A model generated the notes under the pieces. It did not search any database and was not told where the DNA came from. It saw only the letters and a list, made by a program, of their open reading frames with translations. DNA of 64,000 nucleotides. It comes from Lineus longissimus (taxonomy: Eukaryota; Nemertea; Pilidiophora; Heteronemertea; Lineidae). The stretch's first letter is position 1; every line of letters starts with the position of its first letter. The stretch covers positions 1,240,001-1,304,000 of the forward strand of contig NC_088324.1 in NCBI RefSeq assembly GCF_910592395.1. Direction: 5' to 3'. Shown here in pieces: positions 1 through 64,000 of the stretch. A program made the translations under genes and the position numbers.

Positions 1-822
1 TACATTCTATAGAGAACTGTCTAAGAAAATTAATATGGATATATGTAAAGCTGATAAATATACGACTAACTCCATCAAGAAACATATTAAAGAACGATAT
101 TTATCTTTTTGGTACGAAAACTTTTATCTAAAATACAGAGACTCTAACGAGGGAAAATTCTGTACATATGTCTCTTTTAAAAATAGATTCGTTTATGAAA
201 ATTATCTTGACGATGTCCATAATAGGGATCATAGAACCGCTCTCATTAAACTCCGCATAAGTAATCATTGTCTTTTAATTGAAAAGGGTCGTCACTGTCG
301 TCCCATCATACCAAGGGACGAACGCTGGTGCCCTCACTGTTCTATTCAGGGAAATAAGGAGATTGAAGACGAAATGTATTTCCTTTGCTCATGTCCCTTT
401 TTCTCTTGTCTCCGTGACAAATATCTTAACTTGAAAAGAATTGGATTAAAAAGTGAGCTCCAAAATAAAGATTTTTTGTTCTACCTTTTAACAGCTGAAA
501 AAAATGTAGCCCGCCTCACTGGCAAATTTTGCTTCCTTGCTTACCAAATAAGGAAAACGGTATAGCTCATCATGTATTATATTATAACCTTGAAGGTCAA
601 CACTGCTGAATACTACATTATATACCTCATTTATGATCACCGATCTTCTTCCACTCTTAAGTAATCTAAGTATTATTTGACTACTTTAATTACTTAGTGC
701 TCTCTTTCTTCTTACATTCTTTATGCACTGCACTTATGTTTATTGTACTTTCATCTTATGTAAAATGTAAATTTTTATACGGATTCAATAAACGATTTGT
801 AATTTGTAATTTGTAATTTATG
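1..822 (+). mobile_element. 3' end of a non-LTR (LINE) retrotransposon
   Basis: An open frame enters from the left window edge (codons from position 2) and stops at 563-565. Its tail has the signature seen at the C-terminus of many LINE ORF2 proteins: an R-x2-L-x-K-L-R-x-S stretch followed by H-x-L-x-I-E-x-GR, then a Cys-x2-Cys...Cys-x4-Cys cluster around ERWCPHC and the IEDE-x-YFLCSCP block (about positions 230-410). The 3' UTR ends in four head-to-tail copies of a TTTGTAA heptamer at about 794-822, as expected for target-primed LINE insertions. Only the C-terminal domain is present; endonuclease and RT catalytic motifs would lie upstream of the window. The clade was not assigned. Confidence 0.8.
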
Positions 823-1237
823 ATAATGATAATCAGGTGAGAATCGATTTGTCCTAGTATTGGTATTAGTGTTTTCTTATATTGAGGCATGTTGTAATAC
901 AGTTGGTAACATAAAGGGGTGGCTATTAAGTAGTTTTCTAGGGATCGATCAGACTTGAAAAGCTTAAAACTCCTCAGTTTGTCCTTTACATTGTAGTTAA
1001 TAGAAGGACTATTAACATGACCAACAGAGGCTGATCGGACCATTCTGAAAAAAATCTCGAGTTGAGAGATTGCTATCGGCACCGCATTCACCCGCCAAAT
1101 CCGCGGTCCAAAACCCTCAGAAAGCTCATCACTTGTCGCAGTGGTCAGGGTGAGGGACGAAGCCTGACCACTGCGTCCGGAGGTGCAGTGAGGTAATGCC
1201 TGCTATTAGCAGTTAAGTCGTGAAATCCTCATTTCAG
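823..1237. other. Non-coding; presumed intron upstream of channel exon A
   Basis: I see no exon here. The stretch contains a perfect 13-bp hairpin at 1137-1175 (listed separately). The channel exon encoding TM1 and the FPxVTxCN-type segment is not in this interval, so it should lie left of the window. Confidence 0.4.
1137..1175. repeat. 13-bp perfect stem-loop, dispersed hairpin family
   Basis: Arms 1137-1149 and 1163-1175 are exact reverse complements (CGCAGTGGTCAGG / CCTGACCACTGCG) around a 13-nt loop. Related ends with the core TGCGTCCGGAGT follow here and near 25441, and a diverged form is near 31220, so this is probably a remnant of a small palindromic MITE family. Confidence 0.5.
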
Positions 1238-1393
1238 AATGAGCAAGGCATGGGAGGCTGGTATCTACAGAAAACTTGAAGTCTTCTACGGGGCTGACGC
1301 TGAAGCAAGGAGAAATATTACCAACTTAGATGACCGGAATATGACCCAGACGCTGCTAGATATGGCCCACACGAAGGAAGATTTGATTAAAAA
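1238..1393 (+). CDS. DEG/ENaC exon A (N-terminal ectodomain)
   Basis: The acceptor is CTCATTTCAG before 1238 and the donor AAAAA|GTAATT follows 1393. It encodes M-S-K-A-W-E-A... through H-T-K-E-D-L-I-K, with two N-glycosylation sequons (NIT, NMT). It starts and ends in phase 2. Joined to exon B it recreates the family pattern of a His-x2-Glu-Asp segment followed by C-x-W-x-G-x2-C. On its own it would be easy to miss, because a stop follows directly after the donor. Confidence 0.8.
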
Positions 1394-4300
1394 GTAATTA
1401 TTCCTAAAGTTATTGAGAATTGATAGTGTTCAAAACTGTAGTTTTTGAAAAGATGTCATGTAGTGATCTTACTTACTGCGGAAAATGAGGTTAACGCATT
1501 GTGGTGTCATACTATTTGTTGGACCGTATCTTTGTTGGGCTATCAGGCGCGTAATATTGCTTGGGTCGTATCTCTGTGGGAATGAGGAACTGAACGAACC
1601 CTAAGGAAAAGGTTTTTGTGATATTCCATAATATTGATACTCAAAAACGTCGATTGATCATGCAGCCCGTATTTATACGACCCGAATTTAATGATGATAT
1701 CATGTTTAGGTGCACATGGAAAGGGCATTACTGCAGCTATCATAACTTTACACAGCTGGTGACAGATTTTGGAGTTTGTTACATTTTCAATGATCTTCAA
1801 GCGAACGAGTCTGTCCGTGATCCAAGTGACTATGAAGTCGAGAACACGGGTGAGTATGGCCTGCCTGGACACAACTCTAATCGTACAGCCAAGATATACC
1901 TGTAACAAAGTGAGGGACAGCGGTGTAGTCCAGGACGTTGTCGACCCATGAATGGGAGATAGTTGATTCGATATTTAGGCGAGTCATAGCTTAATTTCCC
2001 TGCTGCTTCCTCTGCCACGGAAAAAGCTTCTATGGAGAGGAGACCGGTTGCTCGTAGCTTTGCGCATAGCAAAGTGTACCAGTAAAACATCATTATCATT
2101 TAGACGGTTCGGCTGGCAGCAAAACACATCAACAGTATCCATATCAACAGCGACAGTGTCAATCTCAATTTATTTTTACTTCTTAGGGGCATCATTTGGA
2201 CTACAATTGTACCTTAACGCCGAAGAGTACGAACGCTCACCCGGTCCCCGATTACCAGCGGGAATCCAGGTGCTGATATTCAACGGCAATGACCGACCTC
2301 GGGTGTTAGATTTAGGCACGGCTGCGTCAGTGTTTGAAATTTCTAGAGCTGCCCTGCATGTCTCAAGCGTGAGTATTACACTGGCAGTCGGCGCAAGAGC
2401 TGTCCTGGTCGAGTGTCTCAAGCATGAGTATTACAGTCGGCCCTAAAGCTGCCCTGCGTGTCTCAAGTGTAAGTATAACAGTCGGCCCCATAGCTGCCCT
2501 GCGTGTCGCAAGCGTGAGTATTACAGTCGGCCTCAGAGTTTCCCTGCGTGTCTCGAGTGTGAGTATTACAGTCGGCCTCAGAGTTTCCCTGTGTGTCTCA
2601 AGCGTGAGTATTACAGTCGGCCTCAGAGGTGCCTTGCGTGTATCAAACATGGGCAATTCCGTCGGCCTCAGAGTTTCCCTGCGTGTCTCAAGTGTGAGTA
2701 TTACAGTCGGCCTCAGAGCTGCCTTGCATGTCTCAAGCATGAATATTACAGTCGGTCCCAGAGCTGCCTTGCGTTTCACAAGCGTGGGCGTTTCTGTCGG
2801 CCTCAGAGCTGCCTCGCGTGTCTCAAGCGTGAATATTGCAGTCGGTCCCAGAGCTGCCTTGCATGTTTCAAACGTGAGTATTTCAGTCGGCCCCAGAGCT
2901 GTCCTGCGTGTCTCAAGCATGAGTATTACAGTCGGTTCCAGAGCTGCCTTGTTTGTCTCAAACGTGAATATTGCAGTCGGTCCCAGAGCTGCCTTGCTTG
3001 TCTCAAGCGTGAGTATTGCAGTCGGTCCCAGAGCTGCCTTGCATGTCTCAAACGTGAATATTACAGTCGGCCCCAGAGCTGCCTTGCGTGTCTCAAACGT
3101 GAATATTACAGTCGGCCCCAGAGCTGCCTTGCGTGTCTCAAGCGTGAATATTACATTCGGTCCCAGAGCTGCCTTGCATGTCTCAAAGGTGAGTATTACA
3201 GTCGGCCTCAGAGCTGCCTTGCATGTCTCAAACGTGAGTATTGCAGTCGGTCCCAGAGCTGCCTTGCATGTCTCAAACGTGAATATTACAGTCGGCCCCA
3301 GAGCTGCCTTGCGTGTCTCAAACGTGAATATTACAGTCGGCCCCAGAGCTGCCTTGCGTGTCTCAAGCGTGAATATTACAGTCAGCCCCAGAGTTGAAGG
3401 TATAATTAGGCTCATAATTGTGAGACTAAGAGGAATTAAAAAGAAAGAAAGAGGATTGCAGCATAGGTGATATCATTATGTTTCATTAGCATCATTAGTT
3501 GCAATATTACCGAGCTGTCGGCTGCCCAGTCACCTCCCATTCTAGATAAGTAGTGCCCATCAACAAATTGCACAAAAATAGGAAGATTTCTAAATCTGAC
3601 TAAATGATCACGCTATTTCGATGTTAGGGTGGTTTCGCAGGCGCACGGATAGCACGACGTGAACGTTTAGCTAGACGTAACCGTTTTATTTACTGCTGCG
3701 TCATTTTGGTGGTTTCGCTGCGCACGAGAAAACGGTTACGTTTAAGTCTAGGTGGCGCGAATTTTGAAAATGGCGGCACTCAGAGAACTCTTGCATTTGG
3801 CGATTGAAAATGAAGATGATGAGTTTGTGTACCTCCTTTTTGAAGAAATGGCGGTGCCAAGGGGGGTAACATATGATCCAGCGTTGCCTAGATTCGATTT
3901 AGAGACTTACACGGACGATCAATGTTGGAACGAATTCAGATTCCGTAAAGATGACATTCCTGTGCTCTGTCAATGCATAGTAGTTTACAGAGCCTGCCCC
4001 TGGCTGTGCCACACCCGTGCACCACTCTAGACCTGCCTTCACAACATGAACAAACAAGACAACACATTCCATCATCATCATGACCATGGATGGCCGGGGA
4101 AATATCCACATCATGACATGCATGAAATGCATGCGGCACAAGTGTCAAGTGTACATCCATGACCATGGGAGCGAAACATCGGCCACCGCACTTCATCATC
4201 TTTTTTCGCCTGCAAGGATAGGCGATATCGACTACAAAAGCCATTTATTTGCAGCACAATATTCCTAATAACTATTACAGGTGCTACTCAGGATGTACGA

Positions 4301-7300
4301 CTTCTGTGTCAGTGAAAATTCGTCAATTTTGCTGTCCGTTTAGACTTACGTGTATCGAGCCCGCTATCCGTCTTTTCCCTCCGTTTACGCGAAGGGACGT
4401 TGCGTACGACATCACGACACCGCAAGTAGTGATGACGTCACCGCTGCTAATTGTTCACGTCACGCTATCCGTGCGCCTGCGAAACCACCCTGTTGACTCA
4501 GATTTGACCCGAATTAGCTCTCCATGCGTCGAACCTTTCCATGTAATGTGGAAGATGCACTAGAAATTACTTCCTGGAGCTATGGATATCGATTTTTCCG
4601 ACGTCACGCTGATGGCGCTCGATTACCCCGCTACTGCGACGATAATGGAATTGACCTTGCGTCTTAATAGCGGGGTGACGTGAACTCTGATCTCGGCGTG
4701 CACTCGCATGGTGGGAAAGATCTTTCGTGCAGGTCTTGTGCGTGTTCAAAATAACGAATAACGTGTTTTTCTACTACCAAAGAGCTTAAACAAAATTGGA
4801 AAATCATCCAACAGCAGAAAACAGTTTACTGATGAACCACAAGAAGAACAAACATACTGAAGTAAAAAGCCGCCTACTCCTTTAACTTACTCGTTTTCCT
4901 ATGGAGAGTTTCCATTCTCATTGGCGTATATCTCGACGAAGACTCCACAGAAGACTTACGTTTGGTTTAGAGAAATCTATGAGATGGTGATACAGTCGTC
5001 TGATGTTGTATATGCCACCAGCACCACTGAAAATATTAATACGATTGTTTCTTCAGATGAGCCGCCTATCAGATCCTTACGGTGACTGCGCCTCGAAAAT
5101 ACTGAGGGACTTCAAGGTGTACTCTTTCCAATCCTGCCTGGCAGAGATATTCACCAACGCAACAGCAGAGCAATGCGGTTGTATCGGATACGGACAAAGA
5201 TGGGTCGGACCCGACAGGCCTCCGTATTGTAACTTTTCAACCAAGTATGGTTGTTACCATGACGTCAGTAAGTTGAATGCAAGCGATGTTCTGGAAGTCC
5301 GCGCCAATGTTTTCAAGACATTTACGTTGCGTTTGTGTGTTGATATTCTGGTTACTGTATAGCACAGGCAGGACACAACCGAAATGTTAAAAATCTGACA
5401 ATTTCAATTTCAACTTTTAACTTTTAATTTTCGTTGGTATTAAATGCCCACATAAAAGTATGCACCATACGTAAACAGATAAGCGCTCTAATAGATAATT
5501 CTAAAATACCTTGGTACCGTAAAGTCAACTTTTAAATGGAAAATGCATAAGCCTCGTTCTGAGAGTGGAGTGTTTTGGACACGCAACCAAGATGCTCTAC
5601 CAAAGTTCCCTCGGGTTGCACTAAAATGTGGAACCATGCACACAGCTCACTTCAGAAGTTTGAGGCTCTCAAAACACTGCTTCAAACACAAATCAGCCAA
5701 GGAAGCATCAACCAGCCTAAGTTTTTTAATGAGCACTACACATATTTGCTGAGAAAAACGCTCCAAATAGCCCATTTGCGCGGATTTTAGCATCACTTGA
5801 GCGAGCCGATGCGGACTTCCTATGCGCGCTGCCGTAACATAATGTAAACAACGGCGCTACCGGCGCTCCGGGCCGGCGATGGATGGAATTTGCCAAATTC
5901 GCACATATTCAAGTTATTTTCGTGGCCTATCTTTTTAAGTTTGAGGTATTTTAGAATAGAAATTGAACCCGAGGCAGAGGACCTTGGTTGAGTTACCAAG
6001 ACACTCGAGGGTGGAGCTAAAATTTCGTCCAAACCCGAGCCGATAGGCGAGGGTTTGGACTGTATTTTAGCTCCACCCTCGAGTGTCTTGGTAACTCAAC
6101 CAAGGTCCTCCGCCTCGGGTTCAATTCCTTAAACCAAATATGCAGGAAGGCTCTCGGAGGAATGCGAGTCCCTGATGATGATGATATGTTATAAATATGA
6201 TATATCCTGAATAAGACTTGCGATTCGACCAAAGGCAAGACTGGATCAGAAGAACAACAATCAGTTCGAGAACCGTCACTTTTATTACATATTGATATCT
6301 TCATCCGAGCTGGAAATAATCGGCCTTATTCTTGCTGATGTTGTTATTCCAAACTCCCGTTCGTCCACCCACACCTGTCAATCTTACTGAAGTTATTAAT
6401 TGGCAGACTCCGGTTCGTCCACCCACACCTGTCAATCTTACAGAAGTTATTAATTGGCAAACTCCCGTTCGTCCACCCACACCTGTCAATCTTACAGAAG
6501 TTATTAATTGGCAAACTCCCGTTCGCCCACCCACACCTGTCAATCTTACTGATGTTATTAATTGGCAGACTCCCGTTCGTCCACCCACACCTGTCAATCT
6601 TACTGATGTTATTAATTGGCAGACTCCCGTTCGTCCACCCACACCTGTCAATCTTACTGATGTTATTAATTGGCAGACTCCCGTTCGTCCACCCACACCT
6701 GCCAATCTTACTGATGTTATTAATTGGCAGACTCCCGTTCGTCCACCCACACCTGTCAATCTTGCTGATGTTATTAATTGGCAGACTCCCGTTCGTCCAC
6801 CCACACCTGTCAATCTTACTGATGTTATTAATTGGCAGACTCCCGTTCGTCCACCCACACCTGCCAATCTTACTGATGTTATTAATTGGCAGACTCCCGT
6901 TCGTCCACCCACACCTGCCAATCTTACTGATGTTATTAATTGGCAGACTCCCGTTCGTCCACCCACACCTGTCAATCTTACTGATGTTATTAATTGGCAG
7001 ACTCCCGTTCGTCCACCCACACCTGTCAATCTTACTGATGTTATTAATTGGCAGACTCCCGTTCGTCCACCCACACCTGTCAATCTTACTGATGTTATTA
7101 ATTGGCAGACTCCCGTTCGTCCACCCACACCTGCCAATCTTACTGATGTTATTAATTGGCAGACTCCCGTTCGTCCACCCACACCTGTCAATCTTACTGA
7201 TGTTATTAATTGGCAGACTCCCGTTCGTCCACCCACACCTGTCAATCTTACTGATGTTATTAATTGGCAGACTCCCGTTCGTCCACCCACACCTGCCAAT

Positions 7301-10300
7301 CTGACTGATGTTATTAATTGGCAGACTCCCGTTCGTCCACCCACACCTACCAATCTTACTGATGTTATTAATTGGCAGACTCCGGTTCGTCCACCCACAC
7401 CTGTCAATCTTACTGATGTTATTAATTGGCAGACTCCCGTTCGTCCACCCACACCTGTCAATCTTACTGATGTTATTAATTGGCACACTCCCGTTCGTCC
7501 ACCCACACCTGTCAATCTTACTGATGTTATTAATTGGCAGACTCCCGTTCGTCCACCCACACCTGTCAATCTTACTGAAGTTATTAATTGGCAGACTCCG
7601 GTTCGTCCACCCACACCTGTCAATCTTACTGATGTTATTAATTGGCAGACTCCCGTTCGTCCACGCACACCTGTCAATCTTACTGAAGTTATTAATTGGC
7701 AGACTCCCGTTCGTCCTCCCGCACCTGTCAATCTTACTGATGTTGTTATTCCAGACTCCGGTTCGTCCACCCACACCTGTCAATCTTACTGATGTTAATA
7801 ATTGGCAGACTCCCGTTCGTCCACCCACACCTGTCAATCTTACTGATGTTATTAATTGGCAGACTCCCGTTCGTCCACCCACACCTGTCAATCTTACTGA
7901 TGTTATTAATTGGCAGACTCCCGTTCGTCCACCCACACCTGTCAATCTTACTGAAGTTATTAATTGGCAGACTCCCGTTCGTCCACCCGCACCTGTCAAT
8001 CTTACTGATGTTATTAATTGGCAGACTCCGGTTCGTCCACCCGCACCTGTCAATCTTACTGATGTTGTTATTCCAGACTCCGGTTCGTCCACCCACACCT
8101 GTCAATCTTACTGATGTTATTAATTGGCAGACTCCGGTTCGTCCACCCGCACCTGTCAATCTGACTGATGTTGTTATTCCAGACTCCCGTTCGTCCACCC
8201 ACACCTGTCAATCTTACTGATGTTATTAATTGGCAGACTCCCGTTCCTCCACCCACACCTGCCAATCTTACTGATGTTATTAATTGGCAGACTCCCGTTC
8301 GTCCACCCCCACCTGTCAATCTTACTGATGTTATTAATTGGCAGACTCCCGTTCGTCCACCCACACCTGTCAATCTTACTGATGTTGTTATTCCAAACCA
8401 CCGTTCATTCACCCACATTCACCCACATTCACCCGCACCTGTTACAGATGTTGTTATTCCCGTTTGTTCACCCACTCCTGTTAATCTTATTGATGTTGTT
8501 ATTGTAGACTCACGTTCGTTTACCCACACCTGTTAATCATTGCCAACTCCCGATCATTCACCCACATGTGTTAATCTTACTGATGTTGTAATTGCAGACG
8601 CCCGGTCATTCACGCACTCGTGCACCCATTCCTGCAAACGAAAGGACTACACTACAACCTTATCCAAAACGGGCCTCTCCACGACTAGCATCGGCGCCTT
8701 GCTGGATGTCATAGAGTCGGACGCGACCTTGCTGGCCAAGTACAGGAAAGCTTTACTCCTCAGGCAACTGGTGGATGAGAAGACTGTTCATAATGACTTG
8801 GCTATGTTACGAGACCTTTATAATTGGCATTGGAATGTCCAGGAAGGAGTTCAGGCCCCCCTACGTCACGAAATGAAGGAGATGAAGGAAGGAATAGGAA
8901 AGGCTTTACCGGAATTAGCATCTCTGTGGAATTTGATGGATGGCATGATTAAGAACTTAATCAGAAATTACGAATTTGTGTTCAGGGTTACCACCATTGA
9001 GAATTATTTGAATCCCGAGATAGTCAAACTAGAGATGCGAACATGGGAGCTAACCATTAACACACTCCCTTGGGGCCTAAAGCCGAATATGTTTAAGAAT
9101 GACTCCCGTGCCCAGAATATCGTCAACCACCTGAAAGGACGACTGGAACACTACTTCTCTGAATCAAGTGCTTTGATATATTCAGTTGCGAGGATGTACA
9201 ACCTCTACACCATAAAGATCTTAAAGGAGAACAACGTCGCGTATAATGGGATGACCATCCCACGGAAATTCATCAACCAGAAGAGGGCCACAATCATTCA
9301 AGCGATCTACAACTTTTCGAACTCAGAGCGGGTTTTACAGGACAAGATGGATCGATTCCAAAACATGGCCAAGAGACTTCATTCAGTAAACAAGACGGAA
9401 TTCGAAACATTGTACAACACGATGTTTGCAGCAGCAAATGAAATTAATGGAGTTTACCTCAACCAGTTTCGGTCCGGCACTCAGAATTTAAATGAGGAAA
9501 TGAAGAAAGTTAGTGAGTCATTGGCGGATGCAATTAAGGTATTCAAGGAGAATCATGTTAAAGTGTCGAATTTCTTCTTGGAAATACTCAAACTGACAGA
9601 AGAGTACGAGTGGAAGATGTCAAGGTATGGTGTCCATGCAGTGGAGAATAATTTCACAGCTGTAGTGAGGCAAGCGCACGACTTGATGCCCGTCTGGCAG
9701 AACGTTACAAAGGAAAGGCTTGTTGAGCTCTTCACTCCCGCATCTAACTTCCAGGTCCTGATCACCAAATACAGACGCGAAAACTACGTATTGATGAACA
9801 CTCTGACTAAGTTTGAAGCGGCAAAGGCGAACTTAAATACTATTGATGACGTCGATAATGCTATAACTGCTATTCAAAGAGACTTGCCACTCCTCAGTGT
9901 CCATTTCGCTGCGGTGACTACCAACTTGTTACCGCTACTCCGGCATTTACGCAGGACATTTCAAGACATGTTCGAGCTGATCGGTAGGGTGGACAATGCC
10001 AAGTATACCTTCCTCCAGAAATTTGAGTATGTGCTTAATGAGATAGTGTCGTTTAATAAAAGTCTGCATATTGATGACGTCATGATACGGTGAGTAGAAA
10101 CCAGTCAGCTTCACGTACTTAACGGATGACAAAAGTTAAATACCAATTTACTAAGTATTCATTCATGTAATCAATTAACTAATGCTAATATTATTTCTAC
10201 TATCATCTTGAGGAAACCTCCAAATCCGAACTTTACCCACTGAAGAGCACATCTCAGTAGTCAAGGCGCGGAGGGAGTGGGGGGGGGGGGGGCTCCGGCG

Positions 10301-11657
10301 GATGCTTCTAGTCGGCAGCAGGAATCTTCGAGGCGCGGTCAACATTTCAATAAGGAGTTCACAGTAAATTCATGCTCGGTCATCCCGCAGTTCCTAATTC
10401 ATTGCGGATTTCTTGCTCCTTGTGAATGCCAGTCACCAATTAATGCATTTTAGCAGATTTATGCAAAACGCAAAATATATATGTGGTAAACGAGATCGAC
10501 GGCGGTTTTTCATCGGATCTTTGTGTAACTCACGCGAGTTCTTTGCGTGAGAACACTCGTTATAATCATCATTAAAAATATATAGAACTTCGAGATATAC
10601 GTCATGAGAAAGCTGAGAATCTGGCCTTCGATGGTATGTAACGCGGATGGGTCATCTTTACTCTAACACCAACTTATTTCAAAATATGTGCTACTCTAAA
10701 GTTAGAGGGGCATGGCATCCTCGTACAGTTTTAGGTCTTGCCCTAATCATACATCATGCAAACTAATTAAACTTCTCTCCTTACAGGAACAATATGCTGG
10801 CCTTACAAGTGTTTTATCAGAGTCTGAGCCTCACCGAGGTGGTCAAATCTCCTGCATACACTTGGTTCTCCCTATTGTGTAAGTAGCAACCTGGCCAATC
10901 CAGTCTTGGAAAGTGACCATGTATATTTTTATACCGGTGGAAAATATTCAAATGTACGAGGATTGAATGTTGGGAGAACAAGAGGTTCTATCATGTGCTT
11001 TGATATCTGAGAGAATCACACATACTATAAACCGTCAGAAAACGATAGGGTCGGACACATTTTCCAGGTGGATATTCTTGACTCCTACACCGGGTCCCAG
11101 GTTGCTTCCAGAGAAGACGGTTTCAAATTAAGCCGAACAAACGCATTTCAATGAAAAAATGTTCCTCGGGGGATCCTTCCTAACCATTCTAGAGCTCGTC
11201 TAATTACAACATGTGTGTCTTATTCAGCTGACGTGGGTGGTACAGCCGACCTGTTTCTCGGGGGATCCTTTCTAACCATTCTAGAGCTCGTCTAATTACA
11301 ACATGTGTATCTTATTCAGCTAACATGGGTGGTACAGCCGGCCTGGCCAGTTCCTTGGGGATCACTTCTAACCATTTCAGAGCTCGTCTAATTACAACAT
11401 GTGTGTCTTATTCAGCTGATGTTGGTGGTACAGCCGGCCTGTTCCTCGGGGGATCCTTCCTAACCGTTCTAGAGCTCGTCTACTTCATCGGTAGGAGCTG
11501 CAGAGTTCCCTACACCATAGCCGCCACCAAGGCCAAAACCAGTGAGGTCCGGAGCATTGACTCCAACAGCACTCATACCATCAACACTTGTCAGGCGGAC
11601 ACGAAAACGAATGTGTTCTCTATCAGAACAACCGATTCGGACTATTTCACGTATTAA
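1238..11657 (+). CDS. DEG/ENaC-family sodium channel, exons A-G (5' incomplete)
   Basis: Degenerin/epithelial sodium channels are trimeric, usually amiloride-sensitive cation channels with two membrane segments around a Cys-rich ectodomain. Seven exons join with consistent phases: 1238-1393, 1710-1849, 2187-2368, 5057-5267, 8598-10089, 10787-10878, 11416-11657, giving about 838 residues. Visible family signatures in order: H-T-K-E-D-L-I-KKC-TW-KGHYC; TDFGVCYIFN; VENTG-ASFGLQLYLN; SDPYGDC; the CGC cysteine cluster; CTHSCKRKDYTTTLS; LALQVFYQSL; SDVGGTAGLFLGGSFL (TM2 with G-x-S selectivity filter, residues 770-772). TM1 is missing to the left. Unusual: about 470 mostly helical residues are inserted between the DYTTTLS motif and the pre-TM2 segment. 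Family is certain; subfamily and ligand are unknown. Confidence 0.88.
1710..1849 (+). CDS. DEG/ENaC exon B (DFGVCY-FN segment)
   Basis: The acceptor is CATGTTTAG before 1710 and the donor is GTGAGT at 1850. It encodes C-T-W-K-G-H-Y-C-S-Y-H-N-F-T then TDFGVCYIFN, a hallmark of the channel ectodomain, and ends VENT(G). Phase 2 in, phase 1 out. Read-through past the donor reaches a stop at 1903-1905, which supports splicing. Confidence 0.88.
2187..2368 (+). CDS. DEG/ENaC exon C (GLQLYLN segment)
   Basis: The acceptor TACTTCTTAG precedes 2187. The first two bases complete the Gly of VENTG, giving TGASFGLQLYLNAEEY, then AGIQVLIFNGNDRPRVLDLG, both matching the channel palm/beta-ball region. The exon ends ...RAALHVSS at a GTGAGT donor (2369) in phase 0, which fits exon D. 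Its last ~23 bp and the donor are the founding unit of the 45-bp array that follows. Confidence 0.85.
2346..3394 (+). repeat. 45-bp minisatellite derived from exon C donor junction
   Basis: About 23 head-to-tail units of 45 bp. Each unit repeats the exon C end (AGAGCTGCC...TCTCAAGC), then the donor-like GTGAGTATTACAG, then the start of the intron. Because 45 is a multiple of 3 and units lack stops, long reading frames of 15-residue repeats appear in several frames on both strands; these are by-products, not genes. Reading past the true donor at 2369 gives a stop at 2444-2446 after a small indel. Many units keep an intact GTGAGT and others have GTGAAT. Confidence 0.9.
3626..4491 (+). mobile_element. 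Non-autonomous PIF/Harbinger DNA transposon
   Basis: The ends form terminal inverted repeats of about 40 bp with a few mismatches, starting AGGGTGGTTTCGCAGGCGCA at 3626 and ending in its complement at 4491. They are flanked by a 3-bp duplication GTT (3623-3625 and 4492-4494), the size expected for PIF/Harbinger. Sub-terminal copies of the GGTGGTTTCGC and AAACGGTTACG motifs occur at about 3665-3745. It contains the start of a HARBI1-like nuclease ORF, so it is an internal deletion derivative of an autonomous element. It lies in intron 3 of the channel gene. Confidence 0.85.
3770..4030 (+). pseudogene. HARBI1-like nuclease, truncated N-terminus
   Basis: From the ATG at 3770 the frame encodes M-A-A-L-R-E-L-L..., then F-D-L-E-T-Y-T-D-D-Q-C-W and NEFRFRKDDIPVLCQC, which resembles the region just before the DDE domain of PIF/Harbinger nucleases. 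The frame then runs into unrelated sequence and stops at 4030, so none of the DDE catalytic residues are present. It is inside the Harbinger terminal inverted repeats. It cannot be an active nuclease as read here. Confidence 0.7.
5057..5267 (+). CDS. DEG/ENaC exon D (PYGDC and Cys-rich segment)
   Basis: The acceptor TTTCTTCAG precedes 5057 and the donor GTAAGT starts at 5268. It encodes MSRLSDPYGDC, then YSFQSCLAEIF, EQCGCIGYG and YCNFSTKYGC, matching the family Pro-Tyr-Gly-x-Cys motif and the following conserved cysteines. There are two N-glycosylation sequons (NAT, NFS). Phase 0 in and phase 1 out agree with exons C and E. Confidence 0.9.
5498..6132 (+). repeat. Composite foldback element, copy 1 of 3
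   Basis: The left end is ATTCTAAAATACCTTGG and the same motif is inverted at 5944-5956; then comes a near-perfect 166-bp palindrome (5961-6126) whose arms begin AATTGAACCCGAGG. The same two-part unit recurs at 28974-29658 (reverse) and 51324-51957. A 69-71 codon frame (M-H-K-P-R-S-E-S-G...) is shared by the copies but has no recognisable domain. It lies in intron 4 of the channel gene. Class is unclear; a non-autonomous foldback DNA element is most likely. Confidence 0.8.
6344..8597 (+). repeat. 54-bp minisatellite derived from exon E acceptor junction
   Basis: About 40 head-to-tail units of 54 bp (a few 52-bp variants carrying GTTGTTATTCCAGAC). Each unit contains TTAATTGGCAG|ACTCCCG, the equivalent of the exon E acceptor ATTGCAG|ACGCCCGG at 8597/8598, followed by a copy of the exon start (D-S-R-S-S-T-H-T-C). 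In the exon phase every unit then hits a stop (QSY-stop). The long frames such as TPVRPPTPVNLTDVINWQ repeated follow from the period being a multiple of three and are broken by the 52-bp variants. I regard the array as intronic. Confidence 0.9.
8598..10089 (+). CDS. DEG/ENaC exon E with large helical insertion
   Basis: This 1,492-bp exon starts after ATTGCAG and ends at CG|GTGAGT. Residues 1-22 (ARSFTHSCTHSCKRKDYTTTLS in two pieces) match the channel C-x3-C-x4-Y...LS motif. The remaining ~474 residues are rich in Lys/Glu/Leu/Asn with long predicted helices and five or more N-glycosylation sequons (NFS, NKT, NFT, NVT, NKS), as expected for an extracellular segment. In typical family members this point is followed within a few tens of residues by TM2. 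I know no domain for the insertion. Codons look constrained (no stops over 1.5 kb). Confidence 0.85.
10090..10786 (+). other. Channel intron 5
   Basis: Donor GTGAGT at 10090 and acceptor TCTCCTTACAG ending at 10786. It holds a 14-nt G run at 10279-10292. No exon or recognisable repeat was seen otherwise. Confidence 0.7.
10787..10878 (+). CDS. DEG/ENaC exon F (pre-TM2)
   Basis: The acceptor CTCCTTACAG precedes 10787 and the donor GTAAGT starts at 10879. Encodes N-N-M-L-A-L-Q-V-F-Y-Q-S-L-S-L-T-E-V-V-K then SPAYTWFSLL, the segment that leads into TM2 in this family. Phase 2 in, phase 1 out; the split codon with exon G gives the Ser of SDVGG. Confidence 0.9.
11160..11415 (+). repeat. Tandem partial copies of the TM2 exon and its acceptor (~92 bp)
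   Basis: Three diverged units precede the intact exon G with spacings of about 92, 97 and 91 bp. Each has the TTATTCAG acceptor or the GGGGGATCCTTCCTAACC pore core. In two copies the frame SDVGG...LELV runs straight into a TAA where exon G reads LELVYFIG, because the duplication breakpoint replaced the following codons with ATTACAACATGTG. The third is also frameshifted. They are decoy or dead exons. Confidence 0.9.
11416..11657 (+). CDS. DEG/ENaC terminal exon G (TM2 and cytoplasmic tail)
   Basis: The acceptor GTCTTATTCAG precedes 11416. Encodes SDVGGTAGLFLGGSFLTVLE, the conserved TM2 with the G-x-S selectivity filter, then V-Y-F-I-G-R-S-C-R and a ~50-residue Ser/Thr-rich tail ending DSDYFTY before TAA at 11655-11657. 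This is the only copy of the pore exon in this local cluster that reads into a tail. Confidence 0.9.
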
Positions 11658-11949
11658 CGGTTTCCCACCAGGTGGTCTTGTTGTGCGTGTCAGGACGAAT
11701 ATGAAACTGCTGGACACCATTGTGCAGTCACACATACACGATATGGCGATGAGCTACGAGGCTAACTCACAACCCGCACCATGGTGTCAGACAGAGGCAG
11801 AACTGGGCTTCTTTGCGTTTCCTCCCTGGTCACGCATTGCGCAAAACGTCTTAAGAACTGAATAGGGCTATTAGAAACTCCTTCTTGAAGCAAGACCATG
11901 CTAACGTTTGCTAATTTTTATAAAACAAGTCAATAGCAGAACCTCCATC
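11658..11949 (+). other. 3' flank of the channel gene
   Basis: Likely 3' UTR and downstream DNA. Overlapping short frames here are shadows. I could not place a convincing polyadenylation signal. Confidence 0.4.
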
Positions 11950-14130
11950 TTCGAAAAAACTACTCAGATGATAGAAATATAGTCTGCATTCACACCCACA
12001 CCTTCCATAAAACTATTCAGATGATAGAAATATAGGCTACATTTACAGCCGCACCTTCTATAAAACTATTCAGATGAGAGAAATATAGGCTACATTTACA
12101 GCTGCACTTTCTATAAAACTATTCAGATGATAGAAATATAGGCTACATTCACACCTGCGTCTTCTATTAAAACATTAAGATGATAGAAATATAGGCTACA
12201 TTTACAGCTGCACTTTCTATAAAACTATTCAGATGAGAGAAATATAGGCTACATTTACCGCTGCACCTTCTATAAAACTATTCAGATCAGATAAATATAG
12301 GCTACATTCACACCTGCATCTTCTATAGAACTATTCAGATGAGAGAAATATAGGCTACATTCACATCTGCATCTTCTATTAAAAAATTAAGATGATAGAA
12401 ATGAAGACTACATTTACAGCCGCACCTTCTATAAAACTATTCAGATGATAGAAATATAGGCTACATTTACAGCTGCACCTTCTATAAAACTATTCAGATG
12501 AGATAAATATAGGCTACATTCACACCTGCATCTTCTATAGAACTATTCAGATGAGAGAAATATAGGCTACATTCACATCTGCATCTTCTATTAAAAAATT
12601 AAGATGATAGAAATGAAGGCTACATTTACAGCTGCACCTTCTATAAAACTATTCAGATGAGAGAAATATAGGCTACATTTACAGCCGCACCTTCTATAAA
12701 ACTATTCAGATGAGAGAAATATAGGCTACATTTACCGCTGCACCTTCTATAAAACTATTCAGATGATAGAAATATAGGCTACATTTACAGCTGCACCTTC
12801 TATAAAACTATTCAGATGAGAGAAATATAGGCTACATTTACCGCTGCACCTTCTATAAAACTATTCAGATGATAGAAATATAGGCTACATTCACACCTGC
12901 GTCTTCTATTAAAACATTAAGATGATAGAAATATAGGCTACATTTACAGCTGCACTTTCTATAAAACTATTCAGATGATAGAAATATAGGCTACATTTAC
13001 CGCTGCACCTTCTATAAAACTATTCAGATGAGATAAATATAGGCTACATTCACACCTGCATCTTCTATAGAACTATTCAGATGAGAGAAATATAGGCTAC
13101 ATTCACATCTGCATCTTCTATTAAAAAATTAAGATGATAGAAATGAAGGCTACATTTACAGCCGCACCTTCTATAAAACTATTCAGATGATAGAAATATA
13201 GGCTACATTTACAGCTGCACCTTCTATAAAACTATTCAGATGAGATAAATATAGGCTACATTCACACCTGCATCTTCTATAGAACTATTCAGATGAGAGA
13301 AATATAGGCTACATTCACATCTGCATCTTCTATTAAAAAATTAAGATGATAGAAATGAAGGCTACATTTACAGCTGCACCTTCTATAAAACTATTCAGAT
13401 GATAGAAATATAGGCTACATTTACAGCTGCACCTTCTATAAAACTATTCAGATGAGAGAAATTTAGGCTACATTTACAGCTGCACCTTCTATAAAACTAT
13501 TCAGATGATAGAAATATAGGCTACATTTACCGCTGCACCTTCTATAAAACTATTCAGATGAGAGAAATATAGGCTACATTTACAGCTGCACCTTCTATAA
13601 AACTATTCAGATGATAGAAATATAGGCTACATTTACCGCTGCACCTTCTATAAAACTATTCAGATGAGAGAAATATAGGCTACATTAACACCCGCACCTT
13701 CTATAAAACTATTCAGATGAGAGAAATATAGGCTACATTTACCGCTGCACCTTCTATAAAACTATTCAGATGATAGAAATATAGGCTACATTCACACCTG
13801 CGTCTTCTATTAAAAGAATAAGATGATAGAAATATAGGCTACATTCACACCTGCACCTTCTATAAAACTATTCAGATGATAGAAATATAGGCTACTTTCA
13901 CACCTGCACCTTCTATAAAACTATTCAGATGATAGAAATATTGGCTACATTCGCACCCGGACCTTCTTTAAAACTCTTTAGATGATAGAAATATAGGCTA
14001 CATGCACACCTGCACCTTTTATTAAACTATTCAGATGAGAGAAATATAGGCTACATTCACACCTGCATCTTCTATTAACCTATTCAGATGAGCGCACCCG
14101 GACCTTCTATAAAACTATCCAGATTATAGA
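11950..14130. repeat. 53-bp minisatellite with higher-order structure
   Basis: About 40 units of 53 bp with core TATAAAACTATTCAGATG and ATAGGCTACATTTACAG. Marked variant units (TATTAAAAAATTAAGATG with GAAATGAAGG) recur as part of a fixed multi-unit block near 12370, 12590, 13120 and 13330, so blocks of several units were amplified together. Units at the right end (after 13850) are diverged. 53 is not a multiple of 3 and no long frame exists; non-coding. Confidence 0.9.
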
Positions 14131-14329
14131 TGTAAAGCAACACTCACACTTACACTCGTACTCACACCTATTTTTCGACAGTTTTGTGAAGTACTTTTTG
14201 TCGTTTTGAATAATTTTCTCCTCAATTTTTTCGAATATTTTTGTCATTCACAACCAAGAAATTCCACTTGTTTTGTCAGTGAATTATATGATATCAAGTG
14301 TTGCCTTGGAAGTCCTCTACATTGAACTA

Positions 14330-16190
14330 TATACAGATTGCAAGAAGGGGTCGCCCAAGAAGTCATCCACCTTGAACAACATATAGATTACAAAAAGGTG
14401 TAGCCCAGGAAGTCATCCACCTTGAACAACATATAGATTACAAAAAGGTATAGCCCAGGAAGTCATCCACCTTGAACAGCATATAGATTACAAAAAGGTG
14501 TAGCCCAGTAAGTCATTTACCTCGAACAACATATAGATTATAAAAAAGTGTAGCCCAGGAAGTCATTTACCTTGAACAACATATAGATTACAAAAAGGGG
14601 TAGCCCAGGAAGTCATCCACCTTGAACAACATATAGATTACAAAAAGGTGTAGCCCAGTAAGTCATTTACCTCGAACAACATATAGATTACAAAAAAGTG
14701 TAGCCCAGGAAGTCATATACCTTGAACAACATATAGATTACAAAAAGGTGTAGCCCAGGAAGTCATCCACCTTGAACAACATATAGATTACAAAAAGGTG
14801 TAGCCCAGGAAGTCATTTACCTTGAACAACATATAGATTACAAAAAGGGGTAGCCCAGGAAGTCATCCACCTTGAACAGCATATAGATTACAAAAAGGGG
14901 TAGCCCAGGAAGTCATTTACCATGAACAACATATAGATTACAAAAAGGTGTAGTCCAGGAAGTCATCCACCTTGAACAACATATAGATTACAAAAAGGTG
15001 TAGCCCAGGAAGTCATTTACCTCGAACAACATATAGATTACAAAAAAGTGTAGCCCAGGAAGTCGTTTACCTTGAACAACATATAGATTACAAAAATGGG
15101 TAGCCCAGGAAGTCATTTACCTCGAACAACATATAGATTACAAAAAGGGGTAGCCCAGGAAGTCATTTACCTCGAACAACATATAGATTACAAAAAGGGG
15201 TAGCCCAGTAAGTCATTTACCTCGAACAACATATAGATTACAAAAAGGGGTAGCCCAGTAAGTCATTTACCTCGAACAACATATAGATTACAAAAAGGGG
15301 TAGCCCAGGAAGTCATTTACCTCGAACAACATATAGATTACAAAAAGGGGTAGCCAAGGAAGTCATTTACCTTGAACAACATATAGATTACAAAAAGGGG
15401 TAGCCCAGTAAGTCATTCACCTCGAACAATATATAGATTACAAAAAGGGGTAGCCCAGTAAGTCATTTACCTCGAACAACATATAGATTACAAAAAGGGG
15501 TAGCCCAGGAAGTCATTTACCTCGAACAACATATAGATTACAAAAAGGGGTAGCCCAGTAAGTCATTTACCTCGAACAACATATAGATTACAAAAAGGGG
15601 TAGCCCAGTAAGTCATTTACCTCGAACAACATATAGATTACATAAAGGGGTAGCCCAGGAAGTCATTTACCTTGAACAACATGTAGATTACAAAAAGGTG
15701 TAGCCCAGGAAGTCATCCACCTTGAACAGCATATAGATTACAAAAAGGGGTAGCCCAGGAAGTCATTTACCTTGAACAACATATAGATTACAAAAAGGTG
15801 TAGCCCAGTAAGTCATCCACCTTGAACAACATATAGATTACAAAAAGGGGTAGCCCAGGAAATCTTTGCCTTGAACAACATATAGATTACAAAAAGGTGT
15901 AGCCCAGGAAGTCATCCACCTTGAACAACATATAGATTACAAAAAGGGGATAGCCCAGGAAGTCATCCACCTTGAACAACATATAGATTACAAAAAAGGG
16001 ATAGCCCAGGAAGTCATCCACCTTGAACAATATGTAGATTACAAAATGGGGAAGCCCAAGAAGTCATTTACATTCAACAACATATAGATCACAAAAAGGG
16101 TGTGGCCCAGGGAGTCCTTTACCTTGAACAGCATATAGATCACAAAAGTTGTGGCTGAGGAAGTCATTTCTGACTCGATTCCTTCGACAA
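14330..16190. repeat. 50-bp minisatellite
   Basis: About 36 units of 50 bp, core AGCCCAGGAAGTCATCCACC and AACATATAGATTACAAAAAG. Units vary mainly at CCACCTTG/TTACCTCG and GGTG/GGGG. On the minus strand many units read TTCAAG|GTAAATGAC, a good splice-donor consensus. The right end grades into a minus-strand open frame. Confidence 0.9.
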
Positions 16191-16353
16191 CATGATTTTG
16201 GTTTTTCTTGATCTCATAAACTGATGCGGCCACACAACCATACCAAATGGATGACAACGGGACAGACGCCAATGTTGAGGTAGTGCTAGTCTTCCTAGTC
16301 TTCCAAAGGAGCAACAAGACAACAAGGTACCAATGACTTCCCCTGCACTCCAT
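16039..16353 (-). other. Minus-strand open frame at array edge, possible exon
   Basis: A 104-codon frame starts M-E-C-R-G-S-H-W-Y-L-V-V-L-L-L-L. At 16123 it could end as an exon at ...VIYMLFK before a GTAAAG donor; beyond that it is array sequence. I recognise no domain. It may be chance, since its 3' third is itself a diverged array unit. Confidence 0.2.
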
Positions 16354-16378
16354 GACCAGTTTAAACCATATAGAGTAT

Positions 16379-16495
16379 AATGGGGTAATTGTAGCCCCGG
16401 TTTATTTGTAGCCCTTGCATTGTTTGAAGCATGGGGATATCAATTGATATCATAGGCAGGGGCTACAATTAAACCGGGGCTACAATTACCCCATT
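16379..16495. mobile_element. 117-bp MITE-like palindromic element
   Basis: Perfect 26-bp inverted ends: AATGGGGTAATTGTAGCCCC at 16379 continues to 16404 and is mirrored at 16470-16495. The centre holds GATATCAATTGATATC, itself palindromic. No clear target duplication was identified. Confidence 0.7.
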
Positions 16496-17743
16496 CTACC
16501 TCATAACATCGAATACTCGTCAACGCTTGCAGCTGCCACTGACTTGCACGCAGTTGGCTTGCTCTGGGCAAAAGAAGTGTGTGTGAATCAGTGAGGGTAA
16601 CTACAACACTCAGCTAAGGGCAGGTTGGTCAATGTTGCGCTCGTTAATACATTATTCCTTCAACTGGTCTGTTTTATTCAGTGTTAAGTTTTGAGCTCAC
16701 TGGTCATGAGCTTGCCTCTGCCCACAACTCGCTCTGAAGAAAACTCGGAGTATCTGACAGTACCAACGGCTCAAACTGCTCCCTCTGGTGGTGCCATCAG
16801 AAATTTCAATGAATTATTAGCCTATACAGCTATATCTATTATCACTAAGAGTGCCACACTTTCTTATTTTTACTGACCATGTATCTCTCTATCTCCAGTC
16901 ACCATCCTCGCCATCGTCGTCAGGTAGCTCAGCATACCTCGGACATATTGGCTATCAGAAATGGCTGATTCTCAAGCGTTGTACTGCGCCTCCTACCACA
17001 GTGTGGTGTAGCACCAGGACAGGCGACCAGTCTCTGCCGTCAACAGAGGTAAATAGTGGATGAGAATGAACTAATCTCTCTTGTCAGCACGATAACTCGA
17101 GAAATAAGCAATATTTCACCTTAAACACAATATTTGTAGATATGTGGAGAGATGGAAATGATGAGATTCCTGATGACATCGGTTAAGAATAAATAAGTAA
17201 ATCCGATAAATTTCATGGTTGTGTTACCCCCGTGAGGAGAGTGGCAACGTCTCCAGCGCCAGCGAGCTGCGTATTGACAACACCCCTCTGACCCCAATTG
17301 GCTCTCTGTGCAATTCCTTTTACTGAACAGTCTCCCTCCGCCAAATTGGCTGTTGCATTGATCGTAGTGCGAGGGAAAAAGACTTATGTAAGAGCTCCAG
17401 CGGAACTTTCACATGTTTCATGTTTCGATAAAAGCATGATATCTAAATAAATTGTGGGTGAAAATGGAAAATGATGCAAATAATATTGATTGCTGAATCA
17501 TCAAGGATGGACAGCAAGAGCTTGGACTAGAAAAACAAGGTCAGTAAAGAGGCAACATTTGTCATTGAATCATGTATAGACCATTTCGTAGAAGCTTGTT
17601 TTAGCACTGACCAGTCTTCTTCCTTATCATCATCCTAATCTAGATACCTATATAAAGGAGAGTTGTCATAGTTTGTCCGGCCTACTCTCTGTTGTCTCGA
17701 ACTCTACAGCATATACTTTGCCTCTGGAACATCGCTATTATGA
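16496..17743. other. No gene recognised
   Basis: Short frames occur but none matches a family I know. A segment at about 16897-17048 is bounded by CTCCAG and GTAAAT and could be an exon, with no supporting homology. Part of this DNA may belong to the Helitron whose helicase end follows. Confidence 0.3.
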
Positions 17744-18600
17744 ATGGGAAGGTTGTTTTCTATATTCCGTTGCAATGAAATCACCAGAAAGTTGCCTTTG
17801 GCAAGGGAATTCCCTTCCTGGCTTGCAAATCTATTTATAGTTCAAGGGATTCCAACATATCGTACGCTGCCATCTGGTGGCGCCAGTTGGTACCTGTACT
17901 CTCCCTGTTTGAGGTTCAACCAGAATAGTCCAATAGAACTGATGCTTGCTGTGTTCCCAAACTTCGCCACCAACTACACCAGTCGTAATTGGTTGTCCGA
18001 GAGAGCGATTTTAGCCCCATGAAATGATGCCGTCAGACACCTCAACAACACGCTCCTTCAACGTCTTCCTACACGAGAAGCTGTACACATCCATAGACAC
18101 TGTACCCGACATCGATCAAACCGTTCACTATCCAGTCGAATTCCTCAATTCACTCCAACCAAGTGGCATGCCCCCACATGACCTCATATTGAAAGTTGGC
18201 TGCCAAATAATGCTCCGCCGCAACCTCGATGCCCCAAGATTGTGCAACGTGACACGCCTCATCGTTTCACGGCTTCTAAGCAACATCATTGAAGCTACCA
18301 TTGCCATCGGCGAATATGCAGGATCAACAGTCTTAATCTCCCGGATACCGCTCATTCCAAGTGACTGTCCATTTCAGTTCAGGCGACTCAAATTTCCCGT
18401 GACACTCTCCTTCGCTATGACATTGAGTTAAGCCCAAGGACAGACACTAAAAGTCGTTGGACTATCGTTATCCACACCATGCTTCTCCCACGGACAGCTT
18501 TATGTAGCATGCTCCAGAGTTGGCCAATCGTCTGCCCTATACTATCACGCAAACGGAACAAAGACAATGAACATGGTTTATCCAGAGGTACTTCAATAGC
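17744..18600 (+). pseudogene. Helitron Rep/helicase, decayed C-terminal fragment
   Basis: Pieces of the PIF1-type helicase region typical of animal Helitrons: VFPNFATNY...LSERAILAP (to 18021), then after a TGA and a frameshift YPVEFLNSLQPSGMPPHDL, LKVGCQIMLRRNLDAPRLCN, RLKFPVTLSFAMTLS, then (after a TAA at 18429-18431) AQGQTLKVVGLSLSTPCFSH and GQLYVACSRV. At least two stops and one frameshift make it inactive. Upstream Rep and helicase N-terminal motifs were not found. Confidence 0.8.
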
Positions 18601-19246
18601 AAGAAACGCTACATCGACACCACACAGGTAAACTGCTGGCACGCCCAAACCCGTCACCAACGGGTACCATGCTAGTACACTATAGAGGGCGGTCTTCAAA
18701 TTGACTGATGAGTCAATTTCTAGTTGTTATTGTTTTGTCTGGTTTTCGAATCATGTATTTATTTTTGTATCATGTGGAGGTGGGTGCATAGAAATTCGCA
18801 GCGCATTCCCCCAATCATGTAGCCTTGAGCAAATAGTGTAATCAGAATTGTTTAAAAAAGGCATAGGCATAATAGTTTTTAAGCATTGTGACATTTCAAG
18901 GACAAGGACAAAAATATCTAAAATCTTCTAACGGCACCACATGACAAAGCTGGCTGCTTTTCTTTCTGTATTGTAAGTGTGTAAAGAAAGTGTGACACCA
19001 GCTTCAGGCGGTGCCAGTCCGAGTGCCAAGCATGTGGTCTCTTCAACGTTTATCATCTGGTCAACAGCCCGGATAACCATATAAATATATGTTTATTTCG
19101 TACTTTTGCACAGAGTTTTAGTGCAACAATATGTACAGGGTGCATTGATTACAAGGAATTACATTACTCTGTGCAGATCAATTCTAACATCTCCGTCATC
19201 TCTCCCGGCGTAAGAAACTCATGATCTCCGTTCTCCCTCATCCGTA
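18601..19246. other. No gene recognised
   Basis: AT-rich DNA downstream of the helicase fragment, possibly the Helitron 3' end. I could not identify a convincing CTRR terminus with a preceding hairpin. Confidence 0.3.
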
Positions 19247-19654
19247 TCAACTCTCCAGCCTGCGCCGCAACTCGCACATCCGCTCATCACCGACCTCACT
19301 AGGCACAACAGTACATCCAACTCCCAATCTGCACTTAACAAGACGATACTTCGTACAGATATTAGTGACGTTTCTACCTAGGCAAGTTCCACTATCCGAT
19401 ACAACGAGTTGCCTGGAAAGTTGCATGTATTGGTTTTTGGACTTAGTCATGTTATCAATAAACCTTGCTATGCGCTTTTCCATTTGATACTCGATACTCA
19501 TGTCGTTAATTATCATCGGGATCCACCTTTTGTGAGCCCTTACTGGCAGCTTCATATATACATTGGTAAACCAAATACAATTAGAATAAAGATTAGAAAT
19601 CTTTATACACCTTTCCAGAAATGGGGCGCTGAGTGTCCGAAATAGTGATGTCAT
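19247..19654 (-). pseudogene. Non-LTR retrotransposon C-terminal fragment
   Basis: The minus-strand frame encodes L-P-V-R-A-H-K-R-W-I-P-M-I followed by D-M-S-I-E-Y-Q-M-E-K-R-I-A-R-F, then NVTNICTKYRL. This order (LPxRTH, PI-x2-QL-x-KR, GxN..Y) is common at the extreme C-terminus of CR1/L2-like LINE ORF2 proteins. No RT catalytic motif is present. The match is by pattern only. Confidence 0.5.
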
Positions 19655-19782
19655 AAGGGGAAACTAGGCCTTATGGTAGAGGGACAAAGGAGATAGTCAT
19701 GGTTGACCAACACACTTGAATGCCTTTAATGACGAACAAGGGGGGAAAAGTTAGTTCCAATGCAAGCCACCAATTTCGGGAA

Positions 19783-19900
19783 CAGAAATTGATGCCTCAC
19801 TGTTGGTATTGATTGTCTCACCAAAACCGCTCGGGTAGAGCTAAAATGGGGCCAAAACCCTGGCATAAGTACATTCAATTCCGATACGTATTTACACTCA
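19783..19900 (+). repeat. Half of a foldback hairpin element
   Basis: Contains TTGTCTCACCAAAACCGCTC and GGGTAGAGCTAAAATGG, the same module as the hairpin at 22985-23147, but only one arm is recognisable; it ends near CATTCAATTCC. A partial or decayed copy. Confidence 0.5.
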
Positions 19901-20129
19901 TGGAAATGTTCAAATTCATGTTCAATTTTGAAATGTTTGAGTAAACACAGTAGGCCTTTAAAAGACCAATACCACACAGACAAATGCCGTATCCAAGGAC
20001 AAAACGATAATTATTCAGAAAAACCAGACTACTATCACATCTACATTATCATCGGTAATATAACAGCTTTATTACTGAAGTGTTCAGGTCTACAATTGTC
20101 ATGATTACAACAGCCTTTTGATCCAATTT

Positions 20130-20135
20130 TTTATT
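20130..20135 (-). terminator. Candidate polyadenylation signal for the ARRDC gene
   Basis: AATAAA on the minus strand about 415 nt past the stop codon; another AATAAA is at 20068-20073. Either could serve; not distinguishable by eye. Confidence 0.35.
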
Positions 20136-20547
20136 TTTTTCAATTGATGTTTTCTTTGGCCTTTTTGGCCGCGTTACGCCAGACAGAACTTAATAGTGCA
20201 GAGAAATCTGCATAGATTATACGCAAATATATAATATAGAAGGAGAGAACAGAGAACACAATAAAGAAAATCGCCAAAATACGCCAGGAGCAAATCTAGC
20301 TCAAATTATTCGTGACACCAGGGTGCCCATGTTGTTCAACACTGCCAGGTATTGATCTCATTAGATTTACTCTGTATGAAATCAGAGGCGAATATGTTGG
20401 TGCTATTCAGATTTTCCCGATGCACACATACGTTTGTAAAGAAAAGAGGGGAATACTGGTGAAAGGACACCGCTTGGGGCAGAACGCAGAAGTCTTAGGA
20501 AACATCCATCATAATGCTCATGTGCCCGACTTCGCCACGCCTTCCGT

Positions 20548-20693
20548 CTATGTTGCAGGGATAGGTTGGAAATTGTAGTAAACGTATTTGGGTGCAAACT
20601 TTTCCGTCTCATTCCCTTCCGCTTTGGCGCCCTTGTCTTTCTTCTCTTTTGGTTCAACCTCGCCTAACATGTAGGCGTAATATGACGGCGGCG
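20548..20693 (-). CDS. ARRDC exon 7 (PPxY tail, stop)
   Basis: The acceptor TTTTCAG lies just above 20693 and the stop TAG is 20548-20550. Encodes (P)PPSYYAYMLGEVEP, a charged linker, then EKFAPKYVYYNFQPIPAT. The first Pro codon is split with exon 6 (phase 1). PPSY is the expected binding motif for WW domains of NEDD4-family ligases. Confidence 0.9.
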
Positions 20694-23600
20694 CTGAAAA
20701 ATAAGCGAAACGGGTTAACCGAGGTTGGGTTCTCCAAACAGTGGTACTGCTAAAATATTATCATATTATCACATGCTGCAAACGGGTGAATGATCTGAGG
20801 AGTATTCTCTCAAGGAAAAGTGGAAATGTGTAGGATTTCATACTTTTTGGCTAACGAGAACAGATTTGGGGTGAATGTTGGTTAACATCTCAAGGTAAAT
20901 GATGTTCAGTAGCTATGTCCGAGGTTAGACTTCTACAGTGGAACCTCTCGAAGCGGACACCCCTCTATTAAGAACACCCTCTCGAATAAGGACAATGGTT
21001 TTGGTCCCGCACGTGTTATTTTCATTCAAATTGACCTCTGTAATAAGGGCACCTCTCTAATAAGGACATCATATGTTAGTCCCAAGGGTGTCCTTAAATG
21101 AGGTTTTACTGTACTTATAACTTACGCAATAGCGGTATCGGACCATCTGAGAGGGGTGGACCTCCCTGGCCCTCCAATCCAATTTTCCCCACATTTGGAC
21201 CAGCAGGCGGGAGCATGTGAGCTGATTCCATCGCAAACGCATCACGGTGGGGTATGGTTCCGATGATGACGTCAAAATCGAGGCAAAGATCGAATGACGG
21301 GCCCGACGGACTCGCCTCCACCTAGGTGCGATAAAAATTGCCATAGATAACCTTCCAAGATAACTAAGCGGGGGTCGTTACGGGTGAATGCATCTGAAAT
21401 CTACTAAACTCTTCTTCAGGTTCGCCCGGGGTTAGAGTGTGAAGTCTAATGACACCTCTATCATGTATATTGCAGTTGATATTAGACTTTAAACCCAAAA
21501 TTTAAAGTTTTTAGGCCTAATTTTAATTTTAAAGGCCTACGCCGTTCGTTAAAAGTTAGAAATTTGGAATAGAATTTGAAATTTGCAATTGCGTATACAT
21601 GTATACGTACTAAATAAAAAAATGCAGCATTGCCATGTGAAGACAGATACAACTTACACAAAAAAAAGTTTTTTATGCATAATAATTGCACTATGGCATT
21701 GTGTAAGAGTGCTTTTTCATTTTCTTGGACCACCAGTAACTACCAACAGCATACCCCTTGTTACAATGACTACCAACAGCATACCCCTTGTTACAATGAC
21801 TACCAACAGCATACCCCTTGTTACAATGACTACCAACAGCATACCCCTTGTTACAATGACTACCAACAGCATACCCCTTGTTACAATGACTACCAATAGC
21901 ATACCCCTTGTTACATTGACTACCAACAGCATACCCCTTGTTACAATGACTACCAACAGCATACCCCTTGTTACAATGACTACCAACAGCATACCCCTTG
22001 TTACAATGACTACCAAAAGCATACCCCTTGCTACAATGACTACCAACAGCACACCCCTTGTTACAATGACTACCAACAGCACAACCCTTGTTACAATGAC
22101 TACGAACAGCACACCCCTTGTTACAATGACTACCAACAGCATACCCCTTGTTACAATGACTACCAACAGCATACCCCTTGTTACAATGACTACCAACATC
22201 ATACCCCTTGTTACAATGACTACCAACAGCATACCCCTTGTTACAATGACTACCAACAGCATACCCCTTGTTACAATGACTACCAACAGCATACCCCTTG
22301 TTACAATGACTACCAACAGCACACCCCTTGTTACAATGACTACCAACAGCACACCCCTTGTTACAATGACTACCAACAGCACACCCCTTGTTACAATGAC
22401 TACCAACAGCATACCCCTTGTTACAATGACTACCAACAGCATACCCCTTGTTACAATGTGCTTTTTAGAGTCAGCAAAGCATTCTTGAGCCGCCCCTCTT
22501 TTTTTAATGCTCCCATTAAAGGTCAACCTTCTAAGAGAGGTAAACATGCATCACTCGAGAGACCGCTGATACAGATAGTAGACCTATATTTTTGTCCATA
22601 ACCTCATTTTATACAATCTGGGTTGAGTAAATTTACTTGAGTCATGGCTCTATATTTCTAGAGAGTTGTAATATTATAATCAGCACAACATAAAATCAAT
22701 CAGTCCGTATTCAAGTGGTAAATCTAGTTTTTGGACTGTATGAAGTTGGGTGCCTTAGTCCAAAACTAGATTTTGGTCCTCCGCCTTGAAAGAGGTCAAA
22801 CACGTATTATAAAACACCTGGGTTTAGAATGAACCGCACATTACAGTGTAAATGCACTAAGCGCCAATGAAGCCTCGTTTTAAATTCAGCGGTTATGGTT
22901 AGGCTACCATAACCGCTTGGGTTGGTGTAAACTTTGGAAGGATTATTAAAGCCTTTAAAACCACGTTATTCGTTATTGAATTTGAGATGTTTTTGAATAG
23001 AATTGATACTTCACTGTCGGTATGGATTGTCTCACCCAAACCGCTCGGGTAGAGCTACGCCTCGGTTTCGGTCTACATTTTAGCTCCACCCGCGCGGTTT
23101 TAGTGAGAAACCATTATCTCCAGTTCGGTATCAATTCCTTGGTCAAAACTTACCTCAAGAGAATAATAAAGATCAATAAGTGAGCATCCCGTAAGGTACG
23201 TTGGAGCCACAGCAGGAATCAATAACGGCTGGTTGTCCCAGACACACGTTTCACCCGGAGCATATTTCAGTTTTTTTATCTCGACGACATTACGATGATA
23301 GGTCTCTTTCTTTCCTTTCGCTCGCACCTTGATATTCTGCGAAGTAAAGACATAATTCTGCAAAAACAAGATCGAATCCGCTCCACTTGCGAGGTTATCT
23401 GGACATGGCATTCCCTCGATCGGTCGGTGTACATTTAGGGACTCTACTGCATATAGGCAGTAGCAAAGTAGACACGAATAAAGTTACACAAAGTCACCAA
23501 TAGGGTCTCTCACATATCACAGGACGTTTGTACGCTTTGACTTGTACAAACCTCTATATCAAGGATTTTCTAACTCATACCTGGGAAAGATAAACTTTCG

Positions 23601-25165
23601 TCGAGCTCATTGCCCGAGTTGTGTGATTGTTGGCTTCACCCTTTAATATAATGCTTTCGCCAGGAACGTAACCAGTCTTTGGGATCTGCATCCACAGGTC
23701 AAGATATCCAGCGGCACAGCACAGCATCCCAACCGTCTTCTGAGCCTGTTTCCGTTGCGATTTCTGAAATACATTTTTTGAAAATTACAAAACAATTAAT
23801 TTTAGTTAGCTTTTCATTTTGGCGAAAGCCCTATCAATGTGAGTTAAAAAGCGCGAGGATTCCAACTGTAATAGGCCTACACAACCTTTACATTTGGCAT
23901 AAATGCTACAAAAAATAGTTTACTGTTCATTGAAAGTGAGCAACAATAAGGCCTATTAAGAACATCTGAATTGATGTACACTACAGAAAAAGTATTCTTA
24001 CAAACCTTACCATTGCTTTTCTCTCGTCATTGAGATCAGTTTGCTGGATGAGAGTGAAATACTTCTTAGCATATCGATCCAATCTTCTCGGTATGTCAAT
24101 GAAGCTCTCGACCTTGTAGCGAATATACTGTTTTTTATATTTAAAAGATGACGGCAAACCTCGCATGGGCAGTTGAAATTTGAACGGATATTCGTAATTC
24201 CCAGGTTGAAGAACTGGATCCTCTCCCTGCTGCCCCTTTACTGAAATACAGATTTGAAAATTTAGAATCTGCAGACACCGATGCAGGGTTTCCTTGAATA
24301 GGTACACCGTTCGTAATGCCTTATAACTTTTGGTCCAGGAAAATAGAAATGCACTTGACTTATAATATTGTAAGTTGATACAGTACGCAATGCCACAGTA
24401 CAGTTATTATGCAGCGATAAACCTTGTGACAACATGTATAGTTTTCAAGAGAATTTTCCGGAGTTGCTATGATGACCAAGAAAGATAATTTATCCTAAGA
24501 AAAAGTAGACTGCGCAATCGTCCCTCATGACACTAAAGGTAGGGGGCAGCACTGGATATTGCTAATACGTACTTTTCCCAAAGACAGTGATGGTTTCTTC
24601 GAAATAGTTTTCCTCTTCCTCATCAGAGGAGCTGCCATCATCAACGTAGGTGTGACATTCGCCAATGCAACGTACTCTCACAGCTGCAAGAAAAACACAA
24701 TCTTTGTTGGAGAAACTTGCGGACATCTGAACACTACACACATATTAACAGTGCAGCACGTGTGGTAACAACAGATCGGCAGCAGTGCAGGTAGAGGTCA
24801 GTTGTATACAGCCTCTAATTCACTGCTGCTCTAACCCAACCACAAACCAGTGGTTTCTCGTTATTTCAAACGATACGAGTGAACAAAACCTAAGCTATTG
24901 GGCACATCCTGAGGAAATCTGGGGTAGGGCCTAAATGTTCGCTTCTCCGACCCAGTAAGGACTAAAGGAAGGAAGAGTAGAGGAAGTCATTTCCTCAGGA
25001 TGGACTTTGGCCATGGGCGAAACTTTGGCAAGAGTTTTTAGGCCAACCTCTGCATTTGAACTCCTCGTTGAGATCTAAATAAACAAAGCCATCTACATCA
25101 TCTCCTGCCTGGAATACCGCATCTTCTTTAGAAAACACAACTTCGAAGCGAGTTATTCTTCCCAT
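20548..25165 (-). CDS. Arrestin domain-containing protein (ARRDC/alpha-arrestin), complete
   Basis: Alpha-arrestins are cytosolic/endosomal adaptors that link membrane cargo to NEDD4-type ubiquitin ligases through PPxY motifs. Seven minus-strand exons join with matching phases (25048-25165, 24573-24683, 24011-24240, 23581-23763, 23154-23357, 21126-21321, 20548-20693) to give 395 residues, the usual family length. The N-domain begins MGRITRFEVVFSKEDAVFQA, with CIGE and LQPGNYEYPFKFQLP...GLPSSF...IRYKVES. The C-domain has GYVPGESIILKGEANNHTTR and FDVIIGTIP. The tail carries PPPSYY (PPSY at residues 349-352). Nothing appears broken. Introns 5 and 6 hold repeats. Which vertebrate ARRDC it matches best cannot be said without alignment. 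Confidence 0.92.
20936..21111. mobile_element. Pogo/Tigger-like MITE (176 bp)
   Basis: The ends CAGTGGAACCTCTCGAAG and CTTAAATGAGGTTTTACTG form imperfect ~28-bp inverted repeats flanked by TA (20934-20935, 21112-21113). The CAGTxGAACCTC end and the repeated TAATAAGGACA-like motifs are typical of pogo/Tigger derivatives. It lies in ARRDC intron 6 and stops only about 14 bp from the exon 6 donor. Confidence 0.75.
21126..21321 (-). CDS. ARRDC exon 6 (end of arrestin C-domain)
   Basis: Minus-strand acceptor CGCACCTAG and donor C|GTAAGT. Encodes V-E-A-S-P-S-G-P-S-F-D-L-C then LDFDVIIGTIPHRDAF, the closing strands of the arrestin C-domain, and a Gly/Pro-rich linker ending PIPLL. Joins exon 5 in phase 0. 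Confidence 0.88.
21738..22458. repeat. 30-bp minisatellite in ARRDC intron 5
   Basis: About 24 near-identical 30-bp units, core TACCAACAGCATACCCCTTG then TTACAATGAC. Variants include ACACCCC for ATACCCC and isolated point changes. The 10-residue periodic frames in it are a result of the period. It sits about 400 bp from the nearest exon, so it is not a splice-junction array. Confidence 0.9.
22800..23147 (+). repeat. Composite foldback element, second family
   Basis: The left module has CTGGGTTTAGAATGAACCGC and a stem GGTTATGGTTAGGCTACCATAACC-like palindrome near 22900. The right module is a hairpin (about 22985-23147) with CCGCTCGGGTAGAGCT / AGCTCCACCCGCGCGG arms and an AATTCCTT end. The same two modules occur inverted at 33838-34098 and the left module, degraded, at 32036-32160. 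The hairpin edge lies a few bases from the ARRDC exon 5 donor. Confidence 0.7.
23154..23357 (-). CDS. ARRDC exon 5 (arrestin C-domain)
   Basis: The minus-strand acceptor is GTTTTTGCAG and the donor GAG|GTAAGT. Sixty-eight codons, phase 0 both ends: N-Y-V-F-T-S-Q-N-I-K-V-R-A-K-G-K-K then a stretch ending TYLTGCSLIDLYYSLE, matching the mid C-domain strands of alpha-arrestins. Confidence 0.9.
23581..23763 (-). CDS. ARRDC exon 4 (start of arrestin C-domain)
   Basis: Minus-strand acceptor TATTTCAG, donor CAG|GTATGAG. Sixty-one codons in phase 0: KSQRKQAQKTVGMLCCAAGY, then GYVPGESIILKGEANNHTTR, the conserved G-Y-x-P-G-E...N-x(2)-T/S-x-R pattern at the start of the alpha-arrestin C-domain, ending KVYLSQ. 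Confidence 0.92.
24011..24240 (-). CDS. ARRDC exon 3 (arrestin N-domain)
   Basis: Minus-strand acceptor CTGTATTTCAG, donor ATG|GTAAGG. Encodes K-G-Q-Q-G-E-D-P-V then LQPGNYEYPFKFQLPMRGLP, SSF, IRYKVESFIDIPRRLD, the most conserved block of the alpha-arrestin N-domain. Phase 1 in, phase 0 out. Confidence 0.93.
24573..24683 (-). CDS. ARRDC exon 2
   Basis: Minus-strand acceptor TTTTTCTTGCAG and donor AAAA|GTACGT. Encodes VRVRCIGECHTYVDDGSSSD, then E-E-E-E-N-Y-F-E-E-T. VRxRCxGE followed by a Ser/acidic loop is typical of ARRDC N-domains. Phase 1 at both ends. Confidence 0.88.
25048..25165 (-). CDS. ARRDC exon 1 (start codon)
   Basis: ATG at 25163-25165 in the context GTGAAATGG. Encodes MGRITRFEVVFSKEDAVFQA, then GDDVDGFVYLDLNEEFKCR, the standard start of ARRDC proteins. 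The donor is G|GTTGGC, weaker than the other donors, but the split codon restores CRAVRVRCIGE with exon 2. Confidence 0.88.
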
Positions 25166-25974
25166 TTCACTGTATGAACAGTCCGAATCCCCTCTGGTCT
25201 GAATCCTTCAAACTATACAGCGTGATGCACACATCGAATGGTCACGGGATCATCTGACACCAGAGTCATTTTACAATCGATTTAACCCAGTAAACAGGTA
25301 AACCGAAAGGAGATTGGGAAATAGTAGAGGGGCCATTTCAGGATGTCGAAGTTTGGTTGATAGAAGTATTCATAACTCGGAAAGTACCATTGCCTCAACC
25401 TAATTGGGTCTCCTTATGGGTGAGGGTGAGGAACGAGGCCGAGGCACTGCGTCCGGAGTGTACTCCCATCTAATGAGCTTTCATTGTATTGCAGATGAAG
25501 TATACGACTGTGTTCAAATATTTCATTTTCTCATCATTTTGTGTATTGTGTCACCCAGTTTGTAGCCCAGTCAAACATTTTATGAGAGAAAGGTGCACTA
25601 ATCCGGCCTGATTAAGATTTACAGTCTGAACTGGCGACACAGTTTATGACGTAGGATTGTCAAAACCCTGAATGTCAGGATGCTGACATCCAAGATTGCG
25701 GCAATTGATCAATATCAGTGTCTGAAATTATTCAATTTCGGCACTGGGGCGAGTTTGATTTCGTTCCTTACAATTTTAAATTTTGGCACTGTGCGAGTTT
25801 GGTTGGACCACCAAACTGGTGACGTCGCGACATCCCTCGATCGATGATGTAACGAATCGCCACCCGCGACATGAAGTCATATTTTGCTTATCGACCCGTG
25901 TCAAATTTGAGCTTGTCTCCGGGCCGAGATACACATTTTCTTAGAAAATATTTCAGAGTTCGGAAATAAAAAGA
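25166..25974. other. ARRDC upstream region, no gene recognised
   Basis: Presumed promoter and 5' UTR side of ARRDC. It contains a hairpin-like repeat around 25388-25470 (TGCCTC...GAGGCA with CTGCGTCCGGAGTGTACTCC) related to that at 1137-1190. No TATA box was placed with confidence. Confidence 0.35.
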
Positions 25975-26065
25975 ATAGGTAACTCTTGGAGAGTCGAGAT
26001 TCGATCCACCTATCTGCTGAACGAAGGAAGAACGCTCTACCATTGAGCCACGCCGACAGCTCTGC
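25975..26065 (-). repeat. tRNA-derived SINE-like sequence
   Basis: The minus strand reads GTCGGCGTGGCTCAATGG, TAGAGCG and, about 35 nt later, GGTGGATCGAATCTCGAC, close to the pol III A box (TGGCTCAATGG) and B box (GGATCGAATCT). The anticodon and T stems do not pair well, so a functional tRNA is unlikely. The 3' body of the SINE was not delimited. Confidence 0.5.
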
Positions 26066-26464
26066 CGGCCATTGAAATTTTGGGTGTAGGGGGCGACCGG
26101 GGCTAGTTCGCCTACTTTTCAGAATAATGGTCATATTTCACACAATATTGAAATGAATGAAACCAAATGGCCTCTGTGTGATACCAATGGGTCTTTGCTA
26201 AAAACAGAACACACTTTTAGATCGTCGTACCTTGATTCGTCCAACTAATTGAACGTTAAAAATTGTTCGTCGAAGAAGGCGAACGTGCCCCGCATCGGGG
26301 TAGGTTCGGCCCCAATACGATGAGACTTCCACACTGGTCAGCTCTACATGTACTTGATGAACTTAGATTCCAGGTGGAATTTGAGCTATTGTTCATTTCA
26401 TGCCTATACCCCTGTGTGCTACTAGCTTCAGGTTCTTATTTTCAATTCAACGTTTTATTTTCAG
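26066..26464. other. No gene recognised
   Basis: Sequence before the first SMARCC-like exon; presumed intron with no other exon visible. Confidence 0.35.
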
Positions 26465-26597
26465 CTCGAATATCAGCGCCAACAGCTCCTACAGCAGAGG
26501 CAACAATTCCATATGGAGCAGCTGAGAGCAGCAGAATACAAGGCAAGGCAGATTGCAGCCCAACAGCTACAGTCGGAGAACAAACTACCAGACCAAG
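26465..26597 (+). CDS. SMARCC-like exon (C-terminal Gln-rich helix)
   Basis: Acceptor TTTATTTTCAG, donor CAAG|GTAATG. Forty-four codons, phase 0 in and 1 out. The RQQFHMEQLRAAEYKARQ core is the recognisable part. A short TTATGATA-type simple repeat follows in the intron at about 26604-26650. Confidence 0.78.
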
Positions 26598-28720
26598 GTA
26601 ATGATAGTTATGATACTTATAGTTATGATAATTCTGATAGTTATGATAGGCCTAAAAAAGTGGTTATTAATCATCACCACCCAAGTGTAACGCGAAACCT
26701 GTCCGAGCGGTAAAGCGTCAGTGATAATGTCCTGGAGACAAAGTCACAACCAAGTCAAGGCTTTTTATGGGGCAGTAGTTGTCACAACCTGGGGAAATCC
26801 AAGGACTCTGGTCCTCCTGATTTGATCTAGTAACCTGACTTCAGGGACATGTCCTCTATGTCTTCTCTCATTCCAATATGAGAGACTGGGTGAGACTTGG
26901 GCAATGTGACCTGCTTTTGGTCACTGATATGAGTCCGGATGAAAACTACTACTAAGCTATCAGAAAAGGGCACAACTACTTCATCTAACTAAATAGTTTT
27001 ATTATAACTCTCAAAACGCGAATGTCCATGATTTTACAACGGGTACATAAAGGTTTCAATCAGATTAAACTAGGTGGTTGATGGCTGGATATAGGCTCAT
27101 ATCCACATCTTCACCATTTATCAAACGGGTCAACAAATCTAAAAGTTCATGGAGGAAAGCAACCAGGTTTTCCAGTTCAATAAAAGTGCCTGTTATGACT
27201 AGATCATCAGCATAAACATGCACACTAGGTGCTGAATATTCAGGCATTTTATGACTGTTACACTTTCCCATAAATTGTATAAAAGTCAGTATATTACTCT
27301 GCCCCTTTTGCTGAACAAAAGTCAACAATTCAAATTGCAAATATAATAGAAAGCTATATCTTTAGGGCGCTTACCTGGCTAAATTCTATCAGTATCAGTG
27401 TGACCACCTTCAAAGCTGTATTTGAAACTTGACTCACACAACAATCTCAATGCAAGACCAACATATATGTAACATGTGGCTTGTTCTGCAATGTTGTGCA
27501 ACTGCAAGCTAGGAGTATGTGACTGGGGTAAATGTCAACTCCAGAGGGCTAGAACCTCCTGATGCTAGATATGCTAGCACCCGATCTGCTCTCACGCCCA
27601 GCTGATTAGGGTTTTATACCGAATCCACGGGGGTCACCCACGGGCTACAGACCCTCGAAATGATAACAAAACAAACCCGTGCCAACTTTAGGCCCAAAGT
27701 ACAAGAGATTCCCAAAAGTCACAGCTTTGAAAATGACACCAAAAGATGCTACAGATCTTTATGAAATAAACCATGTCTTTGAAATAACTTTTACACCAAC
27801 ATTTACCTGATTTAAAACACTTTGCAAAGTTACCACTGGAAAGTTCGTCACTCACAATCCAAAACAATGTGGAGGTCTGACGTCATCAAACATGGGGGAC
27901 AGCTTTCAGAAAGTCGCAAATCGCAACATAAAAATAGTGAAATACAAGCGTTCACCAACTTAACAACTTACCAGGAGGCTCTCAATCAATAGATTCTCAA
28001 AAGGACAATTGTATCCCTAAAGTTTGACAGTCTATCTTGGCGCAGCTTTGATGAAAAAAGACTTCAAACACGAAAATTTGCTCCAGTAAAAATGGTTTGG
28101 TTGTATATAAAATCCCGACCTGGAAAACAGGTACTTGCTGCACAGCGGGTGCATGTAAAATACGGACCCAGGAGTTGTCCTAGACGGAACGAAGAGGTGA
28201 AAGACTAATTTTGTTACACAAGAAACAGGCCTACTCCTAAACATTTTTAAAATGCTACTTGATAGATACGTGCATTTACCATTCCCTGCAAACTTTTAAA
28301 TGATGATCATTATACGCTCCAGGCACTTCATTCCCTGCTGGTATTCAGCCCTGTGGTCCATCAGCCGCCAGTCAGAACCCGAACTTGGCCACAGCAGTGC
28401 AGACGCCCGGCCCCGCACCATCACCTGGTCCTGCGGGAGACAAGATATCGGCTCCACCAACGCCACAACCTGGCCCCGGAGGTAAGGGTCCGAATTTCTA
28501 TCTTAGTTTGTCAATTTCATTGTTTTGTGTCCACCGACTACAGGGCATCCCCCCCCCCCCCAGCTACGGCCATGCTTGTTTTACTGTCAGCTCACTATCA
28601 TCCTTAATCATTTCAGCTGGAGGCTCCATACCAATGGACCAGTCGACGCCACAGAAACCAATGTTTGGAGAGAACATGTCGGCAGCATCGCCGGCGGGTG
28701 CAACATCACCCAAGCCTTGA
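26465..28720 (+). CDS. SMARCC1/2 (BAF155/170)-like, 3'-terminal exons only
   Basis: SMARCC proteins are scaffold subunits of SWI/SNF (BAF) chromatin remodellers; their C-terminus is a Gln-rich helix followed by a Pro/Gly-rich tail. Three exons are visible: 26465-26597, 28365-28481 and 28617-28720. The first reads LEYQRQQLLQQRQQFHMEQL then RAAEYKARQIAAQQLQ, very similar to the family's C-terminal helix. The next two give A-S-Q-N-P-N-L-A-T-A-V-Q-T-P and P-x-P-rich sequence ending MFGENMSAASPAGATSPKP. The SWIRM, SANT and leucine-zipper exons are not seen anywhere between here and the left edge, where an opposite-strand gene sits. Confidence 0.75.
26760..28364. other. SMARCC-like intron
   Basis: No clear exon. 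A minus-strand frame at 27065-27340 contains YADDLVITG, resembling a reverse-transcriptase YxDD motif, but its surroundings do not look like RT. Other frames are short. Confidence 0.35.
28365..28481 (+). CDS. SMARCC-like Pro/Gly-rich exon
   Basis: The reading frame A-A-S-Q-N-P-N-L-A-T-A-V-Q-T-P-G-P followed by SAPPTPQPGPG ends at a GTAAGG donor. To keep phase with the previous exon the acceptor must be CCATCAG before 28365; the stronger-looking GGTATTCAG before 28349 would need an additional exon in between. Start uncertain, end firm. Confidence 0.6.
28617..28720 (+). CDS. SMARCC-like terminal exon
   Basis: Acceptor AATCATTTCAG. Encodes GGSIPMDQSTPQKPMFGENM, then S-A-A-S-P-A-G-A-T-S-P-K-P and TGA at 28718-28720. 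Phase 1 matches the preceding exon. Confidence 0.68.
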
Positions 28721-28973
28721 ACAAACAAAATATAGATAGACATTTTTGACCTGTCACAGCAAAGAATTGAAGTCCATGAAGATTGTGCCGTATTTATGCG
28801 TATTTAGGCGCACTGCACTTATTTTCAGGGTGCGCTGATCTCCCGAATATTAGCGCATGTGCTTAACAATGAGAAAAAATAAAGCGAAGATAACTTACAA
28901 AACCTGTGTTGTTTATTGTTCCAAGTACACGAATGTTGGTTATATCTAATCTAATATCTACTGTTTAAGGAAT

Positions 28974-29658
28974 TGAACCCGAGGCGGAGGACCTTGGTTG
29001 AGTTACCAAGACACTCGAGGGTGGAGCTAAAATACAGTCCAAACCCGAGCCGACAGGCGAGGGTTTGGACGAAATTTTAGCTCCACCCTCGAGTGTCTTG
29101 GTAACTCAACCAAGGTCCTCCGCCTCGGGTTCAATTTCTATTCTAAAATAACTCAAACTTAAAAAGATAGGCCACGAAAATAACTTGAATATGTGCGAAT
29201 TTGGCAAATTCCATCCATCGCCGGCCCGGCCGGAGCGCCGGTAGCGCCATTGTTTACATTATGTTACGGCAACGTTACAGAATATGAGACATGTACATTT
29301 TGTACAGCGCGCATAGGAAGTCCGCATCGGCTCGCTCAAGTGATGCTAAAATCCGCGCAAATGGGCTATTTGGAGCGTTTTTCTCGGCAAATATGTGTAG
29401 TGCTCATTAAAAAACTTAGGGTGGTTGATGCTTCCTTGACTGATTTGTGTTTGAAGCAGTGTTTTGAGAGCCTCAAACTTCTGAAGTGAGCTGAAATTCC
29501 ATTGACGTGACGTGTGCATGGTTCCACATTTTAGTGCAACCCGAGGGAACTTTGGTAGAGCATCTTGGTTGCGTGTCCAAAACACTCCGCTCTCAGAACG
29601 AGGCTTATGCATTTTCCATTTAAAAGTTGACTTTACGGTACCAAGGTATTTTAGAATT
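28974..29658 (-). repeat. Composite foldback element, copy 2 of 3 (reverse)
   Basis: Opposite orientation to copies at 5498-6132 and 51324-51957. The hairpin (about 28979-29144) comes first, then the non-palindromic body ending with AATACC/ATTCTAAAAT-type sequence near 29657. The body has small extra segments around 29276-29310 and 29495-29515 relative to copy 1. Confidence 0.8.
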
Positions 29659-30769
29659 ATAATCAAAAACGAACATATGTATGTGTAATAATCCAATAAT
29701 AATCCCACAACCTGGCGGGGACCGCACAGTGTGCGAGATAAGCACAGTTGCATCGGCCATACAAGAATCCCACTCTTCTGGGACGCTGCGCAGTCACATG
29801 CACACCACACAGCATAAGAACCAGTATAGTATAGAATTGACCCCACGAAATGTATAGGCGCATGCGCTTAAGAGCGGCAAATTTGACCAGGTAAAACACG
29901 TGTGAAAACAAGCAGTTTTCGTTTATTTGCGCATGCGCTTAAATACGCATAAATACGGTATCAGACTGCTCCTTCGTTTTCCATCTTTCGGGCATCTACT
30001 GGTTTCACACCTATGATGAGTGAAATGAGTTGTTGTAGCCACTTTATACCAAGTCATCTAATACATCAATCCACTTGTCCGTCTCCGTAGCAGTGAAATA
30101 CTAACACAATTTATCCTTTAAAGTCCTGTTGAATATTTCTTCTACTGCTGCCTTCCTACTTGATAATGTAGAGAACGATTCCAGAGGATGCCAGTCTCTC
30201 ACAAAGCTAGATATCAGCAGCCTGCTTCTGATTTATGAAACCCTTTTTCTTTGTCGTATATAATCAATATTGTCGTTATATAAAGTGCTTAGTATGTCGG
30301 CGCATCATATGATAATAGTTATATAAAAGGCCTAAGCCGTTTGTGTTCATTGCATTATATTGGCTCGGAGAAAAGAGAGATAAACATTGCCGTAGTCCAA
30401 TTTTATGCAAACAAATTTGTTGAAACTTGGCATTTTTTAGTAGCTGTCTATCAGTCTCTTCATCAGTGTGAAATTGAACAATTTGGTGTCGCTGCCTCAT
30501 TGTCTACCCAAATTAGCATGTTATTGAATGACCCAAACGACCATATTGTGTATAAGTCTTGCTTGAATTGAGTATTCAGAAATGGTCTTAGATTAGGGAA
30601 ACTAGAGTATATTAGCCATGAAGAACTTGTTTATTTCTATGTGTTAAGTCTTGAGACGTAGCATAGACATTTTTGTAAAAAATAAAAACATTGATGTAAA
30701 AACTATATTTGTTTAAGTCTTCTTTTCCTGCCATGCAAATATTCCTATAATGTCTGTTTTTGTGGGCAG
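29659..30769. other. No gene recognised
   Basis: AT-rich with short frames only. A frame at 30341-30571 (+) has no recognisable domain. Confidence 0.35.
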
Positions 30770-30880
30770 TGAGAAAGATGCCTGCTCCTTCTTCCTGTTC
30801 CTTGAGCACCCTAGAGAATCAGTTTACCAGCTTCGGGAGAATCAGGCTGGCCTCCCCACTTGCCGAGCTGGCCTGTCCTG
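30770..30880 (+). CDS. Candidate orphan exon
   Basis: Bounded by TTGTGGGCAG and a perfect GTAAGT donor. One frame is open across all 111 bp and looks protein-like: EKDACSFFLFLEHPRESVYQ, then L-R-E-N-Q-A-G-L-P-T-C-R-A-G-L-S-W. I do not recognise the family and see no partner exon. It could belong to a gene spanning this interval or be an old pseudoexon. Confidence 0.35.
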
Positions 30881-31149
30881 GTAAGTTTTTCAATTATGTT
30901 GGAAAAACTAACTAGTGCTTAAGTCCTCAAACAAAATAACGCAGTGGATTTCGCACCACAACGTGTCGGCCTACTTCTTACATTTTCACGGGCGGTGAAA
31001 ATGAACCTTCTCATTTCCTGTTCATAAGTCCGTCGCTGATCAGTTAGCGAGATACGGCCTGATGAACATGCGGGCGAAAGGCGTGAGACTTCATGAGGTA
31101 TCAATTGCTCTGATACCTATTGAGGCGCGATATCTCGGGCCGCTATCCA

Positions 31150-31245
31150 GGGTTAGACTCCAGGTGCAGTCCATTGCATCATCCTAATTTTTTTTGGGGG
31201 GGGGGGGGCAGAACGAGGCCGGTCCAATACGTCCGGAGTCTACTT
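31150..31245. repeat. Hairpin-end remnant with G run
   Basis: TAGACTCCAGGTGCAGT at about 31154 and ACGTCCGGAGTCTA at about 31230 form imperfect inverted ends related to the hairpins at 1137 and 25388. Between them is a T8-G13 run near 31191-31208. Confidence 0.45.
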
Positions 31246-31829
31246 GGTTAGTTGAAAGGCCAACCGTGGGTGTTCCTACTACATCCGTGGTATGAGTGAG
31301 TTTGTCTCTCCATCTTTGGGCAAAAAAGCCGTTGTTTGGTGAGCCGGGCTTACCAAATAGTCACTCATATACTTACATGTATTCTGGATGAAAACGACAT
31401 AAAAACAGTTAAAAATGCCCAGACACCACACATCATGGAAGTTGCTTCAAGTAACAATTTGGAAATAATGACTACTCTGATTGCATCGGCATTTGGATAT
31501 AAATGCTCTGTAATTGACAAAGTCGCCTCAAATTGACAAATCATTGTGATTTGGAATGTTGTTCTAGTTTTAAAATTAGCCTAAGAATCCAAGGACCGGA
31601 CCGAAGCGATCAGTCTCGCATCCGTTCTCGCCAGGTTTATTCGTTGTTTTGTCAAAGAGATACGGCAGTTATAGTTGATTTAAGGTAAGTTAACGAGGTA
31701 CGCCGTTAGTAAAATTTTGTGGTCCAGGAAAATAGAAATGCAGGTCTATACAACACCAGAGTTCAGCGATTATTTTCCTACGAATTTGGTAAATATGCTA
31801 ATTTGCTTTTCAGTTTCACTTCCAGAGCC

Positions 31830-31952
31830 ATGTCACGTGTCCTAGGCCTCGTTTGCATCTTTGGCTCAGTGGTCGCTCTCGTAACTCCCTGCTGCTTTCC
31901 CGACCAGGCATCGTTCGATTGGAAGATGGAAACCAATTTGACTTACAATTAG
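31830..31952 (+). CDS. Candidate signal-peptide exon of a secreted protein
   Basis: ATG at 31830. MSRVLGLVCIFGSVVA is a good signal peptide, followed by LVTPCCFPDQASFDWKMETN and an NLT sequon; TAG at 31950-31952. The PC-x-x-P start after the signal peptide resembles ependymin-related proteins. No strong GT donor precedes the stop, so either the exon ends at a weak donor or this copy is broken. Confidence 0.4.
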   Translation: MSRVLGLVCIFGSVVALVTPCCFPDQASFDWKMETNLTYN

Positions 31953-32035
31953 AAAGGCGTTTAAGAGTTCAGGACGGTGATATATGTACTGCATGAGTCG
32001 ATTTTCCATTGTTGATTTTTTTTGTGCTCATCAAG

Positions 32036-32160
32036 GTTATTAATTCTAAAACATCTAGATTTTGAATGAACCGCAGTTTAGGGATTAAATGCATTATGCG
32101 CCTATACGAATCCTCATTTTGAATGCAGCGGTTATGGTAAGGCAGGACATTTTGAATGGT
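32036..32160 (+). repeat. Degraded copy of the second foldback family (left module)
   Basis: ATTTTGAATGAACCGCAG, AAATGCATTATGCGCC and GCAGCGGTTATGGTAAGGC follow the order of the module at 22800-22920. Confidence 0.5.
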
Positions 32161-32477
32161 TAATTAGAAGTTCTCGGATGTCGAGGTTGGACTTTGTCAT
32201 CGGAGTTTTAAAACTAGAAAATGTAAGGTAAAGTGGTACAATGATAGCCCCCTTACAATTGCATCCCCTCCAGTGCAGAAAACAGGTGATTGTAGGCCTA
32301 CACCCTAATTAACTTACATATATGCTATAATGTACCGGGAATAGAATTGTACCGGGATATAACTGTAACCCTTTAGCTTACCATTGAGTATGAATGGAAT
32401 AACTTCAGGGATCGCAAGGCGCCTCACGCATAGCTGATCACGCGAGATGCAACAGCCGCCTATTGTTATACTTTCAG

Positions 32478-32534
32478 CCTTGCATTTGATTTCAAGAACC
32501 AATTGTTCGCCGTACAAATTGAGGAGTTTCCGAA
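32478..32534 (+). CDS. Candidate small exon of the secreted protein gene
   Basis: Between ATACTTTCAG and GTAAGG. Reads LAFDFKNQLFAVQIEEFP, similar to the Y-D-x2-N-Q-R strand of ependymin-related proteins. Its phase (2/2) does not match the next recognised exon at 33089 (phase 1), so another exon must lie between, or this one is wrong. Confidence 0.3.
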
Positions 32535-33088
32535 GTAAGGCCAAAAGTTTGTTTTCAACTTGGGGAAGGTAATTATTCATCCAGTTCATGACCGGCGCGC
32601 GTGCTCAACGCTACTTCATCTGGGGCCAACGTGTTAAAGTGAACGGCCCCTCCCGCCTATCTACAACGTTTTTTCTCAGAAACTCGGCTCTGCTATCGTC
32701 GAGGAAACAAGGGGTTCGCAGAACGGTGCTAAGACGAGGAAAAACTGATTTGGTACGCGTACCAAGGGAAGTGTTGGAACGCCGTGGAAATGCGTCTTAG
32801 GTAAGGTGCATGATGTGAAGCAATTGGCTGTCTGTGCCAATATTACGTCAATATTGGCCATTTCATAACTCGACGACTGTCCTCTGAAGACGATACGCCG
32901 ATATCCGATTATAATAAACTTTCTTACTGTACGAAGGGTTAGTTTTAAATATCTTGACCTGTCAACAAAGTCCCACGATGATTTCGGCGACCAACTTCAA
33001 TGCATCAAATAAACCAATTTTATCATTAAAACATGTAGATGAACAAGTAACACGTTAAAATGATAACAAATAGTAAACTTTTTTTCAG

Positions 33089-33250
33089 ACAATACAAACA
33101 TTTTCATCGAGATTCAAGGAGAGGCTGGGTATTTTCTGTTTGTCCCCGGGTTGATGTATGGGCCAGTCACCATGCAGAAGGACGTGTGCATCCCCCAGTC
33201 GGGCGATATTGAAATAACGATCAATAAAGGAAGCCCGGCAGGCCTCTTCT
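33089..33250 (+). CDS. Secreted protein exon (KDVCIP segment)
   Basis: Acceptor CTTTTTTTCAG, donor TTCT|GTAAGA. Fifty-three full codons, phase 1 at both ends; NTNIFIEIQGEAGYFLFVPG is its first part. Confidence 0.65.
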
Positions 33251-34538
33251 GTAAGATACATATTGCTTCTCCAAGTGTTCAAATTGGGTTGTTGCTGCTG
33301 CCGTATAGCTTTTTTCCACGTGACTTTTTTGTGACCACTCTACTTCTTTTACCTTCAGTATAAAAACTCATAAATAACGAAAATGACATGAAATAAATGG
33401 ATTTGAATGGTGATTTCTTACAAAGAAGTCCCCGAGAAAGGGGGTAAACATTTAGATGGCAATCCCATAGAAAGGGGGGTCCTTTTGGAATAATGGTACG
33501 ACCACTGCCCCCCCCCCCTTAAATTTGCCGAGTTGGAGCCGGGGTCAGTCGCGGGCCTGTAATCGAAAAACGTTCAACGTGATTTCTTTTGGCAATTACC
33601 GTAGGCCCTACCGGATGTACATATATTCTACTAATGGATCGCTATTATTAGTCATATGAGATTTAGATACAGATTATTTTCCCCCTTGATTGCTTTAGAC
33701 ACAATGACCATGACCCTCAAAGTTGAAGTCAGCAATGTGAATGAGAAGGTCGATCCCTCCATCTTTAAGGCACCTTGTAAACCTGATCCGGCCAGATTCA
33801 ATCCATCCGACTCTCTTGAGGTAGGTAACATTGCATTTAAGGAATTGACAACCCCTGGAGGTATTTGTTGTCTCACCAAAACCTCGAGGGTGGAGCTGAA
33901 ATTTAGACCAAAACCTCGACGTAGAATTTCTATTCTAAGAAACGAATAAGTGCTTTTTGACTGCTTCCATATTTTGCACCAACCCAAGCGGTCATGGTTG
34001 CCTAACCATAACCGCTGAATTCAAAACGAGGCTTCGTTGGTGCATAGTGCATTTACACTGTAAAGTGCAGTTCATTCTAAACCCAGGCAAATAAATTATT
34101 TGAAAGACTCTGATCCAGGTGACTGTTTAGAATCCCTTACTAAAAGGAGCTACATGTTAATTTTGGATCCATATAACCATATCCTTGAATACTATCCTCT
34201 ACTGATATGAATATAATCACAGAGAGGCGATGCTATCTGACCTGTTTTAACTCTCTTTATAGATTCAAACGCCGGATGAGTTGGTTCAGTTGGCTCTCTC
34301 TCTATTCAACACTCCCGCGTTTACCACTCCCGCGTTTACCACTCCAACATACACAGGAACCTACGACCCCAGTGGTAATCCTAGTTTTGATACTACCACA
34401 ACTCAAACACCCGAGACAGAGTCTGATGAGGCTGAAGTTGAACAAGAAAATAATGAGGACGGCGAAGATGAAGTAGAAGACGACGACGATGTAGAAACCG
34501 AAAACGAAAACGACGAGGATGACGAGGAGGATGACTAG
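33089..34538 (+). CDS. Secreted protein, possibly ependymin-related, acidic tail
   Basis: Three exons with agreeing phases: 33089-33250, 33699-33820 and 34263-34538. The product includes YFLFVPGLMYGPVTMQKDVC, IPQSGDIEITINKG, TLKVEVSNVNEKVDPSIFKA and PCKPDPARFNPSDSLE. The order K-D-x-C-x-P ... D-P-S-I-F-x-x-P-C resembles the C-terminal half of ependymin/MERP proteins, small secreted glycoproteins with a lipid-binding fold. The last exon adds IQTPDELVQLALSLF, an AFTTP duplication and a run of about 55 residues made mostly of Asp/Glu/Asn. That tail is not usual for the family. Family assignment rests on a few motifs only. Confidence 0.55.
33699..33820 (+). CDS. Secreted protein exon (DPSIFKAPC segment)
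   Basis: Acceptor TTGCTTTAG, donor GAG|GTAGGT. Forty codons: TMTMTLKVEVSNVNEKVDPS then IFKAPCKPDPARFNPSDSLE. Phase 1 in, 0 out. Confidence 0.68.
33836..34098 (-). repeat. Composite foldback element, second family (reverse)
   Basis: Inverted relative to 22800-23147: AAGGAATTGACAACCCC and a partial hairpin with CCTCGAGGGTGGAGCT come first, then the GGTTGCCTAACCATAACCGC stem, and it ends CATTCTAAACCCAGG. It begins about 15 bp after the donor at 33821, inside the intron. Confidence 0.65.
34263..34538 (+). CDS. Secreted protein terminal exon with acidic tail
   Basis: Acceptor CTCTTTATAG; TAG stop at 34536-34538. Ninety-one codons in phase 0. A nine-base-unit duplication gives TPAFTTPAFTTP; the C-terminal third is almost all D/E/N. 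The acidic codons are GAx repeats, so slippage may vary its length. Confidence 0.6.
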   Translation: MQTPDELVQLALSLFNTPAFTTPAFTTPTYTGTYDPSGNPSFDTTTTQTPETESDEAEVEQENNEDGEDEVEDDDDVETENENDEDDEEDD

Positions 34539-35105
34539 GAAAACATAGACGAAGAAGACGGAGAGGCCGATTCAACTAAAACCTCTGATGAAACTCGGAG
34601 ACGAAGGTGTCTATCGTACCTGGAGCAATCACAAATCTGCTATATAGAGGAGTCGTTGACAGAAGTGTCTGCCCAACGAGTCGTACAGTAATTACTTCCT
34701 TGACTGTCCGAAGTGTACTGAACCCATAAGGAAACAGTACGACACATTAGCCATGATTCTCGGTATTACGATAGTCTGTCCGAGAGCAATTTCTACATGT
34801 ATAAGGCTGATCGGTTATTTATGTTATCCTCAATCTGTCCCAGAACTTCATACAAGAAAGCAGGCCTTTTTAAGTGTATACCTTCATTCATCAGCCGCCC
34901 AATAACTGTTCATGTATTCGTATTGTCCTTGCACCTGCGTCATCTTGTTCATACACTGTATTATAACTTTGTGTATGGAAGCCTATAACGGGGTGGATTA
35001 CTATCCCATTCAATAGGCAAGAACATAAAATTGACTTGCATCAAAGATTCTGTTAGCCTTGTTCCAAGTCGTATATATACTACAGTATACAAAAACCTTG
35101 ATTTC
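34539..35105. other. No gene recognised
   Basis: Convergent 3' flanks of the secreted-protein gene (+) and the LicD gene (-). Confidence 0.4.
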
Positions 35106-36284
35106 TTAGTTTTGTTTCAAGTCGTACACTACAGTATACAAAACCCTTGATTTCAGCGTTAATGATTCGTTCACCTTGTTACTATCTGCCAATGTTGTAC
35201 GGTTTACCATGGCGAAGTACGGCCGGAGTTCATCACAGGACAGGGTGTGAATATGCCGTTCAGGATGTTCCTGTTTATGATTATACCAGTTGCTGGCGCA
35301 TTTGGTAAGATCATACAAGCCAAGTATCGCATCTGTCTTTCTTGGAGCATAAAACCAATGCCCTTCAAATGGTCTTTTTGTCAAAGGGAATACCATGTCT
35401 TTTTTGAAGACGTACTTTTTCCACGTGGTATCGAAGTCGTAAATGAACTCTTTGTCTTCTTTGTAGAAACTGATGTCTATATAAGGAAAACGAAACTCCC
35501 GGTTCGGTATTATTGAATCGTTGGTCCTGTAGAACTTCAGTCTCTTGTTGATGTAGTAGACTGTGTAATTAGATCCTAATCGCTGTAAAGCCTTTATGGC
35601 CCGTCTTCTCTCGGCGTAGGGAATAAACACATCCACATCATCGTCCCAGGGCACAAATCCGTGGTATCTATATGACCCTAAAAGAGTCCCTCCATACAGC
35701 ATGTAGGTCACGTAACTCTTCACACATGTATCGTGGAATAACTTGAGAAGGATTATGAATGTATCTCGATCTTTCGTCTCCAATTTTCTCTTGAAATGTT
35801 TCATCGATCCACCTTTAATTTCCTGATCGTAATTCTTCGCCGTCGGCAGTTTTGGTTCGTCACGTGACCGGAAGTGCAAACTTGACACGGCATCCTGGAT
35901 GACTTGCGTGGATGGAAGATACTGCTCGCTGCTGGCTGATATGGTTGGGCTCGAAAGCAGCACCGGCGACCAGTGGATCGGTTTCAATTCTTTCTGTGAA
36001 TCAGACAGCCGTTGGTTTAGCATGATAGATGAAACTTTGTTATTTTCCGAGCGAAGACTTGGATGAAATGACATGATCTGTTTGGAAAAGTCAGTCTTAC
36101 GTTCCTTGACGGAATGTGCCACCGCTCTGCTGAGTGGTCGGTGAGTAATTCCGAATCTTCTGAAAACACATGTAAAATAAATTATGAAAGCCATGCAGAG
36201 AAACGCAATTACATATAGTATCCGTAACTGCCATTGTCTTAGTTTGATCGCCGGCATCCTCGCCTGATCCGTACTCCACCTCAA
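35106..36284 (-). CDS. LicD-domain type II membrane protein, single exon
   Basis: LicD-family enzymes transfer phospho-sugar/choline-type groups; animal relatives (fukutin/FKRP-like) act in the Golgi on glycans. The 392-codon frame has no intron. A short basic N-terminus (K-L-R-Q-W) is followed by a membrane anchor at about residues 20-41 (LRILYVIAFLCMAFIIYF), a ~145-residue stem, then the LicD core: MLYGGTLLGSYRYHGFVPWD at 195-214 continuing DDVDVFIP (the D-D-D-x-D metal site), and an RFPYIDISFY block at 265-274. Two N-glycosylation sequons (NRT, NES) are near the C-terminus. Start could be M1 or M10 (MPAIKLRQW); both keep the anchor. Substrate unknown. Confidence 0.88.
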   Translation of the reverse strand: MRWSTDQARMPAIKLRQWQLRILYVIAFLCMAFIIYFTCVFRRFGITHRPLSRAVAHSVKERKTDFSKQIMSFHPSLRSENNKVSSIMLNQRLSDSQKELKPIHWSPVLLSSPTISASSEQYLPSTQVIQDAVSSLHFRSRDEPKLPTAKNYDQEIKGGSMKHFKRKLETKDRDTFIILLKLFHDTCVKSYVTYMLYGGTLLGSYRYHGFVPWDDDVDVFIPYAERRRAIKALQRLGSNYTVYYINKRLKFYRTNDSIIPNREFRFPYIDISFYKEDKEFIYDFDTTWKKYVFKKDMVFPLTKRPFEGHWFYAPRKTDAILGLYDLTKCASNWYNHKQEHPERHIHTLSCDELRPYFAMVNRTTLADSNKVNESLTLKSRVLYTVVYDLKQN

Positions 36285-37565
36285 AAAGATGTCGCACTAA
36301 CATCAGAATGATCTGCATGACGATGCTGTCCAAAGATAAATTACTGCACCTGTATGTGATCCATAGGGCTCGTGAAAGAAGTTTCGAGGACCACATGTTT
36401 ATATACACTGAAATGTAAACCGTGTATGACATGTGTGAAAAACCGATATTGACATGTTTCGGAACTTGAGCTTCAACCAAATGCAGTGAATAGCAAAACG
36501 TACCAGTATAAGACTTATTGGATTTTGTGCAATAAACCCAACCAACGCCATGGTCCCTATGTTTTTTCTTATTTATGATACACATCCCGACCCAGTTATC
36601 CTTTAAGCCGTGGTCTATGAGACCCCAAGTGGGAATTTATTTGAAATCATTTCATTGTTTCATGCCATAAAGGAACATATCAGAACTTTTTTTCATCCAA
36701 TAATGTACTTTTTGGAAACAATTATTTTGTATTCAAACCCGCATTTTTACTTATCAAACCATCAATTTATTTCCAAACCAGGAAAGCATACACAAATTAT
36801 TTCCATACCCTAGTATTAGTAGTTGTGAAAATCCATTGTTTGGAAAACACGCACGGTTGGCGTTTTTATTCTTTCAAACCGTGTTGAGTCGCACTGTAAT
36901 CGTACAGTAATTATTTTAAACCACAGAATATGCTTAGATTCATCGTTAACAACCAACGAACATCTGGGAAAAACATCATCTTCATCCCACGGACAAATGC
37001 ACCCGCTCCCAACTTATGGTATGCATTTCTAGTTCCTTTGTTGAAGATTATGTAGCTAACCCTAACCAAACCAAACAAAAACTACAGGGGCCAAAAATAA
37101 TGGTCGCTCCCCCATTTCGCTTGTTTCGTTGCGTTGGACAGACTCCAGTAAGCCTCAGTTTAATGCATAAATCAATCTTTGGGCACCGAATGGCAGCTGT
37201 AGAAACACAGTAGAATCAGGTCAACAGGACAACTTCAAACAATGATCGAAGTCTAAAGTTCATTTTCCTATGAAATATAAAACTGTCAGTATTTCTGAAA
37301 CCACTGGGAATTTGAAACCGAACCAATTGGGGAGGGGGGGGGGGGGGCGAAGTCGAGATTTTGTCCACAGCGACTGTGCACAGATAAGAGGAAAGGTGAA
37401 AATTCTGAAATATGGTTAAAGTTTTTATATAAAGACAATCCTCTATGAATGTGAAAGCGAGCTGTGACAGAGCCAATCTTACCTTTGCGGCTGGTATATA
37501 ATTTGGAAATGGAAAATTGAATGTTTAGGATTGAGCCTCGAATGGTCTTCAAAAATGGCGTAATC
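36285..37565. other. No gene recognised
   Basis: 5' flank of the LicD gene and intergenic DNA. A G-rich run (GGGGAGGGGGGGGGGGG-like) is at about 37330-37348. Short frames only. Confidence 0.4.
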
Positions 37566-38187
37566 TAGAAAGCGTGGAACGTGTTCAGCGGAGAGTGACT
37601 CGTCACATTTTAGGCCCAGACATTCCTTATGTTGAACGTTTGCGAGCGTTGTCTATGCTGCCCCTGTCGTACCGTCGCGAAATTAAGGACTTGATTTTTA
37701 TGCACAATTCTTTTTATAATCGTCTGGATTTTGATGCACTTGTTTTTATAACCCCGGCTCTTAATAGGGGGTGACGGTTTACGACTGGGGCAGCCGAGAT
37801 TCCACTCGGAAGCGTTCGGTGCGTCTTTCTGGGTTCGGACACCCAAACTTTGGAACAGTCTCTCGGCTCAAATACGTATTTTAAAAAAGAACACTTTTAA
37901 ACCTTCAATTAATGTTTTATATGTCAACAAGTTGGATCGTCTGGATATTGATGTGCACCTTCGTCACTTTCTGCCGCTACAAAATGTCGGCCTGTTGGTG
38001 CGCATGCCGCCTGCATCCCGATGATCCCTGCTCTTCTCCATGTGCCATATAATAGGTCTCGACCTACATGGTTACCTGTGTAGTACATGTACATTTTATC
38101 ATGTTGTATATTGGTTGTAAATGTCTTGTTATGTTAATTTTAATATTGTACTTGTATTTTACACGAATAAATTAAATTGAATTGAAA
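37566..38187 (+). mobile_element. 5'-truncated LINE, 3' end of ORF2 and tail
   Basis: The frame starting around 37574 reads LESVERVQRRVTRHILGPD-like, then ERLRALSMLPLSYRREIKDL, the classic LINE post-RT block. After one frameshift near 37772 it continues SFWVRTPKLWNSLSAQIRI and ends at TGA about 38025. The 3' UTR ends at AATAAATTAAATTGAATTG (38166-38186). Truncated and frameshifted, so inactive. Confidence 0.85.
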
Positions 38188-39419
38188 GTGACGAAAAATG
38201 TCTGCCTCTACTAGACACAGGGCCCAATCCAAAATGCATTAGTGGCACATATACAAAATTGGTAAATCAAGGCTTTTTGATGCGTCTTACAAGTAACGCT
38301 GCGCAGACACAATACACATGTATGTACAACACGTCATCAGAGATGTTTGCATTATTCTGGCGCTTTTTGTCTGTATCCCTCCTAGATATAAAAATTAGAA
38401 ATCAGGCATTCTTTTTCTAAGTAATCCGATAGATACGGTGTGGTCAAATCCTTTGAACATGGAAAGTATTGTATCAGCACTCGCACGGTTGGTTCACAAG
38501 TCCTTAGTTATTTGCACTGAACAGCTGGTAATAACAGCAATCACGCGATTGCCTCGGTGAAAAATTCGAAATTCAAACAAGCCTTTGAATATAATCAAGC
38601 ACAGTGTCAAACATCCATATTTTGAAATACGGTTGTGCTAGGCGCGTCTCGCTGACAGTTGCGGTGAGATTGGAAAGGAAAATATCGCTTCTTAGTTTTA
38701 GAATCTCGGGTATAAGTACTGTTTTTACCAGATCAACATATATAAAGTAGTGGCTTTGGTGTCCTGGGTCGTAGTTGGATACAAAAACTTTGGGTTATTA
38801 AAGTAGTTATCGCTATAAGGTGCAAGCGCGAGTTAAAAAAAACACACACTAATTTCGGACCTAACGTTCTCAGTCATGGAAATGAGGTGAGTTGTCACAA
38901 TGTCATTAGTACAATTTTTTTCTGGTTTGTCCTATGGGAAGCGAACAAATTGTAAAATATGCATGGATGGATTTTGTGCGTGAATCACGGAGTTCCCCGC
39001 TGGTTAATTCACCTAGAAATTTAGTGCATATGATGACATTTTGTCCATGTTTATACCAGATGGACACAGTTTATTTTAGAAAATTTACCAACGAGCGCAC
39101 ATTTTGGATGTTTTTCTTGCGAGGCAGCCATTATAGGTACCCTTTTTTGATCAATATGTTATAAATAATGTTGTTGATAGCGCATAATAGATGGGTCATA
39201 GTTGAACTCCAACCTTGTTTTATTTGTGGCTCAAAGCGAAGACTTAGTATTAATAAGAAATGTTAAAAATAAATCCGTCGGAATTGAGTTTAGTCGGGTC
39301 AGAGAATCATTTTTTTTTTACAAATATACATCTCTTGCGCATGCTTTGTTCAGTGTTGTCGCAATTTAGGATTTGCCAGGACAATGAGTCTCGGTCAAAG
39401 ATGTTCCTTTACGCAATGG
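38188..39419. other. No gene recognised
   Basis: AT-rich intergenic DNA with only short frames. A short frame at 38934-39164 (+) has no recognisable domain. Confidence 0.4.
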
Positions 39420-42400
39420 CCAAAGTGTATATATATATAGCTATTATAGTAATCAACAGAGACTTGAGGGCACCGTAACTGTGGACGAAGCCTTTAAATG
39501 AACATGGACGAGACGCTCTTCTCTCGAAGTAAGGACTGGACAAGTGATGCATGGATGCCCGTTTTGGAAATTGCACCAGTCCCCCCCCCCCCCCTGAAAC
39601 GCCTCGATTCGAATATGCAGCAGATACCACGGCGTTGCTAATTCAATTTTATTGTGGACCTCGTCCTTTTTATGAGACCTATCAGTTGTCGTTGGCTGTA
39701 ACCTGGGACGATTCCAAGGTTGTGACAATGTCGTCATGTCCCGGGCAATGCCCGCGTCGTAGATCTATAAGAGTTTGTTTAGAACTTTTCTACTGTTCTA
39801 TAGAACATGCTAGCGCAGAGCTAGCGAAAAATCCAACCACATCAGAATCACCTTTCCGGTGACACTTGGATGGGCGATAAAAATAACATAACGAAATTTG
39901 AGTCAGTTCGGATGCAACCAGCTGTCCCGGTACGAGTGTGTGCCTGAGAAAGCGTCTTACCGTTCCTTGGCCCATCCCTACATTGCTTAATATCAGAAAA
40001 CACTCACTGTTCGGGAAAAAAATCTTGTCATGCGTAGAGGCTGTACAAAATACAACAACATGGAGTCGATACATTTCACGAGAGTCAAGATGAGCTGCGA
40101 TTGGAGGTTAGAGCATCTACAGGCAATCTTCAATCTTGCCTGCCCTGACTTTAAAGCGTCAAATAAAAAAGTTAGCAAGTCACATTTGCGAATAAAAAAA
40201 GTGTTTGGTGGTGTGTTTTAAACGTGAGTTCCTAGCTATTCCATTTTGATGGAAGGGCTTGCATACATAACAAAGGAAATCAGCTGATGGCCTAAATGAA
40301 AGATGTATACATGTTTATCCCAGCGGCAGGTCAACTTTGTGACATTCTTCGATATAGAATGGGAGTTGATATTGATGCCTGTCAAATGTATGCGAGGCCA
40401 TAATGTAAGCTTAGTATAGAAATTCAAGTTTGGCGCAAGGTATGACATGTATGAGATATATTGACTGTACGTTGTGGGTCATAATTTGTGTTTTAACAAT
40501 GCAGCTCCCCGACAAATCAACCGATGAGTTGGTATTGACGTTCATCTACTGTGAATGCAGGTCACCATGTTCAGCCAACCGTAGTATTCGCTTCAGATAC
40601 CTTGCGTACTGCTTTACATGTTATTTAGGTCACGAATGATAAAGCTATGATATGAAAGCCTGCCCCAAATACATAAAAAAACACTAGCCCATTGCTTGCA
40701 ATGAGAAGCCCCGAAGTATTGCATGATAATATCTAAGTTCTAATCCAAATGATAGTATTTTGAGGTGTTGTTTTGAAAATTCATCAAATCGACAGGGATT
40801 TTCAGTCTCGCACTAGGTCAGGGATGACACATTCGTTTCAAAGTTGAAACAAGTTGCATCGTATTTGACGAATTTCTCATGACAATTTTATATTTTGCTA
40901 TCGCAATAATTGGAAATAAGACCAAGCCGTAACTACGTTGTTTCACTGGACTAAATCTTTATGGAACTAGTTAGGTCAATAAAGTTTCGGGTCGCGAAAC
41001 GAAAATTCGTGTGTATGTAGGTAACTTCAGCTATTAGAGGATAAGGTAACTTGTATATTGTTTCATTCAAGAGCGCAGAGACAGTTCGTGACCGTATTTC
41101 ATATTCAACAGAACTTTCTGAATGTACGAGTTTCGACCTCATCAGCATTTTGATAATGCATTTTGATGTTGATACTGTGTATGCGAATAAGATCTCTGCG
41201 GACGATTCAGCCGACGGAAAGACAAACCTTTGAATCTGATATTTGTGCGGTTATTGTGTCTACAATTCCACCGTCCAGATCGAATCCAAGAACCTAAGAC
41301 TTCCTCCTCATACAGCTGCTGTCACAGGAACGATGCTGATTACCCCGAGCACAAGGATTCAAATAGGATCTGACGGTAATATTCTTCTCTTTACTTTTCC
41401 TGACCCTTAAGAGAACCTCACATGATATTCCAAATCAAACAATTACATTCGAGGCCGAAACTTTGGAGGAATACATTGCTACTAAGTCATATCCAATTGG
41501 TTGTCCTAAAGTCAATAAACATGTACTGAATTTAAACAATAAAAGGGACAATATAGGCATTGACAAACTATATCGTAGCTTGGCAAGTTGAAGTTAGCTT
41601 TCTAAAACGCATATCGCCCCTTCCAACAAACCAATTTCAAATCTCCGCGAGCTTGTTCCGTTCTATAGTGCATAGCGATACATAGCAGGCCTAGACCATG
41701 TATTCGCCGGGATTCTGGTCACGAGTCGGTATTGGGATAGAAGAGGTTGGGTTGGTTAGCAAGGACATACCTGTAAACAAGCTAATGTTTATTTCAACGC
41801 TTTTGAAGGCCATTGTGGTCGTGAGCAAGTGATCGACCTCATTAACAACTGATTCCCGTGATTTTCAGCGGGTGCGTCCCGGATTTAATTAGACCGTGGT
41901 ACGTACACCTCTTTCATGGGTGATTATTGGGTCGTCGCTAACGCAGTGCAAACCCCTATTGTCAGTTTTCCGTGGATATGTCTGTGGCAGCATATGCCTA
42001 GCAACCATGCCTAACAACGGCCAATTTTACTTAGAAAAAACATTTTAATCATTTTTTTCGAAATTCGCTTCCTACGAATTTGTGCGGAATACATTAAGCC
42101 TCTTTGTCACCAATTTTCAGCAAAATCGGAGTAAAAGTGTAGGCGGTGAATCGATTTGTTTCAGCTCAACGGCTTCAGCCGATCGGGAATGCTATGCAAA
42201 ACACCATTATGTATACGTCGTGACCACGCACACGAAAACATTCACCAATAAAATCGCTTATTGCACCCAACAAAACCACAGACAATCAAATATCTCGCGC
42301 GTATCACGTAACTAAGACTCTTATTAGATACATACTTGTGTATCTCTCCGTGTCGTTGTATTATTATTTCATAATCACCGATGGAAGTTGGGAATTTTCG

Positions 42401-43735
42401 CTAAATGTCAGCGTGCGATCGCCATTTCCTGACGTGTTTACAACTTGTCAGAGGCGGAGCGTAACTCAAAAATTAGCATCCGGAGTATGTATATTCAAGC
42501 TGACGGCGCCGCCTTATTCTTTCTACAATTGAATGTTAATGATTGTAAATCAGCAGGTGGGACCTATACATGTTCCAGACTCAATGTCACGTGGTTAGCC
42601 CGTCTGCTGTGTCCAATTTGCACGCCAAAGAAATCACAACAAATTCAAATCTCAGGCTGCTTGTTGATTGGGTGCAGACTGAGTGAACTGGCAATATCCA
42701 AATCGCTTGCCGCGAAGTGTGTAGCCCTTCACAAAATAGTGCAGACAAACATTATCAAAAAAGGGTATTAATTGACCGAATATGACGGATCTTTTTAATG
42801 GAATCTCAATTTCTAAACATTTCGAAATTTGCTATCGAGAGAAAATGCGATATTTTTGCTGGATAAAGTATTACAATTTTCTTGTAATAGTGATTAAACA
42901 TTTGGGGCCAGGGTCATCATTGGAGCATAGTAAAATGTGGAATGATTAGCCTGGCACGGCGAGGGTGTGCTGTGTCCAGGAAATGGCGGTAAATGGGTTG
43001 TTCTCTGGCCGGGTTTCTCTAGCGGACTGATATCCGAGTTCGTCACAGTAAGCGATGATATAGGTCTGTATGTTCACTAGAAAAAGATGCGTGTCAAAGT
43101 GTCGAAGTATGTAATGAATTATTTCGAGATGGTTTATGCGTTTTTAAGTGACATTCCATGCATTGACACAGTCCAACATAATTCACAGATCACAACACTA
43201 CTGTTGTAAAAATGTTTGCGTCCACTACTCGCAGCGATCCGACATATTCCTTCCCATGTTGTGGTATCTTAAAGTCCTAGCCAAGACGACGACCCATATT
43301 CGCCTAATGGCTTGTCATGGTTGGCACTGTATCGTACAAGAAGCATAAAGATAGCTTGAACAATTTAGCAATGTTTCGTTTCATATCGCGCTCTCTCAGT
43401 CATAAAATGGCATCGGCACTTCTGATTACCGTCCACCAAGGCATGCATATAAGCATGTGAGATACGAACGATGAGGCCGCGGTTGCTGAAGTAGACTGGA
43501 AAAAAAAGTAATAATTGCCAAAGTAGTGAGCGACTGCAACAACCTGAGCATTTCTGTGTGCCTCCTCAGTCTAAAAACGCACTCTTGTTGCGCGAATTTT
43601 ACTTCGGAGTTCCGGACCGTTTTTCTTTCCGACCTGCGCTCCCAGGCCCAGCTCCTACGTACCTGGTATATGAAAGCGAAAGCATTGGCATTGAGGCGTC
43701 AGGTACGCCCGTCACGTGACTGCATGATATGAAGT
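39420..43735 (+). repeat. Segmental duplication, copy A (4.3 kb)
   Basis: From the TATATAGCTATTATAGTAAT region onward this matches 55610-63860 almost base for base (scattered substitutions and 1-5 bp indels), apart from the array inserted in copy B. Both copies are in the same orientation about 16.2 kb apart. It carries only short frames that I cannot assign. A C12 run at about 39585 is shorter in copy B. Confidence 0.92.
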
Positions 43736-44488
43736 GGCTTCGATAGAGTTTATTAATTTTTTCATTGTAAAAGCCCTTGACTTTAGATTACCTTTTGTTG
43801 ATACGCACTGTATAATGCAGTGCATTCTCGGAGTTGAAGCATAGAATTGCGATGATATAATATGTTGCCATCTGCTTAAGACAGTACAATCAACAAGTCC
43901 AATTAATTTAATATAATCGTGCAAAAAACGGAGAGTTAAAAGAATCTCTCGTCCGCGAGAAAAAATAGTAACAGCTCCACAAACGAGAGATTTAGATTGG
44001 TGAAAGCCGCGATTTAAAGCACATGCGACGGTTATCACTTGTTTGGGCCAGTGCTTTACCAGGCGATTACAAGTTTGCCTGCAATGAAACACGAGATCTT
44101 AATGTCGCACAGATCAAGATAAAAAATTGAGACCGCTGCCTCGAAAATGAGGCCCAGTGTAAAATCATTTGTCTTAATGAACTATTTCACGCAGAAGCAG
44201 TGAGATAAGTCCAACCTTGGAAGAGTCAAGGCTAATCAAATTACAAAAGCCCCCTATATTCAAAACTGAGTGTTACCTCACCAATAGCTTGTTTTAAAAG
44301 TTTTCGTCTCTAATCAATGCTTGGTATTACATAATACATATAAATCAACACTGCGTTACAGTCGAATGTGTTAGAATCAGTTATATCATACTGTTTTAGT
44401 GTCAACCAATCGAATGAAGTCTCTTAGGAATGATGGCTTTTACAATGGGGCTTCGATAGAGTTTATTAATTTTTTCATTGTAAAAGCC
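43736..44488. repeat. 40-bp direct repeat flanking the palindrome's inserted arm
   Basis: The 40-bp sequence beginning GGCTTCGATAGAGTTTATTA occurs at 43736-43775 and again at 44449-44488. Copy B of the segmental duplication has a single version at about 63857-63895. The left palindrome arm lies between the two. Confidence 0.9.
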
Positions 44489-45149
44489 ATCATTCCTAAG
44501 AGACTTCATTCGATTGGTTGACACTAAAACAGTATGATATAACTGATTCTAACACATTCGACTGTAACGCAGTGTTGATTTATATGTATTATGTAATACC
44601 AAGCATTGATTAGAGACGAAAACTTTTAAAACAAGCTATTGGTGAGGTAACACTCAGTTTTGAATATAGGGGGCTTTTGTAATTTGATTAGCCTTGACTC
44701 TTCCAAGGTTGGACTTATCTCACTGCTTCTGCGTGAAATAGTTCATTAAGACAAATGATTTTACACTGGGCCTCATTTTCGAGGCAGCGGTCTCAATTTT
44801 TTATCTTGATCTGTGCGACATTAAGATCTCGTGTTTCATTGCAGGCAAACTTGTAATCGCCTGGTAAAGCACTGGCCCAAACAAGTGATAACCGTCGCAT
44901 GTGCTTTAAATCGCGGCTTTCACCAATCTAAATCTCTCGTTTGTGGAGCTGTTACTATTTTTTCTCGCGGACGAGAGATTCTTTTAACTCTCCGTTTTTT
45001 GCACGATTATATTAAATTAATTGGACTTGTTGATTGTACTGTCTTAAGCAGATGGCAACATATTATATCATCGCAATTCTATGCTTCAACTCCGAGAATG
45101 CACTGCATTATACAGTGCGTATCAACAAAAGGTAATCTAAAGTCAAGGG
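43774..45149. repeat. Large palindrome, 674-bp arms, 28-bp spacer
   Basis: Positions pairing to the sum 88923 are complementary from 43774/45149 to 44447/44476. No mismatch was seen in the parts compared, and a 126-codon and a 107-codon frame at 43712-44092 (-) and 44831-45154 (+) are mirror copies of one another. Those frames start M-F-H-C-R-Q-T-C and have no known domain. The near-perfect arms indicate a very recent event or gene conversion. Confidence 0.95.
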
Positions 45150-45816
45150 GTTAATATTCCAAGGCTATTTAGTTTCAGAAGCTACATGTGGTCTACTATT
45201 GAAGAGGATATCCTCAGATTTCCATTGATACCATTCTTGCGTTATTACGGTCTCGCATGACCGAGTAAATTGTAATAGAAAATGACGAGTTCAAATCGAA
45301 AATTTCCAAGTTTGTGCAAGTTGAATGAATACGTTCAAATTGTACGTTTACAAACTTAAAAAGATCAAAACGAACACGATTTTCTCAGGAATTATTTGGC
45401 TTTATTCAGAGATCTTCTTATCTTGTATTTTATGCACCCACACTTTCAACATGCCCTCCGCCTCTTGCAACACAAAGTTCACAGCGATAGAGCATGCCCT
45501 GAACTGCTTGTCTGATCACTGCGCGATTCCTGCGTAAAACATCCACTTCGTGTTGAATTCGGCCCTCCAAGTCATTAAGATCACGGGGAGGAGTCGCAAA
45601 CACCTTGTTTTTCATGTATCCCCAAAGGAAAAAAGTGAGAGATCAGTTTGTAATCGTTTATTTCAATTCACCAAACTTGGACATTTTTGGAGGAATGGTA
45701 TTATTGGAAAGCTGAGGATCTCCTCTTCATTAGTAAACCACAATCATATTGTTAAACTAAATAGTATTGGCATATTAACCCCATGAATTTGGATTACCTT
45801 TTTTTGATACGCACTG
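45113..45816 (-). mobile_element. Tc1/mariner-type element, internally deleted
   Basis: Inverted ends CAGTGCGTATCAACAAAAGG at 45113 and its near-complement ending at 45816 (GATTACCTTTTTTTGATACGCACTG), about 28 bp, flanked by TA on both sides. It contains the C-terminal part of a mariner/IS630-type transposase on the minus strand. 704 bp is about half the size of an intact element. Confidence 0.88.
45430..45615 (-). pseudogene. Mariner-type transposase C-terminal fragment
   Basis: Reads NKVFATPPRDLNDLEGRIQH, then a short helix and Y-R-C-E-L-C-V-A-R-G-G-G-H-V-E. V-Y/F-x-T-P-x-x-D-L-x-D-L-x-x-R-I followed by R-x-x-x-C-x-x-x-x-G-x-H-x-E is the usual end of this transposase group. The DDE/D catalytic region is absent. 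Confidence 0.8.
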
Positions 45817-45979
45817 TATTATGGAAATGTTTGATTTCCAGCTCCCAAGAACAGTCCACGATGCCAGCCACACGGCGCCTACTTGCTCTGTTCGATGCAG
45901 CAGCATTCGGTTATTTTTTGCTAATCAGATTCCTCCTGTCATTCTGTGAACTGGAGTACATATAAAGTGCAAAAATTAC

Positions 45980-46240
45980 ATGGATATCCTAATCTTCGCC
46001 TCGGCTATAGGAAACAAAGAGGTGGTGGATCTATTGATTAAAGCGGGGGCGAATATAGAATGTAAAGACAATGGCGGGAATACTCCAATCATCATTGCCT
46101 CGATTAATGGACACCAAGAGGTGGTGGATCTATTGATTAAAGCGGGGGCGGATATAGAATGTAAAGACAATGACGGGGATACTCCAATCATCATCGCCTC
46201 GATTAAAGGACACCAAGAGGTGGTGGAGCTATTGATTTAA
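45980..46240 (+). CDS. 5' part of ankyrin-cGLR frame, ends at in-frame TAA
   Basis: ATG at 45980 (MDILIFASAIGNKEVVDLLI) opens 2.6 ankyrin repeats in the same frame as the large downstream frame. The TAA at 46238-46240 replaces the AAA (Lys) found in the equivalent position of most later units (LLIKAGA). If translated alone it gives an 86-residue ankyrin stub. An in-frame TGA about 30 bp upstream of the ATG means any earlier coding exon would have to be spliced in. Confidence 0.55.
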   Translation: MDILIFASAIGNKEVVDLLIKAGANIECKDNGGNTPIIIASINGHQEVVDLLIKAGADIECKDNDGDTPIIIASIKGHQEVVELLI

Positions 46241-48320
46241 GCGGGGGCGAATATAGAATGTAAACACAATGACGGGAATACTCCAATCATCATCGCCTCG
46301 ATTAATGGACACCAAGAGGTGGTGGATCTATTGATTAAAGCGGGGGCGAATATAGAATGTAAACACAATGGCGGGAATACTCCAATCATCATCGCCTCGA
46401 TTAATGGATACCAAGAGGTGGTGGATCTATTGATTAAAGCGGGGGCGAATATAGAATGTAAAAGCATTAGCGGGAATACTCCAATCATCATCGCCTCGAT
46501 TAATGGACACCAAGAGGTGGTGGATCTATTGATTAAAGCGGGGGCGAATATAGAACATACCAACAATGAGGGAAGAACTCCGTTTGGTTGTGTTTCGATT
46601 GAAGGACACAAAGAGGTGGTGGATCTATTGATTAAAGCGGGGGCGAATATAGAATGTAAAGACAATGACGGAGATACTCCAATCATCATCGCCTCGATTA
46701 AAGGACACCAAGAGGTGGTGGATCTATTGATTAAAGCGGGGGCGAATATAGAATGTAAACACAATGGTGGGAATACTCCAATCATCATCGCCTCGACTAA
46801 TCGACACCAAGAGGTGGTGGATCTATTGATTAAAGCGGGGGCGAATATAGAATGTAAAGACAATGACGGGAATACTCCAATCATCATCGCCTCGATTAAT
46901 GGACACCAAGAGGTGGTGGATCTATTGATTAAAGCGGGGGCGAATATAGAATGTAAAGACAATGACGGGAATACTCCAATCATCATCGCCTCGATTAATG
47001 GACACCAAGAGGTGGTGGATCTATTGATTAAAGCGGGGGCGAATATAGAATGTAAAGACAATTGCAGGAATACTCCAATCATCATCGCCTCGATTAATGG
47101 ATACAAAGAGGTGGTGGATCTTTTGATTAAAGCGGGGGCGAATATAGAATGTAAAGGCAATGGCGGGAATACTCCAATCATCAACGCCTCGATTAAAGGA
47201 CACCAAGAGGTGGTGGATCTATTGATTAAAGCGGGGGCGGATATAGCATGTAAAGACAATGGCGGGAATACTCCAATCATCATCGCCTCGATTAATGGAC
47301 ACCAAGAGGTGGTGGATCTATTGATTAAAGCGGGGGCGAATATAGAATGTAAAGACAATGGCGGGAATACTCCAATCATCATCGCCTCGATTAATGGACA
47401 CCAAGAGGTGGTGGATCTATTGATTAAAGCGGGGGCGAATATAGAATGTAAAGACAATGGCGGGAATACTCCAATCATCATCGCCTCGATTAAAGGACAC
47501 CAAGAGGTGGTGGATCTATTGATTAAAGCGGGGGCGAATATAAAATGTAAAGACAATGGCGGGAATACTCCAATCATCAATGCCTCGATAAAAGGACACC
47601 AAGAGGTGGTGGATCTATTGATTAAAGCGGGGGCGAATATAGAATGTAAAGACAATGGCGGGAATACTCCAATCATCATCGCCTCGATTAAAGGACACCA
47701 AGAGGTGGTGGATCTATTGATTAAAGCGGGGGCGAATATAAAATGTAAAGACAATGGCGGGAATACTCCAATCATCATCGCCTCGATTAATGGACACCAA
47801 GAGGTGGTTGATCTATTGATTAAAGCGGGGGCGAATATAGAATGTAAAGGCAATGGCGGGAATACTCCAATCATCATCGCCTCGATTAATGGACACCAAG
47901 AGGTGGTGGATCTATTGATTAAAGCGGGGGCGAATATAGAATGTAAAGACAATGGCGGGAATACTCCAATCATCATCGCCTCGACTAATGGACACCAAGA
48001 GGTGGTGGATCTATTGATTAAAGCGGGGGCGAATATAGAATGTAAAGGCAATGGCGGGAATACTCCAATCATCTTCGCCTCGACTAATGGACACCAAGAG
48101 GTGGTGGATCTATTGATTAAAGCGGGGGCGAATATAGAATGTAAAAACATTAGCGGGAATACTCCAATCATCATCGCCTCGACTAATGGACACCAAGAGG
48201 TGGTGGATCTATTGATTAAAGCGGGGGCGAATATAGAATGTAAAGACAAGGACGGGGCTACTCCAATCATCATCGCCTCGACTGAAGGACATAAGGATGT
48301 GGTGGATCTATTAGTTAAAG
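45998..48320 (+). repeat. 99-bp tandem array encoding ankyrin repeats (~23 units)
   Basis: Units of 99 bp (33 codons), consensus G-N-T-P-I-I-I-A-S-I-N-G-H-Q-E-V-V-D-L-L-I-K-A-G-A-N-I-E-C-K-D-N-G, an ankyrin repeat with TPI in place of TPL. Adjacent units are nearly identical in DNA, including silent sites, so they were recently amplified or are being homogenised. The minus strand is also open through most of the array (a period effect). Confidence 0.95.
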
Positions 48321-50461
48321 CGGATGCAATTATTGAAGTCAGTAACTATGAAAACGACACTCCGATAGTTTGCGCAGCTAAATGGGGTAATGTTGAAATT
48401 GTTGACGTTTTGTTGAAAGAAGGTGCTTGTTCCAGAAGTTCTAGTTATGGATCGCTATTAAATATTGGTGCAACGTTTGGTCGACGACGGGTCGTTGAAT
48501 ATATTTTGAGACGCGGGATGTCATTAGAAATCCGTGACTTGAAAGGAAACACCCCACTTCAAAATGCAATCATAAAGGGTCATCTCTCAGTGGTCCAACT
48601 CCTAATAAGGAGTGGAGCAGATACATCCACATCAAACTCTTCGTCGGAGAGTATTATATATTCTGCTGCTTCGTGTGGCCATGCCGATATGGTGAAATAC
48701 TTGGGAAGCAGTGATGCACGGAAGTTATTGGATTTGCCCAATGCCAGTGGATGGTCGCCTATTGCCAAGGCAGTTTCAGGTGGTCATTTTCGGACAGTTA
48801 GACAACTTCATCAGCTTGGAGCTGACATGAACTGCAGCGTAAATGGAAAAGGACTGCTTCATCTAGCAGCTGAGTCCGGTTGCCTAGATATCTATCAATA
48901 TCTTATCATCGCTGGGCTTGACTGCAAACGACCCAACATCCATGGATTGAAGGCTTATGAATGCTTCCCCTTTCAATCAAAACTTAATTATCAAGCAAGC
49001 AACCGATTAGGACATTCCTCCGAACAAAGTCTCTCTTACGTCATGTCGCGATTAAATGAACAATATGCTACACCCGCGTATAGATACAAACTTTCAGAAC
49101 TATCGTGTGTACTGGGACTAGGCAGCGTGAATATCATCGAGGGTGGTGTTTCAGAAACTATCATGGGGTTTGTAAGGGAGAAGGAGGTTGTTAAGGGTTT
49201 AGAGTTATGCGGAAGTTCGGCTGAAGGCACGAAGGTTCAGCTGCCTGATGAAATGGACTTCCTTAGATTGGTACATCCAACTCAATATAATCTCTCTCGA
49301 AACGAAATGGTTGACAACTTACATGGATATAAGTATATAAGAACTAGAAAAATTAAGAACAGGTTTTTATCAAGTAAAGCACTCCATGAGATTCAAAGCC
49401 AAAACCTAGAATCTAGCACAAAAGCCCAAGAGTCTAAAAAAAGCGGAGAAATCCTTTTGCAGGCAGTTGCTGGAGGAGGCGGTGCCAGTGTTCCTGTGAC
49501 TATCAGATGGCCCGATGATAAACCTTTAAAACGCATTGTCTCAGATCATATAGTAACAACCTTACCAGTAGATGATTGGCCTGATGATTGGCAAGATGAT
49601 TGGTCCAATTATGCACTACAGAAAGGAGAATCTGAAAGTGAGGTAACGGCGGACGTTTGTGTTTATCAACGGACCGGATGCATCTTATCTCAAGTTGATG
49701 CTAGAAGAGGATTGGCCAGTGTTCCTGTGACTATCAGAAGGCTTGAAAATATATCATCCAGTCTCCTTATCTCTTTGGATATAGTACCGATATTTCATGT
49801 TGATGATTGGCCAGACGATGCTATCAAGAAGACCTGGCGAATGGACGAGGACACCTTGAGGAAGAGTGGGTATAGGCTGGTCCTGAAACCGCCACACAAG
49901 GACAGTGAGTACGGACGGTTGCTACCCGAGGAAGACAGAGAAAGAATGTTGCGGATCTCCTTCTCTCATCTAGAACCTGTCACAATCGCACCTTTGGATC
50001 CAAGAATCAAAGACGCATACATCACAGCAAAGTGTCTGAGGTCACCTATGGCATGTGGCGTTGTGATTAGAGACACGAACGGCGTCATACATTTCGTCAG
50101 TCACTTCCTTACAAGCTACCTCCTGAAGACAGTCTTCCTCCATAACATAGACGACTTCCTTGAGACAAACAGGAGCCTGCCAGAGATGGTCTACATCATC
50201 TACAGCCAACTTGAGGATTACCTCGGCAAGGGCAACCTACCGTTCTACTGGCAGCCCAGCGTCAATCTGCTGGAAGGCTTGAAACTCAACATAGCCAAGT
50301 CTCATCAAGTCGCCAAGTTGATGAAGGCAATCGTTGGTAGGATGTCCCGCCTGGAGCGTGGTGATGAGAACCATGGTGACGACGCGAGGGAAGATGGGCC
50401 AAGCATTGAAGCCGCTGATGACGAGCCTGACATAGGTTGTTACATCGTCAGATTAGAATAG
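46241..50461 (+). CDS. Ankyrin repeat-Mab-21/cGAS-like nucleotidyltransferase fusion (cGLR)
   Basis: cGAS-like receptors (cGLRs) sense nucleic acid or other ligands and make cyclic dinucleotides that activate STING; other Mab-21 proteins lack activity. Numbering codons from 46319 as 1: about 20 near-identical ankyrin repeats (1-660), seven diverged ones (to ~880), then a Mab-21 domain. The nucleotidyltransferase motif is GSS at 965-967 and E978-x-D980 (LPDEMDF); the third acidic residue is D1154 in LISLDIVPIF followed by HVDDWPDD. The C-terminal helical part has RISFSHLE and FLTSYLLKT (~1262-1271), as in the family. All three metal ligands are present, so catalysis is plausible. No in-frame ATG exists between the TAA at 46238 and 48518. 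No intron was needed in the model. Confidence 0.82.
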   Translation, partial: AGANIECKHNDGNTPIIIASINGHQEVVDLLIKAGANIECKHNGGNTPIIIASINGYQEVVDLLIKAGANIECKSISGNTPIIIASINGHQEVVDLLIKAGANIEHTNNEGRTPFGCVSIEGHKEVVDLLIKAGANIECKDNDGDTPIIIASIKGHQEVVDLLIKAGANIECKHNGGNTPIIIASTNRHQEVVDLLIKAGANIECKDNDGNTPIIIASINGHQEVVDLLIKAGANIECKDNDGNTPIIIASINGHQEVVDLLIKAGANIECKDNCRNTPIIIASINGYKEVVDLLIKAGANIECKGNGGNTPIINASIKGHQEVVDLLIKAGADIACKDNGGNTPIIIASINGHQEVVDLLIKAGANIECKDNGGNTPIIIASINGHQEVVDLLIKAGANIECKDNGGNTPIIIASIKGHQEVVDLLIKAGANIKCKDNGGNTPIINASIKGHQEVVDLLIKAGANIECKDNGGNTPIIIASIKGHQEVVDLLIKAGANIKCKDNGGNTPIIIASINGHQEVVDLLIKAGANIECKGNGGNTPIIIASINGHQEVVDLLIKAGANIECKDNGGNTPIIIASTNGHQEVVDLLIKAGANIECKGNGGNTPIIFASTNGHQEVVDLLIKAGANIECKNISGNTPIIIASTNGHQEVVDLLIKAGANIECKDKDGATPIIIASTEGHKDVVDLLVKADAIIEVSNYENDTPIVCAAKWGNVEIVDVLLKEGACSRSSSYGSLLNIGATFGRRRVVEYILRRGMSLEIRDLKGNTPLQNAIIKGHLSVVQLLIRSGADTSTSNSSSESIIYSAASCGHADMVKYLGSSDARKLLDLPNASGWSPIAKAVSGGHFRTVRQLHQLGADMNCSVNGKGLLHLAAESGCLDIYQYLIIAGLDCKRPNIHGLKAYECFPFQSKLNYQASNRLGHSSEQSLSYVMSRLNEQYATPAYRYKLSELSCVLGLGSVNIIEGGVSETIMGFVREKEVVKGLELCGSSAEGTKVQLPDEMDFLRLVHPTQYNLSRNEMVDNLHGYKYIRTRKIKNRFLSSKALHEIQSQNLESSTKAQESKKSGEILLQAVAGGGGASVPVTIRWPDDKPLKRIVSDHIVTTLPVDDWPDDWQDDWSNYALQKGESESEVTADVCVYQRTGCILSQVDARRGLASVPVTIRRLENISSSLLISLDIVPIFHVDDWPDDAIKKTWRMDEDTLRKSGYRLVLKPPHKDSEYGRLLPEEDRERMLRISFSHLEPVTIAPLDPRIKDAYITAKCLRSPMACGVVIRDTNGVIHFVSHFLTSYLLKTVFLHNIDDFLETNRSLPEMVYIIYSQLEDYLGKGNLPFYWQPSVNLLEGLKLNIAKSHQVAKLMKAIVGRMSRLERGDENHGDDAREDGPSIEAADDEPDIGCYIVRLE
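48518..50461 (+). CDS. Possible shorter start of the cGLR (first ATG after the stop)
   Basis: ATG at 48518-48520 (R-R-G-M-S-L-E-I) is the first in-frame Met downstream of the TAA. A product from here would have four or five ankyrin repeats and the whole nucleotidyltransferase domain, 647 codons. Alternative to read-through, or to splicing an upstream exon into the array. Confidence 0.3.
   Translation: MSLEIRDLKGNTPLQNAIIKGHLSVVQLLIRSGADTSTSNSSSESIIYSAASCGHADMVKYLGSSDARKLLDLPNASGWSPIAKAVSGGHFRTVRQLHQLGADMNCSVNGKGLLHLAAESGCLDIYQYLIIAGLDCKRPNIHGLKAYECFPFQSKLNYQASNRLGHSSEQSLSYVMSRLNEQYATPAYRYKLSELSCVLGLGSVNIIEGGVSETIMGFVREKEVVKGLELCGSSAEGTKVQLPDEMDFLRLVHPTQYNLSRNEMVDNLHGYKYIRTRKIKNRFLSSKALHEIQSQNLESSTKAQESKKSGEILLQAVAGGGGASVPVTIRWPDDKPLKRIVSDHIVTTLPVDDWPDDWQDDWSNYALQKGESESEVTADVCVYQRTGCILSQVDARRGLASVPVTIRRLENISSSLLISLDIVPIFHVDDWPDDAIKKTWRMDEDTLRKSGYRLVLKPPHKDSEYGRLLPEEDRERMLRISFSHLEPVTIAPLDPRIKDAYITAKCLRSPMACGVVIRDTNGVIHFVSHFLTSYLLKTVFLHNIDDFLETNRSLPEMVYIIYSQLEDYLGKGNLPFYWQPSVNLLEGLKLNIAKSHQVAKLMKAIVGRMSRLERGDENHGDDAREDGPSIEAADDEPDIGCYIVRLE
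49484..49840 (+). repeat. 77-codon internal duplication in the catalytic region
   Basis: GCCAGTGTTCCTGTGACTAT occurs at 49484 and again at 49715, exactly 231 bp apart. Aligned, residues 1056-1090 and 1133-1167 share ASVPVTIR...S...IV...VDDWPDD. The second copy has the catalytic-type D1154; the first has His at that place (1077). Confidence 0.85.
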
Positions 50462-51323
50462 CGAGCAAGGTAACTCTCTTGGTCAATCCCATTGAAGACA
50501 TATAGCTTTAAAATTAATAATTCACTCATCTTCGCGTACATTGTATATTCCGAGATGTCGGATATCAGAAAAGAGAATATCCTGATGATAGATCCTCTAG
50601 AATTCATTATAATTCATATCTAAACTTTTTGATGACCTTAAATCATGTTCAAGACATGCATAATTTTTTGACGACCTTAACCTAAATATCCATGTTTGAT
50701 ATCATAGTTTCTGTAGAGAGTTCCATTGCGTAAATTATGCTAATTACAGCAAGTCCTTCTTAGGATGTAAAGACCATACTAAATTACAGCACAGCCGGTA
50801 GAAATAATTCTTTCATTGTCTTTGATTACAGTGACCAATTCCCCTCTTGGTTCAAAAATGCACTTTATTTGAATGAACTATCTAACTACAATATCTCTCG
50901 TATTGGCCTACAATCCACCGAATAGATTCTTGGAGGGCTGGACAATGATTTGTCGTGCCTGACTTAAATAAATCAAATACTGTCATGGTCTTTCGGGCTT
51001 GCTTTCTTTTGTCTATCCCTCCAGCATGCAAGGTGATGGCGTCACGTGAAACCACTTCATACACAATAAATAGTGTTGAGTAATCGCTTTCAGAAGTACA
51101 ATGTGCCTGATATTGATATGTTTATTTCCAGTAATCTTCACCCCGATGAACACTTTGTATGCGAGACGGATGCTCCGGTGTAACCACATCTATGGTTATT
51201 CCCTGACCTCACCCGGCCCCGCCAGTTCAAACCACGAGAGTGCATGTGTACGAGTTGGGCCGACGCGACAGGCGCAGCGGTCGGAGAGAGTCTCTGGCAG
51301 GGTATCTCGGACTTTGGTTCGAA
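50462..51323. other. 3' flank of cGLR gene; no other gene recognised
   Basis: Likely 3' UTR and intergenic DNA. A minus-strand 60-codon frame at 50882-51064 is not recognisable. Confidence 0.4.
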
Positions 51324-51957
51324 ATTCTAAAATACCTTGGTACCGTAAAGTCAACTTTTAAATGAAAAATGCATAAGCCTCGTTCTGAGAGTGGAGTGTT
51401 TTGGACACGCAACCAAGATGCTCTACCAAAGTTCCCTCGGGTTGCACTAAAATGTGGAACCATGCACACAGCTCACTTCAGAAGTTTGAGGCTCTCAAAA
51501 CACTGCTTCAAACACAAATCAGCCAAGGAAGCATCAACCACCCTAAGTTTTTTAATGAGCACTACACATATTTGCCGAGAAAAACGCTCCAAATAGCCCA
51601 TTTGCGCGGATTTTAGCGTCACTTGAGCGAGCCGATCCGGACTTCCTATAGGCGCTGCCGTAACATAATGTAAACAACGGCGCTACCGGCGCTCCGGGCA
51701 GGCGATGGATGGAATTTGCCAAATTCGCACATATTCAAGTTATTTCGTGGCCTATCTTTTTAAGTTTGAGGTATTTTAGAATAGAAATTGAACCCTCGGC
51801 TTCGGACCTTGGTTGAGTTACCAAGACACTCTCGGGTGGAGCTAAAATTTCGTCCAAACCCTCGCCTGTCGGCTCGGGTTTGGACTGTATTTTAGCTCCA
51901 CCCTCGAGTGTCTTGGTAACTCAACCAAGGTCCTCCGCCTCGGGTTCAATTCCTTAA
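51324..51957 (+). repeat. Composite foldback element, copy 3 of 3
   Basis: Same body as copy 1 (5498-6132), starting ATTCTAAAATACCTTGG, then the hairpin at about 51786-51951. In this copy the loop and part of the left arm are in opposite orientation compared with copies 1 and 2 (CTCGCCTGTCGGCTCG instead of CGAGCCGATAGGCGAG). Confidence 0.85.
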
Positions 51958-53370
51958 TCGAAAGCCTCAAGTGCGTCAGGACCTTCAAAGCCAAGTGGTA
52001 GGGAATTCGTTCTCGAAATCAGTGACACCGGGCTCAAAATAGCTGCTATGTTGACTTTGAGAGAGAGAATGGTGAGGGATCGTGTGGTGTACAAAGGAAA
52101 ACAAGCACGACCGTAACATTTTAGAAAACTTCTGAAATTATTCAGACCCCCTCCACCTCTTACAACTCTCCGTTATTCAGAGATGAAATTGCAAAACTGT
52201 AGACTTTCCGAGGTTGGGGACACATCACGGAGATGATATACCAAATGTTCACCACTTCTGAAAAAAAGTATCAGAACTTTCAGATTTTGGTAAAAAATGC
52301 ACCCCCTAATTTTCGATGATTTCTGAAGTTTAACAATCTATTTTTTACTTTTAACTATGAAATTAATACAAAGGCGACACATTGGCATTGTTCATCTCGA
52401 TTGAGTTGAATGTTGGATGGCATCCAACGACAATGCGTATATTATCTACATGGGGCTTGGCTTACATATCCAGACACTCTCAGATCGGTATTATGACATA
52501 GGAAGTTGGATGTTGCACTCAATTCCTTTCATAGTACTTATGAGTTACTTACACCCTTTGATATGCTGACTGCATGGGTGAACAAAGGTATGGACTGGTA
52601 TATCTTGTATTGACATGTTAACTTGTATTGATATTGTAATTGCATGAGGTAGGGTAGCTACCTTATAACCTTGATATCCTTATGTATTGAATTGTATAAA
52701 TTGTATTGTCATGTATTTACATGTATAAACTTGTATCGACTTATATTGTATTATGTTCGGTGTAACTTTTTATAATTATATGTGTCACAATATTATATGG
52801 TAGAAGTCAGAAGGCCTAGAGATTGCAAGCTATTTGAAGCCAGTCTATTACTATCATAACATTGTATTGCAAGAGAGTCACATTCATTATTTCCTATATT
52901 TTGTGAGTAACATTTAAGAGTGTGAAGCCTGGTAGGCCCTGTCACAAGTTCTAAATGATCAAGTGATTACGGTTTTATATACGCTTGTAATGACTCTCAT
53001 TACAGAATGACTGCAAACTTGTGGATGGATATAGATTGAATACTCGTTAAGGTGATGCTATATAGTGCCTCCATGTTGCCAGTCAACAAGAATTCATCCA
53101 AAATATCCACAAACTGGTAAAAGTGTTACTCGGAGAACATAATAGTTTGCGTTGCGTCCGAACAACATGTTATATGACAAAGACAAGCAAGTGCTTTTAC
53201 TTCAATTTTGTGCAGAAAGCTTTGTGTACATGTACAGTACATATAGCGTTTTAGATAAAATCACCCGCCAGTCTCTTTCATATGAGCCATTATCTTGTCC
53301 TATTTGTTGGTGTTTGAATCCGGTGTTCCTAATACATTAACATAATAAAGAGTGACTATATAGTTTCACC
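51958..53370. other. No gene recognised
   Basis: AT-rich; a degenerate TTGTATTGACATG-type repeat fills about 52595-52760. Only short frames. Confidence 0.45.
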
Positions 53371-53374
53371 TTAA

Positions 53375-53599
53375 GGGTTGACAATAGGTACCGCCATTTT
53401 GTCGAGTCCTCCAAATCCTAAAGCCTTTAGAGCTCTTTCAAAACATAGTGAAAGCTCATTTCAAGGGCTGGAGTCTGTTTATTGCTTTCCAGAGAACAGC
53501 CTCCAGGGTTTTAAATGAGCATTCACTACATTTTGAAGGTGTTCTAATCGCTTTTTGATTGCAATTTCTAGCCAAAATGGCGGTACCTATAGTCAACCC
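53375..53599. mobile_element. 225-bp MITE with TTAA target duplication
   Basis: The inverted ends GGGTTGACAATAGGTACCGC and its near-complement run for about 30 bp and are flanked by TTAA at 53371-53374 and 53600-53603. TTAA duplications are typical of piggyBac-type elements, although the GGG terminus is not their standard end. No coding capacity. Confidence 0.75.
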
Positions 53600-53603
53600 T
53601 TAA

Positions 53604-55609
53604 TCTTAGTGCACCTTCAGCTTTCCAACAATTGTTTGGGTGTCTTTTTAGACTTCAAACTATTTTGAGTTTCTCTCTAACGTTGTTTAAGCCAACTCGC
53701 TGGTCTTAATGACTGATCATAAAATTCAGTTTTATTTAAGCTACATGTGTGTATCTTTTCCCAATATATGTACCGTTTAGATATTCGCTGCAGTGGCGAT
53801 TTTTACGTGACCATAATGAGACCGTAGAAGGTTATTCTAACGTGAATTATTTTGGCCGATACGCGAATTTGTTATGAAAGATAATTATTTAATGAAGGTT
53901 GAAAAGATTTTATGGCGGTAAAGGCTGGGTAATGACTGGTAATGTAGTGAGTGGGTTAACGTGACAAAACAACTGCGACTTGATCACTCATTGCAACCAT
54001 TCCAGCGAAGTGTCCTTGCGAACCATATGCAAGTTATTGTAAACATTTTCAGTGAGATTTTGATTTTTGAAGGCCCAGGTGTCCTTGGTCGAAGTTGCTC
54101 AATGCAAATCTCCTTTGATTCAGAGTTTCCTAATGAGAATTTCATCATGGCATGTGTAAAAATAGGGAGTCGCTGTGAATGGTTGATTTTGGGTTGTAAA
54201 CAATGGTTTTTGTGCCAAACAGGTGGGTTTTGGGTGGAAAGATTTGTTAGGATACAAATCCGGTGTTTTAAAAACTTGAAAGTGGCAAGAGTGGTTTTAT
54301 TAAAGTGGTTTGGTGTTATTAGATTTACCTTAGTAAAATTTCAGTTCGAGATAAGACCACCATTGAATATTCATAGGTTGCAGTATTCAGACCTATCAAC
54401 GAGAAGCTTTTCCGATTATCTTTAAAAATCCGCGGTCAACGACCACTTTAATTTCCACAAGTTTGTCGCCAGACTGTCCGAAATATCATATCCACATCTA
54501 AGATTCAATTCTTCCCGCAGTAATTGGTGCGACGTGGGCAAACTTTGGCAAATGAACTGATGAAAGTCTTTAACAAATCAATGGTGGTTTTGCCTCGTTG
54601 GACGAACGAGTCCTTCAGTTCTCACCCCCTATTCTAGTAGGCGCTGTCTACCCGTCTCAACACTTGCGACAGGCGAGACTTAAAAAAAGCAAGTCCTGGC
54701 TTTACTGTGTGTTTCTGAACCGGAGTCCGTTGCGATTATATTTTATAGTTCGGCTAATTCAAGGCATTATATGTGTACATGTAATCATGTGCAATTTCGC
54801 AAATCATTTTGATTACAGTTCAGTAATGCACAGATAGGGGGAGATATTGCTTGTAAATGGAATGTTCATAAAATTCGTGTCCGTCTTCAAGCAATAAGAC
54901 TCGAAATATGGTTAGACACTTTATGTCATTCGGTACAGATTCATCCTAACCGGTGTAGAAGTAGAAAATGTCCGAGGGAAAAACCATCCACCCTATTGTA
55001 TTTTGTCAGATTATGACATTATGGTTCTTTCGGTGACATTACCGTCAATAGGTCAGAGATTAAAGAGCATAATAGAATCCATGCTCCCCCGGAAATTCTA
55101 TCCTGGGACATTTCAAACTTCTACACCGGACTCATTGAAAACACTCACATTTCCATATGAGGGCGGGGGGGGGGGGTCGTCTCAGATGTTTCTATCTCTT
55201 TGATACTCTCTGTAGTCAATGTGAGCCTTAGAGGCAGCACGTACTTGGATATCACTATGTATGTTTATTGTTGCTTTTGCACTGTTTAGTTTAGTTATCA
55301 TGCTGTTTGTATTCTTAACATGAGGGACAGGATTTGCAACACTTACGAAGTGTACTAAGTATGTAACCATTATGATAGATGTATTTTATCGACGACTGTC
55401 TTTGATGAGTTCGCTGAGTCCTTGTACTACTAAGTGTGAAAGCCTATTTACAAGTGTCCCGTAAATGGATTCGCCCAGGACTTGATGATACTACGTACAG
55501 ACATTCGTACCTCGTACTATGTTGCTCATAAAGATTGCGAAACCTCCCTATTATTTCAATAATTAGATTATAGCCCGAGGCAAGAAAATGACAAACATTG
55601 TTATCCGAG
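53604..55609. other. No gene recognised; one unassigned frame
   Basis: A 154-codon frame at 53961-54425 (+), starting M-T-K-Q-L-R-L-D-H-S-L-Q-P-F, has no domain I know and uneven composition; probably chance. A G12 run is near 55164-55176. Confidence 0.35.
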
Positions 55610-58600
55610 TTCGATATATATGTATAGCTATTATAGTAATTAACAGAGACTGGAGGGCACCGTAACTGTGGACGAAGCCTTTAAATGAACATGGACGAGA
55701 CGCTCTTCTCTCGAAGTAAGGACTGGACAAGTGAGGCAAGGATGCCCGTTTTGGAAATTGCACCGAATCCCCCCCCCAAAACGCCTCGATTCGAATATGC
55801 AGCAGATACCACGGCGTAGCTAATTCAATTTTATTGTGGACCTCGTCCTTTTTATGAGACCTATCGGTTGTCGTTGGCTGTAACCTGGGACGATTCCAAG
55901 GTTGTGACAATGTCGTCATGTCCCGGGCAATGCCCGTGTCGTAGATCTAAGAGTTTGTTTAGCACTTCTCTACTTTTCTATAGAACCTGCTAGCGCAGAG
56001 CTAGCGAAAATTCCGACCACATCAGAATCACCTTTCCCGTGACACTTGGATGGGCGATAAAAATAACATAACGAAATTTGAGTCAGTTCGGATGCAACCA
56101 GCTGTCCCGGTACGAGTGTGTGCCTGAGAAAGCGTCTTACCGTTCCTTGGCCCATTCCTACATTGCTTATTATCAGAAAACACTCACTGTTCGGGAAAAA
56201 AATCTTGTCACACGTAGAGGCCGTACAAAATACAACAACATGGAGTCGATACATTTCACGAGAGTCAGGATGAGCTGCGATTGAAGGTTAGAGCATCTAC
56301 AGGCAATCTTCAATCTTGCCTGCCCTGACTTTAAAGCGTCAAATACAAAAGTTAGCAAGTCACACTTGCGAATAAAAAAGTGTTTGGTGGTGTTTTTTAA
56401 ACGTGAGTTCCTAGCTTTTCCATTTTGATGGACGGGCTTGCATACATAACTAAGGAAATTAGCTGATGGCCTAAATGAAAGATGTATACATGTTTATCCC
56501 AGCGGCAGGTCAACTTTGTGACATTCTTCGATATAGAATGGGAGTTGATATTGATGCCTGTCAAATGTATGCGAGGACATAATGTAAGCTTAGTATAGAA
56601 GTTCAAGTTTGGGGCAAGGTATGACATGTATGAGATATATTGACTGTACGTTGTGGGTCATAATTTGTGTTTTAACAATGCAGCTCCGCGACATATCAAC
56701 CGATGAGTTGGTATTGACGTTCATCTACTGTGAATGCAGGTCACCATGTTCAGCCAACCGTAGTATTCGCTTCAGATACCTTGCGTACTGCTTTACATGT
56801 TATTTAGGTCACGAATGATAAAGCTATGATATGAAAGCCTGCCCCAAATACATAAAAAAACACTAGCCCATTGCTTGCAATGAGAAGCCCCGAAGTATTG
56901 CATGATAATATCTAAGTTCTAATCCAAATGATAGTATTTTGAGGTGTTGTTTTGAAAATTCATCAAATCGACAGGGATTTTCAGTCTCGCACTAGGACAG
57001 GGATGACACATTCGTTTCAAAGTTGAAACAAGTTGCATCGTATTTGACGAATTTCTCATGACAATTTTATATTTTGCTATCGCAATAATTGGAAATAAGA
57101 CCAAGCCGTAACTACGTTGTTTCACTGGACTAAATCTTTATGGAACTAGTTAGGTCAATAAAGTTTCGGGTCGCGAAACGAAAATTCGTGTGTATGTAGG
57201 TAACTTCAGCTATTAGAGGATAAGGTAACTTGTATATTGTTTCCTTCAAGAGCGCAGAGACAGTTCGTGACCGTATTTCATATTCAACAGAACTTTCTGA
57301 ATGTACGAGTTTCGACCTCATCAGCATTTTGATAATGCATTTTGATGTTGATACTGTGTATGCGAATAAGATCTCTGCGGACGATTCAGCCGACGGAAAG
57401 ACAAACCTTTGAATCTGATATTTGTGCGGTTATTGTGTCTACAATTCCACCGTCCAGATCGAATCCAAGAACCTATGACTTCCTCCTCATACAGCTGCTG
57501 TCACAGGAACGATGCTGATTACCCCGAGCACAAGGATTCAAATAGGATCTGACGGTAATATTCTTCTCTTTACTTTTCCTGACCCTTAAGAGAACCTCAC
57601 ATGATATTCCAAATCAAACAATTACATTCGAGGCCGAAACTTTGGAGGAATACATTTCTACTGAGTCATATCCAATTGGTTGTCCTAAAGTCAATAAACA
57701 TGTACTGAATTTAAACAAAAAAGGGACAATATAGGCATTGACAAACTATATCGTAGCTTGGCAAGTTGCAGTTAGCTTTCTAAAACGCATATCGCCCCTT
57801 CCAACAAACCCATTTCAAATCTCCGCGAGCTTGTTCCGTTCTATAGTGCATAGCGATACATAGCAGGCCTAGACCATGTATTCGCCGGGATTCTGGTCAC
57901 GATTCGGTATTGGGATAGAAGAGGTTGGGTTGGTTAGCAAGGACATACCTGTAAACAAGCTAATGTTTATTTCAACGCTTTTGAAGGCCATTGTGGTCGT
58001 GAGCAAGTGATCGACCTCATTAACAACTAATTCCCGTGATTTTCAGCGGGTGCGTCCCGGATTTAATTAGACCGTGGTACGTACACCTCTTTCATGGGTG
58101 ATTATTGGGTCGTCGCTAACGCAGTGCAGACCACCTATTGTCAGTTTTTCCGTGGATATGTCTGTGGCAGCATATGCCTAGCAACCATCCCTAGCAACGG
58201 CCAATTTTATTTAGAAAAAACATTTTTAATCATTTTTTTCGAAATTCGCTTCCTACGAATTTGTGCGGAATACATTAAGCCTCTTTGTCACCAATTTTCA
58301 GCAAAATCGGAGTAAAAGTGTAGGCGGTGAATCGATTTGTTTCAGCTCAACGGCTTCAGCCGATCGGGAATGCTATGCAAAACACCATTATGTATACGTC
58401 GTGACCACGCACACGAAAACATTCCCCAATAAAATCGCTTATTGCACCCAACAAAACCACAGACAATCAAATATCTCGCGCGTATCACGTAACTAAGACT
58501 CTTATTAGATACATACTTGTGTATCTCTCCGTGTCGTTGTATAATTATTTCATAATCACCGATGGAAGTTGGGAATTTTCGCTAAATGTCAGCGTGCGAT

Positions 58601-61600
58601 CGCCATTTCCTGACGTGTTTACAACTTGTCAGAGGCGGAGCGTAACTCAAAAATTAGCATCCGGAGTATGTATAGGTCTCACTAGCCAGTGCAATGGCCG
58701 GGCCTACCTGGCTCCACAAATGGCGCGACGTCATTTCATGCATACCCCTGTTCAAGTGGCTGTCGACCTTGCAGTATATCACTCTCACACATAAACCTAT
58801 ACATTTCTGAATAGCTTGTCGCTTCTAGAATACATCTGGCCAGCTTTCATTGTTATCAAGTAATTCAGTCATGAGAACATGGGGGCAGCACAATACATGA
58901 GACACCCTGTACATCGATGAACATTTTGAAAATTTCGCCTTGCCGCCTTATAACTTGACAATTAACATGGATGGTGAAATAATATTTTTATAAACTTCTA
59001 CTTATCACCTTGAGAAAGCCAAATAATAATAATTTTAAATTTTGATACCAAAATAGGGTGTCGTTGCGGCTTTTCTTTGAGCATTTTGACCGCGAAGTCT
59101 CACCTTGAGAACATGTGCACTCTGACAGGAACCAGTTCACGTCAACATCCGATTGAGCTATACATAGCATGCGAGGCCTGGTCACTGCGGACGTGCACAG
59201 AAGAAGCTGATATTTTCCTCAAATAATCGTCAGAGCTACCTCTTCACAAAATACCCAGGACACCGACATTTGAACATGCAGCAATAGCGATATGATAGGC
59301 TCATCTGTATCCATGGTAATCGCCTGAGATTGAAGAACTTTTTTTTTAAGGGGGACCAATGTTGACCTGATCACCACTGGCTAGTGAGACCTTAATGGTA
59401 ACATGCAGTCTCATATTTCCCCTTTTTACTACAAAATATGAAAATCTGGATTGATACAAACATTTTGGTGTCCTACATGACAGGTCCAACAAGAATAGCT
59501 TCCAGTGGTGATCCATTCAAAATCATAGGCAAACTCAGCACTTCACCCATTTTCAAATTCGTTCAGAAAGCGGAATTCAGAGGGAATTCGAGTAACAGCA
59601 CACCTCAGCTGTGGAGGCCTTTTTGGTCCATGAACTGAGATGAAAGCATCTTTATCCACCCGAATGCATTCGATGAAGTCAAATGATGTTCAAAATGACA
59701 TTTATTATCATATTTTATGATTTCACTTTTTTTGGTATTTTGATTAAGGTCTCACTAGCCAGTGCAATGGCCGGGCCTACCTGGCTCCACAAATGGCGCG
59801 ACGTCATTTCATGCATACCCCTGTTCAAGTGGCTGTCGACCTTGCAGTATATCACTCTCACACATAAACCTATACATTTCTGAATAGCTTGTCGCTTCTA
59901 GAATACATCTGGCCAGCTTTCATTGTTATCAAGTAATTCAGTCATGAGAACATGGGGGCAGCACAATACATGAGACACCCTGTACATCGATGAACATTTT
60001 GAAAATTTCGCCTTGCCGCCTTATAACTTGACAATTAACATGGATGGTGAAATAATATTTTTATAAACTTCTACTTATCACCTTGAGAAAGCCAAATAAT
60101 AATAATTTTAAATTTTGATACCAAAATAGGGTGTCGTTGCGGCTTTTCTTTGAGCATTTTGACCGCGAAGTCTCACCTTGAGAACATGTGCACTCTGACA
60201 GGAACCAGTTCACGTCAACATCCGATTGAGCTATACATAGCATGCGAGGCCTGGTCACTGCGGACGTGCACAGAAGAAGCTGATATTTTCCTCAAATAAT
60301 CGTCAGAGCTACCTCTTCACAAAATACCCAGGACACCGACATTTGAACATGCAGCAATAGCGATATGATAGGCTCATCTGTATCCATGGTAATCGCCTGA
60401 GATTGAAGAACTTTTTTTTTAAGGGGGACCAATGTTGACCTGATCACCACTGGCTAGTGAGACCTTAATGGTAACATGCAGTCTCATATTTCCCCTTTTT
60501 ACTACAAAATATGAAAATCTGGATTGATACAAACATTTTGGTGTCCTACATGACAGGTCCAACAAGAATAGCTTCCAGTGGTGATCCATTCAAAATCATA
60601 GGCAAACTCAGCACTTCACCCATTTTCAAATTCGTTCAGAAAGCGGAATTCAGAGGGAATTCGAGTAACAGCACACCTCAGCTGTGGAGGCCTTTTTGGT
60701 CCATGAACTGAGATGAAAGCATCTTTATCCACCCGAATGCATTCGATGAAGTCAAATGATGTTCAAAATGACATTTATTATCATATTTTATGATTTCACT
60801 TTTTTTGGTATTTTGATTAAGGTCTCACTAGCCAGTGCAATGGCCGGGCCTACCTGGCTCCACAAATGGCGCGACGTCATTTCATGCATACCCCTGTTCA
60901 AGTGGCTGTCGACCTTGCAGTATATCACTCTCACACATAAACCTATACATTTCTGAATAGCTTGTCGCTTCTAGAATACATCTGGCCAGCTTTCATTGTT
61001 ATCAAGTAATTCAGTCATGAGAACATGGGGGCAGCACAATACATGAGACACCCTGTACATCGATGAACATTTTGAAAATTTCGCCTTGCCGCCTTATAAC
61101 TTGACAATTAACATGGATGGTGAAATAATATTTTTATAAACTTCTACTTATCACCTTGAGAAAGCCAAATAATAATAATTTTAAATTTTGATACCAAAAT
61201 AGGGTGTCGTTGCGGCTTTTCTTTGAGCATTTTGACCGCGAAGTCTCACCTTGAGAACATGTGCACTCTGACAGGAACCAGTTCACGTCAACATCCGATT
61301 GAGCTATACATAGCATGCGAGGCCTGGTCACTGCGGACGTGCACAGAAGAAGCTGATATTTTCCTCAAATAATCGTCAGAGCTACCTCTTCACAAAATAC
61401 CCAGGACACCGACATTTGAACATGCAGCAATAGCGATATGATAGGCTCATCTGTATCCATGGTAATCGCCTGAGATTGAAGAACTTTTTTTTTAAGGGGG
61501 ACCAATGTTGACCTGATCACCACTGGCTAGTGAGACCTTAATGGTAACATGCAGTCTCATATTTCCCCTTTTTACTACAAAATATGAAAATCTGGATTGA

Positions 61601-63980
61601 TACAAACATTTTGGTGTCCTACATGACAGGTCCAACAAGAATAGCTTCCAGTGGTGATCCATTCAAAATCATAGGCAAACTCAGCACTTCACCCATTTTC
61701 AAATTCGTTCAGAAAGCGGAATTCAGAGGGAATTCGAGTAACAGCACACCTCAGCTGTGGAGGCCTTTTTGGTCCATGAACTGAGATGAAAGCATCTTTA
61801 TCCACCCGAATGCATTCGATGAAGTCAAATGATGTTCAAAATGACATTTATTATCATATTTTATGATTTCACTTTTTTTGGTATTTTGATTAAGGTCTCA
61901 CTAGCCAGTGCAATGGCCGGGCCTACCTGGCTCCACAAATGGCGCGACGTCATTTCATGCATACCCCTGTTCAAGTGGCTGTCGACCTTGCAGTATATCA
62001 CTCTCACACATAAACCTATACATTTCTGAATAGCTTGTCGCTTCTAGAATACATCTGGCCAGCTTTCATTGTTATCAAGTAATTCAGTCATGAGAACATG
62101 GGGGCAGCACAATACATGAGACACCCTGTACATCGATGAACATTTTGAAAATTTCGCCTTGCCGCCTTATAACTTGACAATTAACATGGATGGTGAAATA
62201 ATATTTTTATAAACTTCTACTTATCACCTTGAGAAAGCCAAATAATAATAATTTTAAATTTTGATACCAAAATAGGGTGTCGTTGCGGCTTTTCTTTGAG
62301 CATTTTGACCGCGAAGTCTCACCTTGAGAACATGTGCACTCTGACAGGAACCAGTTCACGTCAACATCCGATTGAGCTATACATAGCATGCGAGGCCTGG
62401 TCACTGCGGACGTGCACAGAAGAAGCTGATATTTTCCTCAAATAATCGTCAGAGCTACCTCTTCACAAAATACCCAGGACACCGACATTTGAACATGCAG
62501 CAATAGCGATATGATAGGCTCATCTGTATCCATGGTAATCGCCTGAGATTGAAGAACTTTTTTTTTAAGGGGGACCAATGTTGACCTGATCACCACTGGC
62601 TAGTGAGACCATATTCAAGCTGACGGCGCCGCCTTATTCTTTCTACAATTGAATGTTAATAATTGTAAATCAGCAGGCGTGACCTATACATGTTGCAGAC
62701 TCAATGTCACGTGGTTAGCCCGTCTGCTGTGTCCAATTTGCACGCAAAGAAATCACAACAAATTCAAATCTCAGGCTGCTTGTTGATTGGCTGTAGACTG
62801 AGTGAACAGGCAATATCCAAATCGCCTGCCGCAAAGTGTGTAGCCTTTCGCAAAATAGTGACGACAAACATTATCAAAAAAGGGTATTAATTGACCGAAT
62901 ATGACGGATCTTTTTAATGGAATCTCAATTTCTAAACATTTTGAAATTTTCTATCGAGAGAAAATGCGATATTTTTGCTGGATAAAGTATTGCAATTTTC
63001 TTGTAATAGTGATTAAACATTTGGGGCCAGGGTAATCATTGGAGCATAGTAAAATGTGGAATGATTAGCCTGGCACGGCGAGGGTGTGCTGTGTCCAGGA
63101 AATGGCGGTAAATGGGTTGTTCTCGGGCTGGGTTTCTCTAGCGGACTGATATCCGAGTTCGTCACAATAAGCGATGATATAGGTCTGTATATTCACTAGA
63201 AAAAGATGCGTGTCAAAGTGTCGAAATATGTAATGAATTATTTCGAGATGGTTTATGCGTTTTTAAGTGACATTCCGTGCATTGACACAGTCCAACATAA
63301 TTCACAGATCACAACACTACTGTTGTAAAAATGTTTGCGTCCACTACTCGCGCAGCGATCCGACATTCCTTCCCATGTTGTGGTATCTTAGAGTCCTAGC
63401 CAAGACGACGACCCATATTCGCCTAATGGCTTGTCATGGTTGGCACTGTATCGTACAAGAAGCATAAAGATAGCTTGAACAATTTAGCAATGTTTCGTTT
63501 CATATCGCGCTCTCTCAGTCATAAAATGGCATCGGCACTTCTGATTACCGTCCATCAAGGCATGCATATAAGCATGTGAGATACGAACGATGAGGCTGAG
63601 GTTGCTGAAGTAGACTGGAAAAGAAAAGTAATAATTGCCAAAGTGGTGAGCGACTGCAACAACCTGAGCATTTCTGTGTGCCTCCTCAGTCTAAAAACGC
63701 ACTCTTGTTGCTCGAATTTTACTACGGAGTTCCAGACCGTTTTTCTTTCCGACCTGCCCTCCTAGGCCCAGCTCCTACGTACCTGGTATACGGAAGCGAT
63801 AGCATTGGCATTGAGGCGTCTGGTACGCCCGTCACGTGACTGCATGATATGAAGTGGCTTCGGTATGTGTTTATTATTTTTTTCATTGTAAAAAACATCA
63901 TTCCTAAGGGACTTCATTCGATTGGTTGACACTAAAACAGTATGATATAACTGATTCAAACACATTCGACTGTAACGCGA
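55610..63980 (+). repeat. Segmental duplication, copy B (with 3.9-kb insertion)
   Basis: Direct copy of 39420-43735, continuing past 63860 into sequence equal to the right palindrome arm start (44476 onward) until about 63978, where the copies diverge. It differs by the 58675-62610 array and by small substitutions. Copy B lacks the palindrome, so it keeps the ancestral arrangement there. Confidence 0.92.
58675..62610 (+). mobile_element. Tandem array of a 717-bp TIR element with 356-bp spacers
   Basis: Four copies of a 717-bp element (58675-59391, 59748-60464, 60821-61537, 61894-62610), each with 17-bp inverted ends GGTCTCACTAGCCAGTG, separated by three copies of a 356-bp spacer. The period is exactly 1,073 bp and the units appear identical. 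The whole array is flanked by ATA/ATA; copy A of the duplication has one ATA (GTATGTATATTCAAG) and no insert, so the array entered by a 3-bp target duplication. Inside, each element abuts TTAA on both sides. The short frames repeated in every unit (65, 66 and 66 codons) match no known transposase; non-autonomous. Confidence 0.92.
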
Positions 63981-64000
63981 AAGACGAAAGTTGTTCAAAC

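Follow-up and report, generated by a model that had tools for sequence, protein, structure and literature searches.

The window analysed here, a stretch of 64,000 nt of Lineus longissimus DNA (C17:1240001-1304000), contains an open frame that the original prediction read as a cGAS-like receptor with an intact catalytic triad, fused to ankyrin repeats, which raises the question of whether such a protein is encoded at this locus and what it would sense. Our main reading, to which we give a probability of roughly 0.55, is that this locus belongs to a large family of Lineus longissimus genes, each with an ankyrin stack ahead of a cGAS-like nucleotidyltransferase, with the working proposed below. 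Of more interest than the single copy is this family of ankyrin-fused cGAS-like enzymes, which is large, fast-changing and for the most part acidic, and for which we searched the genome (391,118,348 bases, 30 contigs). The parts of the window copy are as follows.

45980-46240, + strand: actual start of the coding frame with the first ankyrin units, ATG 45980 to TAA, 86 codons
46238-46240, + strand: premature stop TAA, from the unit listing, the remaining 23 units carrying AAA at this codon
46241-50461, + strand: reported open frame, a single continuous frame of 1406 codons plus stop
45992-48323, + strand: array of tandem ankyrin units, each of 99 nt (33 aa), from TRF, unit anchoring and Pfam
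48293-49069, + strand: non-repeat ankyrin repeats, together with the linker that leads into the enzyme, from Pfam and AF2 helices
49070-50398, + strand: cGAS/Mab-21 type nucleotidyltransferase with C-terminal helix bundle

The predicted gene at 46241-50461 stood as one open frame, whereas its start did not: the frame as given is an incomplete gene, since past the stop no in-frame ATG occurs until 48518, beyond the repeat array. The upstream context of ATG 45980, TGVHIKCKNYMD, is also present at L011, a paralogue with one uninterrupted 1535-codon frame, and the N-terminal peptide of gene models P0006 and P0007 matches the frame beginning at this ATG. Judged from these comparisons, the in-frame TAA, which falls in the third ankyrin unit one codon ahead of 46241, is internal to the gene, and the copy cannot be called intact. 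The alternative of two separate genes is ruled out by the one continuous frame after the stop and by the single protein in P0006, P0007 and P0009, and the predicted fusion is thus a single gene; it recurs in other gene models of Lineus longissimus and in metagenome proteins.

In the assembly the window copy is interrupted at codon 87 and, barring an error of assembly at this stop, the full protein is probably not made. We lean slightly towards a recent pseudogene, or a copy that yields a short ankyrin fragment alone, given the TAA in unit 3 and the lack of a later in-frame ATG within the array, and given array frameshifts in 2 of 10 aligned close paralogues, compared mostly over 3′ parts of the arrays (L014, and L010, 19.9 kb downstream of the window copy, with a 1-nt insertion). 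Against a pseudogene, private amino-acid changes have not accumulated outside the fast regions: beyond the hot spot and the insert described below, the private changes of the copy number 2, both synonymous, and 1 private non-synonymous change lies within those regions, which suggests, on small counts, that the break is recent or false. An error of assembly or polishing at 46238, which would leave the copy intact and full-length, comes somewhat short of an even chance. The same lack of decay speaks for it, as do the L010 and L014 breaks, which likewise lie within arrays; the window difference is, however, a substitution, whereas HiFi reads typically err in homopolymers. A single round of polishing used short 10X Illumina reads, which could mis-map in near-identical repeats, but the long reads of the assembly are HiFi at 79-fold (PMC8593623). 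At another locus, L018, the frame begins in non-ankyrin sequence.

The enzyme half keeps the catalytic acids of the cGAS/Mab-21 type.

49211-49219, + strand: GSS of the nucleotidyltransferase signature, by sequence reading, with the G invariant in 19/19 rows
49250-49258, + strand: E-M-D, the first two catalytic acids (E at 49250-49252, D at 49256-49258), invariant E61 and D63 of alignment A1
49778-49780, + strand: third catalytic Asp (ISLDIVP), invariant D237 of alignment A1

The predicted intact catalytic triad was borne out by this reading and by the invariance of G, E, D and D across 19/19 rows of alignment A1. The predicted Mab-21 domain was recovered in its C-terminal part, where Mab-21_C (PF20266) matches residues 1288-1348 at 32.0 bits (cut-off 24.1), but not by the N-terminal model PF03281, to which the window frame gives no match at E<=1; that model matched 18/27 A2 members at E<=0.01. 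Profile A1 aligns with the Crassostrea virginica enzyme Cv-cGLR1 and with cGAS over about positions 23-327 of 368, so that superfamily homology extends from the NTase core through the C-terminal helix bundle and places the enzyme in the Mab-21/cGAS superfamily, which it shares with Mab21L1/2 and MB21D2 (the latter a weak match to the profile). The predicted fold agrees with this superfamily in structural alignment, with 17% identity between the window enzyme and Cv-cGLR1 (PDB 8gjw). A plain Foldseek search gave ankyrin-type entries only among the 50 matches listed, and a separate enzyme-only structure model, at pLDDT 44, was left unused.

We observed all three catalytic acids ([DE]h[DE] ... 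[DE] after GS) in 68/71 rows of a wider alignment. Its rows represent 71 of 74 loci, the excluded three being short fragments with open frames of 79, 136 and 155 codons, and they leave out four non-ankyrin Mab-21 matches (L001, L003, L006, L007). L036 is misaligned in it and L023 trimmed past GS; both have the GSSAEGTK...E-x-D motif by direct reading. The published pattern for active cGLRs, h[QT]GS X8-20 [DE]h[DE]h X50-90 h[DE]h (PMC9980059, in the sections available), was matched exactly by 0/71 rows with ‘h’ as defined in this analysis. The window has C before GS in place of Q/T, as in 39/68 rows, and its third Asp lies 171 residues on, against an expected 50-90; both the C and the wider spacing set the Lineus enzymes apart from the ankyrin cGLRs described in that survey. 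Taken literally, the pattern would miss all 71 rows, which calls for caution in its use.

That mismatch speaks for an enzyme half that is a dead Mab-21-like scaffold in a protein serving as a binding platform, a role that would suit ankyrins, which are typical binding modules. We regard this as improbable, given the retention of all three acids in 68/71 rows and purifying selection on the C-terminal half, which has an omega of 0.42 after the insert; by contrast, the Lineus Mab21L-like protein L001 keeps E-F-E and has Q at the third acid in the alignment. For Mab21L1/2 themselves, PMC9980059 gives complete putative sites in section 5, yet no predicted functional site in a legend.

On the main reading, the locus is one of many. 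The six-frame genome search gave at least 83 matches, which merge, where they share a strand and lie <2.5 kb from one another, into 74 loci spread over 16 contigs, counts that are lower bounds; 65/74 loci lie within open frames of 800 codons or more and 16 of 74 are on C17. Ankyrin models match at least 29/40 short stretches and 26/27 longer stretches (25 of these 27 being Lineus loci or the window, and 2 metagenome proteins). In a phylogenetic tree, 17 ankyrin-fused rows, three of them metagenomic, form one clade (100/100) apart from L001, which may argue against a placement among inactive Mab-21 proteins, although the deep branches, on which the choice of sister group depends, are long and weak (46/50). 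A scan of viral contigs confirmed no relative.

An expansion of this kind is not unusual, as some bivalves have >200 cGLR proteins (PMC9980059, from the text available), nor is the layout new. The same survey, as far as its available parts go, already has ankyrin-repeat cGLRs as an architecture class (Fig. 1C) and reports three Stylophora pistillata cGLRs with extra domains, including ankyrin and death domains; the ankyrin-cGLR layout is a known kind. The published proteins resemble those of Lineus in joining an ankyrin module to a cGAS-like nucleotidyltransferase with catalytic acids. Unlike them, as they are described there, the Lineus set, known from sequence alone, is one expanded clade of about 74 loci, and the window’s subgroup (12/68 rows) has a duplicated hairpin. 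The literature searched described no ankyrin-fused cGLRs from ribbon worms, a negative that does not prove absence.

The predicted very long ankyrin domain fused to the enzyme was upheld by ankyrin Pfam models, which match the reported frame with a best E of 1.3e-189, and by the array itself, with a copy number of 23.6 by TRF and 24 anchored units, every spacing exactly 99 nt. Unit positions 2, 3, 5, 13, 14, 26 and 33, which we take to be target-binding as in designed ankyrins, are more variable than the others among 129 units from 11 loci (mean entropy 1.35 vs 0.45 bits, one-sided p 0.0016), a comparison in which most of the 11 arrays are covered in part; positions 1 and 10, outside this set, are also strongly variable, and position 26, within it, is almost invariant. 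Only 5/107 distinct units were common to more than one of 10 loci, and no unit-by-unit orthology was seen between the arrays of the 10 loci compared, a combination that would fit array reshuffling. Units appear on average to be drawn from a shared pool, since the mean difference within arrays (11.3 of 99) nearly equals that between arrays (11.8). The window array is an exception, differing by 6.4 within itself vs 7.0-11.4 to each other array, and has therefore likely undergone some homogenisation.

Within the enzyme, change is concentrated in one place, and the claim of fast change found support both there and in the ankyrins, whose variation falls mainly at target-binding positions. These results speak for fast change as such and do not point to pathogens as its driver, which the original prediction held possible.

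49274-49444, + strand: 57-codon hypervariable stretch after E-x-D, omega 3.04, clustering p 0.0002

Codon models of 11 sequences over six regions gave this stretch an omega of 3.04 (p 0.005 vs 1; 7.1, p 0.0007, without L019), with values of 0.54 over the non-repeat ankyrins, 0.79 (not significant) from the enzyme start up to E-x-D and 2.43 (not significant) for the 27 codons after the stretch. The limits of the 57-codon stretch were drawn once a coarser pass had shown an excess, and a six-fold correction takes the p of 0.005 to ~0.03; an unguided sliding window located the same stretch (permutation p 0.0002), where the non-synonymous excess is 49:6 vs 186:103 (Fisher p 0.0002). Gene conversion between paralogues could bias these omega estimates.

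A further feature, on which the original prediction is silent, lies between the hypervariable stretch and the third Asp.

49526-49735, + strand: 70-codon insertion containing a decayed copy of the third-Asp hairpin, made by tandem duplication, absent from L024

The insertion is shared with the window’s close paralogues in alignment A1 and arose when the pair of strands around the third Asp was duplicated in tandem, the DNA of the two halves sharing, when aligned, an exact core of 24 nt (at 49484 and at 49715); a repeat search of the enzyme gave 13-19 nt families only and missed this core. The first copy of the hairpin is without the Asp, by our own reading of the alignment, and the resulting acid spacing of 169-171 residues occurs in 12/68 rows. 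The insertion looks like a tolerated disordered loop, in view of its low modelled confidence (residues 432-511 below 50) and an omega of 1.52 that is not different from 1 (p 0.27). We considered whether it could be an intron, which is unsupported: P0001, P0006 and P0007 retain it, and the genomic frame of L024 is continuous without it. Elsewhere, L023 (C8:20325005-20328757) has a single open frame with several extra third-Asp hairpin segments, a partly repeated catalytic core and aligned acids 384 residues apart, and L036 (C4:6764433-6768023; P0009) has, by eye, a long extra stretch between E-x-D and the third Asp, at the same site as the window insertion.

What such an enzyme would respond to can be approached through its charge. 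Nucleic-acid-sensing cGLRs have a pI above 8.5, and some acidic, auto-active cGLRs are thought to answer other ligands, according to the available text of PMC9980059. The window enzyme domain has a pI of 5.76, well under that level; over 68 members the median is 6.36, with 51 below 7 and 9 above 8.5, the values here being for the aligned domain and the published ones for cGLR proteins. On the same stretch, pig cGAS gave 9.12, Cv-cGLR1 9.01 and the incomplete 7lt2 stretch 6.50. Since this last is presumably from a Tribolium cGLR reported as a dsRNA sensor, pI separates ligand classes imperfectly. The zinc ribbon motif, H-x5-CC-x6-C, was absent in 23/24 rows, the window included, and present only in pig cGAS. 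Vertebrate cGAS thus differs from the window enzyme by its zinc ribbon, its basic domain (pig pI 9.1) and its lack of ankyrins, and Cv-cGLR1, basic at pI 9.0 over the compared region, is dsDNA-activated (PMC9980059, as excerpted).

A catalytic domain that senses nucleic acid like cGAS, with ankyrins that merely localise or cluster the enzyme, would share the cGAS/cGLR fold and follow a known cGLR mode (PMC9980059, from the sections available). The members with pI above 8.5 (9/68) may indeed bind nucleic acid, and the 7lt2 stretch indicates that a low partial-domain pI need not exclude it; this alternative is nevertheless unlikely, since the window domain is acidic and has no zinc ribbon, a feature that Cv-cGLR1 also lacks. 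We infer instead that the ligand is something other than nucleic acid, and most likely a protein bound by the ankyrins.

What was observed is the fusion, the match in fold, the conservation of the catalytic residues, the size and acidic charge of the family and its hot spots of change; beyond this, the working proposed in the main reading would have four steps. The ankyrin array would bind a protein ligand, probably a microbial or modified host protein, through its variable hairpin and helix positions; binding would relieve inhibition of the acidic catalytic domain, or cluster it; the E-x-D...D site, to judge by fold and conserved residues, would join NTPs into a cyclic nucleotide; and STING or a similar receptor would putatively read this product. 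A STING homologue in the same genome, for which the original prediction proposed a search, was detected at exon level: the ligand-binding model PF15009 has one genome match, C11:2036599-2036703, over model positions 1-35 and just over the cut-off (27.4 bits against 27). The 57-codon frame around it is STING in Pfam (3.7e-7) and all 60 PDB matches listed for it are STING/TMEM173; among the neighbouring frames on C11 none was recognised.

Extending this, the nemertean repertoire could comprise ~70 cGAS-like receptors that sense proteins and not nucleic acid, with swappable ankyrin surfaces and, as a second contact, the positively selected face beside the catalytic site, feeding cyclic-nucleotide signalling, a possibility that we put forward tentatively and hold to be rather doubtful. 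The published survey (PMC9980059) leaves open what acidic cGLRs respond to, and a large ankyrin clade of recent duplicates with a mapped hot spot offers intact paralogues for asking whether animal cGAS-like enzymes sense proteins.

The surroundings of the gene in the window include the following.

35106-36296, - strand: LicD-family protein (PF04991, E 1.8e-17)
23100-24403, - strand: arrestin-domain gene with at least 2 exons (Arrestin_N 5.5e-15; Arrestin_C 8.3e-6, slightly below cut-off)
18015-18431, + strand: Pif1 helicase 2B domain (9e-15), perhaps a Helitron remnant
4991-5362, + strand: amiloride-sensitive sodium channel exon (PF00858, 2.4e-8)

Just upstream of the gene lies a perfect 677-nt inverted repeat (43771-44447 / 44476-45152, 28-nt spacer), which is either an artefact of the assembly or a fold-back duplication of very recent date, with partial matches to both arms in the regions upstream of L010 and L011. 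Downstream, 51783-51954 is an inverted repeat with 84-nt arms, 85% complementary, and a 4-nt spacer. Long tandem arrays occupy 2345-3393 (period 45 nt), 6330-8390 (54), 11949-14091 (53), 14308-16169 (50) and 21739-22458 (30), and some of these five are open in more than one frame.
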